Below are positions 1-64,000 of a DNA stretch of 64,000 nt, piece after piece (the stretch's first letter is position 1; each line of letters starts with the position of its first letter). The stretch spans positions 372,001 to 436,000 of the forward strand of contig BOKW01000002.1 of assembly GCA_016861185.1 (NCBI GenBank). The letters run 5' to 3'. The notes under the pieces were generated by a model that saw only the letters and a program-made list of their open reading frames with translations, was not told where the DNA came from and searched no databases. Made by a program: the position numbers and the translations under genes. The stretch comes from Betaproteobacteria bacterium (GTDB taxonomy: Bacteria; Pseudomonadota; Gammaproteobacteria; Burkholderiales; Burkholderiaceae_F).

Positions 1-3516
<3,516 letters not shown>

Positions 3517-3526
3517 GCGAGGCGCT

Positions 3527-4987
3527 CTACTCGACGCGGTAATTCGGCGCCTCTTTGGTGATCGTCACGTCGTGCACGTGCGACTCGCGCATGCCGGCGC
3601 TGGTGATCTCGACGAACTCGGCGCGCGTGCGCATCTCGTCGATCGTCCTGCAACCGCAATAGCCCATCGCCGAGCGGATGCCGCCGGCGAGCTGGAACAC
3701 GATCGTCAGCACGCTGCCTTTGTACGGCACCATGCCCTCGATGCCTTCAGGCACGAACTTGTCGACGTTGGCGTCGTTGTCCTGGAAGTAGCGCTCGGCC
3801 GAGCCTTTGCTCATCGCGCCGAGGCTGCCCATGCCGCGATAGGTCTTGTACGAGCGGCCCTGGTACAGGATCACTTCGCCCGGCGCCTCCTCGGTGCCGG
3901 CGAACATGCTGCCCATCATCACCGAGTGCGCGCCGGCGGCGAGCGCCTTCGCAATGTCGCCCGAGTAGCGGATGCCGCCGTCGGCAACGAGCGGCACGTC
4001 GGTGCCTTCGAGCGCCTTGGCGACGTTGGCGATCGCCGTGATCTGCGGCACGCCGACACCTGCGACGATGCGGGTCGTGCAGATCGAACCGGGCCCGATA
4101 CCGACCTTCACGCCGTCGGCGCCGTGTTCGACCAACGTGCGCGCCGCGTCGGCGGTCGCGATGTTGCCGCCGATCACGTCGACCTGCGGGAAGTTCTTCT
4201 TCACCCACTTGACGCGATCCAGCACGCCCTTGCTGTGACCGTGCGCGGTGTCGACTACCAGCACGTCGACGCCGGCCCTGACCAGCAGCTCGGCGCGCTC
4301 GTCGTTTCCTTCGCCGACGCCGATCGCGGCACCGACGCGCAGCTTGCCCTGCTCGTCCTTGGCGGCCAGCGGATGTTCGACCGCCTTGGTGATGTCCTTG
4401 ACGGTGATCAGCCCGCGCAACTCGAAGTTGCCGTCGACCACCAGCACGCGCTCGAGCCGGTGCTTGTGCATCAGCGCCTTGGCTTCGTCGAGGCTCGCGC
4501 CCTCGCGCACGGTCACTAGCCGCTCGCGCGGCGTCATGATCTCGCGCACCTTGGCATCCAGCCGCGTCTCGAAGCGCAGGTCGCGGTTGGTGACGATGCC
4601 GACGACGCGCTTGCCCTCGACGACCGGCAGGCCGGAGATCTTGTTCGCGCGCTGCAGTTCGATCGCCTCGCGCACCGGCAGGTCGGGCGAAATCGTGATC
4701 GGATCGCGCAGCACGCCGGCCTCGTGCCGCTTGACCTTCAACACCTCGGCGGCCTGCTGCTGCGCGCTCAGGTTCTTGTGGATGATCCCGATGCCGCCCT
4801 CCTGCGCCAGCGCGATGGCCAGGCGCGCTTCCGTCACCGTGTCCATTGCGGCGGACACGAGCGGCAGGTTCAGCGAAATGCGGCGGGAGAGTCGGGTGGC
4901 GAGCTGCGTTTCGCGCGGCAGGATGGCCGAATACGCGGGCAGCAGGAGAACGTCGTCGAAGGTGAGCGCCTTCTGTGTCAACCTCAT
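3527..4987 (-). CDS. guaB: Inosine-5'-monophosphate dehydrogenase
   Basis: A 486-residue IMP dehydrogenase, which oxidises IMP to XMP with NAD as the committed step of GMP synthesis. The N-terminal segment [12 protein letters not shown] is diagnostic. The tandem CBS (Bateman) domain sits at about residues 95-205. The catalytic loop [15 protein letters not shown] carries the active-site Cys, and the flap region is present near the C-terminus. The ATG at 4987 gives the family length; the longer open frame upstream adds 24 unrelated residues. A minus-strand TATAAT and a perfect 10-base palindrome lie just upstream, so this gene probably heads the guaB-guaA-thioredoxin operon. Confidence 0.98.
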
Positions 4988-5012
4988 GGGGATCCTCGAG
5001 ACGCAAAAGCGG

Positions 5013-5018
5013 ATTATA
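5013..5018 (-). promoter_or_regulatory. Predicted -10 box of the guaBA promoter
   Basis: Read on the minus strand this is a perfect TATAAT, 26 bases upstream of the guaB start. The expected -35 position (about 5036-5041) has no good TTGACA match and falls inside a perfect inverted repeat, as might be expected of a regulated promoter. Predicted from sequence only. Confidence 0.45.
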
Positions 5019-5030
5019 CGGAGCCTTGCC

Positions 5031-5057
5031 GGAAACGCCCATGTGGCGGGCGTTTCC
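5031..5057. promoter_or_regulatory. Perfect 10-base inverted repeat upstream of guaB (candidate operator)
   Basis: GGAAACGCCC is followed after 7 bases by its exact reverse complement GGGCGTTTCC. The palindrome covers the -35 region of the predicted guaB promoter and lies about 15 bases before the predicted -35 of the divergent DUF4124 gene. Neither side has a T-run, so it is not a standard terminator. It does not match the E. coli PurR consensus closely. An operator role is inferred from its position. Confidence 0.45.
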
Positions 5058-5072
5058 ACGACAAATGGACGA

Positions 5073-5100
5073 TTGCCGCCTCCCCCCGGATCAATAGAAT
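5073..5100 (+). promoter_or_regulatory. Predicted promoter of the DUF4124 gene
   Basis: TTGCCG (5073-5078) and TAGAAT (5095-5100) are separated by 16 bases, matching 9 of 12 sigma-70 consensus positions. The -10 box ends 23 bases before the ATG at 5124, which has a GGGAG ribosome-binding site. Confidence 0.42.
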
Positions 5101-5123
5101 CCGTTCACTTCTCGGGAGACGTC

Positions 5124-5642
5124 ATGGGTGTTCTTGCCGATCACCTCCGCCTTGCAGGCGGCCTGCTCGTGTGCCTGCTGCTCGCCGCGCCTGCCGCGGC
5201 ACAGTGGGCCTGGCGCGACGAAAACGGACGTCTCGTGTTCTCGGATCGGCCGCCGCCCGCCGGCGTCAAGGCCGAAAGCATCGTCCGCCAGCCCGGCGCG
5301 CAGTCGGCCCCGCTGCCGCCGACGACCGATTCGGGCGAGGTGAAAGCCGGCGCCAAGGGCGAAACGAAGGCCGGACCGAAGACGATCGCCGACCGCGAGA
5401 TGGAGTTCCGCAAGCGCCAGCAGGAACGCGCCGAGGCGGAGAAGAAGCAGGCCGAGGAACAGGCGCAAGCCGCGCGCAAGGCGCAGGAGTGCGAACGCGC
5501 GCGCGGCTATTTGCGTTCGCTCGAAGAGGGCCAGCGCATCGCGCGCACCGACGCGCAGGGCAACCGCGAAGTCCTGGATGACGCGCAGCGCGCGGCGGAA
5601 ATCCAGCGCATGCGCGAGGTCGTCTCGCGCAACTGTTCCTAG
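5124..5642 (+). CDS. Exported DUF4124 domain protein with charged coiled coil
   Basis: A 172-residue protein of unknown function. Residues 1-27 form a signal peptide (hydrophobic LLVCLLLAAPAAA, probable cleavage after AAA or AQ). The next ~25 residues, WRDENGRLVFSDRPPPAG, match the short DUF4124 domain often found just after the signal peptide in betaproteobacteria. The remainder is a highly charged Lys/Glu/Gln/Arg region (about residues 90-130) expected to be helical or coiled coil, ending with a conserved Cys. It is divergent from guaB and convergent with rnfH, sharing the CTAG stop palindrome. Its position beside guaB is commonly seen in Burkholderiales, but no function follows from that. 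Confidence 0.85.
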   Translation: MGVLADHLRLAGGLLVCLLLAAPAAAQWAWRDENGRLVFSDRPPPAGVKAESIVRQPGAQSAPLPPTTDSGEVKAGAKGETKAGPKTIADREMEFRKRQQERAEAEKKQAEEQAQAARKAQECERARGYLRSLEEGQRIARTDAQGNREVLDDAQRAAEIQRMREVVSRNCS

Positions 5643-5947
5643 CCTTTGCGGCGACGCCGGATCTCGGCACGGATGCGCCGCGCCTCCTTCGGATCGATCG
5701 CGAGCGGGCGGTAGACCTCGATCCGGTCGCCGTCGCGGACGGGTTCGTCCGGCTCGCGCAGATCGTTGAACACGCCCAGATCGAGCGCGGCGGGGTCGAG
5801 CCCCGGGACGCGCTGCGGCAGACCCGAGGCGACGACCGCGTCGCGCAGCGTGCTGCCCGCCGGCACCTCGACGCCGACGACCCATTGACGGTCGCGCCCG
5901 CAGTACACGACGGTCGCCCGCAGCCGTACCTCAGTGGCGCGACTCAT
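5639..5947 (-). CDS. rnfH: RnfH/RatB family ubiquitin-like protein
   Basis: A 102-residue beta-grasp protein of the RnfH family (older name RatB/YfjF). Matching features are the N-terminal strand RATVVYCGRDRQWVVGVEVPAGST, the VFNDLREPDEPVRDGDRIEVYRPL core and the strongly basic C-terminal tail. It lies directly downstream of ratA with a 17-base overlap, the usual toxin-antitoxin-like ratA-ratB arrangement; in practice RnfH shows no proven antitoxin activity. The biochemical role is not established. Its C-terminal stop shares bases with that of the DUF4124 gene on the other strand. Confidence 0.92.
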   Translation of the reverse strand: MSRATEVRLRATVVYCGRDRQWVVGVEVPAGSTLRDAVVASGLPQRVPGLDPAALDLGVFNDLREPDEPVRDGDRIEVYRPLAIDPKEARRIRAEIRRRRKG

Positions 5948-6371
5948 ACAGAACCTCGGCGCGGCGCGTGAAGGAGTCGATCAGCGAACCCGCGATCGTC
6001 TCGAACACCGGCGCGACCGCCCGCCCCAGCAGCCCGCTTTCGAACTGATAGTGCAGGTTCAGGTGGACCTTGCAGGCGTCGTCGCGAAGCTGTACGAAGC
6101 TCCACTCGCCGTGCAGGCGGCGGAACGGGCCGTCGACGAGCTGCATGCGGATCAGCGAGGGCCGGACGTGCTCGTTGCGGGTCGTGAAGCGGCTGCGCAC
6201 GCCGCGATAGTGGATCTCGACGGTCGCCTCGACGCGGCCGTCGGGCAGCGGATGCTCGCGGCTCGACGCGCACCACGGAAGGAAGCGCGGATACTCCTTG
6301 ACTGCCGCCACCAGGCCGAACATCTGCTCCGCGGTGTACGGCACGAAGACGGACTTCTCGACGCGGTGCAT
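5931..6371 (-). CDS. ratA: RatA family ribosome/coenzyme Q-binding START-like protein
   Basis: A 146-residue SRPBCC/START-fold protein. The N-terminus, EKSVFVPYTAEQMFGLVAAV followed by YPRFLPWC, is highly typical of the RatA/Coq10 family. E. coli RatA was reported to bind 50S subunits and block subunit association, while the yeast relative Coq10 binds ubiquinone; which role applies here cannot be read from sequence. The ATG at 6371 was chosen because family homology begins there. It is divergent from smpB with a 63-base gap, and a minus-strand TAGAAT at 6398-6403 could be its -10 box. Confidence 0.93.
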   Translation of the reverse strand: MHRVEKSVFVPYTAEQMFGLVAAVKEYPRFLPWCASSREHPLPDGRVEATVEIHYRGVRSRFTTRNEHVRPSLIRMQLVDGPFRRLHGEWSFVQLRDDACKVHLNLHYQFESGLLGRAVAPVFETIAGSLIDSFTRRAEVLYESRH

Positions 6372-6434
6372 GCGGATGCGATTGCTAAGATGGGTTGATT
6401 CTAAGAGGCATCCGCAAGACGAGGCCCGGCGTCC

Positions 6435-6884
6435 ATGTCGATCGTCCAGAACAAGAAGGCGTTTCACGACTACACGATCGAGGAGCGCTTCGAAGCGGGG
6501 CTCGCGCTCGAAGGCTGGGAGGTCAAGGCGATCCGCGCCGGTCAGGTGCATCTGAAGGAGGCGTACGTGATCGTGCGCGGCGCCGAACTGTTTCTGCTGA
6601 ACGCGCACATCACGCCACTGAAGACCGCGTCGACGCACGTGACGCCGGACCCGACGCGCACCCGCAAGCTTCTGCTCAACGCGGCCGAAATCCGCAAGCT
6701 GATCGGCAAGGTCGAGCGCGCCGGCTACTCGCTCGTGCCGCTCGACCTGCACTACAGCAAGGGCCGCATCAAGCTCGACTTCGGCTTGGCCAAGGGCAAG
6801 CGGCAGTTCGAAAAGAGGGCCGACGAGGCGGAAAAGGCCTGGAAGCGCGAGCAGCAGCGGTTGCTCAAGCAGCGCGTGCGCTGA
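6435..6884 (+). CDS. smpB: SsrA-binding protein SmpB
   Basis: A 149-residue tmRNA-binding protein needed for trans-translation, which rescues stalled ribosomes. It has the oligonucleotide-binding barrel with [19 protein letters not shown] at the start, the [11 protein letters not shown] motif, the [11 protein letters not shown] segment and a basic C-terminal tail ([12 protein letters not shown]) that lines the ribosomal decoding centre. Length is normal. The neighbouring ratA on the other strand is a conserved partner in proteobacteria. No ssrA gene is visible near it. Confidence 0.97.
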
Positions 6885-6894
6885 CGCGGTTCGT

Positions 6895-6924
6895 TTGACA
6901 ACGCCGCGCGCCGCCGCTTACCTT
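6895..6924 (+). promoter_or_regulatory. Predicted promoter of the sensor kinase operon
   Basis: A perfect TTGACA (6895-6900) is followed, after 18 bases, by a weak -10 candidate TACCTT (6919-6924). It lies between smpB and the small membrane protein gene, pointing into the kinase block. The weak -10 suggests need for an activator, or that smpB readthrough also contributes. Confidence 0.35.
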
Positions 6925-6957
6925 AGCGGCGACCGCAATTACGAGGGGACAGCGCCG

Positions 6958-7158
6958 ATGGCCGAGCCGGAGAAACGCGCACCGCGTCTGGTCGCCCTGT
7001 GCATGCTGGGCTGCCTGCTGTTCAACTACCCGATCCTGGCGCTGTTCAACGTGCCGCACGCCGTCTTCGGCATCCCCGCGCTGTACGTGTATATCTTCGT
7101 TGCCTGGGCGTTGCTGATCCTGCTGATGGCGCTGACGGTGGAACGCGGCGGCGACTAG
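6958..7158 (+). CDS. Small two-helix membrane protein preceding transporter-type sensor kinase
   Basis: A 66-residue protein with two predicted membrane helices (about residues 10-30 and 38-58) joined by a short loop, and charged ends (AEPEKR at the N-terminus, ERGGD at the C-terminus). The ATG at 6958 has a GAGGGGA ribosome-binding site. It lies 19 bases before the transporter-fused kinase, in the place where other solute symporters and transporter-kinases carry a small partner (YjcH before ActP, CbrX before CbrA). I do not recognise a named family. A role as small subunit of the sensor is inference from position and size. Confidence 0.75.
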   Translation: MAEPEKRAPRLVALCMLGCLLFNYPILALFNVPHAVFGIPALYVYIFVAWALLILLMALTVERGGD

Positions 7159-7177
7159 CCGCGCGCTGAGGCGAACG

Positions 7178-9970
7178 ATGCTCCAGGGCTGGGTCATCGT
7201 CGCCACGTCGTTCGCCTATCTCGGACTGCTGTTCGCGATCGCGTATTACGCCGACCAGCGGGCCGACGCCGGCCGGCCGGTCATCGCCAATCCCTACATC
7301 TACAGCCTGTCGCTCGCGGTCTACGCGACGGCCTGGACTTTTTACGGCAGCGTCGGCCGAGCTGCGGTCGACGGCGTCGGCTTCCTGCCGATCTACATCG
7401 GGCCGACGCTGATGATCGCGCTGTGGTGGATCGTGCTGCGCAAGATCCTGCGGATCTCCAAGCAGAACCGGATCACGTCGCTGGCGGACTTCGTCGCTTC
7501 GCGCTACGGCAAGAGCGCGCTGCTCGGCGGCGTGGTCACGATCATCGCGGTGATCGGCATCGTCCCGTATATCTCGCTGCAACTGAAGGCCGTATCCAAC
7601 AGCTTCACGATCCTGGTCCAGTACCCGCAGATCGTCATGCCGGCCAAGGATGCGGCGGTGCCGGTGCTGCAGGACACGGCGCTGTGGGTCGCGTTGATCC
7701 TTGCGCTGTTCACGATCGCGTTCGGGACCCGCCACCTCGATGCGGCGGAACACCATCAGGGCATGGTCGCGGCGATCGCGTTCGAATCGCTGGTCAAGCT
7801 GCTGGCCTTTCTCGCCGTCGGCGCGTTCGTCACCTTCGGCATCTACAACGGTTTCGGAGACGTGTTCGCACGCGCCGCGGCCGATCCGAAGCTGCTGCCG
7901 CTGCTGACACCGATCGAGGGCGTGGCCGGCAGCTACGCGAGCTGGGTATGGCTGACGATCCTGTCGATGCTGGCGATCGTGTTCCTGCCGCGCCAGTTCC
8001 AGGTCGCCGTCATCGAGAACCTGGACGAAAAGCACCTGAAAAAGGCGATCTGGCTGTTCCCCGCCTACATGCTGGCGATCAATATCTTCGTGCTGCCGCT
8101 TGCGTTCGGCGGCCGCCTGCACTTCCCGTCCGGCGAGGTCGACGCGGATACGTTCGTGCTGACGCTGCCGATGGCGGAAAGGCAGGAACTGCTGGCGCTG
8201 CTGGTGTTCATCGGCGGCCTGTCGGCCGCCACCGGCATGGTGATCGTCGAGACCATCGCGCTGTCCACGATGGTGTGCAACGACCTCGTGATGCCGGTGC
8301 TGCTGCGCATGAAGCGGCTGCGGCTGAACGAGCGCCCTGACCTGACGGGGCTGCTGCTCGGCATCCGCCGCGGCGCGATCATCATGGTGCTGCTGCTCGG
8401 CTACCTGTACTTCCGCCTCGCCGGCGAAGCGTACGCGCTGGTGTCGATCGGGCTGATCTCGTTCGCCGCAGTGGCGCAGTTCGCGCCGGTCGTGCTCGGC
8501 GGCATCTTCTGGAAAGGCGGCACGCGGCGCGGTGCGCTCGCGGGACTGGCGGCCGGTTTCGGCGTCTGGTTCTACGCGCTGCTGCTGCCGGCGTTCGCAC
8601 GTTCGGGCTGGCTGCCGATCTCGCTGCTCGAGCACGGCCCGTTCGGCATCGAGCTGCTCAAGCCGCTGGCGCTGTTCGGTCTGTCGGGGCTGGATCAGAT
8701 CACGCACGCGATGCTTTGGAGCATGATCGCCAACGTCGGCCTGTACGTCGGCGTGTCGCTGGCCGACACACCAGGCGCGGCCGAGCGCCGGCAAGCGAGC
8801 GTATTCGTCGACGTTTTCCGGCACGAAGGCGGCGGCGCGCGGTTCTGGCGCGGCACCGCCTCGGCGCGCGACCTGTACAGCCTGCTGGCACGCTTCATCG
8901 GCGCCGGCGGAGCGGATGCCGCCTTTGCCGAGTACGCGCGCGCCATCGGCGCCAAGTGGCCGTACGACGAGCTGGTGGCCGACGCCGAGTTCGTTCACTT
9001 CGTCGAAACGCAGCTGGCCGGCGCGATCGGCGCGGCCTCGGCGCGCATCATGGTCGCTTCGGTCGCCAAGGAAGAAGCGCTGACGCTGGACGACGTCAGC
9101 GAGTTGCTGGACGAGGCGTCGCAGGTGGTGGTCTACAGTCACAAACTGGAGCAGAAGTCGCGTGAGCTGGAGGCGGCGACGGCCGAGCTGCGCGCCGCCA
9201 ACGAGCGGCTGAAGGAGCTGGACCGGCTGAAGGACGACTTCATCTCGACCGTCACCCACGAGCTGCGCACGCCGCTGACGTCGATCCGCGCGTTTTCCGA
9301 GATCCTGCTGGCCGACCCGAAGGTCGCTCTGGCCGAGCGCAAGAAGTTCCTCGGCATCATCACGCGCGAGACGGAGCGCCTGACCCGGCTGATCAACCAG
9401 GTCCTGGATCTGGCCAAGATCGAGTCCGACCGCGCCGAATGGCGCATCGCCCGCGCCGACGTGCGCGACATCGTCAACGAAGCCATGGCGCAGATGAGCC
9501 AGGTGTTCAAGGACAAGGGAGTGGCGCTCGCCCCGCAGTTGCCGGCAGAGGCCGCCACGGTCGCGGTGGACGCGGACCGCTTGCTGCAGGTGTTGCTGAA
9601 CCTGCTGTCCAACGCACTGAAGTTCAGCCCCGCCGAGCACGGCCGCGTCGACGTGGTCGTGCGCGAAACCGACGGCGCCGTGCGCGTCGATGTGCGCGAC
9701 AACGGGCCGGGCATCCGCGCCGAGGACATGCCGTTCATCTTCGACAAGTTCCGCCAGTTCGGCGATACGCTCACGGCAAAGCCGGCCGGCACCGGCCTGG
9801 GCCTGCATATCAGCCGCCAGATCATCGAGCACTTCGGTGGCCGGCTGTGGGTCGAAAGCACGTACGGCGCCGGCGCGTGCTTTTCTTTCACGCTGCCACT
9901 CGCGGCCGCGCCCGCCGCGGCGCAAGACAGCAGGGAGGTTTCGTGGCTGCAGACAAACGCAAGGTCCTGA
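7178..9970 (+). CDS. SLC5-type symporter domain fused to histidine kinase (CrbS/CbrA-like)
   Basis: A 930-residue membrane sensor. Residues 1 to about 530 form a sodium/solute symporter-like domain with roughly 13 hydrophobic helices. A STAC-type linker (about 565-660) ends in DEASQVVVYSHKLEQK, followed by a coiled coil. The kinase core has the H-box THELRTPL with phosphoacceptor H694, an N-box LLNLLSNALKF, and the G-boxes DNGPGIR and GTGLGLHIS. No receiver is attached. CrbS regulates acetate scavenging and CbrA carbon and nitrogen choice through this architecture, so a carbon-source sensor is likely; the ligand is unknown. Its stop lies 28 bases inside the downstream receiver gene. Confidence 0.92.
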   Translation: MLQGWVIVATSFAYLGLLFAIAYYADQRADAGRPVIANPYIYSLSLAVYATAWTFYGSVGRAAVDGVGFLPIYIGPTLMIALWWIVLRKILRISKQNRITSLADFVASRYGKSALLGGVVTIIAVIGIVPYISLQLKAVSNSFTILVQYPQIVMPAKDAAVPVLQDTALWVALILALFTIAFGTRHLDAAEHHQGMVAAIAFESLVKLLAFLAVGAFVTFGIYNGFGDVFARAAADPKLLPLLTPIEGVAGSYASWVWLTILSMLAIVFLPRQFQVAVIENLDEKHLKKAIWLFPAYMLAINIFVLPLAFGGRLHFPSGEVDADTFVLTLPMAERQELLALLVFIGGLSAATGMVIVETIALSTMVCNDLVMPVLLRMKRLRLNERPDLTGLLLGIRRGAIIMVLLLGYLYFRLAGEAYALVSIGLISFAAVAQFAPVVLGGIFWKGGTRRGALAGLAAGFGVWFYALLLPAFARSGWLPISLLEHGPFGIELLKPLALFGLSGLDQITHAMLWSMIANVGLYVGVSLADTPGAAERRQASVFVDVFRHEGGGARFWRGTASARDLYSLLARFIGAGGADAAFAEYARAIGAKWPYDELVADAEFVHFVETQLAGAIGAASARIMVASVAKEEALTLDDVSELLDEASQVVVYSHKLEQKSRELEAATAELRAANERLKELDRLKDDFISTVTHELRTPLTSIRAFSEILLADPKVALAERKKFLGIITRETERLTRLINQVLDLAKIESDRAEWRIARADVRDIVNEAMAQMSQVFKDKGVALAPQLPAEAATVAVDADRLLQVLLNLLSNALKFSPAEHGRVDVVVRETDGAVRVDVRDNGPGIRAEDMPFIFDKFRQFGDTLTAKPAGTGLGLHISRQIIEHFGGRLWVESTYGAGACFSFTLPLAAAPAAAQDSREVSWLQTNARS

Positions 9971-10326
9971 TTGCCGACGACGAACCGAACATCGTCACGG
10001 CGCTCGAGTTCCTGCTCAAGCACGCCGGCTACGACGTGCGCGCCGCCGCCAACGGCGAAGAAGCGCTGGCGCTCGTCGAATCGTACGCGCCGGATCTCGT
10101 GCTGATCGACATCATGATGCCGCTGAAAAGCGGTTACGAGGTGTGCCAGAAGATGCGCGAGCGGCCGGAGTGGCGACACATCAAGATCGTGATGGTGACC
10201 GCCAAGGGCCGCGAGGCCGAGGTGAGCAAGGGCATGTCGCTCGGCGCCGACTTGTACGTGACCAAGCCGTTCTCGACGCAGGAGCTGATCGCCGCCATCG
10301 ATCGGCTGCTGGCCGATGCCGCATGA
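9943..10326 (+). CDS. Stand-alone response regulator receiver domain (CheY-like)
   Basis: A 127-residue receiver with acidic pocket D12-D13, phosphoacceptor D56 in LIDIMMP, T86 and K108 in VTKPFS. There is no DNA-binding or enzymatic output domain. It begins with GTG at 9943 behind a strong AGGGAGG ribosome-binding site, and overlaps the end of the kinase gene by 28 bases. Co-translation makes the upstream kinase the obvious phosphodonor. CrbR and CbrB partners in other bacteria carry DNA-binding domains, so this system must signal by protein contact, perhaps to the pseudokinase encoded next; that last step is inference. Confidence 0.93.
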   Translation: MAADKRKVLIADDEPNIVTALEFLLKHAGYDVRAAANGEEALALVESYAPDLVLIDIMMPLKSGYEVCQKMRERPEWRHIKIVMVTAKGREAEVSKGMSLGADLYVTKPFSTQELIAAIDRLLADAA

Positions 10327-12467
10327 GAGGCGCGTCCGGCCCGCTGTTGTGGATCGCAGCGGCCTGCGCCGGCGCGCTGGCGCTGTTGGCGATCGCCGCT
10401 TCGGTGTTCGGCATCGCCCTGCCCGCCGCCGAACGGGCGGCGCTGCGCGCGATGGCGGCGGACGCTGCGCCGGTGCTGGCGTACGGCACGGCGATCCTGC
10501 TGGTGATTGTCGGCGCGGCCGCGCGCTGGCTGTATCGCCGCTATCCGCTGGCGGCGCGTCAGTTGGCCGAACAGACGCGCGTGCTGCTGGCCGCGAATCC
10601 GGAGCATCGCGTCGCCGCGGGCGGCGCGCCCGCGCTGGGCGAGGTGGCCGCGTCGATCAACCAGCTCGCGGCGCGCTACCGGCAGAGCGAACGCGCACTC
10701 GACGCCAAAAGCGCCGAGACGCGCGCGCGCGTCGAAGAGGAGCGCGACCGCTTCGCCGCCCTGATGTCGGAGCTGACCGAAGGCGTGCTCGTGTGCAACG
10801 CCGACGGACGCATCCTGCTGTACAACGCGCGCGCCGCCGCCCTGCTCGCTCGGGCATCCGACGGTACGGGCAACTATGCACCGCTCGGTCTCGGGCGCTC
10901 GGTGTTCGGCCTGATCGACCGCGAGCAGGTCGTGCACGCGCTGGACAAGATCCACCAGCAGTTCGCCGGTGCCGTCGAGCGCCCGCGCACGAGTTTCGTC
11001 ACCGCCGCCGCGGGCGGACGCGCGCTGCGCGTGCAGGTGACGCCGTTCCTCGCGGGTGCCGAGCGGCAGGTCGCCGGCATGGTGTTCACGCTCGACGATG
11101 TCGGCGGCCTGCTCGGACGCGAGGGCCAGCGGCTCAAGCTGCTGCAGTCGATCGCCACCGGTGTGCGCGCGCCGGTCACCAACGTGCGGGCGGCCGCTGA
11201 AAGCCTGGTCGCATCACCCGACATGCCCGAGCCGCAACGCGCCCGGTTCATCGACATCATCGCCGCCGAGGCACGCGTGCTGACCGAGCGCCTGAACGCG
11301 GCGCTGGCCGATTACGCCGATGCGCTGAAAGGCAGCCTGACGCTGGAGGACATGCGGGTGGGCGACCTGCTCGCGGTCGTGCGGCGCCGGCTCACCGACA
11401 CGGTCGGTGTGGCCGCAGACGTCGAGCCTTCCGCGGCGGAACTGTGGGTGCGGGTCGACAGCTTTGCGATCGTGCACGCGTTCGCCTCCCTCGCCGCGCG
11501 GGTGCACGCCGACTACGGCGTGCGCGCGTTCCGGCTGCGCGCGGCGGCGCACGGCGGCTTCGCCGAGATCGATCTCGTCTGGCCCGGCACGATGGTCTCG
11601 AGCGACGTGCTGCTGCTGTGGGAGAACGAACCGCTGGCGAGCGGCACCGACGAGTCGCCGTTGACGCTGAAGGACGTGCTCGAGCGCCACGGCGGCGAAG
11701 TCTGGTACAAGGCCGACCGCCCGCGCCAGACCGCGTGGTTCCGCTTCCTGCTGCCGCTGGGGGAGCCGGCTATCGCCGCCATGCCGCGCGCCGCGCAGGT
11801 CGCGGCGCGGCCGGAGTACTACGACTTCGACCTGTTCGAGCGCGTCGACACGCGCGGCCAACTCGCCGAACGCCGCCTCGCCGCGCTCGCGTACACGGCT
11901 TTCGACACCGAAACGACCGGGCTGGAGCCGTCGGCCGGCGACGAGATCATCTCGATCGGCGCGGTACGCATCGTCAACGGGCGCCTGCTGAAGCACGAGG
12001 TGTTCGAACAGCTCGTCAACCCGCGCCGTCCGATCAGCCGCGAATCGCTGCAGGTGCACGGCATCGACGCGCGCGCGCTGGCCAACGAGCCGACGATCGA
12101 AGAAGTGCTGCCGCGCTTTCACCGCTTCTGCGAGGACACCGTGCTGGTGGCGCACAACGCCGCGTTCGACATGCGCTTCCTGGAGATGAAGGAAGCGAAG
12201 ACGGGCGTGCGCTTCGCGCAACCGGTGCTCGACACGCTGCTGCTGTCGGCCATCGTTCATCCGAACCAGGACAATCACAACCTGGACACGATCGCCGAGC
12301 GGCTCGGCGTGCGCGTGCTCGGCCGCCATACGGCGCTGGGCGACGCGCTCGTGACCGGCGAGGTGTTCCTGCGCCTGCTGCCGCTGCTCACCGAGCGCGG
12401 CATCGTCACACTCGGCCAGGCGCTGGAGGCCTCGCGCGCGACGTACCTCGCACGGCTGCAGTATTGA
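10323..12467 (+). CDS. Membrane PAS/pseudo-histidine kinase fused to DEDDh 3'-5' exonuclease
   Basis: A 714-residue fusion. Two membrane helices (about 9-32 and 48-68) are followed by a HAMP-like linker, a coiled coil and a PAS domain (about 140-260). The kinase-like region keeps the dimerisation helices but has T279 where the phospho-histidine should be (ATGVRAPVTN). The ATPase part lacks the N-box Asn and the DxGxG motif. The C-terminal ~190 residues are a complete DnaQ-type exonuclease: D528/E530 in FDTETTG, D616 in HNAAFD, H669 and D674. The ATG overlaps the receiver stop (ATGA). It is probably an inactive sensor controlling an active exonuclease; substrate unknown. Confidence 0.9.
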   Translation: MRGASGPLLWIAAACAGALALLAIAASVFGIALPAAERAALRAMAADAAPVLAYGTAILLVIVGAAARWLYRRYPLAARQLAEQTRVLLAANPEHRVAAGGAPALGEVAASINQLAARYRQSERALDAKSAETRARVEEERDRFAALMSELTEGVLVCNADGRILLYNARAAALLARASDGTGNYAPLGLGRSVFGLIDREQVVHALDKIHQQFAGAVERPRTSFVTAAAGGRALRVQVTPFLAGAERQVAGMVFTLDDVGGLLGREGQRLKLLQSIATGVRAPVTNVRAAAESLVASPDMPEPQRARFIDIIAAEARVLTERLNAALADYADALKGSLTLEDMRVGDLLAVVRRRLTDTVGVAADVEPSAAELWVRVDSFAIVHAFASLAARVHADYGVRAFRLRAAAHGGFAEIDLVWPGTMVSSDVLLLWENEPLASGTDESPLTLKDVLERHGGEVWYKADRPRQTAWFRFLLPLGEPAIAAMPRAAQVAARPEYYDFDLFERVDTRGQLAERRLAALAYTAFDTETTGLEPSAGDEIISIGAVRIVNGRLLKHEVFEQLVNPRRPISRESLQVHGIDARALANEPTIEEVLPRFHRFCEDTVLVAHNAAFDMRFLEMKEAKTGVRFAQPVLDTLLLSAIVHPNQDNHNLDTIAERLGVRVLGRHTALGDALVTGEVFLRLLPLLTERGIVTLGQALEASRATYLARLQY

Positions 12468-12482
12468 AGCGGAAGCGCATCG

Positions 12483-13928
12483 ATGGAGGGCACCAACGCA
12501 CCGATCGAAGGCCGCCTGGCGGCCGAGCAGAAGGCGCTCGCATTCGCGCTGCGCGCGCTGCTGCGGCGCGCGCCGGTCGTGTGCGGCGAAACGGATACCG
12601 TGCGCACCGCGGCGGCGCGCATGCGGGCCGAAGGCGTGGGCAGCATCGTCGTCGTCGACGACCGCCAGCGGCCGGTCGGCATCTTCACCGAACGCGACCT
12701 GATCCACGTCGCGCTCGACGGTGCGCTGGACGGCCCGGTCGGCGCCGTGATGACGCGCGATCCGCTCACGCTCGCGGCCGACACGCCGGCGTACGAAGCG
12801 GCGCTGGCGATGATCGAACTGCGCATCCGGCACGTGCTGGTGACCGAGGGGCACGCGCTCGTCGGCGTCGTCTCCGAGCGCGACCTGTTCTCGCTGCAGC
12901 GTCTCGGACTGGGCGAGGTGACGATGGAGATCCGGCTGGCGCGCGAGATCGAGACGCTCGCCCAGCTCGCCGCGCGCGTGCGGCGGCTCACCAGGCTGCT
13001 GGTCGACCAGGGCGTCGCGGCCGAGCAGTTGACGCTGTACGTATCGCTGCTCAATGACCGCATCTGCCAGCGCATCGTCGAAATCGTCCGCAAGCGCCAT
13101 GCGTGGGACCGCATCGCGTGGTGCTGGCTGGCGTTCGGCAGCGAAGGCCGGCTCGAACAGACCTTCGCCACCGACCAGGACAACGGCCTGCTGTTCGAGG
13201 CCGCAGCCGACGCGCGCGAAGTACGCGCGCAACTGCTGCCGTTCGCACGGGCCGTCAACGAAGCGCTCGACGCCTGCGGCTACCCGCTGTGCAAGGGCAA
13301 CGTGATGGCTTCCAACCCGGACCTGTGCCTGTCGTCGGCCGAGTGGCAAGCGAAGCTGGAGGGCTGGCTTGCCAACTCGGATCCGAAAGCCTTGCTCGAC
13401 GCGGCAATCTGCTTCGATTTCCGCGCGCTCGCCGGCGACGCGCGGCTGGCCGAGACGTTGCGCGAATGGTTTCTCGCGCGCACGCGGCTGCGGCCGAACT
13501 TCCTGCGGCTGATGGCCGAGAACGCGCTGCAGCCGCGGCCGCCGCTCGCCAAATGGCGCGACTTCGTGACCGAGGCGGACGGCACGATCAATCTGAAACT
13601 GTACGGCGTGCGGCCGTTCGTCGACTGCGCGCGCATCGTTGCGCTCGCGCACGGGCTGCCGCCCACCGGCACGGCCGCGCGTTTCCGCGCGGCCGTGGGC
13701 GCTGGCGCCCTGCCCCGGCGCGATGCCGAGGCCACGGTCGCCGCGTTCTTCTTCATCCAGCAGGTGCGGCTGCGCCACCAGGCGGCGCTGGACAACCTGA
13801 CCGAGGAGAACGCCAACCGCATCGACCCGAACCGCCTGAACGAGCTGGACCGCCGCACGCTGAAGGAGGCGTTCCGGCTGGAACGCGACATGCAGTCGCG
13901 CCTGGCGCTGGACTATCAGCTTCGTTGA
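12483..13928 (+). CDS. CBS-pair protein with DUF294 nucleotidyltransferase-like domain
   Basis: A 481-residue soluble protein. Two CBS domains lie at about residues 30-150 (RAEGVGSIVVVDD and RIRHVLVTEG segments) and usually bind adenine nucleotides. The DUF294 nucleotidyltransferase-like domain follows, with the GSEGR motif (219-223) and acidic D231-Q-D233, resembling the GlnD-type catalytic core. A DUF294 C-terminal helical domain completes it. The gene starts 15 bases after the pseudokinase-exonuclease. The same pairing of a CBS-DUF294 protein with a DnaQ-like exonuclease near acetate-permease loci occurs in other proteobacteria. A nucleotidyl transfer reaction is plausible but unproven. 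Confidence 0.88.
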   Translation: MEGTNAPIEGRLAAEQKALAFALRALLRRAPVVCGETDTVRTAAARMRAEGVGSIVVVDDRQRPVGIFTERDLIHVALDGALDGPVGAVMTRDPLTLAADTPAYEAALAMIELRIRHVLVTEGHALVGVVSERDLFSLQRLGLGEVTMEIRLAREIETLAQLAARVRRLTRLLVDQGVAAEQLTLYVSLLNDRICQRIVEIVRKRHAWDRIAWCWLAFGSEGRLEQTFATDQDNGLLFEAAADAREVRAQLLPFARAVNEALDACGYPLCKGNVMASNPDLCLSSAEWQAKLEGWLANSDPKALLDAAICFDFRALAGDARLAETLREWFLARTRLRPNFLRLMAENALQPRPPLAKWRDFVTEADGTINLKLYGVRPFVDCARIVALAHGLPPTGTAARFRAAVGAGALPRRDAEATVAAFFFIQQVRLRHQAALDNLTEENANRIDPNRLNELDRRTLKEAFRLERDMQSRLALDYQLR

Positions 13929-13931
13929 CCC

Positions 13932-13991
13932 TGATCCGTTGACCGCGTCCCGCCGGGCGTCACGGACCCAGGCGAACGGACAACCGGATCA
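13932..13991. repeat. Intergenic inverted repeat with 7-base CCG/CGG spacing (element A)
   Basis: TGATCCG (13932-13938) has its exact complement CGGATCA at 13985-13991, and the next bases continue as a near match (TTGACC against GGACAAC). Inside the left half, CCG recurs every 7 bases. The element sits between the converging DUF294 and SPFH genes and includes the SPFH stop codon. It shares CCGTTGACCG and CGGACAAC with the element before dapE. It may act as a two-way terminator, although no T-run is present. Confidence 0.5.
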
Positions 13992-14924
13992 GCCGCGGCT
14001 CTTCACGATCGCCATCGCCGAACCGATCAGCGTGCTCAGGTCGGCCAGGTTCGCGGGCACGATCAGCGTGTTGTTGGTTTTCGCCAGCCCGGCGAACGCT
14101 TCGACGTACTTCTCCGCCACCTTCAGATTCACGGCTTCCATGCCGCCGGGCGCACCGATAGCCGAGGCGACCTTGCGGATCGCCTCGGCGGTCGCCTCCG
14201 CGATCGCCAGCACGGCGGCAGCCTCGCCCTGCGCGTTGTTGATGGCGGCCTGCTTGTCGCCTTCGGACTTGGCGATCGCCGCCTCCTTCTGGCCGGTGGC
14301 GATGTTGATCTGCTCCTGCTTGCGCCCTTCGGAGCTGGCGATCAGCGCGCGCTTCTCGCGTTCGGCGGTGATCTGCGCCTGCATCGCGCGCAGGATCTCC
14401 GCCGGCGGCGTCAGGTCCTTGATCTCGTAGCGCAGCACCTTGACGCCCCAGTTCATCGCCGCCTCGTCGATCGCCGAGACGACGCTGTGGTTGATGAACT
14501 CGCGTTCCTCGAAGGTCTTGTCCAGCTCGAGCCGGCCGATCACCGAGCGCAGCGTCGTCTGCGCGAGCTGCGTGATCGCGACGATGTAGTTGCTCGAGCC
14601 GTAGCTCGCGCGCTGCGGGTCGGTGACCTGGAAGAACAGCACGCCGTCGACCGCGAGCTGCGTGTTGTCGCGCGTGATGCAGACCTGGCTCGGCGTGTCG
14701 AGGGGCACCTCCTTCAGGCTGTGCTTGTAGGCGACGCGGTCGATGAAAGGAATGACGATGTTCAGCCCGGGCGACAGCGTCGCGTGATACTTGCCTAGCC
14801 GTTCGACGACCCACGCGTGCTGCTGCGGCACGATGCGCACCGCCTTGACGACGAAGGTGATCGCCACCGCGAGCACGACCAGCGCGACGATCGTGACGCC
14901 GTCGGGCAGGAACGGACCGAACAT
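13989..14924 (-). CDS. qmcA: SPFH/stomatin-like membrane protein (QmcA type)
   Basis: A 311-residue band-7 protein with one N-terminal membrane helix (about 9-27), an SPFH domain (RIVPQQHAWVVERLGKYHATL onward, about 30-190) and a long alanine/glutamate-rich coiled coil (about 190-270) that drives oligomerisation. Such proteins form large membrane rings and scaffold proteases and other complexes. The ATG at 14924 has an AAGGAG ribosome-binding site. The NfeD gene lies 35 bases upstream, the typical stomatin-NfeD operon pairing. A specific client cannot be told from sequence. Confidence 0.93.
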   Translation of the reverse strand: MFGPFLPDGVTIVALVVLAVAITFVVKAVRIVPQQHAWVVERLGKYHATLSPGLNIVIPFIDRVAYKHSLKEVPLDTPSQVCITRDNTQLAVDGVLFFQVTDPQRASYGSSNYIVAITQLAQTTLRSVIGRLELDKTFEEREFINHSVVSAIDEAAMNWGVKVLRYEIKDLTPPAEILRAMQAQITAEREKRALIASSEGRKQEQINIATGQKEAAIAKSEGDKQAAINNAQGEAAAVLAIAEATAEAIRKVASAIGAPGGMEAVNLKVAEKYVEAFAGLAKTNNTLIVPANLADLSTLIGSAMAIVKSRG

Positions 14925-14959
14925 TCGCTTCTCCTTGTTGTTTCGAAAGGCGGCCGCGT

Positions 14960-15391
14960 TCAGTGCGCACGGCGCGCGGCGACGATCAGCCGGTTGGCGT
15001 GGATTTCCCGAATCACGAACTCGCCCGGCGCCGCCTCCTCGCCGGCGGCGAGTTCGACATCCCACAGCGCGCCGCGATAGCTCGTTCGCGCAGTACGCCC
15101 TGGCGACCACTGGTCGACGCGGACGAACTGCCCCACGTCCATGTTCTGCACGCTGTCGGCGGCGTCCTTGCGGGCGAGCCGGCCGATGCGCGAACGCCGC
15201 AGCCAGAGCGAGCCGCCGAAGCCGATCGCCGCCGCGACCACGAACTGGATAGCGAGCCCGGCACCGAGCAGGTGAGCCACGCCCGCGCTCGCCAGCGCGA
15301 GCGCGATCACCAGCAGGTAGAAGGTTCCGGTGACCAGCTCGGTGATCAGCAGACCGAAGGCCAGCACGAACCACCAGACGTAGCCGCTCAT
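14960..15391 (-). CDS. NfeD family membrane protein
   Basis: A 143-residue short-form NfeD with closely spaced hydrophobic helices in residues 1-65 and a C-terminal OB-fold domain (about 85-143, with VGQFVRVDQWSPGRTARTSYRGALWDVEL-like strands). Short NfeD proteins partner SPFH proteins such as the one encoded next. The start at 15391 has a strong GGAGG five bases upstream. A second ATG at 15412 overlaps the ppsA stop (ATGA) and would add seven residues. Placement behind ppsA suggests readthrough from that gene, though the proteins are not functionally linked as far as is known. Confidence 0.9.
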   Translation of the reverse strand: MSGYVWWFVLAFGLLITELVTGTFYLLVIALALASAGVAHLLGAGLAIQFVVAAAIGFGGSLWLRRSRIGRLARKDAADSVQNMDVGQFVRVDQWSPGRTARTSYRGALWDVELAAGEEAAPGEFVIREIHANRLIVAARRAH

Positions 15392-15408
15392 CCCGACCTC
15401 CGTCGACG

Positions 15409-17784
<2,376 letters not shown>

Positions 17785-17837
17785 CGCCTCTCCCCGGGGC
17801 GCAGCGGCGTCGCAGTGAAGCGCCGATGCGCTGTGAC

Positions 17838-17854
17838 AGAATCGCGCGGATTCT
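17838..17854. promoter_or_regulatory. Palindrome between ppsA and ppsR
   Basis: AGAATC and GATTCT form a perfect 6-base inverted repeat around GCGCG in the 94-base divergent region. On the minus strand the right half overlaps a TAGAAT that could be the ppsA -10 box. It is a candidate regulator site; no known consensus was recognised. Confidence 0.3.
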
Positions 17855-17878
17855 ACCGATTCGTTCCTCTCGCCCTTC

Positions 17879-18721
17879 ATGCCCGATCGCCACGCCGGAC
17901 CGCACGAACGCACCGTTCTTTTCGTTTCCGACGGCACCGGCATCACCGCCGAGACGCTCGGCCACAGCGTGATGACGCAATTCGAGTCGCTCAACTACCG
18001 CCAGATGCGACTGCCCTTCGTCAATACGCCGGAAAAAGCGCGCGAGGCCGCCGCGCGCGTCAAAGAGATCGGGCAGCGCGACGGCAAGCGGCCGATCGTC
18101 TTCTCCACGCTCGTCGATCCCGCGTGCAACGCGGAGCTGCGGCAGGCCGATGCGCTGATCCTCGACCTGTTCCAGTCCTTCGTCGAACCGCTCGAGCAGG
18201 AACTCGGCATCAAGTCCACGCATACGGTCGGGCGCTCGCACAACATCTCGGATTCCGAGAGCTACAAGCACCGCATCGAAGCGATCAACTTCGCGCTCGC
18301 GCACGACGACGGCCAGTCCGCCAAGGGGCTCGCGGCCGCGGACGTGATCCTGGTCGGCGTCTCGCGCAGCGGCAAGACGCCGACGAGCCTGTACCTGGCG
18401 ATGCAGTACGGCGTGAAAGCCGCGAACTACCCGCTGATCCCGGAGGACTTCGAGCGCGACGAACTGCCGTCGGCGCTGCCGCGGCACCGGCACAAGCTCT
18501 TCGGCCTGTCGATCGCACCCGAGCGGCTCGCCGAGGTGCGCCACGAGAGACGGCCGAACAGCCGCTACGCCTCGCTCGAGAACTGCCGCTACGAAGTCGC
18601 CGCGGCCGAGCGGCTGATGCGTCGCGAAGGCATCCGCTGGCTGTCGTCGACGACCAAGTCGATCGAGGAGATCGCCGCGACGATCATGCACGAGATCCGC
18701 CTGGAGCGGCGCTCGTTCTAG
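17879..18721 (+). CDS. ppsR: PEP synthase regulatory protein (bifunctional kinase/pyrophosphorylase, DUF299)
   Basis: A 280-residue DUF299 protein. In E. coli this family inactivates PEP synthase by ADP-dependent phosphorylation of a threonine beside the catalytic histidine, and reactivates it by phosphate-dependent removal. The N-terminal [16 protein letters not shown] motif and the P-loop [11 protein letters not shown] are both present, and length is normal. It is encoded divergently from its target ppsA, which makes the assignment secure. The ATG at 17879 gives a short polar extension before the conserved domain. Confidence 0.96.
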
Positions 18722-18727
18722 GTCTGT

Positions 18728-19993
18728 TCAGCGGTACATCCAGGCGCGCGTCAGCGGCAACTCGGTCAGCCCCGGGGCTTCCTGCCGGCTGGCAAGCACC
18801 TGGTAGATGTTCATCCAGCCCTGCGCGAAGCCATACGAGCAGCCGGCGAGATACGCACGCCAGACGCGCAGCGTCTTCTCGCTGACCAGCTTGCGCGCCG
18901 CCTCGATCTGCGCCTCGAGCCGGCGCGACCAGTGCGCGAGCGTCTTCGCGTAGTGCGGCCGCAGGCTCTCGACGTCGTACACCTCGAAGTTCTGCGCGGA
19001 CATCTCGCGCACGACCAGGTGCAGGTGGGGCAGTTCGCCGTTCGGGAACACGTACTTGTCGATGAACTCGCTCGCGCCCGAGCCGACCGGCCGGTTGTCG
19101 ACGTCGGCCGACGTGATGCCGTGGTTCAGGAACAGCCCGCGGTCGCGCAGCAGACGCCGCACGGTGCCGAAGTAGGTCGGCAGGTTGCGCAGGCCGACGT
19201 GTTCGAACATGCCGATGCTCGACACCTTGTCGAAGGCGCCGTCGCCGAAACGCGCCGGCGCTTCGCGGTAGTCGAGCAGCAGCGCCTCGACGCGATCCTC
19301 GAGCCCGGCCGCCGCGATCTGCTCGCGCGCGCGCGCGTGCTGGTTGTCGGACAACGTGATGCCCACGGCGCGCACGCCGTAATGGCGCGCGGCGTGCAGG
19401 ATCAGCCCGCCCCAGCCGCAGCCGATGTCGAGCAGGCGTTCGCCCGCCTGCAGGCGCAGCTTGCGGCAGATGTGGTCGAGCTTGGCGACCTGCGCGGCTT
19501 CGATCGTCTCTTCGCCGGTCGGGAAGTACGCGCACGAGTAGACCATGCGCTCGTCGAGCCACAGGCGGTAGAACTCGTTGCCGACGTCGTAGTGATGCTT
19601 GATGTCGGCGCGGTCCTGCTTCGGCGAGTGCCGCGCGAATGCGGCCGCGACGCGCGCCGTGACCGGCGCGCCACCGGCCGCGGCAAGCCGCTCGGCGATC
19701 GCGATGATATCCATGATGTCGCCGTCGACGTCGATGCGCCCCTCGACGAAGGCTTCGCCGAGCGTGGCGAGCGTCGGATGCGCCAGCGCCGGCAGTACGT
19801 CCGGATCGCGGACCGTCATCACCACGCGCGGTTGCAGGCCGAAGCTCAGGCGCGAGCCGTCGGGAAGCACCAGCTCGAGCGGCTGGCCGCCGCTCGCGCG
19901 GATCGTGTCGGCGAGTCGCTCCAGGCCCTGCCCGACCGCCTTGCCGACGACCTTGCGGGTCGCCCGCGCCAGCAAACCGTCATCCCACATCAT
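18728..19993 (-). CDS. cfa: Cyclopropane-fatty-acyl-phospholipid synthase
   Basis: A 421-residue SAM-dependent enzyme that adds a methylene group across double bonds of membrane phospholipid acyl chains. The N-terminal lipid-binding part is followed by the methyltransferase core with motif I LLDIGCGWGGLI, the YSCAYF motif just before it and the KVSSIGMFEHVG segment. Length is close to the ~400 of the family. Two adjacent ATGs (19993, 19990) follow GGAGG; the second has the better spacing. A perfect 9-base hairpin lies in the leader. It is convergent with ppsR with only 6 bases between. Confidence 0.94.
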   Translation of the reverse strand: MMWDDGLLARATRKVVGKAVGQGLERLADTIRASGGQPLELVLPDGSRLSFGLQPRVVMTVRDPDVLPALAHPTLATLGEAFVEGRIDVDGDIMDIIAIAERLAAAGGAPVTARVAAAFARHSPKQDRADIKHHYDVGNEFYRLWLDERMVYSCAYFPTGEETIEAAQVAKLDHICRKLRLQAGERLLDIGCGWGGLILHAARHYGVRAVGITLSDNQHARAREQIAAAGLEDRVEALLLDYREAPARFGDGAFDKVSSIGMFEHVGLRNLPTYFGTVRRLLRDRGLFLNHGITSADVDNRPVGSGASEFIDKYVFPNGELPHLHLVVREMSAQNFEVYDVESLRPHYAKTLAHWSRRLEAQIEAARKLVSEKTLRVWRAYLAGCSYGFAQGWMNIYQVLASRQEAPGLTELPLTRAWMYR

Positions 19994-20012
19994 CGCCTCC
20001 GTCGGACCGCGA

Positions 20013-20037
20013 CGGCGCATTTTTGCCGAATGCGCCG
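20013..20037 (-). terminator. Strong hairpin between SpoU methyltransferase gene and cfa
   Basis: CGGCGCATT (20013-20021) and AATGCGCCG (20029-20037) are exact complements around a 7-base loop. It lies just after the end of the minus-strand methyltransferase gene and 20 bases before the cfa start. No T-run follows on the minus strand, so it may be a factor-assisted terminator, an RNA-stabilising hairpin or an operator for cfa. Confidence 0.4.
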
Positions 20038-20057
20038 ACATCGCCAAGAGGGCGCGC

Positions 20058-20855
20058 CTACCGCGCGTTGGCGTTCAACAGTCGCCGGCGGCGCTCGAAC
20101 AGGCACACTGCAGCGGCCGAAACCACGTTCAGCGATTCGACCGCGGGTTCCATCGGGATCATCACGTACGAGTCGCACGCCGCGCGCGCACCGGCCGACA
20201 GCCCGCGGCCCTCGGCGCCGAAGAGCCAGCCGATCGGTGCGGCCGGCAGCGCCGTCTCCCAGAGCGATGTCGCCGCGTGCGCGTCGGCGCCGAACCACGG
20301 CCCGGGTGAGGCACGTTTGAGATCCGCGGGATCGGCGATGTCATGCAGCACGAGGCCGAAGTGCGCGCCCTGCCCCGCGCGCACGACCTTCGGGGCCCAC
20401 AGCGCGGCCGTGCCCGGACCGGCGAGCACGTGCCGCACGCCGGCTGCGGCCGCGACGCGCAGCAGCGCGCCGACGTTGCCCGGATCCTGCACGCCGTCCA
20501 GATACAGCGCGTCGGCGCCGAGATCGCGCGGCTCCGGGCCGTGCGCGACGCCGATGACCGCGATCAGTCCGGCACCGCGTTCGACCGGCGACAACCGGTC
20601 GAACAACGCCGCGCTCAGCTCGTAGCAGTCGACGCCGTCGCTCGCGAGCTGCGCCTGCAGCCTCTCGACCGCGTCGCCCTGCGCGCCGCGCCGGACGAGC
20701 AGCGCTTCGATCGGATGCGCCGCCGCGTGCGCAGCTTCGATCACGTGGATGCCTTCGGCGAGTGTCCGCCCGGCGAGCCGGATCTGGCGCGGCGATTCGA
20801 CCAGCCGCAGCCACGCGCGGAAGCGCGAATTCGCCTCGGACGCAATGCTCTTCAT
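20058..20855 (-). CDS. SpoU-family RNA 2'-O-methyltransferase
   Basis: A 265-residue TrmH/SpoU (SPOUT) methyltransferase. An N-terminal substrate-binding domain ([14 protein letters not shown]) is followed by the three SPOUT motifs: [15 protein letters not shown] (catalytic Asn/Arg), [12 protein letters not shown], and the knot motif [15 protein letters not shown]. It probably methylates a ribose in 23S rRNA or tRNA using SAM; the exact nucleotide cannot be predicted, and the sequence is not close enough to RlmB to use that name. Its ATG overlaps the rnhB stop (ATGA), continuing the lipid A operon. Confidence 0.9.
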
Positions 20856-21478
20856 GCGTCCGCACCCAGCAGCGCCCGCACCGGGGCGAAGGAGCGCCGG
20901 TGCACGCTGCTCGGTCCGAGCTCTCGCAGGCGCCGCAGATGCTCCGGCGTCGGGTAGCCGAAGTGTTCGGCAAAGCCGTAGCCGGGGTGCAGCGCGTCGA
21001 GCGAGCGCATCAGCGCGTCGCGATGCACCTTCGCGAGGATCGACGCCGCCGAAATCGCGGCCTCGGTCGAGTCGCCGCCGACGATCGCGCGCGCGGGGAT
21101 CGCCAGCCGCGGCAACTGGTTGCCGTCGACGAGCGCGTAGCTCGCCGGCGGATCGAGCGCCTCGATCGCGCGCCGCATCGCGAGCAGGCTCGCCTGCAGG
21201 ATGTTCAGCGCGTCGATTTCCTCGACGTTTGCCAACCCGATCGCGCACGCGATCGCGCGCGCGCGGATCCTCGGCGCGAGCGCCTCGCGCTGCGCGACGG
21301 AGAGCTTCTTCGAGTCGCGCAGCCCGTCGATCGTCGCGTTCGCGTCGAGGATCACCGCCGCCGCGACCACGGGGCCGGCGAGGGGTCCGCGCCCCGCTTC
21401 GTCGGCGCCGCACACTCGATGCGCTGCGCGCGCCGGCGCCTCGAACAGATCGGTGCTCGTAGCGCTTCTCCGTCTCAT
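20852..21478 (-). CDS. rnhB: Ribonuclease HII
   Basis: A 208-residue RNase HII, which nicks 5' of single ribonucleotides embedded in DNA and removes RNA from hybrids. The [14 protein letters not shown] motif supplies the first two catalytic acids, DSKKLS and VDGNQLP follow, and KVHRDALM marks the C-terminal half. The ATG at 21478 overlaps the lpxB stop (ATGA). The lpxB-rnhB pairing is conserved in many proteobacteria. Confidence 0.96.
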
Positions 21479-22617
21479 CGTCGTGCCGTCGCCAGAATTG
21501 CTTCGGCCGCGAGCGCCGGCGTGTCGCGGCGCAGGCTTTCGTGCATCACTGCGAAGCGTTCGCGCAACTGCGCGCAGCGCGCGGTGTCGTCGAGCTGGCG
21601 CAGCAGCGTCTCGGCAATGGCCTGCGGGGTCGCGTCGTTCTGCAGCAATTCGGGCACCAGCGATTCGTTGGCGAGGATGTTCGGCAATCCGACCCACGGC
21701 AGGTAGCCCATCCGCCGCATGATCCACCAGGACAGCCGCGGCATGCGATAGACAATCACCATCGGCTTCTTGTACAGGGCGACTTCCAGCGTGGCCGTGC
21801 CGCTCGCCACCAGCACGCCGTCGGCGGCTTCGAGGCAGTCGTGCGAGCGGCCGTCGACCAGCGTCGTCTGCGGCACCGCGTCAGGAGCGGCCGCCAGCAA
21901 CGCCTCGAGCCGCTCGCGCAGGTAGGCGTTCGCCGCGGGCACGACGAAGCGCGCGCGCGGATGCCCCCGGGCGATCTGCACGAACGCGCCGAAGAACACC
22001 GGTGCGATGTGCTCGACCTCGGCGCGGCGACTGCCGGGCAGTGCGGCGACCAGCGGATCGCCGTCGATGCCGATGCGCGCGCGCGCGGCGCGCGCATCGG
22101 CCGCGAGCGGAATCTGGCTCGCGAGCGGATGGCCCACATAGGTCGCCGCGACGCCCGCGCGGTCGTAGATCGACTGCTCGAACGGAAAGATCAGCAGCAC
22201 CCGGTCGGCCGCGCGGCGGATCGTCTCGATGCGGCCGCGGCGCCAGGCCCAGATCGACGGGCCGACGTAGTGCACGGTCGGCACACCGGCTTCGCGCAGC
22301 TGCGTTTCGAGCCGCAGATTGAAGTCGGGCGCGTCGACGCCGACGAACGCGCGCGGCCGCTCGCGCAACACGCGCTCCCGCAGCAGGGCGCGCAGCCTGA
22401 GCAGGCGCGGCAGCTCGCTGATCACCTCCGCATAGCCGCGCACCGACAACTCGCGCACATGCCACCAAGCTTCGCAGCCCTGCGCGATCATGCGCTCGCC
22501 GGCGATGCCGGCGAAACGCGCCTGCGGATCGCGCGCGCGCAGCGCGCCCAGCACCGGAGCCGCGAGCAGGTCGCCGGATGCCTCGCCGGCAACGAAGGCG
22601 AACAGTCCGTCCGCCAT
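21475..22617 (-). CDS. lpxB: Lipid-A-disaccharide synthase
   Basis: A 380-residue GT19 glycosyltransferase that condenses UDP-2,3-diacylglucosamine and lipid X at the inner membrane. Typical motifs are [15 protein letters not shown] at the N-terminus, [36 protein letters not shown] and [11 protein letters not shown], all present in order. The ATG at 22617 lies 5 bases after lpxA. Length is normal (E. coli 382). Confidence 0.97.
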
Positions 22618-22622
22618 CGCTT

Positions 22623-23411
22623 TCAGCGGACGATGCCGCGGCTGGAGTCCTGCACGAACGCGCGCAGCGCGTGCAGATGCGCGGCCGCACCGGGCGCTGC
22701 GCCTGCAAGCGCGTCGATTGCAGCACACGCTTCGGCGACCGTCCGTCCTTCCTTGTAGATCGCCTTGTACGCGCGCCGCAGCGCGCCGATCGCCTCCGCG
22801 CCGAAACCGCGGCGCTTGAGCCCTTCGACGTTGATCCCGTGCGGCGCGGCCGGGTTGCCGTTGCAGATCACGAACGGCGGCAGGTCCTGTAGCAGCGTCG
22901 TGCCCGCGCCGGTCATCGCGTGCGCGCCGATCCGCACGAACTGGTGTACGCCGGTCAGTCCGCCGAGGATCGCCCAGTCGCCGACGTGCACGTGTCCGGC
23001 GAGCTGGACGCCGTTGGCGAAGATCGTGTGATCGCCGATGAGGCAGTCGTGCGCGACGTGCACGTAGGCCATGATCCAGTTGTCGGAGCCGACGCGCGTC
23101 ACGCCCGCGTCCTGCACGGTGCCGGTGTTCAGCGTGCAGTACTCGCGGATCGTGTTGCCGTCGCCGATCTCCAGCCCGGTGGCCTCGCCCGCGTACTTCT
23201 TGTCCTGCGGGATACCGCCGATCGCGCAGAACGGAAAGATCCGGTTGTCGCGACCGATGCGCGTGCGGCCTTCGATCACCGCGTGCGCGCCGATCGACGT
23301 GCCCGCGCCGATCTGCACGTTCGGCCCGATCACCGCGAACGGCCCGACGTCGACGTCGGCCGCCAGCTCCGCCTTCGGGTCGACGATGGCGGTCGGGTGG
23401 ATCCGCGCCAT
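22623..23411 (-). CDS. lpxA: UDP-N-acetylglucosamine acyltransferase
   Basis: A 262-residue left-handed beta-helix enzyme transferring a 3-hydroxyacyl chain from ACP to UDP-GlcNAc, the first lipid A step. Hexapeptide repeats begin at [17 protein letters not shown]; the catalytic histidine region is [15 protein letters not shown], and a helical C-terminal domain follows. The ATG shares one base with the fabZ stop (TGATG). Acyl-chain length choice cannot be deduced with confidence by eye. Confidence 0.97.
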
Positions 23412-23866
23412 CAGCGCGCTCCGCCGGCTTCGATCTTGCGGTACGTGCAGAGCAGTTCGGCCTCGGCGGCGACCTGGCCGTCGACCAGCGCCTTGCCGCC
23501 GAACTTCACGACGCCGCGCATCTCGCGCAGGATCTCGACTTCGAGGCGGAGCTGATCGCCCGGACCGACCGGCCGCTTGAAGCGTGCGCCGTCGATACCC
23601 GCGAAGTAGTACACGGAGTCCTCGTCGGGCTTCTTGCCCATCGACACGAAGGACAGCACGGCCGCCGCCTGCGCCATCGCTTCGACGATCAGCACGCCCG
23701 GCATCACCGGATAGTGCGGGAAGTGCCCCATGAACACCGGCTCGTTGATGCTGACGTTCTTGATCGCGACGACGCGCTTGCCGGGTTCCAGTTCGAGGAT
23801 CCGGTCGACCAGGATGATCGGATAGCGGTGCGGCAGGTGGCGCAGGATCTCGTGGATGTCCATCAT
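23411..23866 (-). CDS. fabZ: 3-hydroxyacyl-ACP dehydratase
   Basis: A 151-residue hot-dog-fold enzyme that dehydrates 3-hydroxyacyl-ACP in fatty acid elongation, competing with LpxA and LpxD for the same substrate. The catalytic His is in [12 protein letters not shown] (start of the domain), with the [20 protein letters not shown] motif containing the Glu. The first of two ATG codons (23866) overlaps the lpxD stop by four bases; the second is 3 bases later. Length is normal. Confidence 0.97.
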
Positions 23867-24942
23867 GCGTCGTTCGTTCCTTGCAGTCGTGCTTCCAGCC
23901 GGCGAATGCGCTCGCGCAGTTCGTCGAGATGTCGCAGCGTGGCGGCGTTGCGCTCCCACTCGCGGTTTTTCATCAGCGGGAAGAACCCTGTATAGAAGCC
24001 GGCCTCGCCGATCGTACGCGATACCAGCGTGCCCGAAGAAATGATCGTGCCGTCGGCGATCGACAGATGACCGAGGATCATCGCCGCGCCGCCGAGCTGG
24101 CAGCCGCGGCCGATCGTGGCGCTGCCGGCGATGCCGACGCAGCCGGCGATCACCGTGTGCGCGCCGATGCGGCAGTTGTGGCCGATCTGGATCTGGTTGT
24201 CCATCTTGACGCCGTCCTCGACGACGGTGTCGCCCATCGTCCCGCGGTCGATCGTCGTGTTCGCACCGACCTCGACGTCGTCGCCGATCAGCACGCGGCC
24301 CGTTTGCGGGATCTTGATCCAGCGGCCGTCGAGCGGTGCGAAGCCGAAGCCGTCGGCACCGATCACCGCGCCCGCGTGCACGATGCCGCGCGCGCCGATC
24401 ACGCAGCCAGCGAGCAGCCGCGCGCCGGGATGCAACCGCGTGGCTTCGCCGACCGCCGCGTCCGCGCCGACGTAGCAGCCCGCGCCGATCCAGACGCGCG
24501 GGCCGATGCGCGCGCCGGCTTCGATGACCGCGAGCTCGTCGATGCGCGCGCTCGCGTCGACCGTGGCCGTCGGGGCGATGCGCGCCGACTCCGCGCGCCA
24601 GGGCTCGAACGTCGGCGCCGGTGTCAGTTGCTGCGCGGCCAGGGCGAACCACGCGTACGGCGCGTCGCAGACGATCGTCGTCCCTTCGCCGCGACCCGAC
24701 GGGAAGAGCGCAGCCGCGCTGGCCGCGTCGAGCACGATCGCACCGGCGCGGCTCGTCAGCGCAACAGGGCGATAGCGCGGGTTGGCGAGGAAGCCGAGTT
24801 GCGTGCCGTCCGCGGTTTCGAGCGGAGCGACCGAGGCGATGCGCCGATCCGCGTCCCCGCTGATCGTGGCGACGAGGCGGCCGGCGGTGCTTCGCTCGAT
24901 CGCGGCAACCAGTTGCGCGACCGTCAGGCCGTCCGCGGCCAT
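23863..24942 (-). CDS. lpxD: UDP-3-O-(3-hydroxyacyl)glucosamine N-acyltransferase
   Basis: A 359-residue left-handed beta-helix acyltransferase for the third lipid A step. The N-terminal uridine-binding domain (about 1-105) precedes the hexapeptide-repeat helix, with the catalytic histidine region [19 protein letters not shown] and GADGFGF. The C-terminal helix ([19 protein letters not shown]) is typical. It starts 4 bases after skp ends and overlaps fabZ by four bases. Confidence 0.97.
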
Positions 24943-24946
24943 CGGC

Positions 24947-25459
24947 TCACTTGCCGTTGTTGAGCGCGCGCAGGACCTTTTCCGTGATGTCGACGCGCGG
25001 GCTGAAGAACACGGCGTCCTGCACGATCAGATCGAACTTCTCCTGTTCGGCGATCTGCCGCACGATGCGCTGCGCGCGGTCGAGCAGCGCCTGCAGTTCC
25101 TCGTTGCGGCGCTGATTCAGGTCCTCGCGGAACTCGCGCTGGCGGCGCTGCAGCTCGCGGTCCATCTCCGCGAGTTCGCGCTGCCGCTTGTTGCGCTCGG
25201 CTTCGGCGAGCACGGGTGCGTCCTTCTCGAAGCGCTCGGCTGCCGCCTTCAGCTTCTGTCCCATGTCCTGCAGCTCGCGATCGCGCTTGGCGAACTCCGT
25301 CTCGAGCTTCTGCGCGGCCGCCCGCGCGGGCGCCGAGTCGCGCAGAATGCGCTCCGAGTTCACGTAGCCGAGCTTCAGTTCCTGCGCCTGCGCCGCGGGC
25401 GGCGCAAGCGCCAGCGCCACCGGCAGAAAAGCCGACGCGATCCTCAGCCAGCCTTTCAT
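24947..25459 (-). CDS. skp: Periplasmic chaperone OmpH/Skp
   Basis: A 170-residue Skp-family chaperone. A signal peptide covers about residues 1-26 (ends AAQAQ). The mature part starts LKLGYVNSERILRDSAPARA, characteristic of the family, then a long charged coiled coil (about 50-135) forming the tentacles of the trimer that holds unfolded outer-membrane proteins. The ATG at 25459 was picked because the signal peptide starts there. The bamA-skp-lpxD order is the standard proteobacterial arrangement. Confidence 0.95.
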   Translation of the reverse strand: MKGWLRIASAFLPVALALAPPAAQAQELKLGYVNSERILRDSAPARAAAQKLETEFAKRDRELQDMGQKLKAAAERFEKDAPVLAEAERNKRQRELAEMDRELQRRQREFREDLNQRRNEELQALLDRAQRIVRQIAEQEKFDLIVQDAVFFSPRVDITEKVLRALNNGK

Positions 25460-25529
25460 CGAGAGCCTCGTCTTCACTGGGGTCGCGTATTCTGCCACAG
25501 GGGTCCGCGTTCTCCGCCGCATACAGCGC

Positions 25530-27839
25530 TCAGAAGCCCGTGCCGATCTGGAACTGGAAGCGCTGCGTGCGATCGAGCGGCTCGGTCTTAAGCGGGTACG
25601 CGTAGCTCAGCTTCAGCGGACCGATCGGCGAAATCCACGCGATGCCGATGCCCGCCGAATAGCGCAGGTCGCCGAGACGCACCGGCTCGCCCACGCCCCA
25701 CACCTGGCCGGCGTCGACGAACGCGAGCGCGCGCAGCGTGCGGTCCGCGCCCGGCAGCGGCAGCAGCGCTTCGACCGAGCCGTTGATCCGGCGCGTGCCG
25801 CCGAGCGGGTCGCCGAGCGCGTCGCGCGGACCGAGCGAGCCGCCGTCGAAGCCGCGCACGCTGCCGATGCCGCCCGCGTAGAAGTTCTTGAACAGCGGAT
25901 AGGCTTTGCCGTCGTAGCCGCCGCCGACGCCGACTTCGCCGTTGAACGCGAGCGTGAAGCGGCTCGTCAGCGGCATGAACTGCTGGTACTGGTAGGTCAG
26001 CCGGTAGTACTGCAGATCGAGCGCCGGCGTACCGACCTCGAGGAAGGCGCGCTGGTAGCGCCCGCGCGTAGGTACGAGGATGTTGTCGCGGCTGTCGCGC
26101 GCCCAGCCGACGGTGCCGATCAGCGCCTGCGTCTCCTGCCCGAAGCGGTTGACGTAGTCGACGTAGCGCAGCGGGCTGAACGGCGTCAGCGCGATGCGCG
26201 TCCCCTCGTAGCCCAACCCGAAGAACACCGTGTCGAACTCGGTGAACGGCACGCCGAAGCGAACCGCGCCGCCGCGCTGCGTGAAGTCGACGCTGCCGAG
26301 ATTCAGGCGCGCGAGGTCGGACTTGCGCTCGAAGATCTCCGTCGTGCGGCTGATGCCGTCGATCGTCACGTACGGGTCGACGTGCGTCACCGCGAGCGTG
26401 CGGTTGGCGCGGCTCGTGTTGACCTCGAACGAAATCGCGTGGCCCGAGCCGAGCACGTTCTGCTGCGTGTACGCCGCCTGCAGCACGAGCTTTTCGGTGC
26501 TCGAATAGCCCGCGCCGGCCTGGATGTTGCCGGTCGGCCGCTCCTTGATGTTGAAGTTCACGTCGATCTGGTCGAGCGATCCGGGCACCGCGGGCGTTTC
26601 GACCTCGACCTTCTCGAAGAAGCCGAGGCGGTCGATGCGGTCGCGCGACAGCCGCACCTTCTCCGAGTCGAACCAGGCGTTCTCGAACTGGCGCACCTCG
26701 CGGCGGATGATCTCGTCGCGCGTGCGCGCGTTGCCGGTGATGTTGACGCGCCGCACGTACACGCGGCGGCCTGGGTCGACCAGGATCGTGAACGCGACCT
26801 CGCGCTTCTCCCGGTTCGCCTCCGGCACCGGGTTGGCCGACGCGAAGGCGTAGCCGAGCTGGCTGAAGCGGTCGGTGATGCGCTTGGACACGTTGTTCAG
26901 CCGTTCGGCGTTGAAGGTTTCGCCGGGTTTCACGTCGATCAACGCCCGCAGCTCGTCTTCGAGTCCGAGCAGCTCGCCCGCGAGCTTGACCTCCGAGATC
27001 GTGTAGCGCTCGCCCTCGATCAGGTTGATCGTGATGTGGATGTCCTGTTTGTCGGGGCTGATCGACACCTGCGTGGACTCGACGTTGAAGTCGAGGTAGC
27101 CGCGGTTCAGGTAGAAGCTGCGCAGCGTCTCGAGGTCGCCCTGCAGCTTCTGCCGCGCGTACTGGTCGCGCTTCGTGTACCAGGTGAACCAGCCGGGTGT
27201 GGACAGTTCGATTTCGCGCAGAAGCTGGCGGTCCGTGAACGCCCTGTTGCCCGTGAAGCGGATCGAGCGGATGCGCGCTGCCTCGCCTTCGTCGACCGCC
27301 ATCACGATGTTGACGCGGTTGCGTTCGACCGGCGTCACGGTCGTCGTCACCTGCACCGCGTACAGGCCGCGGCCGAGGTACTGGCGCTTCAGTTCCTGCT
27401 CGGCGCGCTCCAGCAGCGAGCGATCGAACACGCGCGCCTCGGCGAGTCCGACCTCGCGCAGCGACTTCTTCACCGCGTCCTTGTCGAACTCCTTGATGCC
27501 GGTGAACTCGATCGACGCGATCGCCGGCCTCTCCTCGACGACGACGACGAGCACGTCGCCGTCGACCTCGAGCCGCACGTCCTTGAACAGTCCCGTCGCG
27601 TACAAGGCGCGGATCGCGGCCACGCCCTTTTCCGGGTCGAAGCGGTCGCCGACGCGCAGCGGCAGGTAACTGAACACCGTGCCGGCTTCGGTACGCTGGA
27701 TGCCTTCGACGCGGATGTCCTTGACGACGAACTCCTGCGCGAACGCGGCGGCGGCAAAGGCCGAAAGAACGGCGGCGGCCACGCCGCGCAACGTCGTCCC
27801 GACGCCGCGTCGCGATCGACGGCGGAATGCGTGCTTCAA
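25530..27839 (-). CDS. bamA: Outer membrane protein assembly factor BamA
   Basis: A 769-residue Omp85 protein, the central barrel of the BAM complex. An N-terminal signal peptide (residues 1-35, ending AAAAFAQ) is followed by five POTRA domains (to about 425) and a 16-strand barrel. The conserved loop motif VRGFDGGSLGPRD and a C-terminal phenylalanine (QIGTGF) are present. The start is a TTG at 27839; no ATG is in frame upstream before a stop, and no strong ribosome-binding site is visible. It follows rseP by 37 bases. Confidence 0.96.
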   Translation of the reverse strand: MKHAFRRRSRRGVGTTLRGVAAAVLSAFAAAAFAQEFVVKDIRVEGIQRTEAGTVFSYLPLRVGDRFDPEKGVAAIRALYATGLFKDVRLEVDGDVLVVVVEERPAIASIEFTGIKEFDKDAVKKSLREVGLAEARVFDRSLLERAEQELKRQYLGRGLYAVQVTTTVTPVERNRVNIVMAVDEGEAARIRSIRFTGNRAFTDRQLLREIELSTPGWFTWYTKRDQYARQKLQGDLETLRSFYLNRGYLDFNVESTQVSISPDKQDIHITINLIEGERYTISEVKLAGELLGLEDELRALIDVKPGETFNAERLNNVSKRITDRFSQLGYAFASANPVPEANREKREVAFTILVDPGRRVYVRRVNITGNARTRDEIIRREVRQFENAWFDSEKVRLSRDRIDRLGFFEKVEVETPAVPGSLDQIDVNFNIKERPTGNIQAGAGYSSTEKLVLQAAYTQQNVLGSGHAISFEVNTSRANRTLAVTHVDPYVTIDGISRTTEIFERKSDLARLNLGSVDFTQRGGAVRFGVPFTEFDTVFFGLGYEGTRIALTPFSPLRYVDYVNRFGQETQALIGTVGWARDSRDNILVPTRGRYQRAFLEVGTPALDLQYYRLTYQYQQFMPLTSRFTLAFNGEVGVGGGYDGKAYPLFKNFYAGGIGSVRGFDGGSLGPRDALGDPLGGTRRINGSVEALLPLPGADRTLRALAFVDAGQVWGVGEPVRLGDLRYSAGIGIAWISPIGPLKLSYAYPLKTEPLDRTQRFQFQIGTGF

Positions 27840-27876
27840 GGTCGGATCAGGTGCAGAGAAGTGAGGCGGCGGGATC

Positions 27877-29229
27877 TCAGAGGAGCAGTCGTGTCAGATC
27901 GTTGTATAACGCCAGCGCCGTCAGCAGGACCAGCACGCCGATGCCGGCGCGGTGCCCCCACTCGACGATCCAATCGGCCGGCGGGCTGCCCTTCAGAATT
28001 TCGACGAGATAGTACAGCAAGTGCCCTCCATCGAGCATCGGGATGGGCAGCAGGTTCAGCACGCCGAGGCTGATCGACACGAGTGCGAGGAAGCTCAGAT
28101 ACGCGACGATGCCGATGCTCGCCGTCTTGCCGGCGTAGTCGGCGATCGTCACCGGCCCCGACAGGTTCTTCCACGACGCCTCGCCGGTGATCATCTTGCC
28201 CAGCATGCGCAGCGAGAAGATCGCCGTGTCCCACGTGCGCTCGACCGCGAGCCCGACGCTCTCGATCGGTCCGTAACGCACCTTGACGAGTTCGGGACGG
28301 TCGCCGACCTCGGCGCCGATGCGACCGACCGTCTGCCCGCTTTCGTCGACGACGCGCGCGGGCGCCACAGTCACGACGCGCGTGCGCCCTTCGCGCTCGA
28401 TCAGCAGCTCGAGCTCGACGCCGGGCGAGCGGCGGATCGCGTCGATCAGCTCGCGCGCCGAGGCGACCGGCCGGCGGCCGATCTCGAGCACGCGGTCGCC
28501 GGGCTGCAGCCCGGCGCGCTGCGCCGCGCCGCCTTCGGCAAGCCGGCCCACGCGCGGCGGCCCCGCGTACGGCGCGAGCCCGACGCGCGGCATCGGGTTG
28601 CCTTCGGTGTCTTCTTTCGTGAGCCCCGAAAGGTCGAGCCGCAGCTCGCGCGTGACGCCGTTGGCGCCTTGCACCTGAACGTCGAACGCGCGCCGGTCGA
28701 CCGCGCGCTGCAGGACGAGCCAGTTCAGTTCGTTCCACGAGCGCACGCGCTCGTCGTCGATCGCGAGCACGAGGTCGCCGCGCACGAAGCCCGCGCGTTC
28801 CGCCGGCGAATCCGCGGCGGGCGGCCCAACGACCGCCTTGGGTTCCATCACGCCGACGACGTTGAGCCCCCAGTACACGCCAACGGCCAGCAGCAGGTTG
28901 GCAAGCGGACCCGCCAGCACGATGGCGATGCGCCGGCCGACGGGCTGGCGGTTGAACGCGCGCGGGAGATCGGCCGGCGCGATCGGACCGATGTCGTCGT
29001 CGCGTTCGTCGAGCATGCGCACGTAGCCGCCGAGCGGAATCGCGGCGACGACCCATTCGGTGCGATCCGGCCCGCGTACCGCCCGCACGAGCGGCCGGCC
29101 GAAACCGATCGAGAAGCGCAGCACCTTGACGCCGCAGCGGCGCGCGACCCAGTAGTGGCCGTACTCGTGGATCACGATCAGCACGCCCAGCGTGACCAGG
29201 AAGGCAAGTACCGTGGTGACAAAAGTCAT
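27877..29229 (-). CDS. rseP: Site-2 protease RseP (regulated intramembrane protease)
   Basis: A 450-residue inner-membrane zinc metalloprotease. The active site H21-E-Y-G-H25 lies in the first helix and the third ligand in LLPIPMLDGGHLLYY near the C-terminus. Two tandem PDZ domains occupy the periplasmic part (about 115-310). In E. coli it cleaves RseA after DegS to release sigma-E and clears signal peptides. Its ATG overlaps the dxr stop by four bases and bamA follows, so an envelope-stress protease is co-expressed with the outer-membrane assembly machine. Confidence 0.97.
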   Translation of the reverse strand: MTFVTTVLAFLVTLGVLIVIHEYGHYWVARRCGVKVLRFSIGFGRPLVRAVRGPDRTEWVVAAIPLGGYVRMLDERDDDIGPIAPADLPRAFNRQPVGRRIAIVLAGPLANLLLAVGVYWGLNVVGVMEPKAVVGPPAADSPAERAGFVRGDLVLAIDDERVRSWNELNWLVLQRAVDRRAFDVQVQGANGVTRELRLDLSGLTKEDTEGNPMPRVGLAPYAGPPRVGRLAEGGAAQRAGLQPGDRVLEIGRRPVASARELIDAIRRSPGVELELLIEREGRTRVVTVAPARVVDESGQTVGRIGAEVGDRPELVKVRYGPIESVGLAVERTWDTAIFSLRMLGKMITGEASWKNLSGPVTIADYAGKTASIGIVAYLSFLALVSISLGVLNLLPIPMLDGGHLLYYLVEILKGSPPADWIVEWGHRAGIGVLVLLTALALYNDLTRLLL

Positions 29230-30398
29230 CGGATCCCCAAGGTGGCCGCAGCCTGCGCGGCCGCGCGTCGCGCCGCGCCGTCGATCGCGAGCACCTCGTC
29301 GACCGACTGCGGCGCCGCCGGGGCGAGGCGGCCGAGCGTCTCTTCGATCACGGCGGCGATCGCCACGAATGGCAGACGCCTTTCCAAAAAAGCTTCGACC
29401 GCGATCTCGTTGGCGGCGTTCAACACGATGCAGGCGGCCGGACCCGCCTGCAGCGCGCGGTAGGCAAGCGCGAGGCAGGGAAAGCGCGTCAGGTCGGGCG
29501 CCTCGAAGCTCAGCGCGCCGAGCTGCGTGAAATCAAGCGTCGCCGAGCCGCTTTCGATGCGGTCCGGCCAGCCGAGCGCGTACGCGATCGGCGTGCGCAT
29601 GTCGGGCGTGCCGAGCTGCGCGACCACGGAGCCGTCGCCGAACTCGACCATCGAATGGATCACGCTCTGCGGGTGGACGACGACGGCGATGCGCTCAGCA
29701 TCGAACCCGAACAGCCGGCTCGCTTCGATGACCTCGAGCCCCTTGTTCATCAGCGTGGCGGAGTCGACCGAGATCTTGCGTCCCATGACCCAGTTCGGGT
29801 GCGCGCAAGCCTGCTCGGGCGTGACCGCCGAAAGGTCCAGCTGCTGCCGGAACGGCCCGCCCGAGGCGGTCAGAATCAGTCGGCGCACGTCGCGTTCGAG
29901 CTGCCGCGCGCCGGCCAGGCATTGGTGAATCGCGTTGTGCTCGCTGTCCACCGGCAGCAGCGTGGCGCCGCCGGCGCGCACCGCATCGGTCAGCAGCGCG
30001 CCGGCGCAGACGACCGCCTCCTTGTTCGCCAGCAGCAGGCGTTTGCCGGCGCGCGCCGCGGCCAGCGTCGGCACGAGCCCCGCCGCACCCACGATCGCTG
30101 CGACGACGATCGGTGCGCCCGGCAAGGTGGCCGCGTGCGCCAGCGCCGCCGCGCCCGCGGCCGCTTCGGTCGGCAGGCCGCTCGCGCGCAATCCTTCCCG
30201 CAGCGCGATCGCGAGTCCCTCGTCGCCGATGACCGCGAGTTTCGGCCGGTGGCGCGCGCAGATGTCGAGCAGCGCCTCGACGCTCGTCTGCGCGGTGACC
30301 GCTTCGACGTGAAAGCGCTGCGGATGGCGCTCGATCACGTCGAGCGTGCTTGCGCCGATCGAGCCGGTCGCCCCGAGAATCACCACGCCTTGCGTCAT
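29226..30398 (-). CDS. dxr: 1-deoxy-D-xylulose 5-phosphate reductoisomerase
   Basis: A 390-residue MEP-pathway enzyme turning DXP into 2-C-methyl-D-erythritol 4-phosphate with NADPH. N-terminal nucleotide-binding loop LGATGSIGASTLDVI, the LLANKEAVV motif, the metal/substrate motif VDSEHNAIHQ and SATLMNKGLEVIEA are all intact. The ATG at 30398 overlaps the cdsA stop (ATGA). Isoprenoid precursors from here feed uppS, encoded two genes upstream. Confidence 0.97.
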   Translation of the reverse strand: MTQGVVILGATGSIGASTLDVIERHPQRFHVEAVTAQTSVEALLDICARHRPKLAVIGDEGLAIALREGLRASGLPTEAAAGAAALAHAATLPGAPIVVAAIVGAAGLVPTLAAARAGKRLLLANKEAVVCAGALLTDAVRAGGATLLPVDSEHNAIHQCLAGARQLERDVRRLILTASGGPFRQQLDLSAVTPEQACAHPNWVMGRKISVDSATLMNKGLEVIEASRLFGFDAERIAVVVHPQSVIHSMVEFGDGSVVAQLGTPDMRTPIAYALGWPDRIESGSATLDFTQLGALSFEAPDLTRFPCLALAYRALQAGPAACIVLNAANEIAVEAFLERRLPFVAIAAVIEETLGRLAPAAPQSVDEVLAIDGAARRAAAQAAATLGIR

Positions 30399-31225
30399 GC
30401 CGCAAGCTGCCTCAGCAGGACCGCCGCCGGCAGCGCCGGCAGCAGCGCATCGATGCGATCGAGCACGCCGCCGTGGCCCGGCAGCAGCCGGCCGCTGTCC
30501 TTCACGCCGGCCTGCCGCTTCAGCAGGCTCTCGAACAGATCGCCGACGATCGACAGCGCCACCAGCAGCGCGAGCGCGAGCAGCGCGATGCCCGGCGGCA
30601 GCGTCTGCAGCAGCCACGTCGAGAACAGGGCGAGCTGCGGCGCCGCCGCGGCCAGCAGCAGCGCGACCGCCAGCACCGCAATCATCGCACCGCCGACACC
30701 GGCCCAGGTCTTGCCCGGACTGATGTGCGGAGCGAGCTTGCGTTTTCCGAAAGCGCGGCCGGCGAAGTACGCGGCGATGTCGGCGATCCAGACCACTGCA
30801 GCCGCGGAGAACAGCATCAGCACGCCGTCGCGATAGAGCTGCAGCGCGGCGACCCACGCGGCCGCCAGCAATGCCACGCCCAGCGCGCTTTTGACTCCGG
30901 CCGCGAAGCGAATGCCGCCGTGCTCGGCCCGCAGCAGCAGCGGACCGACCAGGGCCCAGGCCGCGCAGGCAACGACGACGATCGCGGTCACTGCGCCGTC
31001 GCGCGGCCACGCGGCGAGCACCTCGAGCCCGAACAGCGACGCGCCCAGCACGAGCGCGGCGCCGAGCGCGACCGCCGGCGCGTGGGCAGCGAGCCTGGCC
31101 CATTCGTAGGCGGCCGCGCCGATGACCAGCGACATCGCCGCCGCGAAGACCGTGTGCCCCGCGACGAGGGCGCCGATCAGCGCGAGCAGAAGGATCACCG
31201 CGGTGACGACGCGCTGCCCGAGCAT
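30395..31225 (-). CDS. cdsA: Phosphatidate cytidylyltransferase (CDP-diglyceride synthase)
   Basis: A 276-residue polytopic membrane enzyme with about eight hydrophobic helices making CDP-diacylglycerol, the precursor of all phospholipids. The signature near the C-terminal half is ADIAAYFAGRAFGKRKLAP then SPGKTWAGVGGA, including the metal-binding Asp. Seven bases separate it from uppS. Length is normal for the family (about 270-285). Confidence 0.96.
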   Translation of the reverse strand: MLGQRVVTAVILLLALIGALVAGHTVFAAAMSLVIGAAAYEWARLAAHAPAVALGAALVLGASLFGLEVLAAWPRDGAVTAIVVVACAAWALVGPLLLRAEHGGIRFAAGVKSALGVALLAAAWVAALQLYRDGVLMLFSAAAVVWIADIAAYFAGRAFGKRKLAPHISPGKTWAGVGGAMIAVLAVALLLAAAAPQLALFSTWLLQTLPPGIALLALALLVALSIVGDLFESLLKRQAGVKDSGRLLPGHGGVLDRIDALLPALPAAVLLRQLAA

Positions 31226-31232
31226 GGCCGCC

Positions 31233-31967
31233 TCAGGGGGAAACAGCGAGCTGCGCGCTGGTGCGGCCGAATCGGCGCTCGCGCGTCGCGTACCAGGCCA
31301 GCGCCGCGTCCAGCGCGTTGGCGTCGAAATCGGGCCACAGCAGATCGGTGAAATACAGCTCGGCGTACGCCGACTGCCAGAGCAGGAAGTTGCTGATGCG
31401 CTGTTCGCCGCCGGTGCGGATCAGCAGGTCCACGTCGGGCGCAAAGGCGAGCGCGAGATGCCGTGCGAGCAGCGCTTCGTCGACCGCCGCAGGCCGTGCC
31501 GCGACCGAAGGATCCGCCGCGAGCAGTGCGCGCACCGCCTGAACGATGTCCCAACGGCCGCCATAGCTCGCGCAAATGGTCAGCTTGAGCTTCTCGTTGC
31601 CCGCGGTCTGCGCCTCGGCTTCCGCGATGTGCCGCCGCAGTTCGGGCTCGAACGCGTCGAGTTCGCCGACGACGCGCAGCCGCACGCCGTTGTCGCGCAG
31701 CCTGCCGACCTCCTTCTGCAGCGCCGACAGGAATAGCCGCATCAGCACCGAGACCTCGTCGGCCGGACGGCGCCAGTTTTCCGAACTGAACGCGAACAAC
31801 GTCAGGAACTCGATGCCGCGGCGTCCGCCCGCCTCGATGACGGCGCGCACCGCGTCGACGCCGCGCGAGTGTCCGGCGACGCGCGGCAGATGCCGCTGCG
31901 TCGCCCAGCGTCCGTTGCCGTCCATGATGACGGCGACGTGGCGCGGGATCTTCGTGTGCTTGGACAC
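31233..31967 (-). CDS. uppS: Undecaprenyl diphosphate synthase
   Basis: A 244-residue cis-prenyltransferase producing the C55 lipid carrier for peptidoglycan and O-antigen. The catalytic Asp is in [12 protein letters not shown], with [18 protein letters not shown] and the [16 protein letters not shown] motif. The start is a GTG at 31967; the upstream ribosome-binding site is weak (AAGG). A 32-base gap separates it from frr. Confidence 0.96.
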
Positions 31968-31999
31968 GTTCGGCGACCTTGTCGAGCCGGCCGGGCGGC

Positions 32000-32560
32000 T
32001 CAGACGGTCATGATCTCCTTTTCCTTCTCGGCGATCAGCTTGTCGATCTCGGCGACGAAGCGGTCGGTGAGCTTCTGCACCTCGTCCTGCGCGCGCCGCT
32101 CTTCGTCTTCGGACACTTCCTTCTTCTTCAGCAGGTCCTTCAGGTGCGCGATCGCGTCGCGCCGCAGGTTGCGCACCGCGACCTTGGCGGTCTCGCCTTC
32201 GTGCCGCACGACCTTGGTCAGTTCGCGGCGCCGCTCCTCGGTGAGCGGCGGCATCGGCACGCGGATCACGTCGCCGTGCGTGGCCGGGTTCAAACCGAGG
32301 TCGGAGTCGCGGATCGCCTTCTCAATCACGGACGCCATCTTCTTCTCCCACGGCTGCACCGTGATCGTCCGGGCGTCGCCGAGCCCGACGTTCGCCACCT
32401 GCGCGATCGGCACCATCGAGCCGTAGTAGTCGACCAGCACGTGATCGAGCAGGCCCGTGTGGGCGCGGCCGGTGCGGACCTTGGCCAGATCGTGTTTCAG
32501 CGTTTCCACCGACTTCTGCATCTTCTGTTCGGCGGACTTGCGAATCTCGGCGATGTTCAT
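32000..32560 (-). CDS. frr: Ribosome recycling factor
   Basis: A 186-residue RRF, which together with EF-G splits post-termination ribosomes. The sequence starts [19 protein letters not shown] and shows the [15 protein letters not shown] and [15 protein letters not shown] motifs. The ATG at 32560 has a GGAGG-like site upstream (GGAGGAACGAAG). It lies 17 bases after pyrH, the usual pyrH-frr pair. Confidence 0.98.
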
Positions 32561-32577
32561 CTTCGTTCCTCCGCAAC

Positions 32578-33315
<738 letters not shown>

Positions 33316-34209
33316 TCAGCCGCGCGCTGCGGCGGCCTGTGCGGCGACCTCGGCGGCGAAGTCGGTCTGTTTCTTCTCGATGCCTTCGCCGACGACGTAC
33401 AGCACGAAGCCGTTGACCGTCGCGCCCTTGGCCTTGAGCAGTTGCTCGATCGTCTGCTTGCCGTCGGCGGCTTTGACGAAGACCTGACCCAGCAGCGTGA
33501 CGTCCTTCAGGAACTTCTGCACGCTACCCTCGGCGATCTTCTCGAGCATCGCCTCGGGCTTGCCCGCCTCGCGCGCCTTTTCGATCGCGATGCGGCGCTC
33601 GGTATCGATCAGTTCGCGCGCCACTCCGGAAGCGTCGAGCGATTTGGGCTTGCTCGCGGCGATGTGCATCGCCAGATCCTTGCCCAGCTCCGCATCGCCG
33701 CCGGTCACGTCGACCAGCACGCCGATCTTCGAGCCGCCGTGCACATAGGACGCGATGCGGCCCTTCGCCTCGATGCGGGCGAAGCGGCGGATCGACATGT
33801 TCTCGCCGATCTTGCCGATCAGCGCGGTGCGCGCGCTCTCGACCGTGCCGTCGCCGAGCGGCAGCGCCGCCAGCGCCGCGACGTCGGCCGGCTTGCGCCC
33901 GGCGACCAGTTGCGCCACGTTTCGGGCGAACGCGATGAAGTCGTCGTTCTTCGCGACGAAGTCGGTTTCGCAGTTGACCTCGACGATCGCACCGAGCTTG
34001 CCGGCCGCGTCGATGCTGATGGCGACGATGCCTTCGGCCGTGACGCGGGCGGCCGCCTTGCCTGCCTTGGCGCCGAGCTTCACGCGCAGGATCTCCTCGG
34101 CCTTTGCCATGTCGCCGCCAGCTTCGGCCAGCGCCTTCTTGCATTCCATCATCGGCGCGTCGGTCTTGTCGCGCAGTTCCTTGACCATTGCAGCGGTGAT
34201 TTCCGCCAT
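33316..34209 (-). CDS. tsf: Translation elongation factor Ts
   Basis: A 297-residue guanine nucleotide exchange factor for EF-Tu. The N-terminal [16 protein letters not shown] signature and the [12 protein letters not shown] motif that contacts EF-Tu are present, and the length matches betaproteobacterial EF-Ts. A terminator-like hairpin precedes it, so it is expressed partly by readthrough from rpsB. Confidence 0.98.
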
Positions 34210-34239
34210 TGCGAACTCCTGGATGCCTTTCGTATCTGC

Positions 34240-34260
34240 AAAAAGGGGGCTTGCGCCCCC
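34240..34260 (-). terminator. Intrinsic terminator/attenuator between rpsB and tsf
   Basis: Read on the minus strand, GGGGGC and GCCCCC form a 6-base GC stem around GCAA and are followed by five T residues (34244-34240). It sits between rpsB and tsf, where E. coli also has an attenuator, and would let rpsB be expressed above tsf. Confidence 0.7.
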
Positions 34261-34290
34261 CGTGGTTCGTCGTCGGTACGATTCGCGACC

Positions 34291-35040
34291 TCAGGCCGCT
34301 TCGTCCTCGCTGACCTCGACGAACTCCTCGTCGCTGACGGCCTGCACCACGCCTTGCAGCGCCTGCGCCTTGCCCTCGAGCGCCGCGTCGGCCACGCCGC
34401 GCGCGTACAGCCTGACCGCGCGGCTCGAATCGTCGTTGCCCGGGATCACGTAGGCGATGCCCTCGGGCGAATGGTTGGTATCGACCACGGCGACGACCGG
34501 GATGCCGAGCTTCTGCGCTTCCTGAACGGCGATCTTGTGGTAGCCGACGTCGATGACGAAGATCGCGTCGGGCAGCGCGTTCATCTCCTTGATGCCGCCG
34601 ATCGACTTGTTCAGCTTGTCGACCTCGCGCTGGAAGTCGAGCGCTTCCTTTTTCGACATCCGCTCGAGTCCGCCGTCGGCGATGACCTGCTCCATCTCCT
34701 TCAGCCGCTTGATCGACGCTTTGATCGTCTTGAAGTTGGTCAGCATGCCGCCGAGCCAGCGCTGGTCGACGTAGGGCATGCCGCAGCGCTTGGCCTCCTC
34801 GACGAGGATCTCGCGCGCCTGCCGTTTGGTGCCGACGAACAGGATCGTGCCGCGGTTGGCTGCGAGCTGCCGCACGAACTTCGCCGCGGCCTGGAACTGC
34901 TCGAGCGTGCGCTCGAGGTTGATGATGTGGATCTTGTTGCGGTGGCCGAAGATGTAAGGGGCCATCTTCGGGTTCCAGAAGCGGGTCTGGTGGCCGAAAT
35001 GCACACCCGCCTCCAGCATCTGACGCATGGTCACGGACAC
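34291..35040 (-). CDS. rpsB: 30S ribosomal protein S2
   Basis: A 249-residue S2 protein. The conserved N-terminus [20 protein letters not shown] begins at residue 5. The start chosen is a GTG at 35040, giving (M)SVTMRQM, the start seen in related betaproteobacteria, with TAGGAG seven bases upstream. The ATG four codons later lacks such a site. It is followed by a hairpin and tsf, and is divergent from map. Confidence 0.97.
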
Positions 35041-35177
35041 GGAACGACTCCTACCAAGGTTGGGTCCAACGCAACCGTCTCGGCCTCCGCACGGCGGAAG
35101 CACCTTGGCGACGGTGCGCGCGGTTTGCGCCTCGGAGCGGAAGGGAAAACCGCCGATCCGCGCCGAAGCAGCCCGCT

Positions 35178-35183
35178 ATTATA
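35178..35183 (-). promoter_or_regulatory. Predicted -10 box of rpsB promoter; 225-base divergent region
   Basis: A perfect minus-strand TATAAT lies about 138 bases before the rpsB start, leaving a long leader that could carry S2 autoregulation as in other bacteria. No clear -35 is seen. The rest of 35041-35265 is GC-rich; I recognise no other gene or RNA in it. The map promoter must also lie here. Confidence 0.4.
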
Positions 35184-35265
35184 CGGGCCTGATTCGAGCC
35201 GCGTCATCTGGAAAGGGCTGCGGCCCGAGCCTCCGTCACGTTCGCCGCCCGCCGCCAGCCGACCT

Positions 35266-36099
35266 ATGCCGATCGCCATCAAGAACGCCGAGGACATCGC
35301 CGGCATGCGCGTGGCGGGCCGCCTCGCCGCGGAGGTGCTGGACTTCATCACTCCGCACGTCAAGCCCGGCGTCACGACCGCCGAGCTCGACCGGATCTGC
35401 CATGACTACATGGTCAATGTCCAGGGCACGACGCCAGCGCCGCTGAACTACGCGCCCCCTGGCTATCGGCCTTTTCCGAAGTCGATCTGCACGTCGGTCA
35501 ACCATCAGGTCTGCCACGGCATCCCCGGCGACCGCGTGCTGAAGAACGGCGACATCGTCAACATCGACGTCACGGTGATCAAGGACGGCTACCACGGCGA
35601 CACGAGCCGGATGTTCTACGTCGGCGAGCCGTCGATCGCCGCGCGGCGATTGTGCGAGGTCACCTACGAGTGCATGTGGCTCGGCATCGAGCAGGTCCGC
35701 CCCGGCGCCCACCTCGGCGACATCGGACACGCGATCCAGGTGCACGCCGAAAAGCACGGCTACAGCGTCGTACGCGAGTTCTGCGGGCACGGCATCGGCC
35801 GCCGGTTCCACGAGGAGCCGCAAGTCCTGCACTACGGCAAACCCGGTACGCTCGACCGGTTGGTGCCGGGCATGACTTTCACCGTCGAGCCCATGATCAA
35901 CGCCGGACGGCGCGACATCAAGGAACTGGCCGACGGTTGGACCATCGTCACCAAGGACCACAGCCTGTCGGCGCAGTGGGAGCACACGGTGCTCGTGACC
36001 GAAGAGGGCTACGAGGTCCTGACCGTGTCCGCCGCCACGCCGCCTCCGCCGGCATTCGTTTCCGTAGCCAGGACGGGCACCGCGCTGGCTGCGGTCTGA
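35266..36099 (+). CDS. map: Methionine aminopeptidase, type I
   Basis: A 277-residue enzyme that removes the N-terminal methionine from nascent proteins. The pita-bread fold metal ligands are in NIDVTVIKDGYHGDTSR (two Asp), CGHGIGRRFHEEP (His), FTVEPM (Glu) and WEHTVLVTE (Glu); HQVCHGIPG contributes the substrate His. A ~15-residue Ala/Pro-rich tail is extra. It is divergent from rpsB and 10 bases before glnD, a common proteobacterial order. Confidence 0.97.
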   Translation: MPIAIKNAEDIAGMRVAGRLAAEVLDFITPHVKPGVTTAELDRICHDYMVNVQGTTPAPLNYAPPGYRPFPKSICTSVNHQVCHGIPGDRVLKNGDIVNIDVTVIKDGYHGDTSRMFYVGEPSIAARRLCEVTYECMWLGIEQVRPGAHLGDIGHAIQVHAEKHGYSVVREFCGHGIGRRFHEEPQVLHYGKPGTLDRLVPGMTFTVEPMINAGRRDIKELADGWTIVTKDHSLSAQWEHTVLVTEEGYEVLTVSAATPPPPAFVSVARTGTALAAV

Positions 36100-36109
36100 G
36101 AAGTCCTCG

Positions 36110-38665
36110 ATGAACGATGTCGGCTTCGCGCTGCGCACCGAGCTGAGCGCGGAGCGCGAGCGGCTGATCGCGGCGTTCCGCCAGGGTGCGCCGGTGCAGC
36201 GGCTGCTCGGCGGGCTGTGCCGCGCAGTCGACCGGCTGCTGCAACGCGTGGCGCGCGAGGCCGGGCTGACCCGGCACGCCGCGATCGTCGCCGTCGGCGG
36301 CTACGGCCGAGGCGAGCTGTTCCCGCATTCCGACGTCGATATCCTGATCATCCCGCGCGCCGATTGCAGCGAGCGCCAGAAGGCGGCGATCGAGGACCTC
36401 GTCGGCATCCTGTGGGACATGGGGTTGCACCTCGGCCACAGCGTGCGAACCGTCGACGAGTGCCGCAGCGAAGCGGCGCAGGACGTCACGATCCTCACGT
36501 CGATGCTCGAATCGCGCCGCGTCGCCGGTCCCCCGTCGTTGTACGAAGAGCTGGCGCGGGCGATCGTCGGCGTGCTCGACGCGCAGTCCTTCTTCCGCGC
36601 CAAGGTGCTCGAGCAGCAGCAGCGCCACACGAAGTTCCAGGACACGCCGTACAGCCTCGAACCCAACTGCAAGGAGAGCCCCGGCGGATTGCGCGATCTG
36701 CAGGTGCTGCTGTGGGTCGCACGCGCAGCCGGCCTCGGCACCTCATGGGCCGAGCTCGAAAGGCGCCGCCTGCTGACGCGCGCCGAGCTGGCGATGCTCG
36801 TGCACAACGAGCGGACGCTGAAGCGGATCCGCGCCTGGCTGCACATCGTCTCCGGCCGGCGCGAGGACCGGCTCGTCTTCGACGTGCAGCACGCGGTCGC
36901 ATCCGCCGCAGGCATCGAGGCAACCGCTACGCGCCGCGCCAGCGAAGTGCTGATGCAGCGCTACTACTGGGCAGCCAAGGCGGTCAGCCAGCTCAACACG
37001 ATCGTGCTGCAGAACATCGAGGAGCGGCTGTTTCCGCACGACGCCGCCCACACCGCGCCGGTCGACGCGACCTTGGTCGCGCGCAACGAGCTGCTCGACA
37101 TCGACGACGATCGCGCGCTCGATCGCGATCCGAATGCGCTGCTGCGCGCCTTCCTCACGCTGCAGCGGCACCCCGAGCTGAAGGGCATGAGCGCGCGGCT
37201 GCTGCGCGCGATCTGGCACGGCCGCAACCTGATCAACGGCGCGTTCCGGCGCGACCCGGTCAACCGCGCGACTTTCCTTGCGATCCTGCAGCAGAACCGC
37301 GGCGTGCTGCACGAGCTGCGGCGGATGAACCAGTGGTCGGTCCTCGGCCGCTATCTGCCGGTGTTCCGCCGCATCGTGGGTCAGATGCAGCACGACCTGT
37401 TCCACGTCTACACGGTCGACCAGCACATCCTGATGGTCGTGCGCAATCTGCGCCGCTTCATGCAGGCCGAACACGCGCACGAGTATCCGCTGTGCAGCCA
37501 GCTGATCGCCGACTTCGAGCGCCCATGGCTGCTGCTGATCGCGGCGCTGTTCCACGACATTGCCAAGGGTCGCGGCGGCGATCACAGCGAACTGGGTGCG
37601 CGCGACGCACGGACGTTCTGCCGCCAGCACGGCCTGTCCCGCGAGGACACCGAGCTGGTCGTCTTTCTCGTCGAACACCACCTGACGATGTCGCGCGTCG
37701 CACAGAAGCAGGACATCGCCGACCCGGCGGTGATCGAGCGCTTCGCCCGTCTCGTCGGCAGCGAGCGGCGCCTGGTCGCGCTGTATCTGCTGACCGTCGC
37801 CGACATCCGCGGCACGAGCCCGCGCGTATGGAACGCGTGGAAAGGCAAGCTGCTCGAGGACCTGTTCCTGCTGACGCGCCGGCAGCTCGGCGGCGAAGCG
37901 GTCCCGGCGACGGCGGAGCTGGAAGGCCGCAAGCGCGAAGCGCTCGCCACGCTGCGGCTGTACGGGCTGTCGGAGACGGCGCACGAACCGCTGTGGGCCG
38001 AACTCGACGTCGTCTACTTCCTGCGCCATACGGCGAAAGACATCGCGTGGCACGCGCGCTCGCTGGTGGCGCACGTACGCACCGACAAGCCGATCGTGCG
38101 CACGCGGCTGTCGCAGGTCGGCGAAGGCGCCGAGGTGCTGATCTACGTCCGCGACCAGAAGGACCTGTTCGCACGCATCTGCGGCTACTTCGACAGCCGC
38201 AACCTGAGCATCCTCGACGCCAAGATCCATACGACGCGGCACGGCTACGCGCTCGACACCTTCGTCGTCACCGACAACGGACGCACCCCGCACTATCGGG
38301 CGCTGCTGACGCAGATCGAGCACGAGCTGACCGAGTGGCTCGCCAAGCCGGCCGAGCTGCCGCAGCCGGTCAAGGGCCGGCTGTCGCGGCATTCGCGCCA
38401 CTTTCCGATTTCGCCGAGCGTGCAGCTCCAGCCGGACGAGCGCGCCGAGCACTATCTGCTCGAGGTCGTCGCGACCGACCGCATCGGCCTGCTGTACGCG
38501 ATCACGCGCGTGCTCGCGCGCCACAACGTCAACGTCCACACGGCGAAGATCCTGACGCTCGGCGAACGCGTCGAGGACGTGTTCCTGATCGACGGCCCGA
38601 TTCTGGAGAGCCCGCGCGGGCAGCTTCAGCTCGAAGGCGACCTGCTGGAAGCGCTCGCGCACTGA
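36110..38665 (+). CDS. glnD: Bifunctional PII uridylyltransferase/uridylyl-removing enzyme
   Basis: An 851-residue nitrogen sensor that uridylylates PII under nitrogen limitation and deuridylylates it when glutamine is high. Order: nucleotidyltransferase domain with GGYGRGELFPHSDVDILI (about 63-80), a helical linker, an HD domain with LFHDIAKGRGGDHSELGA (about 482-500), and two C-terminal ACT domains (about 675-750 and 785-850) that bind glutamine. All catalytic residues seem intact and length is normal. Confidence 0.97.
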   Translation: MNDVGFALRTELSAERERLIAAFRQGAPVQRLLGGLCRAVDRLLQRVAREAGLTRHAAIVAVGGYGRGELFPHSDVDILIIPRADCSERQKAAIEDLVGILWDMGLHLGHSVRTVDECRSEAAQDVTILTSMLESRRVAGPPSLYEELARAIVGVLDAQSFFRAKVLEQQQRHTKFQDTPYSLEPNCKESPGGLRDLQVLLWVARAAGLGTSWAELERRRLLTRAELAMLVHNERTLKRIRAWLHIVSGRREDRLVFDVQHAVASAAGIEATATRRASEVLMQRYYWAAKAVSQLNTIVLQNIEERLFPHDAAHTAPVDATLVARNELLDIDDDRALDRDPNALLRAFLTLQRHPELKGMSARLLRAIWHGRNLINGAFRRDPVNRATFLAILQQNRGVLHELRRMNQWSVLGRYLPVFRRIVGQMQHDLFHVYTVDQHILMVVRNLRRFMQAEHAHEYPLCSQLIADFERPWLLLIAALFHDIAKGRGGDHSELGARDARTFCRQHGLSREDTELVVFLVEHHLTMSRVAQKQDIADPAVIERFARLVGSERRLVALYLLTVADIRGTSPRVWNAWKGKLLEDLFLLTRRQLGGEAVPATAELEGRKREALATLRLYGLSETAHEPLWAELDVVYFLRHTAKDIAWHARSLVAHVRTDKPIVRTRLSQVGEGAEVLIYVRDQKDLFARICGYFDSRNLSILDAKIHTTRHGYALDTFVVTDNGRTPHYRALLTQIEHELTEWLAKPAELPQPVKGRLSRHSRHFPISPSVQLQPDERAEHYLLEVVATDRIGLLYAITRVLARHNVNVHTAKILTLGERVEDVFLIDGPILESPRGQLQLEGDLLEALAH

Positions 38666-38680
38666 GTGCGGAGCGGCGCG

Positions 38681-39226
38681 CTATTCCTCGGGTGTAGCGT
38701 CCAGGCCGGGGAACAGCACGTCGGTGAAGCCGAAGCGCGTGAAGTCGCGCATCCGCATCGGGTACAGGATGCCGTCGAGGTGGTCGCATTCGTGCTGCAC
38801 GACCCGCGCGTGGAAGCCGTCGACCGTGCGATCGATGGCGCCGCCCTTCTCGTCGAAACCGCGGTAACGCACGCGCGCATGGCGCGGCACCACGCCGCGC
38901 AGGCCCGGCACCGACAGGCAGCCCTCCCAGCCCTCTTCGACCTCTTCCGACAGCGGCTCGATCACCGGATTGATCAGCACCGTGCGCGGCACCGGCGGCG
39001 CGTCCGGATAACGCGGATTGCGCGCGGCCGGATCGTCGTAGCCGAAGATCACCACGCGCAGCGGCACGCCGATCTGCGGCGCCGCGAGCCCCGCGCCGTT
39101 GGCCGCGCGCATCGTGTCGAACATGTCCGCCAGCAGCGTTCGCAGTTCGGGCGTGTCGAAGGCGCGCACCGGCTCGGCCACCCTCAACAGCCGCGGATCG
39201 CCCATGCGCAGGATCTCCCGGATCAC
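38681..39226 (-). CDS. def: Peptide deformylase
   Basis: A 181-residue Fe/Zn hydrolase that removes the formyl group from initiator methionine. The three motifs are [18 protein letters not shown] (metal Cys) and QHECDHLDG (metal His pair and catalytic Glu). The start is a GTG at 39226 overlapping the stop of the phosphorylase gene (GTGA); [14 protein letters not shown] matches the start of family members better than the internal ATG at 39205. It is convergent with glnD. A second def elsewhere in the genome is likely. Confidence 0.95.
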
Positions 39227-39966
39227 CCTGCCCTCCGCACCGCTTCCTCGAGGATGCGCACCGCGCGCACGATCGTGGCGTTCATCACGTGGTCGAGGTC
39301 CTCGAGCTTGATCTCGTGCTTGCTGTCGCCGCGTCCGGCGGCATGGTTGACGACCACGCCGAGCGCCGCGTAGTCCAGCCCCGCTTCCCGCGCCAGCGCC
39401 GCCTCCGGCATGCCGGTCATGCCGACGACGTCGCCGCCGTCGCGCGCGATCCGCTCGATCTCCGCCGCGGTTTCGAGCCGCGGTCCCTGGGTGCACGCGT
39501 AGGTCGCGCCGTCGACGACCGACTCGTCGCAGGCTGCGGCGGCTTCGATCAGCAGCCTTCGCATCCGCGCCGAATAAGGCTGCGTGAAGTCGACGTGCGT
39601 GACCGGGCTTTCCGTGCCTTCGAAGAACGTCGACTTGCGGCTGTGCGTGTAGTCGATGATCTGGTCGGGAACGACCAGCGTGCCCGGCCCGAGGTCGTGC
39701 CGCACGCCGCCGCAAGTCGCGATCGCGATCACGCCGGACACGGCCAGATCCTTCAGCGCCCAGATGTTGGCGCGGTAGTTGATCTCGTGCGGCGCGATCG
39801 TGTGACCATAGCCGTGTCGCGCGAGGAAAACGACCTCGCGGCCGGCGAGCGTGCCGAAGGTCATCGCGCCCGACGGCTCGCCGTACGGCGTTCGCATGAC
39901 CTGCCGCCGCGTGTTCTGCAGCGCCGACAGTTTCGCGAGCCCGCTGCCACCGATGATTGCGTACAT
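39223..39966 (-). CDS. S-methyl-5'-thioinosine / thioadenosine phosphorylase
   Basis: A 247-residue class I purine nucleoside phosphorylase of the MTAP/MTIP group. The N-terminal [11 protein letters not shown] phosphate loop, [33 protein letters not shown] and [14 protein letters not shown] motifs are present. In Pseudomonas the closest type prefers methylthioinosine, produced by deaminating methylthioadenosine; many betaproteobacterial members are annotated that way. It salvages the by-product of polyamine or quorum-signal synthesis. Whether inosine or adenosine is preferred here needs the base-binding loop compared. It lies 15 bases after ligA and overlaps def. Confidence 0.88.
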
Positions 39967-39981
39967 CCGTCCCGACCTCCT

Positions 39982-43088
<3,107 letters not shown>

Positions 43089-43100
43089 CAAAGCGTCGCG

Positions 43101-46100
43101 TCAGGCGGCCTCGGCGGTCAGCCGCACGGCGCTGTCGATATCGACGGCAACGATACGCGAGACGCCCTGCTCCTGCATCGTCACGCCGATCAACTGCTCC
43201 GCCATTTCCATCGCGATCTTGTTGTGCGTGATGAACAGGAACTGCGTGTTGCCGGTCATCGAGCGCACCAGGTCGCAGAAGCGTTCGGTGTTCGCGTCGT
43301 CCAGCGGCGCGTCGACCTCGTCGAGCAGGCAGAACGGGGCGGGATTCAGCTTGAACAGCGCGAACACCAGCGCGGTCGCGGTCAACGCCTTTTCGCCGCC
43401 CGACAGCAGGTGGATCGTGCTGTTGCGCTTGCCCGGCGGCTGCGCCATCACTTGCACGCCGGCATCGAGGATCTCGTCGCCGGTCATCGTCAGCTTCGCT
43501 TCGCCGCCGCCGAAGAGCTTCGGGAAAAGCTGGCCGAACTGCACGTTGACCTGATCGAAGGTCTGCTGCAGCAGCTCGCGCGTTTCGCGATCGATGCGTC
43601 GGATCGCGTCTTCGAGCGTGCCGATGGCCGCCTTCAGGTCGCTCGACTGCGCGTCCAGGAAGCCCTTGCGCTCGCGCGCCTGCCCCAGTTCCTCCAGGGC
43701 CGCCAGGTTGACCGCGCCGAGCGCTTCGATCTCCTGCGCCAGCCGCACGATCTCCGACTGCAGGGCCGCCGGTTTGACGGGTGCGGCCTCGAGCTTCGCC
43801 GCCAGCGCCGCCTCGTCGGCATGAACTTCGGCAAGCTGCTGCGCGTACTGCTCGACCGCGAGCCGCGCGGCCTGCTCCTTCAACTGCAGCTCGGTGATCT
43901 TGTCGCGCCGCGGCTGCTGCTCGCGCTCGAGCTGCAGCCGCCTTTCGTCGGTCGCGCGAAGCTGCTGCGCCAGCTCGTCGAGCCGGCTGCGCGCTTCGCG
44001 CAGCCTTTCCTCGGCGGCGCCGCGCTGCGCGAGCCAGCCGTCCAGTCCGCTGCGCACCGCGCTGTCGTCGAGCCGCACCATCTCGGCGCGCGCCGCTTCG
44101 ATATCGGTCGCCAGCCGCGCGGCGTCGGACTCGGCCACCTGGATCGCGTGCGCCACGTCGGCCGCACGTTCGCGCGCCGAAGCGACCTCGAACTCGATGC
44201 GCTGGCGTTCGGCGGCGAGCCGCTGCTGCTCCTCGCGCGCTTCGCGCTGACGCCTGTCGGCGTCCTCGTAGGCGACACGCGCCGCTTCCACCGCCTCCTG
44301 CTTCGCCGCCAGCTCCTGGTCGAGCTGCTGGAAGCGCTCGTCGGCGTCGCCGCGGTGCGCGCGCAGCGCCGCCTCGTGCGAAGCGACTTCGGCCAGTTCG
44401 TTGTCGATCTGGCCGGCGCGATGCCGCACGCGGTCGATCAGCTCGCCGAGCTTGACCGCCTCGAGCTGCACGGTGTGCAGTTGCGAGCGCAGCCGTTCGG
44501 ACGCCTGCCGCTCGGCGTTCGCCTGCTCCTGCGCGCTGCGCAACAACGCTTCGCAGCGCGTGAACGCCGCGCCGGCCTGCTCGACCATCAGCTTCTGCGC
44601 GCGCAGTTCGCGCTCGAGGTTCTCGATCTCCTGGCGGCGGGCCAGCAACCCCGCCTTCCGGTCGTCCTGCGCGTAGAAGCGCACCGCGTAGCGCGAGATG
44701 CGGTGCCCCGCCTTCGTCACGAAGTGCCCGCCCGGCGGCAGCTCGGCGCGCCGCGAGAGCGCCTGTCCGACGTCGTCGGCGATGAACACGTTCGCGAGCC
44801 AGTCGCCGAGCACTGCGGCGAGCGCGGCGTCGTGGCCGCGCACGCGGTCCGCGAGCCGGACGAAGCCGGCGGGGGCGGCGGGCGCGGCCACGGCGCCGGC
44901 CGGTGCGTAGAACGCGACGCGCGCCGGCGGCGAATTGGTCGCGAGCCCCGCCAGGGTGTCGAGACGGCCGACTTCGAGCGCTTCGATGCGCTCGCGCAGC
45001 ACGGCCTCGAACGCCGTTTCCCAGCCGGGCTCGACGTGCATCTTGCGGAACAGCCGCGGCAGGCTTTCGAGTCCCTGCGCGCGCAACCAGGGATCGAGCC
45101 GCTCGTCGGCTTCGACGTTGGCCTGCAGTTCCTGCAGCGCGTGCAGGCGCGCTTCCAGCTTGGCGAGCGCTTCGGTCTCGCGGGTGCGCGTCTCCAGCAG
45201 ACCCTGCCGCTCGCCTTGCGCCTGCGCGAGCTGCGCTTCGGCCTGCTGCAGCCGCTGCGCGCTCGCGGCCAGCTCGGTCTCGAGCCGTGCGATGTCGGAC
45301 TTCAGCGCGGCCAGCCGCTGCTCGTCGGGCGCACCGAGATGCGCCTTCTCCTCCTGCAGCCGCTCCCGGCGCGCCAGCAGCGAACCCAGTTCGCGATCGA
45401 ACGCGCGCTGCTCGGAGGCGGCCGCTTCGATCGCCTGCTCGGCGAGCGCGGCTTCCGCGCGCGCGGCGGACAGCGCGTCGCGCGTCGTCTCGTATTCCGT
45501 CCGCAACTGCGGCAATCCGGCCTCGTGCTCGGCGCCTTGCGCGGCGGCGGCCTGCAGGCGCCGCCCGCCTTCTTCGATCTGGCGCTCGAGCTCGGCGGCG
45601 CGCGCCTTCAGCTCCTCGGCCTCGCGCAGCCGGCGCTCGCGCGTGGCGATCAGCGTGTCGGTCTGCGCCGCCAGCCGCGCGCGGCCGTCGACGATCATGC
45701 GGATCTCCGACTCGAGCTTGCCGATCTCGGCGTTGATCTGCAGCACTTCGCCTTGCGCGGCGTGCACCGCGTCCGATGCCGCGTAGTGCGCGGCGCGCAC
45801 CTCCTCCAGCAGACGCTCGGTCGCGCGCAATTCGGCGACATGCTGCTCGAGCGCGGCGCTGCGCGCTTCGATGTCGCGCGCGACCCTCTCCTGCTCGGCC
45901 GCCGCCTCGCGCTTGCGGCTCGCCCACAGGAGCTGCTGCTGCTCGTCGTGCGCGGCTTTGAGGTTGCGGTACTTCTGCGCGACCTCGGCCTGCTGCTCGA
46001 GCTTGGCGATGTTGCCGTCCAGCTCGCGCAGGATGTCTTCGACGCGCGTCAGGTTGTCGCGCGTGTCGGCCAGGCGGTTCTCGGTTTCGCGCCGGCGTTC

Positions 46101-46622
46101 CTTGTACTTCGACACCCCGGCCGCCTCTTCGAGGAATATGCGCAACTCCTCGGGGCGCGCCTCGATGATGCGCGTGATCATGCCCTGGCCGATGATCGCG
46201 TACGCACGCGGGCCGAGCCCGGTGCCGAGGAACATGTCCTGCACGTCGCGCCTGCGTACCGCCTGATTGTTGATGAAGTAACTGGAGGCGCCGTCGCGCG
46301 TCAACACGCGCTTGACCGAGATCTCGGCGTATTTGCCCCACTCGCCGCCGATGCGCCCGTGCGAGTTGTCGAAGACGAGCTCGACGCTCGCGCGCCCGCC
46401 CGGCTTGCGGTTCGCGGAGCCGTTGAAGATGACGTCCTGCATCGACTCGCCGCGCAGCTCGGCGGCCTTCGATTCGCCAAGCACCCAGCGCACCGCGTCG
46501 ATGACGTTGGACTTGCCGCAACCGTTCGGCCCGACCACGCCGACGAGGCTGCCGGGAACGTCGATGTGGGTCGGATCGACAAACGATTTGAAGCCGGCCA
46601 GCTTGATCTGCCGAAGACGCAC
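43101..46622 (-). CDS. smc: Chromosome segregation protein SMC
   Basis: A 1173-residue SMC ATPase that loops and compacts the chromosome. The N-terminal ATPase half begins RLRQIKLAGFKSFVDPTHI with Walker A GPNGCGKSN; long coiled coils (about 170-500 and 660-1000) flank a hinge (about 515-640). The C-terminal half has the signature LSGGEKALTATAL and Walker B CLLDEVDAPLDD. The start is GTG at 46622, where family homology begins; the frame upstream runs into the queF promoter region. Partner genes scpA/scpB are not in the window. Confidence 0.95.
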   Translation of the reverse strand: MRLRQIKLAGFKSFVDPTHIDVPGSLVGVVGPNGCGKSNVIDAVRWVLGESKAAELRGESMQDVIFNGSANRKPGGRASVELVFDNSHGRIGGEWGKYAEISVKRVLTRDGASSYFINNQAVRRRDVQDMFLGTGLGPRAYAIIGQGMITRIIEARPEELRIFLEEAAGVSKYKERRRETENRLADTRDNLTRVEDILRELDGNIAKLEQQAEVAQKYRNLKAAHDEQQQLLWASRKREAAAEQERVARDIEARSAALEQHVAELRATERLLEEVRAAHYAASDAVHAAQGEVLQINAEIGKLESEIRMIVDGRARLAAQTDTLIATRERRLREAEELKARAAELERQIEEGGRRLQAAAAQGAEHEAGLPQLRTEYETTRDALSAARAEAALAEQAIEAAASEQRAFDRELGSLLARRERLQEEKAHLGAPDEQRLAALKSDIARLETELAASAQRLQQAEAQLAQAQGERQGLLETRTRETEALAKLEARLHALQELQANVEADERLDPWLRAQGLESLPRLFRKMHVEPGWETAFEAVLRERIEALEVGRLDTLAGLATNSPPARVAFYAPAGAVAAPAAPAGFVRLADRVRGHDAALAAVLGDWLANVFIADDVGQALSRRAELPPGGHFVTKAGHRISRYAVRFYAQDDRKAGLLARRQEIENLERELRAQKLMVEQAGAAFTRCEALLRSAQEQANAERQASERLRSQLHTVQLEAVKLGELIDRVRHRAGQIDNELAEVASHEAALRAHRGDADERFQQLDQELAAKQEAVEAARVAYEDADRRQREAREEQQRLAAERQRIEFEVASARERAADVAHAIQVAESDAARLATDIEAARAEMVRLDDSAVRSGLDGWLAQRGAAEERLREARSRLDELAQQLRATDERRLQLEREQQPRRDKITELQLKEQAARLAVEQYAQQLAEVHADEAALAAKLEAAPVKPAALQSEIVRLAQEIEALGAVNLAALEELGQARERKGFLDAQSSDLKAAIGTLEDAIRRIDRETRELLQQTFDQVNVQFGQLFPKLFGGGEAKLTMTGDEILDAGVQVMAQPPGKRNSTIHLLSGGEKALTATALVFALFKLNPAPFCLLDEVDAPLDDANTERFCDLVRSMTGNTQFLFITHNKIAMEMAEQLIGVTMQEQGVSRIVAVDIDSAVRLTAEAA

Positions 46623-46697
46623 CTTGGAGCTTCCGGGAGTGACGACGCGCGCGGATGCGGGAGCGAAGCGGCGCGTCGGGTGATTGCGATGGCTTCG

Positions 46698-46703
46698 TAT
46701 AAT
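46698..46703 (+). promoter_or_regulatory. Predicted -10 box in the smc/queF divergent region
   Basis: A TATAAT lies 59 bases before the queF start; the overlapping minus-strand TATTAT (46704-46699) could serve smc. No good -35 is seen for either. The remaining part of the 139-base gap shows no recognisable preQ1 riboswitch or other RNA. Confidence 0.35.
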
Positions 46704-46761
46704 ACAGCCGACCTTTTCCACCTCCGGCTTCGCGCGCGAAGCCGCATTGCAGGGCGCTTCG

Positions 46762-47181
46762 ATGGCCACGCGGCCGACCCGAAAACTCGACACCTTTCCG
46801 AACCCCGCGCCGGCCCGCGACTACCTGGTTCACATCGAAGTCCCCGAGTTCACCTGCCTGTGCCCGCTGACCGGGCAGCCGGACTTCGCGACGATGATCC
46901 TCGACTACGTGCCCGACCGGCGCAACGTCGAGTTGAAGAGCCTGAAGCTTTACATGTGGTCGTATCGCGACGAGGGCGTCTTCCACGAGGCGGTGACCAA
47001 TCGCATCCTCGACGACCTCGTGCGCGCACTGGCGCCGCGCTTTCTGCGGCTGACCGCGCGCTGGTACGTGCGCGGCGGCATCTTCACGACCGTCGTCGCC
47101 GAGCACCGCAAGCGCGGCTGGAAGCCCGCGCCGTACGTCGAGCTCGGCCGCTTCCCCGCCCAATCGAGCATGCGCGGATGA
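46762..47181 (+). CDS. queF: NADPH-dependent 7-cyano-7-deazaguanine reductase (short type)
   Basis: A 139-residue type I QueF, which reduces preQ0 to preQ1 in queuosine synthesis. The nucleophilic Cys is in [15 protein letters not shown], the QueF signature [15 protein letters not shown] binds NADPH, and a substrate-binding Glu follows in GVFHEAV. The single-domain length contrasts with the ~280-residue E. coli type. Its stop overlaps the dapC start (ATGA). Confidence 0.96.
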
Positions 47182-48376
47182 ATCCGGACCTTGGCAAGCT
47201 GCAGCCGTATCCGTTCGAGCGGCTGCGCGAGCTGCTGGCCGGCGCCAGCCCGCCGGCGCAACTGCCGCACGTCAACCTGTCGATCGGCGAGCCGAAGCAC
47301 GCCACGCCGCCCTTCATCCTCGAGGCCTTGACGAAAGCGCTGCCCGGGCTCGCCCAGTACCCGAGCACGATCGGCGTGCCCGAACTGCGCGAGGCGATCG
47401 CCGCATGGCTCGCGCGGCGCTTCGAACTGCCCGCGGTCGATCCGGCCACGCAGGTGCTGCCGGTCAACGGCTCGCGCGAGGCACTGTTCGCGTTCGCGCA
47501 GGCAGTCGTCGACCGTACGCGCGACGCGCTGGTGATTTCGCCGAATCCCTTCTATCAGATCTACGAAGGCGCGGCGCTGCTCGCGGGCGCGCAGCCGCTG
47601 TTCCTGCCGACCACGCCTGACAACGGCTTCCGGATGGCGTTCGAGCGCGTGACGCCGGGCGAGTGGCGGCGCGTTCAGCTTGTCTACGTCTGCTCGCCGG
47701 CCAACCCAACCGGGCGCGTGATGGCGCTGGACGAGTGGCGCGAACTGTTCGAGTTGTCGGACCGCCACGGCTTCGTCATCGCCTCCGACGAGTGCTATTC
47801 GGAGATCTACCTCGACGAAGCGCATCCACCCCTCGGCGGCCTGCAGGCTGCGCACGCACTCGGCCGCGCTGGCTTTCCGCGGCTCGTCGCATTCGGCAGC
47901 CTGTCGAAGCGCTCGAACGTGCCCGGTTTGCGCTCGGGCTTCGTCGCCGGCGATGCCGCGGTGCTCAAGAAGTTCCTTCTGTATCGCACCTATCACGGCA
48001 ACGCGATGAGCCCGCCGGTGCAGGCCGCGAGCATCGCCGCCTGGAAGGACGAGGCGCACGTGCGCGAAAACCGCCGCCTGTACGCGACCAAGTTCGCGCA
48101 GGCCACGCCGATCGTCGCCCGCGCGCTGCAGACGTCGATACCCGAAGCCGCCTTCTACCTCTGGGCCCGTACGCCGATCGACGACGCCGAATACGCCCGC
48201 CGTCTTTACGCCGAGCGCAACGTGACCGTGCTTCCCGGCAGCTTCCTCGCGCGTACGCGCGACGGCTTGAACCCGGGCGCAAGCTTCGTGCGCATCGCCC
48301 TCGTGGCGGGCGTCGACGAGGTGCTCGACGCCGCGCGCCGCATCGCCGAATTCACCGAAACCCTGTCGAGGTCCCA

Positions 48377-48380
<4 letters not shown>
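47178..48380 (+). CDS. dapC: N-succinyldiaminopimelate aminotransferase
   Basis: A 400-residue class I/II PLP aminotransferase. The substrate-binding [13 protein letters not shown] and the Schiff-base lysine in [15 protein letters not shown] are visible. The sequence and the position directly before dapD (four-base overlap) identify it as DapC, making N-succinyl-LL-diaminopimelate from the 2-amino-6-keto acid for lysine and peptidoglycan. Without the dapD neighbour it might be called a generic aspartate-type aminotransferase. Confidence 0.93.
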
Positions 48381-49210
<830 letters not shown>

Positions 49211-49306
49211 GATCGCCCGACAAGGCGCCGCTATTCGCCCGATCGCGGGACTTCACGGGCTGCGGGGCCATGCGTATCGTCCCTGCGTGCTGACCCGGAG
49301 ACGCTG

Positions 49307-50443
49307 ATGGCACTCGAGCGACTGTTCCACCTGATGGCGGAGAAGAGCGCCTCCGACCTCTATCTGGCGGTCGGCTCGCCGATCACGATCAAGATCAACG
49401 GCGTGTGCGTGCCGATCAATCAGGAGCGGCTGGCGCCTCAGGCCATCGTCAGCCTGCTGGCCGAACGACTGACCGACAGCCACTTCCGCGAACTCGAGGA
49501 CACGCGCGAGCTGAACATCGGTCTGCCGGTGACCGGTGTCGGCAGCTTCCGCCTGAGCGCCTTCCTGCAGCGCGGCTCGATCTCGGCGGTGGTGCGTTAC
49601 ATCCCGCACGAAGTGCCGCGGCTCGACGAACTGATGCTGCCCGACGTGCTCAAGGACCTGATCATGGAGCGGCGCGGGCTGATCCTCGTGGTCGGCGCCG
49701 CCGGTTCGGGCAAATCGACGTCGATCGCGTCGATGCTCGATCATCGCAACGAACTGATCACCGGGCACATCCTCACCTTCGAGGATCCGATCGAGTTCCT
49801 GTTCCGCAACAAGAAGTCGATCATCAACCAGCGCGAGATCGGCACCGACGCGAAGAGCCTGCACGCCGCCCTCAGGAACGCGATGCGTCAGGCGCCCGAC
49901 GTGCTGTTCATCGGCGAGATCCGCGACCGCGACACGATGGGCGCGGCGCTCGCGTACTCGCTGTCCGGACACCTGGTCGTCGCGACGATGCACGCGACCA
50001 ACAGCGCGCACGCGCTGAACCGCGTGATCAGCTTCTACACGCCGGAGACGCGGCAGGCGCTGTTCGAGGACCTCGCGGCCTCGCTGAAGGCGGTCGTGTC
50101 GCAGCGGCTGGTCCGTTCAAAAAAGGGCGGCCGCGTGCCGGCCGTCGAAGTGCTGATGAACGCGGGCCAGATGACCTCGTTGATCGAGCGCGGCGACGTG
50201 TCGGGCATCAAGGAGGCGATGGAGCAGAGCCTCGCGCCCGAAAGCCAGTCGTTCGAGCAGAGCCTGTACACGCTGCTGCAGAAGGACGTCGTCACGCGCG
50301 AGGATGCGCTCGCCGCGGCCGACTCGAAGAACAACCTGCTGTGGTTCATCAATAACGCCGGCAAGCCGAACGCGGCCGTTCAGCAGCCGAAGAAGGCCGC
50401 CAACGACACTTCGTCGTTCTCGGAGTTCACGCTGAACATCTAG
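49307..50443 (+). CDS. pilU: Type IV pilus retraction ATPase PilU
   Basis: A 378-residue PilT-class secretion ATPase. An N-terminal PAS-like domain starts LFHLMAEKSASDLYLAVGSPI; then Walker A GAAGSGKST, the Asp box TFEDPIEFLF, Walker B DVLFIGEIRD and the His box VVATMHATNSAHA follow. The FEDPIEFLFRNKKS sequence, longer C-terminus and SFSEFTLNI tail fit PilU rather than PilT. PilU normally aids PilT in twitching retraction. No pilT or other pilus gene is nearby; it stands between dapD and dapE. Confidence 0.92.
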   Translation: MALERLFHLMAEKSASDLYLAVGSPITIKINGVCVPINQERLAPQAIVSLLAERLTDSHFRELEDTRELNIGLPVTGVGSFRLSAFLQRGSISAVVRYIPHEVPRLDELMLPDVLKDLIMERRGLILVVGAAGSGKSTSIASMLDHRNELITGHILTFEDPIEFLFRNKKSIINQREIGTDAKSLHAALRNAMRQAPDVLFIGEIRDRDTMGAALAYSLSGHLVVATMHATNSAHALNRVISFYTPETRQALFEDLAASLKAVVSQRLVRSKKGGRVPAVEVLMNAGQMTSLIERGDVSGIKEAMEQSLAPESQSFEQSLYTLLQKDVVTREDALAAADSKNNLLWFINNAGKPNAAVQQPKKAANDTSSFSEFTLNI

Positions 50444-50450
50444 CCCGTCT

Positions 50451-50513
50451 CCGTTGACCGTTCACGGTTGAAACCGCCGCCGCGGCGGAGGACCGGGAGC
50501 GGACAACGGAGCA

Positions 50514-50540
<27 letters not shown>
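50451..50540. repeat. Intergenic heptad-repeat element (element B) before dapE
   Basis: The left part is CCGTTGA, CCGTTCA, CGGTTGA (50451-50471). The right part is six 7-base units, GCGGACA then five ACGGNNN (50499-50540), which on the opposite strand resemble the left units. Between them is the perfect palindrome CCGCCGCGGCGG (50477-50488). The whole is an imperfect inverted repeat built on a 7-base period. It resembles in form the short tandem heptamer families of filamentous cyanobacteria. Confidence 0.6.
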
Positions 50541-51696
<1,156 letters not shown>

Positions 51697-51705
51697 ACAA
51701 CAACA

Positions 51706-52602
51706 ATGTCCAACATCGACGCCCAGGCCAATCTGCGCACCCTGCGCGACGTGCTGCGTTTCGCGGTGACGCGCTTCAACGAGGCGAACATCTTCTTCGG
51801 CCATGGCCAGGTCGACGCCTTCGACGAAGCGGTGTTCATCGTGATGCGCACGCTGAAGCTGCCGATCGAGCGGCTCGACGTCTTCCTCGACGCGTATCTG
51901 ACGCACGCGGAAATCAATTCGCTGCTGCAGTTGATCGAACGGCGCGTCAAGAAACGCGTGCCGGCCGCCTACCTGCTGCAGGAGGCGTGGCTGCAGGGCT
52001 ACAAGTTCTACGTCGACGAACGCGCGATCGTGCCCCGCTCCTTCATCGCCGAGTTGTTGAAGGACGGCCTGCATCCGTGGGTGCAGGAACCGAGCGACGT
52101 GGCCGAGGTGCTCGACATGTGTACGGGCTCGGGCTGCCTCGCGGTGATGGCCGCCGACGTTTTCCCGCGCGCGAAGGTCGACGCCGCCGACGTCTCGAAA
52201 GACGCGCTCGCGGTCGCGAAGCGCAACATCGCCGACTACGGCCTCGAGGGGCGGATCCGGCTCGTCGAATCGGATCTGTTCACGGCGCTGTCGAACCGGC
52301 GCTACGACGTGATCCTGTGCAATCCGCCGTACGTCACCGACGCGTCGATGAGCAGGCTGCCGAAGGAGTACACGCACGAGCCGAAGCTCGCGTTGGCCGG
52401 CGGCGGCGACGGCATGGACGTCATCAAGCGGCTGCTGCGCGAGGCGCGCGACCATCTGAAGCGCGGCGGGCTGTTGATCGTCGAGGTCGGCGGAGAACGC
52501 GCGACCGTGGAGAAACAGTTCAAGGACATCCCGATGACCTGGCTCACCACCAGCGCCGGCGACGACATGGTGTTCCTCGTTAGGCAGGAGGAGCTGCCGT
52601 GA
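51706..52602 (+). CDS. prmB: Ribosomal protein L3 N5-glutamine methyltransferase
   Basis: A 298-residue SAM-dependent enzyme methylating a glutamine of L3. An N-terminal helical domain is followed by motif I DMCTGSGCLAV and the catalytic NPPY in VILCNPPYVTD. The FVDERAIVPRSFIAELL-type stretch ahead of motif I is a family hallmark. It starts 10 bases after dapE; the dapE-prmB order is conserved in betaproteobacteria. Confidence 0.95.
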   Translation: MSNIDAQANLRTLRDVLRFAVTRFNEANIFFGHGQVDAFDEAVFIVMRTLKLPIERLDVFLDAYLTHAEINSLLQLIERRVKKRVPAAYLLQEAWLQGYKFYVDERAIVPRSFIAELLKDGLHPWVQEPSDVAEVLDMCTGSGCLAVMAADVFPRAKVDAADVSKDALAVAKRNIADYGLEGRIRLVESDLFTALSNRRYDVILCNPPYVTDASMSRLPKEYTHEPKLALAGGGDGMDVIKRLLREARDHLKRGGLLIVEVGGERATVEKQFKDIPMTWLTTSAGDDMVFLVRQEELP

Positions 52603-52757
52603 CGCGGATTGCGGATCGCGGATTGCGGATCGCGCCGCCTTCGTCGCGCGTGCACAGTCCCAGGAATCTCGGCAGCGGCGCTCGGCGCCTGGCAACAGGA
52701 CATTCGCGCCGGTGCGGCGGTGAGCGCAATGCGCAATGCGCGATCCGCACTCCGATC
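52603..52757. repeat. Intergenic heptad-repeat element with long inverted arms (element C)
   Basis: Four 7-base units GCGGAT(T/C) occupy 52604-52631. The 24 bases at 52611-52634 match the reverse complement of 52725-52748 at 21 of 24 positions; the right arm carries two GCGCATT units on the minus strand. The ~90-base middle has no recognisable gene. This fills nearly all of the 158-base gap between prmB and the ABC-F gene. Confidence 0.65.
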
Positions 52758-52760
52758 TAG

Positions 52761-54665
52761 ATGCTTCGCCTCACCGACCTCGCCCTGGCACGCGGGGCGC
52801 GCGTCCTCTACCGCAACGTCTCGCTGATCGCGCCGCCGGGCGAACGGATCGGGCTCGTCGGCGCAAACGGCAGCGGAAAGTCGTCGCTGTTCGCCGCGAT
52901 CCTGCGCGAGCTGGCGCCGGAGGCGGGCAGCCTCGAAGCGCCCAAGCCCGAGCGCATCGCGCACGTCGCGCAGGACATCGAAGCCGCCGACGAATCCGCG
53001 CTCGATTACGTGCTCGCCGGACACGCGCCGCTCATGGCTGCGCGCGCCGAATTGCAGACGGCGCTGGCCGGTCACGACGACCTCGCCCTCGCGCATGCGC
53101 ACGCCGCGCTTGCGGAGCTGAACGAAGGCGCGATCGTCGCGCAGGCCAAGGCGGTGATGCACGGGCTGGGCTTCGCCGAGCGCGACGCGCCGCGGCGCGT
53201 GTCGGAGTTTTCCGGCGGCTGGCGCAACCGGCTTGCGCTGGCGCGCGCGCTGCTGCGACCGGCCGATCTGCTGCTGCTCGACGAGCCGACCAACCATCTC
53301 GACCTCGATTCGGTCATCTGGCTCGAAGCCTGGCTCAGGCGGCAGGACGCCACCGTGCTGCTGATCTCGCACGACCGCGAGTTCCTCGACCGCTGCGCGA
53401 CGGCGATCTGGCACGTCGCCGACGGCACGATCCGCCGCTATGCCGGCAACTACAGCGCGTTCGAATCCGCCTGGATCGAGCAGCAGCGCCAGCAGGACGC
53501 CGCGGCCAAAGCGTACGAGCGCACTGCCGCGCACCTGCAGCGCTTCGTCGACCGCTTCCGCGCCAAGGCGACCAAGGCGCGGCAGGCGCAGAGCCGGATC
53601 AAGATGCTCGAGCGGCTGCAGGCGGTCGAGCCGATGCGCGCGCGCCGCGAGTGGCGCTTCGAATTCCTCGAGCCGCGCAAGCTGCCTGAACGCCTGATCG
53701 ATGCCGAAGACCTGCGACTCGCGTATCCGACCGCAGACGGCGAGCGCACGATCCTCGACGGCGTGAAGTTCCTGGTCCGTTCGGGTGATCGCATCGGCAT
53801 CCTCGGCGTCAACGGCGCCGGCAAGTCGACGCTCGTCAAGGCGATCGCCGGCGAACTCGACCCGGCTGCCGGCGAACTGAGGCGCGGCGCGGGGCTTGCG
53901 ATCGGCTACTTCGCTCAACACCAGCTCGACCAGCTTCGACCGGACGAAAGCTCGTTGCAGCACCTGCGCCGGCTGGCGCCGGACGCGCGCGAACAGGAGC
54001 TGCGCGACTTCCTCGGCACCTACCGCTTCTCGGGCGAAATGGCGACGAACCCGGTCGGGCCGATGTCGGGCGGCGAGAAGGCGCGCTGCGCGCTCGCGCT
54101 GCTCGCGTGGCGGCGCCCCAACCTGCTCGTTCTCGACGAGCCGACCAATCACCTCGACATGGAAACGCGCGAAGCGCTGACGGTCGCGCTCTCTTCGTTC
54201 GAAGGCGCGCTGCTGCTGGTGTCGCACGACCGCCATCTGCTGCGCGCGACCGTCGATCAGCTCTGGCTCGTGCACGACGGCCGGCTTGCGTCCTTCGACG
54301 GCGATCTCGACGACTATGCCGCGCTCGTGCTCGCCAGCCGGCGCGAGCGGGCCGAATGCGCCGCCGACGACCAAGGGCCGAACCGGCGGGAAGTCAGAAA
54401 GCAGGAGGCGCAGGAGCGCCAGCGCCTCGCCGCCGCCCGCAAGCCGTTGCAGACCAGGCTCGCGAAGCTGGAAGGCGAGATCGCGCGCATTTCGGACGCG
54501 CTGCGCGAGTTGGACGCGCGGTTGGCGGATCCGGACTTCTATCATTCGGGGCAGCCCGACGAAGTGGCCGCCACGCTCAAGCAGCGCGGCGAACTCGCGC
54601 AGCAGCTCGAATCCCTCGAAAGCCGCTGGCTCGAACTGACCGAACAGATCGAATCGATCGCATGA
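52761..54665 (+). CDS. ABC-F family ATPase (YheS-like)
   Basis: A 634-residue soluble ABC-F protein with two ATPase domains and no membrane segment. First domain: Walker A GANGSGKSS, signature FSGGWRNR, Walker B LLLLDEPTNHLDL. Second: GVNGAGKST, MSGGEKAR, LLVLDEPTNHLDM. The P-site tRNA interaction linker (about 245-310) and a C-terminal coiled coil (about 535-634) are present. Family members act on the ribosomal E site to relieve stalling; the similarity and the coiled-coil tail fit YheS. Its stop overlaps the next start (ATGA). Confidence 0.92.
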   Translation: MLRLTDLALARGARVLYRNVSLIAPPGERIGLVGANGSGKSSLFAAILRELAPEAGSLEAPKPERIAHVAQDIEAADESALDYVLAGHAPLMAARAELQTALAGHDDLALAHAHAALAELNEGAIVAQAKAVMHGLGFAERDAPRRVSEFSGGWRNRLALARALLRPADLLLLDEPTNHLDLDSVIWLEAWLRRQDATVLLISHDREFLDRCATAIWHVADGTIRRYAGNYSAFESAWIEQQRQQDAAAKAYERTAAHLQRFVDRFRAKATKARQAQSRIKMLERLQAVEPMRARREWRFEFLEPRKLPERLIDAEDLRLAYPTADGERTILDGVKFLVRSGDRIGILGVNGAGKSTLVKAIAGELDPAAGELRRGAGLAIGYFAQHQLDQLRPDESSLQHLRRLAPDAREQELRDFLGTYRFSGEMATNPVGPMSGGEKARCALALLAWRRPNLLVLDEPTNHLDMETREALTVALSSFEGALLLVSHDRHLLRATVDQLWLVHDGRLASFDGDLDDYAALVLASRRERAECAADDQGPNRREVRKQEAQERQRLAAARKPLQTRLAKLEGEIARISDALRELDARLADPDFYHSGQPDEVAATLKQRGELAQQLESLESRWLELTEQIESIA

Positions 54666-55867
54666 ACGCTTCCTCGCAAGCCCCGCTCGCCGGGTTGCGC
54701 ATCCTCGACCTCACGCGGCTTCTGCCGGGTCCGGCGGCGACCATGCATCTCGCCGACTTCGGCGCCGACGTAATCAAGGTCGAAGACACCGGCGAAGGCG
54801 ACTATCTGCGCAGCTTTCCGCCGCAGGTCGCAAACGCGGAAGGCGCGCGCGTCAACGCGATCTTCGAGGCGGTCAACCGCGGCAAGCGTTCGATCCGGAT
54901 CGATCTGAAGTCCGCCGCCGGCCGCGAAGTGCTGTTGAAACTTGTCGACACGGCCGACGCGCTCATCGAAGGCTTCCGCCCCGGCGTGATGGCGCGGCTC
55001 GGGCTCGGCTGGGACGTTCTGCACGCGCGCAACCCGAAGCTCGTCGTCTGTTCGCTGTCGGGCTACGGGCAGAACGGCCCGCTCGCGCAGGCCGCGGGAC
55101 ACGACATCAACTACCTCGCCACGAGCGGCGTGCTCGACCAGATCCGCGCGCAGGGCAAGCCCGCGATTCCGAACCTGCAGCTCGGCGACCTGCTCGGCGG
55201 CGCGCTGTCCGCATTGTCGACGCTGCTGATCGCACTGCTCGGAGCGCAGCGGACCGGGATCGGCCGTTACGTCGATGTCGCGATGGCGGACGGACTGCTC
55301 GCGCATCACTTCTTTCCGCACGCGGAACTCGACGCGGGTTCGACGCCCGTCGCGGAACGCTCGCTGCTGACCGGCGGTGCGCCCTGCTATCGCGTCTATG
55401 GAACTGCCGACGGCGGCCAACTGGCGGTCGGCGCGTTGGAACTGAAGTTCTGGCAGTCGTTCTGCGAAGCGATCGGCCTGCCGGAGCTGAAGCCGAACCA
55501 CTGGTCGCTCGGCGAAGCGCCGGGATCCGAGGCCGCACAGCGTACCGGACAGCGGGTCGCCGCGCGGCTGCGCTCGCAGCCGCTCGCGCACTGGACCGCG
55601 ATCTTCGAGCGCGTCGACGCCTGCGTCGCGCCGGTACTGAAACCGGACGAGGCGCTCGCGCAGCCGCAGTTCACCGCGCGCAAGCTCGTGCACAGGCGCG
55701 GCGACGTGACGCATGTCGGCCCGCTGGCGCAGATGACCGCGCACGACTTTGCGCCACGCCCGGCACCGGCGGCCGGCGCGCAGACGCGCGAACTGCTGCA
55801 CGAAATCGGCCTCGACGAAAGCGCGATCGCGGGGCTCATCACGCGCGGCGCCGTGAAGGAGCCGTGA
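54662..55867 (+). CDS. CaiB/BaiF family III CoA-transferase or alpha-methylacyl-CoA racemase-like protein
   Basis: A 401-residue family III protein. LAGLRILDLTRLLPGPAATM and LADFGADVIKVED are the family N-terminus. GHDINYLATSG (H147, D148) together with LQLGDLLGGA (D176) matches the His/Asp pair of alpha-methylacyl-CoA racemases better than a classic CoA-transferase Asp, so 2-methylacyl-CoA epimerisation is as likely as CoA transfer. It is joined by overlaps to the ABC-F gene before and the phosphatase gene after, and belongs with the acyl-CoA genes downstream. Confidence 0.85.
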   Translation: MNASSQAPLAGLRILDLTRLLPGPAATMHLADFGADVIKVEDTGEGDYLRSFPPQVANAEGARVNAIFEAVNRGKRSIRIDLKSAAGREVLLKLVDTADALIEGFRPGVMARLGLGWDVLHARNPKLVVCSLSGYGQNGPLAQAAGHDINYLATSGVLDQIRAQGKPAIPNLQLGDLLGGALSALSTLLIALLGAQRTGIGRYVDVAMADGLLAHHFFPHAELDAGSTPVAERSLLTGGAPCYRVYGTADGGQLAVGALELKFWQSFCEAIGLPELKPNHWSLGEAPGSEAAQRTGQRVAARLRSQPLAHWTAIFERVDACVAPVLKPDEALAQPQFTARKLVHRRGDVTHVGPLAQMTAHDFAPRPAPAAGAQTRELLHEIGLDESAIAGLITRGAVKEP

Positions 55868-56580
55868 TGCACGTCGAGCGCCGCCGACTGCTGCTGATGC
55901 GCCACGGCTCGGTCGACTACTTCGACGCCGAGGGACGCCCTTACCCGCCCGACGATGTCCCGCTGACGGCGCAGGGCGTCGCGCAGGCGCGCGCGATGGG
56001 CGAGGCGCTGCGCGACACTGCAGTCGATCGCGTCGTCACCAGCGGGCTGCGGCGAACGCGCGAAACCGCGCAGCACGTGCTCGAAGCCGCACAGCTCGAT
56101 CCACCGGTCGAGCACTGGCCCGATTTCCAGGAGATCCGCGGCGGGCGGCTGTCGGCGATCCGCGACGACGAGCTGCGCGATGCTTTCCTCGCCGCATTCG
56201 AAGGCGCGGTGCCGCGCGACACGCGCTTTCTCGGCGGCGAGACGATCGGCGAGCTGCTCGACCGCGCGCTGCCGGCGCTGCAGCGGCTGCTTGCGGACGA
56301 CGACTGGGACACCGCGCTGCTGGTCGCGCACGGCGGCGTCAATCGCGCCGTGCTGTCGTGGTTCCTCACCGGACAGCACGTCTTCCTCGGCGGGCTCGCG
56401 CAGGACGCCGGCTGCCTGAACGTGATCGACGTCGGACCCACGCCCGCCAAGAGCGTCGTGCGCGTCGTCAACTTCTGCGCGATCGATACGCTGCGGACAG
56501 GCACACGGCTGTCGACGATGGAAGAGCTGCTGCAGAAATACCTGAAGTCGAGGGCACGCCCCGAATCGGAGCCGATATGA
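55867..56580 (+). CDS. Histidine phosphatase superfamily protein
   Basis: A 237-residue phosphoglycerate-mutase-like phosphatase. The phospho-accepting His is in LLLMRHGSVDYF, TSGLRRTRETAQ gives the second Arg, and VAHGGVNRAVL holds the second catalytic His. The ATG at 55867 shares a base with the preceding stop (TGATG) and has AAGGAG five bases upstream. Its stop overlaps the APH kinase start. The substrate is unknown; in this operon a phosphorylated hydroxyacyl compound is a possibility, but only by context. Confidence 0.85.
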   Translation: MHVERRRLLLMRHGSVDYFDAEGRPYPPDDVPLTAQGVAQARAMGEALRDTAVDRVVTSGLRRTRETAQHVLEAAQLDPPVEHWPDFQEIRGGRLSAIRDDELRDAFLAAFEGAVPRDTRFLGGETIGELLDRALPALQRLLADDDWDTALLVAHGGVNRAVLSWFLTGQHVFLGGLAQDAGCLNVIDVGPTPAKSVVRVVNFCAIDTLRTGTRLSTMEELLQKYLKSRARPESEPI

Positions 56581-57620
56581 GCCAACTCGGAGAAGTCACC
56601 GAACGCCACCGCTTCGACGTCGAACCGCTGGCTGTCTACCTGGCCGCGAATCTGCCGGGCTTTGCCGGGCCGCTCGTAGTCAAGCAGTTCCAGGGCGGGC
56701 AGTCGAACCCGACCTATCTGCTGACCACGCCGGCGGCGAAGTACGTGATGCGCAGCAAGCCGGGGCCGGTCGCCAAGCTGCTGCCGTCGGCGCACGCGAT
56801 CGAGCGCGAGTTCCGCGTGATGCGCGCGCTGCGAGCGCAGGGCATTCCGGTGCCGCAGGTGCACGTGCTGTGCGAGGACGAAAGCGTGATCGGCCGCGCG
56901 TTCTTCGTGATGGAGCACGTCGAGGGACGCATCTTCTGGGAGCAGTCGCTGCCGCAGTCGAACCCGGCCGAGCGCGCGGCGATCTACGACGAGATGAACC
57001 GCGTGATCGCGCAGCTGCACACGGTCGACGTCGAGCGCGCGGGCCTGTCGGACTACGGCAAGTCGGGCAATTACTTCGCGCGGCAGATCGGCCGCTGGAG
57101 CAAGCAGTACCAGGCGAGCGAGACCGAGCAGATCGAGTCGATGAACCGGCTGATCGAGTGGCTGCCGCAGCACGTCCCGCCGGGCGACGAAACCGCGGTC
57201 GTGCACGGCGACTACCGGATGGACAACCTGATCTTCCATCCGGCCGAGCCGCGCATCGTCGCGATCCTCGACTGGGAGCTGTCGACGCTTGGCCATCCGC
57301 TCGCGGACTTCAGCTACCACTGCATGAGCTGGCACATCCCGCCGGGCGCGTTCCGCGGCATCGCGGGGCTTGACCACGCGGCGCTGGGCATCCCGAGCGA
57401 AGCCGAGTACATCCGCCGCTACTGCGAGCGCACGGGGCGCGCGCACATCGAGCACTGGAACTTCTACCTCGCGTACAACCTGTTCCGCATCGCCGCGATC
57501 CTGCAGGGCGTCTACAAGCGCTACACGGAAGGACTCGCGTCGAGCGACAACGCGAAACACGCAGGCGCGAACGCGAAGGCGCTGGCGGAGCTGGGCTGGA
57601 AGTACGCGCAGCAGGCGTAG
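56577..57620 (+). CDS. APH-family kinase, ACAD10/11 N-domain / LvaA-like
   Basis: A 347-residue aminoglycoside-phosphotransferase-fold kinase. QFQGGQSNPTYLL forms the nucleotide loop, VMRSKPG the Lys strand, HGDYRMDN holds the catalytic D212 and ILDWELSTLGHP the metal-binding D232. PSAHAIEREFRVM and GRIFWEQSLP closely resemble the kinase domain of ACAD10/ACAD11. Bacterial LvaA of this type phosphorylates 4-hydroxyacyl-CoA, so a hydroxyacyl-CoA rather than a drug is the likely substrate. A matching dehydrogenase lies 2.7 kb downstream. Confidence 0.88.
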   Translation: MSQLGEVTERHRFDVEPLAVYLAANLPGFAGPLVVKQFQGGQSNPTYLLTTPAAKYVMRSKPGPVAKLLPSAHAIEREFRVMRALRAQGIPVPQVHVLCEDESVIGRAFFVMEHVEGRIFWEQSLPQSNPAERAAIYDEMNRVIAQLHTVDVERAGLSDYGKSGNYFARQIGRWSKQYQASETEQIESMNRLIEWLPQHVPPGDETAVVHGDYRMDNLIFHPAEPRIVAILDWELSTLGHPLADFSYHCMSWHIPPGAFRGIAGLDHAALGIPSEAEYIRRYCERTGRAHIEHWNFYLAYNLFRIAAILQGVYKRYTEGLASSDNAKHAGANAKALAELGWKYAQQA

Positions 57621-57638
57621 CGCGCGGAACTGCATTCA

Positions 57639-57656
57639 CCCCTTTCGTAAAAGGGG
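57639..57656. terminator. Hairpin between convergent kinase and GMC genes
   Basis: CCCCTTT and AAAGGGG are exact complements around CGTA in the 48-base convergent gap. There is no T-run on either side, so a two-way terminator role is tentative. Confidence 0.35.
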
Positions 57657-57668
57657 AAGGAAACCACC

Positions 57669-59285
57669 CTACGCTGCCCGCCGATCCTCGCGGATCAGCT
57701 TCGCCGCCCGCTCGGCGATCATCAGCGTCGGGGAATTCGTGTTGCCCGAGGTGATCGTCGGCATCACCGACGCATCGACGACGCGCAGCCCGGCCAGTCC
57801 GCGCACGCGCAACCGCGAGTCGACGACCGCGAGCGGATCGTCGGCGCGTCCCATCTTGCAGGTGCCGACCGGATGGAAGATCGTCGTGCCGATGTCGCCG
57901 GCGGCGCGAACGAGTTCTTCGTCGGACCGATGCTGCGGCCCGGGCAGGAACTCCTCCGGCCGGTACTTCGCGAGCGCGGGCTGCGCGGCCACGCGGCGCG
58001 CGAGCCGTAGCGAATCGACCGCGACCTTGCGGTCCTCGTCGGTCGTCAGATAGCGGCAATGGATCGCGGGCGCCGCGCGCGGATCGGCGCTCTTGATGCG
58101 CACGTGGCCGCGCGAGGTCGGCCGCAGGTTGCACACGCTCGACGTGAACGCGTCGAACGGATGCAGCGGGTCGCCGAACTTGTCGAGCGACAGCGGCTGC
58201 ACGTGGAACTCGACGTTCGGCGTGGCGTGCGCGGCCGACGAGCGCGTGAATCCGCCGAGCTGACTCGGCGCCATCGTCAGCGGCCCGCTGCGGAACAGCG
58301 CGTATTCGAGCGCCATCGCCGCCTTTCCGAAGAGGCTGTGCACGCGCCGATTGAGCGTGACGACGTTGCTGACCTTAAACGCCATGCGAAGCTGCAAATG
58401 GTCCTGCAGGTTTTCGCCGACGCCCGGCAGCGCGTGCACGACCTCGATGCCGTGCGATTTCAGCAGTTGCGGCGGGCCGACGCCGGAAAGCTGCAGGATC
58501 TGCGGCGAGCCGATGCTGCCAGAGGCGAGGATCGTCTCGATGCGCGCGGCGGCGAATTCGACCTGCCCGTCGCGCTCGATTTCGATGCCGCTGCAACGCC
58601 GTCCCTCCAAGCGCAGCCGTTTCGCCTGCGCTTCGGTGAGCACCGTGAGGTTCGGGCGGTTCAGCACGGGACGCAGAAACGCGCGCGACGTATTCAACCG
58701 CACCCCGCGCGTCTGGTTGACGAGGAAGAACCCGCAGCCTTCGTTGTCGCCGCGGTTGAAGTCGTCGCTGCGCGGGATACCGGCCTGCACCATCGCTTCG
58801 CGGTACGTGTCGAGGATCTCCCACGACAGCCGCTGCGGCTCGACGCGCCACTCGCCGCCGGCACCGTGGACCTCGTCGGCGCCGCGGAAGAAGTCCTCGT
58901 GCTGCCTGAACACCGGCAGCACCGACGACCAGCTCCACCCGGAGTCCCCGGTGAGCTGCGCCCACTCGTCGTAGTCGCGCGCCTGCCCGCGCATGTAGAT
59001 CATCGCGTTGATCGACGAGCAGCCGCCGAGCACTCGGCCGCGCGCGTACAGGATCGAACGGCCGTTGAGGCCTTCTTCCGGTTCGGTGCGATAGCACCAG
59101 TCGGTGCGCGGATTGCCGATGCAGTACAGATAGCCGACGGGAATCCTGATCCAGATCCAGTCGTCGCGACCGCCCGCTTCGAGCAGCAGCACCTTCACGT
59201 CGGGGTCGGCCGAAAGGCGGTTGGCGAGCAGGCAGCCTGCAGTGCCCGCGCCGACGATCACGTAGTCGTACTTGCTGGTTTGCAC
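57669..59285 (-). CDS. GMC family FAD-dependent alcohol oxidoreductase
   Basis: A 538-residue glucose-methanol-choline oxidoreductase. FAD binding: YVIVGAGTAGCLLANRLS and the GRVLGGCSSINAMIYMRG motif. The C-terminal substrate domain has the catalytic His in FHPVGTCKMG and the NTNSPTLMIAERAA ending. It resembles choline dehydrogenase-like proteins, but GMC substrates are very varied, so an alcohol is all that can be said. The start is GTG at 59285 without a visible ribosome-binding site. It follows the quinone oxidoreductase by 21 bases. Confidence 0.9.
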   Translation of the reverse strand: MQTSKYDYVIVGAGTAGCLLANRLSADPDVKVLLLEAGGRDDWIWIRIPVGYLYCIGNPRTDWCYRTEPEEGLNGRSILYARGRVLGGCSSINAMIYMRGQARDYDEWAQLTGDSGWSWSSVLPVFRQHEDFFRGADEVHGAGGEWRVEPQRLSWEILDTYREAMVQAGIPRSDDFNRGDNEGCGFFLVNQTRGVRLNTSRAFLRPVLNRPNLTVLTEAQAKRLRLEGRRCSGIEIERDGQVEFAAARIETILASGSIGSPQILQLSGVGPPQLLKSHGIEVVHALPGVGENLQDHLQLRMAFKVSNVVTLNRRVHSLFGKAAMALEYALFRSGPLTMAPSQLGGFTRSSAAHATPNVEFHVQPLSLDKFGDPLHPFDAFTSSVCNLRPTSRGHVRIKSADPRAAPAIHCRYLTTDEDRKVAVDSLRLARRVAAQPALAKYRPEEFLPGPQHRSDEELVRAAGDIGTTIFHPVGTCKMGRADDPLAVVDSRLRVRGLAGLRVVDASVMPTITSGNTNSPTLMIAERAAKLIREDRRAA

Positions 59286-59306
59286 GGTGGCAGTTTCTGC
59301 GAACGT

Positions 59307-60278
59307 TCAGGGCCGGATGACCAGCTTGCCGATCGCGCGCCGGTGCAGCAGTTCGTCGAGCGCGCGCGGCGTCTCGTGCAGCGGGTAGACGTGCGACACG
59401 CGCGGCTTGAGCTTGCCCTGCGCCAGCCATCCCATCAGCTCGCCGATCATCCTGGCGTTGGCTTTCGGCTCGCGCTTGGCGAACTCGCCCCAGTAGACGC
59501 CGACCAGCGACGCTTCCTTCAGCAGCAGCAGGTTGATCCGGAGCGAAGGGATCTCGCCGTTGGCAAAGCCGACGACCAGCAGACGGCCGCGCCATGCGAG
59601 CGCGCGCAAGGCCGGTTCGGTGTAGCCGCCGCCGACCGGGTCGTAGACGACGTCGGCGCCCTTGCCGTCCGTCAGCGTCTTGACCGATTCGCGCAGGTCG
59701 AGGGTCGAGTAGTTGATCAACGCGTCCGCCCCGGCCACGTGACATGCCGCGAGCTTCTCGTCGGTCGATGCCGCGGCGATCACCCGCGCCCCGGCGAGCT
59801 TGCCCAGTTCGACCGCCGCCAGTCCCACGCCGCCGCCGGCGCCCAGCACGAGCAGCGTTTCGCCCGCCTTCAGTTGCGCGCGGTCGAACAGCGCATGCTG
59901 CGAGGTCGCGTAGGTCATCGTGAAGCCGGCCGCGACCTCGTCGGACACGCCCGTCGGCAAGGGAATCGTCAGCGTCGCGTTCACGCAAACGTATTCGGCG
60001 AAGCCTCCCGTACCGACGAACGCGACGACGCGCGTTCCTTTCGCGAGGCTCACGCCTTCGCCGACGGCATCGACCATGCCGGCGACCTCGGTGCCGGGGA
60101 CGAAAGGCAGCGGCGGCTGCAGCTGATACTTCTTCTGGATAATCAGCGCATCGGGGAAGTTCACGCCGGCAGCGAGTACTTTCAGCCGCACTTCGCCGGC
60201 CTTCGGATCGGGCAGCAGCAGCTCGCCGAGCCGCAGTTTGTCCGGGCCGCCCCATTCACTGCAGACGATCGCCTTCAT
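59307..60278 (-). CDS. NADPH:quinone oxidoreductase-like zinc-free MDR protein
   Basis: A 323-residue medium-chain dehydrogenase/reductase. It has the GroES-like N-domain ([18 protein letters not shown]) and a Rossmann domain with [18 protein letters not shown]. The structural and catalytic zinc cysteines are absent, as in the QOR branch. The ATG at 60278 follows GGAGGTGA, preferred over an in-frame TTG one codon earlier. It is divergent from the acyl-CoA dehydrogenase. The substrate may be a quinone or an enoyl compound. Confidence 0.9.
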
Positions 60279-60336
60279 CAATCACCTCCGCGCTCCGCTC
60301 GCGGAATCTATACGCACGGGCGGCGCGCGGCAATCG

Positions 60337-60358
60337 GGCGGCGCTATGCTTCGCCGCC
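60337..60358. promoter_or_regulatory. Inverted repeat in the divergent oxidoreductase/acyl-CoA dehydrogenase region
   Basis: GGCGGCG and CGCCGCC are exact complements around CTATGCTT, 13 bases before the acyl-CoA dehydrogenase start. It may be an operator. No convincing promoter is seen in this 92-base gap. Confidence 0.3.
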
Positions 60359-60370
60359 ACGGAGGCCGCG

Positions 60371-61603
60371 ATGCAATTCGAATACTCGCCGAAGGTCCTC
60401 GAGCTGCAACAGCGCGTGCGCGCGTTCATGGACGAGCACGTCTACCCGAACGAGCGGCGCTTTCATGCCGAGGTGGAGGAGAACACGCGCCAGGGTCGGC
60501 GCTGGACGCCGACGAAGCTCGTCGAGGCGCTGAAGCCCAAGGCGCGCGCCGAGGGACTGTGGAACCTCTTCCTGCCGGATTCGCGTTACGGCGCGGGGCT
60601 GAAGAACATCGAATACGCGCCGCTGGCGGAGATCATGGGCCGCGTGCCGTGGGCTTCCGAGGTCTTCAACTGCAGCGCGCCCGACACCGGCAACATGGAG
60701 ACGATCGAGCGCTACGGCACACCCGAGCAGAAGAAGCGGTGGCTCGAGCCGCTGCTAGCGGGCGAGATCCGCTCGGCCTTCGCGATGACCGAGCCGGCGG
60801 TTGCTTCGTCGGATGCGACCAACATCCAGACGTCGATGAAGCGCGTCGGCGACGAATACGTGATCAACGGCCGCAAGTGGTGGACCTCCGGTGCGGGCGA
60901 CCCGCGCTGCAAGGTCTACATCGTGATGGGCAAGACCGATCCCGATGCGCCGAAGCACGCGCAGCAGTCGATGATCCTGGTACCCGCCGATACGCCGGGC
61001 GTCAAGGTGATCCGGCCGCTGAACGTATTCGGCTACGACGACGCGCCGCACGGCCACATGGAAGTAGAGTTCGACGACGTGCGCGTGCCGGCGTCGAACG
61101 TCCTGCTCGGCGAAGGGCGCGGCTTCGAGATCGCCCAAGGCCGCCTCGGCCCGGGTCGCATCCACCACTGCATGCGTTCGATCGGGTTGGCCGAACGCGC
61201 GCTCGAACTGATGTGCAAGCGGCTGGCACATCGCGTCGCGTTCGGCGCGCCGGTCGCGAAGCAGACCGTCTGGCAGGAGCGCATCGCCGAAGCGCGCTGC
61301 ATGATCGATCAGGCGCGGCTGCTGACGCTGAAAGCCGCGTACATGATGGACACCGTCGGCAACAAGGCCGCGAAGGCGGAGATCGCGATGATCAAGGTCG
61401 TCGCACCCAACGTCGCCTGCACCGTGCTCGACTGGGCGATCCAGGCGCACGGCGGCGGCGGCATGTGCGACGACTTTCCGCTCGCCTACGCGTACGCGCT
61501 GGCGCGCACGCTGCGGCTCGCTGACGGTCCCGACGAAGTCCACCGCAACGCGATCGCGAGACTCGAAATCGCCAGGCACGTTCCGCCGCCCGCGGCACGC
61601 TGA
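60371..61603 (+). CDS. Acyl-CoA dehydrogenase of the ACAD10/11 (LvaC-like) type
   Basis: A 410-residue FAD flavoprotein. The sequence follows the ACAD11 dehydrogenase domain very closely: [72 protein letters not shown] and the C-terminal [10 protein letters not shown]. Known members act on 4-phosphoryloxyacyl-CoA made by the associated kinase and yield an enoyl-CoA for beta-oxidation. The APH kinase in this window is the probable partner. It begins 6 bases after GGAGG. Substrate chain length cannot be told. Confidence 0.92.
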
Positions 61604-61655
61604 CCTGTAATACGCGCGCTCGGTGCGCGACAGACCCAGCCAAAAGGAGAACCCG

Positions 61656-62345
61656 ATGATCGACCTGTATTCGTGGCCGACGCCGAACGGCCACAAGATC
61701 CACATCATGCTGGAGGAATGTGGCCTGCCGTACCGCGTGCACGCGGTCGACATCGGCGCCGGCGATCAGTTCAAGTCCGAGTTCCTGCGGATCAGCCCGA
61801 ACAACAAGATTCCGGCGATCGTCGACAGCGAAGGCCCCGGCGGCAAGCCGATCTCGCTGTTCGAATCCGGCGCGATCCTGATCTATCTGGCCGGCAAGAC
61901 CGGCCGTTTCCTGCCGTCCGACGTGCGCGGCAAGTACGTCGCGCTGCAGTGGCTGATGTTCCAGATGGGCGGCGTGGGTCCCATGTTCGGCCAGGCGCAC
62001 CACTTCCGAATCTACGCGCCGGAGAAGATCCAGTATGCGATCGACCGCTACACCAACGAAGCCAGGCGCCTGTACGGCGTGATGGACAAGCGGCTTGCCG
62101 AAGCGCCCTACTTCGCCGGCGAGTACTCGATCGCCGACATCGCGATCTTCCCGTGGACGCGCTCGCACGCGAATCAGGGCGTCGATCTCGCCGACTATCC
62201 GAACGTCAAGCGCTGGTACGAGGCGGTCGAGGCGCGGCCGGCAGTTCAGCGCGGCGTGCAGGTGCTCGCCGATCGCCGTAGACCGCAGATGACCGACAAG
62301 GACAAGCAGACGCTGTTCGGCTCGACCCAGTACGAGCGCCGCTGA
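61656..62345 (+). CDS. Glutathione S-transferase family protein (YfcG-like)
   Basis: A 229-residue GST. The N-terminal thioredoxin-fold domain starts [20 protein letters not shown], with NNKIPAIVD (cis-Pro) and [11 protein letters not shown] (glutathione binding); the C-terminal helical domain has [15 protein letters not shown]. The TPNGHK motif is that of the YfcG/nu-class disulfide-bond reductases. The ATG at 61656 is behind AAAAGGAGA; a longer upstream frame is not supported. It is probably co-transcribed with the acyl-CoA dehydrogenase. Confidence 0.9.
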
Positions 62346-62352
62346 GCATCGC

Positions 62353-63504
62353 ATGGCCGTCATCACCAACATCGAGGACCTGCGCGTCCTCGCGCAGCGG
62401 CGCGTGCCGCGGATGTTCTACGACTACGCCGACTCGGGCTCGTGGACCGAAACGACATACCGGGAGAACTCGTCGCAGTTTCAGCGCATCAAGCTGCGCC
62501 AGCGGGTGGCCGTCAACATGGATGGGCGCAGCCTGCGCACGACGATGGCCGGGCAGGAGGTCGCGATTCCGGTCGCGCTCGCACCGACCGGGCTGACCGG
62601 CATGCAGTGCGCCGACGGCGAGATTCTGGCCGCGCGCGCAGCCGAGAAGTTCGGCGTGCCGTTCACGCTTTCGACGATGAGCATCTGCTCGATCGAGGAC
62701 GTCGCCGCGCGCACGACGAAACCGTTCTGGTTCCAGCTGTACGTGATGCGCGACCGCGGTTTCATCGAGCGGCTGATCGAGCGCGCCAAGGCGGCGAAGT
62801 GCTCGGCGCTGATGCTGACGCTCGACCTGCAGATCCTCGGCCAGCGCCACAAGGATCTGAAGAACGGCCTGTCGGCGCCCCCGCGCCTGACGCTGCGCAA
62901 CGTGCTGAACATGATGACCAAGCCGCGCTGGTGCCTCGGCATGCTGGGCACGCGCCGGCGCCAGTTCGGCAACATCGTCGGACACGTGAGCGGCGTCGAG
63001 AACATGAGTTCGCTGTCGGCCTGGACCGCGCAGCAGTTCGACCCGACGCTGAACTGGAACGACGTCGAGTGGGTCAAGAAGCGCTGGGGCGGACCGCTGA
63101 TCCTCAAGGGGATCATGGACGCCGAGGACGCGAGGCTCGCCGCGGCCACCGGCGCCGACGCGCTCGTCGTCAGCAATCACGGCGGCCGCCAGCTCGACGG
63201 CGCACCCGCGGCGATCGACGTGCTGCCGGCGATCGCCGACGCGGTGGGCTCGAAGATCGAAGTGTGGCTCGACAGCGGAATCCGCTCGGGCCAGGACGTA
63301 TTGAAGGCTGTCGCGCTCGGCGCGCGCGGCACGCTGATCGGCCGGGCCTTCCTCTACGGACTCGGCGCGCTCGGTGAAGCGGGCGTGACCAAGTGCCTCG
63401 AGATCATCGCCAAGGAGCTCGACCTGACCATGGCGTTCTGCGGCCGCCGCAACATCCGCGAGGTCGACCGCTCGATCCTGGTGCCCGGCACCTATCCGCA
63501 GTGA
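62353..63504 (+). CDS. FMN-dependent alpha-hydroxy acid dehydrogenase/oxidase (LldD-like)
   Basis: A 383-residue flavoenzyme of the L-lactate dehydrogenase/glycolate oxidase family. PRMFYDYADSGSW binds FMN near the start, VALAPTGLTGM and FWFQLYVMRD follow, and the catalytic His is H276 in VSNHGGRQLDGAP. It oxidises an L-2-hydroxy acid to the 2-keto acid. The exact substrate is uncertain. It starts 7 bases after the GST gene, so it belongs to the same transcription unit and perhaps the same catabolic route. Confidence 0.92.
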   Translation: MAVITNIEDLRVLAQRRVPRMFYDYADSGSWTETTYRENSSQFQRIKLRQRVAVNMDGRSLRTTMAGQEVAIPVALAPTGLTGMQCADGEILAARAAEKFGVPFTLSTMSICSIEDVAARTTKPFWFQLYVMRDRGFIERLIERAKAAKCSALMLTLDLQILGQRHKDLKNGLSAPPRLTLRNVLNMMTKPRWCLGMLGTRRRQFGNIVGHVSGVENMSSLSAWTAQQFDPTLNWNDVEWVKKRWGGPLILKGIMDAEDARLAAATGADALVVSNHGGRQLDGAPAAIDVLPAIADAVGSKIEVWLDSGIRSGQDVLKAVALGARGTLIGRAFLYGLGALGEAGVTKCLEIIAKELDLTMAFCGRRNIREVDRSILVPGTYPQ

Positions 63505-63531
63505 AACGCGCGCAGCGGCGCGGCGGATCGA

Positions 63532-63972
63532 CTACTGCAGCGGATCCTTCAGCAGGTGGGCGAACGGCAGCGGCATCACATTGATGCCCTCGTCCTCGAG
63601 CGCCTCGGCCTCCTGCTTCGACGTGACGCCACGGATGCCGCGTTCGGGCGCTTCCTTGTAGTGGATCCTGCGCGCCTCCTCGGCGAAACGCTCGCCGACG
63701 TCCTCTGTGTTGGCCGCGATCTCGCGCGCCATCTTGACCAGCAGCGCCTGCATCTGCGCCGCGGTCGGCAGGGCAGCTTCCTGCTTGTGCTCCGCCGGCG
63801 CCGCGAGATTCAGCCGCGGCGCGCTCGGCAGTCGCCGCACCTGCTTCGAGCCGCATAACGGACACTCGAGCAGCCCGCGCGTCTGCTGCGACTCGAAGTC
63901 GCCGTCCGACCTGAACCATCCCTCGAACGGGTGTTCGTTGTCGCAGCGCAGATCGAAGACTTTCAGTGCCAT
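63532..63972 (-). CDS. DUF1178 family protein
   Basis: A 146-residue small protein of unknown function. The N-terminal KVFDLRCDNEHPFEGWF and the CPLCGSKQVRRLPSAP motif are the DUF1178 signature; the Cys residues probably bind zinc. The middle (about 70-110) is helical and charged. It is convergent with the hydroxy acid dehydrogenase. The last 28 bases of the window lie upstream of it and show nothing recognisable. Confidence 0.9.
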   Translation of the reverse strand: MALKVFDLRCDNEHPFEGWFRSDGDFESQQTRGLLECPLCGSKQVRRLPSAPRLNLAAPAEHKQEAALPTAAQMQALLVKMAREIAANTEDVGERFAEEARRIHYKEAPERGIRGVTSKQEAEALEDEGINVMPLPFAHLLKDPLQ

Positions 63973-64000
63973 CCTGGTCGGGTGGTGCCGCGGGCCGGAA

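Follow-up and report, generated by a model that had tools for sequence, protein, structure and literature searches.

Separate genes for a predicted 4-hydroxyacyl-CoA kinase and an ACAD11-type acyl-CoA dehydrogenase in a bacterium of the order Burkholderiales

Conversion of 4-hydroxyacyl-CoA into enoyl-CoA has been shown for mammalian ACAD10 and ACAD11 and for bacterial relatives (PMC12440821, PMC11342911), and the orthologues of Burkholderia pseudomallei are described there as active too (PMC11342911). In the mammalian proteins (PDB 8v3u, 8v3v, 2wbi) a kinase and an acyl-CoA dehydrogenase (ACAD) are joined in one chain. In the lva operon of Pseudomonas putida the kinase LvaA and the ACAD LvaC, for which the same reaction is proposed, each have a gene of their own. 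Pseudomonas citronellolis LA18T is reported to have an lva-like cluster that contains an LvaA homologue, a histidine phosphatase and an LvaC homologue together and no LvaB; its authors suggest that the phosphatase may take the phosphate off 4-phosphovaleryl-CoA.

The locus compared here with these systems lies in a 64-kb stretch of DNA (the window) from a bacterium of the order Burkholderiales. An earlier note on this DNA had assigned a kinase and an ACAD encoded in it to the ACAD10/11 type, and for both proteins this was borne out. They are homologous to the two halves of ACAD11/ACAD10 over nearly the full length and have the same kinase catalytic residues and the same catalytic and phosphate-binding residues of the ACAD. 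The kinase gene (56577-57620, plus strand) encodes a protein of 347 aa with an APH fold (Pfam APH, PF01636, E 1.8e-55), predicted to be a 4-hydroxyacyl-CoA kinase of the ACAD10/11 N-half type. Among solved structures its top match was 3dxp (E 9.2e-156), followed by the kinase half of ACAD11 (E 1.8e-85), to which it is 43% identical; its class was assigned from this pairwise identity and from residues. The window kinase has the equivalents of R176 on the CoA side and of the catalytic D220 and N225, as do 173 of 173 kinase rows in the alignment. The published position of the CoA-side kinase residue R86 falls on F/Y in the numbering used, and by eye an Arg stands beside the alphaC Glu in both sequences. 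Annotated names call for caution here, kinases of this type being found under the label of aminoglycoside phosphotransferase or of acyl-CoA dehydrogenase.

The ACAD gene (60371-61603, plus strand) encodes 410 aa with matches to PF00441, PF02770 and PF02771, predicted to be a 4-phosphoacyl-CoA-processing dehydrogenase of the ACAD10/11 C-half type. The solved structures matched were the ACAD half of ACAD11 (E 1.6e-148), 2wbi and 4hr3, the next ACAD following only at 3.2e-42; identity to ACAD11 was 56%, compared with 24-37% to six further ACADs that the window genome encodes. All equivalents of the ACAD11 site residues R626, R631, H634, R637 and D753 (RRHRD) are present. This signature was also found in mouse ACAD11, in 4hr3 and in a second ACAD11-type enzyme of the window genome, encoded on another contig (C8). 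It occurred in 155 of 232 aligned ACAD rows (150 of 225 different sequences) and in none of the six other own-genome ACADs that were fetched, five weaker own matches being left out. In a tree of 86 of the 232 rows, built by a quick method and with long branches flagged, 61 RRHRD rows including mouse ACAD11 and 4hr3 formed one side of a branch with an SH-aLRT of 96. The window ACAD is inside this ACAD11-type clade; its phylogeny had been set beforehand as a possible refutation of the assignment. Since there is a second ACAD11-type enzyme and one kinase was found in the window genome (assembly 85.6% complete), the partner of the kinase could be either ACAD.

Homology, site residues, the tree of the ACAD and the co-occurrence described below make it very probable that the window pair carries out the reaction of ACAD10/ACAD11 (and of LvaA/LvaC) on two separate bacterial proteins. 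The kinase would use ATP to phosphorylate the 4-hydroxyl of a 4-hydroxyacyl-CoA. The flavin enzyme would then turn the 4-phosphoacyl-CoA, by oxidation, loss of phosphate and internal reduction, into a 2-enoyl-CoA that could be passed on to beta-oxidation. Unlike the single-chain ACAD11/ACAD10 arrangement, the pair consists of two proteins with no HAD domain, and a histidine phosphatase is encoded beside the kinase instead.

The parallel with LvaA and LvaC drawn in the earlier note holds for the chemistry, but not for the rest of the operon. Instead of LvaB, LvaD and LvaE, the neighbours in the window are a CaiB protein, the phosphatase, a PIG3-like reductase and a GST, and among the genes called between 47 and 64 kb no counterpart of the three Lva proteins was found, as judged by Pfam class and size. 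It is therefore unlikely that the locus is a true lva pathway dedicated to C5 keto and hydroxy acids such as levulinate and 4-hydroxyvalerate. The two enzyme types and the reaction are in common with that pathway, and a histidine phosphatase is also reported from the LvaB-less cluster of P. citronellolis. A small LvaB-like gene, an SDR (LvaD) and an acyl-CoA synthetase (LvaE) are, however, missing from the genes called in this interval, and for LvaA an identity of 29% is reported, against the 43% between the window kinase and the ACAD11 kinase half, the window having been set against LvaA and LvaC by description. The P. citronellolis cluster, likewise compared by description, differs from the window in gene order and in having genes for an SDR and a levulinyl-CoA synthetase.

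The window kinase and ACAD genes lie 2.75 kb apart. As had been claimed, two minus-strand oxidoreductase genes are situated between them, encoding a GMC oxidoreductase (57669-59285; PF00732/PF05199) and a PIG3-like quinone oxidoreductase of the MDR family (59307-60281), the latter gene being divergent from the ACAD gene. The term 'split' that the note had used for the system is correct in that the genes are separate, but there is nothing unusual in this: of 101 frames with a kinase, from the window and other genomes, none also matched the ACAD, and the 172 called kinase genes encode at most 395 aa. Separate genes are the ordinary state, and the window is odd only in having other genes between them. 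The 172 loci are what remained of 181 after removal of nine without a called kinase gene (L118, L120-L123, L132, L140, L141, L199); their genes were called with a codon-usage caller that recovers the window genes, and the sets of loci compared overlap (e.g. L054/L228, L177/L267, L178/L262), so that locus counts are not independent. Of the 172, 39 carry a gene for enoyl-CoA hydratase at -2 and 26 carry one for 3-hydroxyacyl-CoA dehydrogenase at -3; both are absent from the window locus.

Among 299 other genomes of the order, 80 had both kinase and ACAD11-type ACAD, two the kinase only, four the ACAD only and 213 neither. The ACAD was thus found in 80 of 82 kinase genomes and in 4 of 217 others, and in the two kinase-only genomes a divergent RRHRD ACAD adjoins the kinase. 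The PIG3-like reductase was counted in 73 of the 82 and 6 of the 217, at a presence cut-off of 1e-84 that is arbitrary, matches of 44-47% identity lying above as well as below it. For comparison, one of the ordinary ACADs of the window genome occurred in 47 of 82 and 34 of 217. As it is commoner in kinase genomes, part of any such association reflects general fatty-acid capacity; those of the ACAD11-type ACAD and of the reductase go well beyond this baseline. Fisher p values were given no weight because they ignore the relatedness of the genomes.

These data bear on the view that the window pair are functionally unrelated neighbours, the kinase with its APH fold acting on some other small molecule and the ACAD being of the ordinary kind. 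The 2.75 kb and the two opposite-strand genes are in its favour, as is the finding that the gene next to the kinase is the reductase in 24 of the 82 kinase loci of the order (it is the ACAD in 47). Yet the co-occurrence persists where the genes are unlinked: an ACAD11-type ACAD was found at E <= 1e-90 in 45 of 48 kinase genomes, nearly all of which had been picked because the gene next to the kinase was not of this type (the controls, with such a gene in that position, were G447, G326 and G438). With the site residues and the tree also against it, this view is scarcely credible. It speaks against the main reading that in the near relative L268 phosphatase, kinase and reductase are present with no ACAD at the locus. 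At L133 the ACAD beside the kinase is without the RRHRD signature while the same genome (G091) has an ACAD11-type gene elsewhere.

The kinase gene overlaps by four bases with the stop of the gene upstream (55867-56580, plus strand; alternative start GTG at 55864). This gene encodes a histidine phosphatase of branch 1 (PF00300, E 1.8e-38), a candidate phosphatase for the 4-phospho intermediate on account of its linkage. R12, H13, G14, R63, E89 and H155 are invariant in the aligned homologues, the RHG motif being present in 51 of 51 rows and the second catalytic His, H155, in 53 of 53 with a residue there. A close homologue was found in 25 other genomes, in 17 directly upstream of the kinase and in four more directly after an ACAD11-type gene; the linkage to the kinase extends over five families of the order, that to the ACAD over one genus. 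A phosphatase of the same kind (E <= 1e-30) is missing from 58 of the 82 kinase genomes. Its being tied both to the kinase and to the ACAD hints that the phospho intermediate they share may be its substrate. The reductase scores 250.8 bits with TIGR02824, below the cut-off of 296.8, and is a candidate partner. Judged from linkage and co-occurrence, both proteins appear to belong to the pathway. Less certainly than the two central steps, the phosphatase might hydrolyse 4-phospho intermediates that are in excess or at a dead end, and the reductase might saturate a 4-hydroxy-enoyl or related substrate and so feed the pathway.

Upstream of the phosphatase gene and coupled to it is a gene (54662-55867, plus strand) for a CaiB/BaiF family protein (CoA transferase family III; PF02515, E 3.8e-93). 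It was considered as a CoA transferase that might supply the acyl-CoA; its top solved relative is a fatty-acid-CoA racemase (2g04, E 3.3e-54), followed by AMACR/MCR (E about 1e-51) with transferases close behind, and the gene adjoins phosphatase or kinase in near relatives only. Downstream of the ACAD lies a YfcG-like GST gene (61623-62345, plus strand; GST Pfam matches) whose product matches GST/YfcG structures at E 6e-79 to 3e-74; a gene of the GST cluster occupies +2 in 43 of the 172 loci. It is followed by a gene (62353-63504, plus strand) for an FMN-dependent, L-lactate-dehydrogenase-like hydroxy acid dehydrogenase (PF01070, E 9.6e-139; PRK11197, 445.5 bits, above the cut-off of 376). All neighbours named in the earlier note (CaiB-type protein, phosphatase, quinone oxidoreductase, hydroxy acid dehydrogenase) are present. 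Its interpretation of the surroundings as a hydroxy acid catabolic island found no support. That the whole region from 54 to 63.5 kb was acquired as one such island is very improbable, even though many oxidoreductases stand side by side and the stretch between kinase and reductase varies among relatives. In several relatives, including members of other families of the order, the module is bordered by backbone genes (dapE-like, prmB-like and ABCF to one side, DUF1178 to the other); GC is 0.66-0.71 in each 4-kb interval and no tRNA or tmRNA gene is present in the 64 kb. The GMC and FMN genes occurred in none of 100 loci, none of 80 loci of a second set and none of 13 same-family loci (several on short contigs). 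The island was rejected on the flanks and on this absence, and the two genes, being met in the window genome only, were taken as outside the module. The conserved neighbours are the phosphatase, the quinone oxidoreductase, CaiB (in near relatives only) and the GST. A promoter and terminator scan gave nothing beyond shuffles.

The pair alone is a further example of a pathway known from both bacteria and mammals; what may carry weight is the linkage evidence. The phosphatase could explain how bacteria prevent build-up of the phospho intermediate, and the reductase, which tracks the kinase genome by genome, could fill a step that is missing upstream. Tentatively, kinase, ACAD, a dedicated phosphatase acting on the phospho intermediate and a PIG3-like reductase acting on 4-hydroxy-2-enoyl-CoA or 4-hydroxy-2-alkenals might form a four-protein module, in which the phosphatase, though from a different superfamily, would be analogous to the HAD brake in ACAD10. 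Together with the GST, such a module may possibly serve the disposal of 4-hydroxynonenal-type lipid-peroxidation products in beta-proteobacteria.

The kinase (56577-57620, plus strand) had 3dxp as its top solved-structure match (E 9.2e-156), followed by the kinase half of ACAD11 (E 1.8e-85); the entry title of 3dxp, 'putative acyl-CoA dehydrogenase', is apparently a misnomer for a kinase of this kind. The acyl-CoA dehydrogenase (ACAD; 60371-61603, plus strand) matched the ACAD half of ACAD11 (E 1.6e-148) and 4hr3 (E 3.5e-143), with the remaining ACADs following from 3.2e-42. Identity to mouse ACAD11 was 43% for the kinase and 56% for the ACAD, the latter being 24-37% identical to six other ACADs of its own genome. 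The accessible text of a study of ACAD11 (PMC12440821) names D753 as the base, R626, H634 and R637 for the phosphate and R631 as common to ACADs, and lists D220, N225, R86 and R176 for the kinase half. The window protein, 4hr3 and the own genome's second copy all carry the equivalents of R626, R631, H634, R637 and D753 (RRHRD). These residues were conserved in 155 of the 232 aligned ACAD rows (RRHR and a gap in 4 more) and absent from all six other own-genome ACADs compared, a set that left out five weaker own matches. Every one of the 173 kinase rows carries R176, D220 and N225; R86 could not be matched to an alignment position. A tree built by a quick method from 86 of the 232 ACAD rows, in which several branches were flagged as long, set the RRHRD rows on one side of a branch (SH-aLRT 96). 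The earlier note had placed the dehydrogenase in the ACAD10/11 group and the tree does not put it outside; the identities, residues and tree agree with its claim that both proteins are of the ACAD10/11 type. Judged from sequence, the reading as a kinase-ACAD pair is very probably right and the pair belongs to an already known kind. A fused gene was not encountered: none of 101 kinase frames matched the ACAD as well, and the largest product among the 172 kinase genes called has 395 amino acids.

The window comes from contig 2; the assembly totals 4.03 Mb and is 85.6% complete. On the left flank a peptidase-family gene, a methyltransferase gene and an ABCF ATPase gene (Pfam classes; presumably dapE-like, prmB-like and ABCF) are followed by the CaiB-family gene (54662-55867), the histidine phosphatase (55867-56580) and the kinase, all three on the plus strand. 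The ends of ABCF, CaiB, phosphatase and kinase overlap or abut (54662/54665, 55864-55867 and 56577/56580), from which the four look like one translationally coupled operon. After the kinase the gene order shows, as had been described, two minus-strand oxidoreductase genes separating it from the ACAD: a GMC oxidoreductase (57669-59285) and a PIG3-like quinone oxidoreductase (the reductase, 59307-60281). About 90 bases lie between the reductase and the divergently oriented ACAD, which is followed by GST (61623-62345, plus strand), an FMN-dependent hydroxy acid dehydrogenase (62353-63504, plus strand) and, on the opposite strand, DUF1178.

Co-occurrence was counted in a sample of 300 genomes of the order, 299 once the window's own genome was removed, at E cut-offs of <= 1e-60 (kinase), <= 1e-110 (ACAD), <= 1e-84 (reductase) and <= 1e-30 (phosphatase). 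The kinase was found in 82 genomes. Kinase and ACAD were both present in 80, the kinase only in 2, the ACAD only in 4 and neither in 213; the corresponding numbers were 73, 9, 6 and 211 with the reductase, and 24, 58, 1 and 216 with the phosphatase. An ordinary ACAD of the own genome, used as control (E <= 1e-120), occurred in 47 genomes with the kinase and 34 without. In both kinase-only genomes (loci L125 and L126) a divergent RRHRD ACAD adjoins the kinase, and three of the nine reductase-less genomes are cut off, with partial reductase frames after the kinase near contig ends (L074, L114, L118). An ACAD11-type gene was searched for in 48 kinase genomes, nearly all picked as being without one directly after the kinase (controls G447, G326 and G438), and was found at E <= 1e-90 in 45; the kinase-side ACADs of the other three (G321, G420, G060) are the divergent RRHRD ones. 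The divergent ACADs of L125, L126 and L142 lie directly upstream of the kinase, keep RRHRD at 33-36% identity to the window ACAD and form a separate branch; the usual ACAD11-type gene was not found at E <= 1e-90 in these genomes.

The gene after the kinase in the 82 order loci was the ACAD in 47 and the reductase in 24; an ACAD preceded the kinase in 2, and 9 had neither. In 172 loci, counts that pool two overlapping samples with Pfam run on one representative per gene cluster, position +1 was held by an ACAD in 111 and +2 by a GST-cluster gene in 43. The kinase was immediately preceded by the phosphatase in 46 loci and by a Crp-type regulator in 31; position -2 was taken by an enoyl-CoA hydratase in 39, and position -3 by a 3-hydroxyacyl-CoA dehydrogenase in 26. 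Having the two following beta-oxidation enzymes next to the pair is consistent with an enoyl-CoA as its product; the window itself has neither gene at this locus. The Crp-type regulator (L049, 8196-8900, and 30 other loci; Pfam on one) is a candidate regulator of the module. The kinase-ACAD gap measured 3.7-5 kb in six named records, five Ralstonia and 'Burkholderiaceae bacterium 26' (L208, L209, L216, L218, L220, L229), where the insertions hold an SDR-cluster gene, a LysR-type regulator (Pfam, L208) and others.

A phosphatase homologue was found at E <= 1e-30 in 25 other genomes. In 17 of them, spread over five families of the order, it immediately precedes the kinase in the same orientation; in four of a single genus (G258, G376, G407, G437) coordinates place it just behind an ACAD11-type gene, again co-oriented, and in four (G222, G223, G315, G336) it lies elsewhere. 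R12, H13, G14, R63, E89 and H155 are invariant across the aligned set. Since some lineages link the phosphatase to the kinase and another links it to an ACAD, the most likely substrate is the intermediate that the two share. A brake or repair step of this kind would be analogous, not homologous, to the HAD brake of ACAD10. In its accessible text, an account of the lva-like cluster of P. citronellolis (PMC6692424) notes a histidine phosphatase and makes a similar suggestion; no work testing the present phosphatase was found in the accessible parts of openly licensed papers.

The reductase scored below the curated PIG3 cut-off, so the name stands for family likeness only. In a tree of 38 copies those of the window's family formed one clade, whereas the tandem copies fell in three places, interspersed with unlinked copies from kinase genomes, and one of them (L128) grouped weakly with two outsiders. 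It follows that the linkage either is ancient and was lost many times or has arisen repeatedly. Breakdown of 4-hydroxynonenal in animals provides a model for a saturation step, and by this analogy the reductase may saturate a 4-hydroxy-2-enoyl substrate.

Within the window's family a kinase match was present in 14 of 67 genomes, the own genome included, and ten relatives with a kinase identity of 77-83% were read. In eight the sequence ran on beyond the kinase, and each of these has the reductase in the opposite orientation; behind it came the ACAD in six and the contig end in one (L262), and one (L268) lacks the ACAD. L268 has phosphatase, kinase, reductase and GST, with about 7 kb of other sequence after the kinase and the ACAD gone from between reductase and GST. 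Kinase and reductase were separated by about 0.3 to 7.7 kb. Besides other sequence, this gap contained an AHSA1-domain gene, a ClpX-like AAA ATPase gene or nothing that was recognised; in L177 the ATPase gene (7028-8065) overlaps the kinase gene at its end. The GMC gene was in none of these gaps. Since the reductase is kept and the GMC gene is absent in the relatives, the former is an old resident, whereas the latter was added locally, at a site that varies. No relative's locus examined held the FMN gene either. The proposal of a hydroxy acid catabolic island is not supported. In two more distant loci of the family (L274, L275; kinase identity 57-58%) kinase, ACAD and reductase stand in tandem on one strand.

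The CaiB protein has a fatty-acyl-CoA racemase as nearest solved structure, with CoA transferases close behind, and it is only in near relatives that its gene adjoins the phosphatase or the kinase. The second ACAD11-type ACAD of the own genome (54% identical, RRHRD) lies on another contig, C8 (L046, 193000-212900; gene 9717-10964), among branched-chain-amino-acid-type ABC transporter genes, an AMP-dependent ligase, an enoyl-CoA hydratase and a zinc-type alcohol dehydrogenase. No kinase is beside it, the only one found in the 85.6%-complete assembly being that of the window. The C8 locus is a better candidate than that of the window for a dedicated cluster for hydroxy acid uptake and use.

The kinase-ACAD system is already known in kind. 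The unexpected part is that a phosphatase and a reductase, for which we infer roles in the pathway, are tied to the pair both by position and by occurrence.
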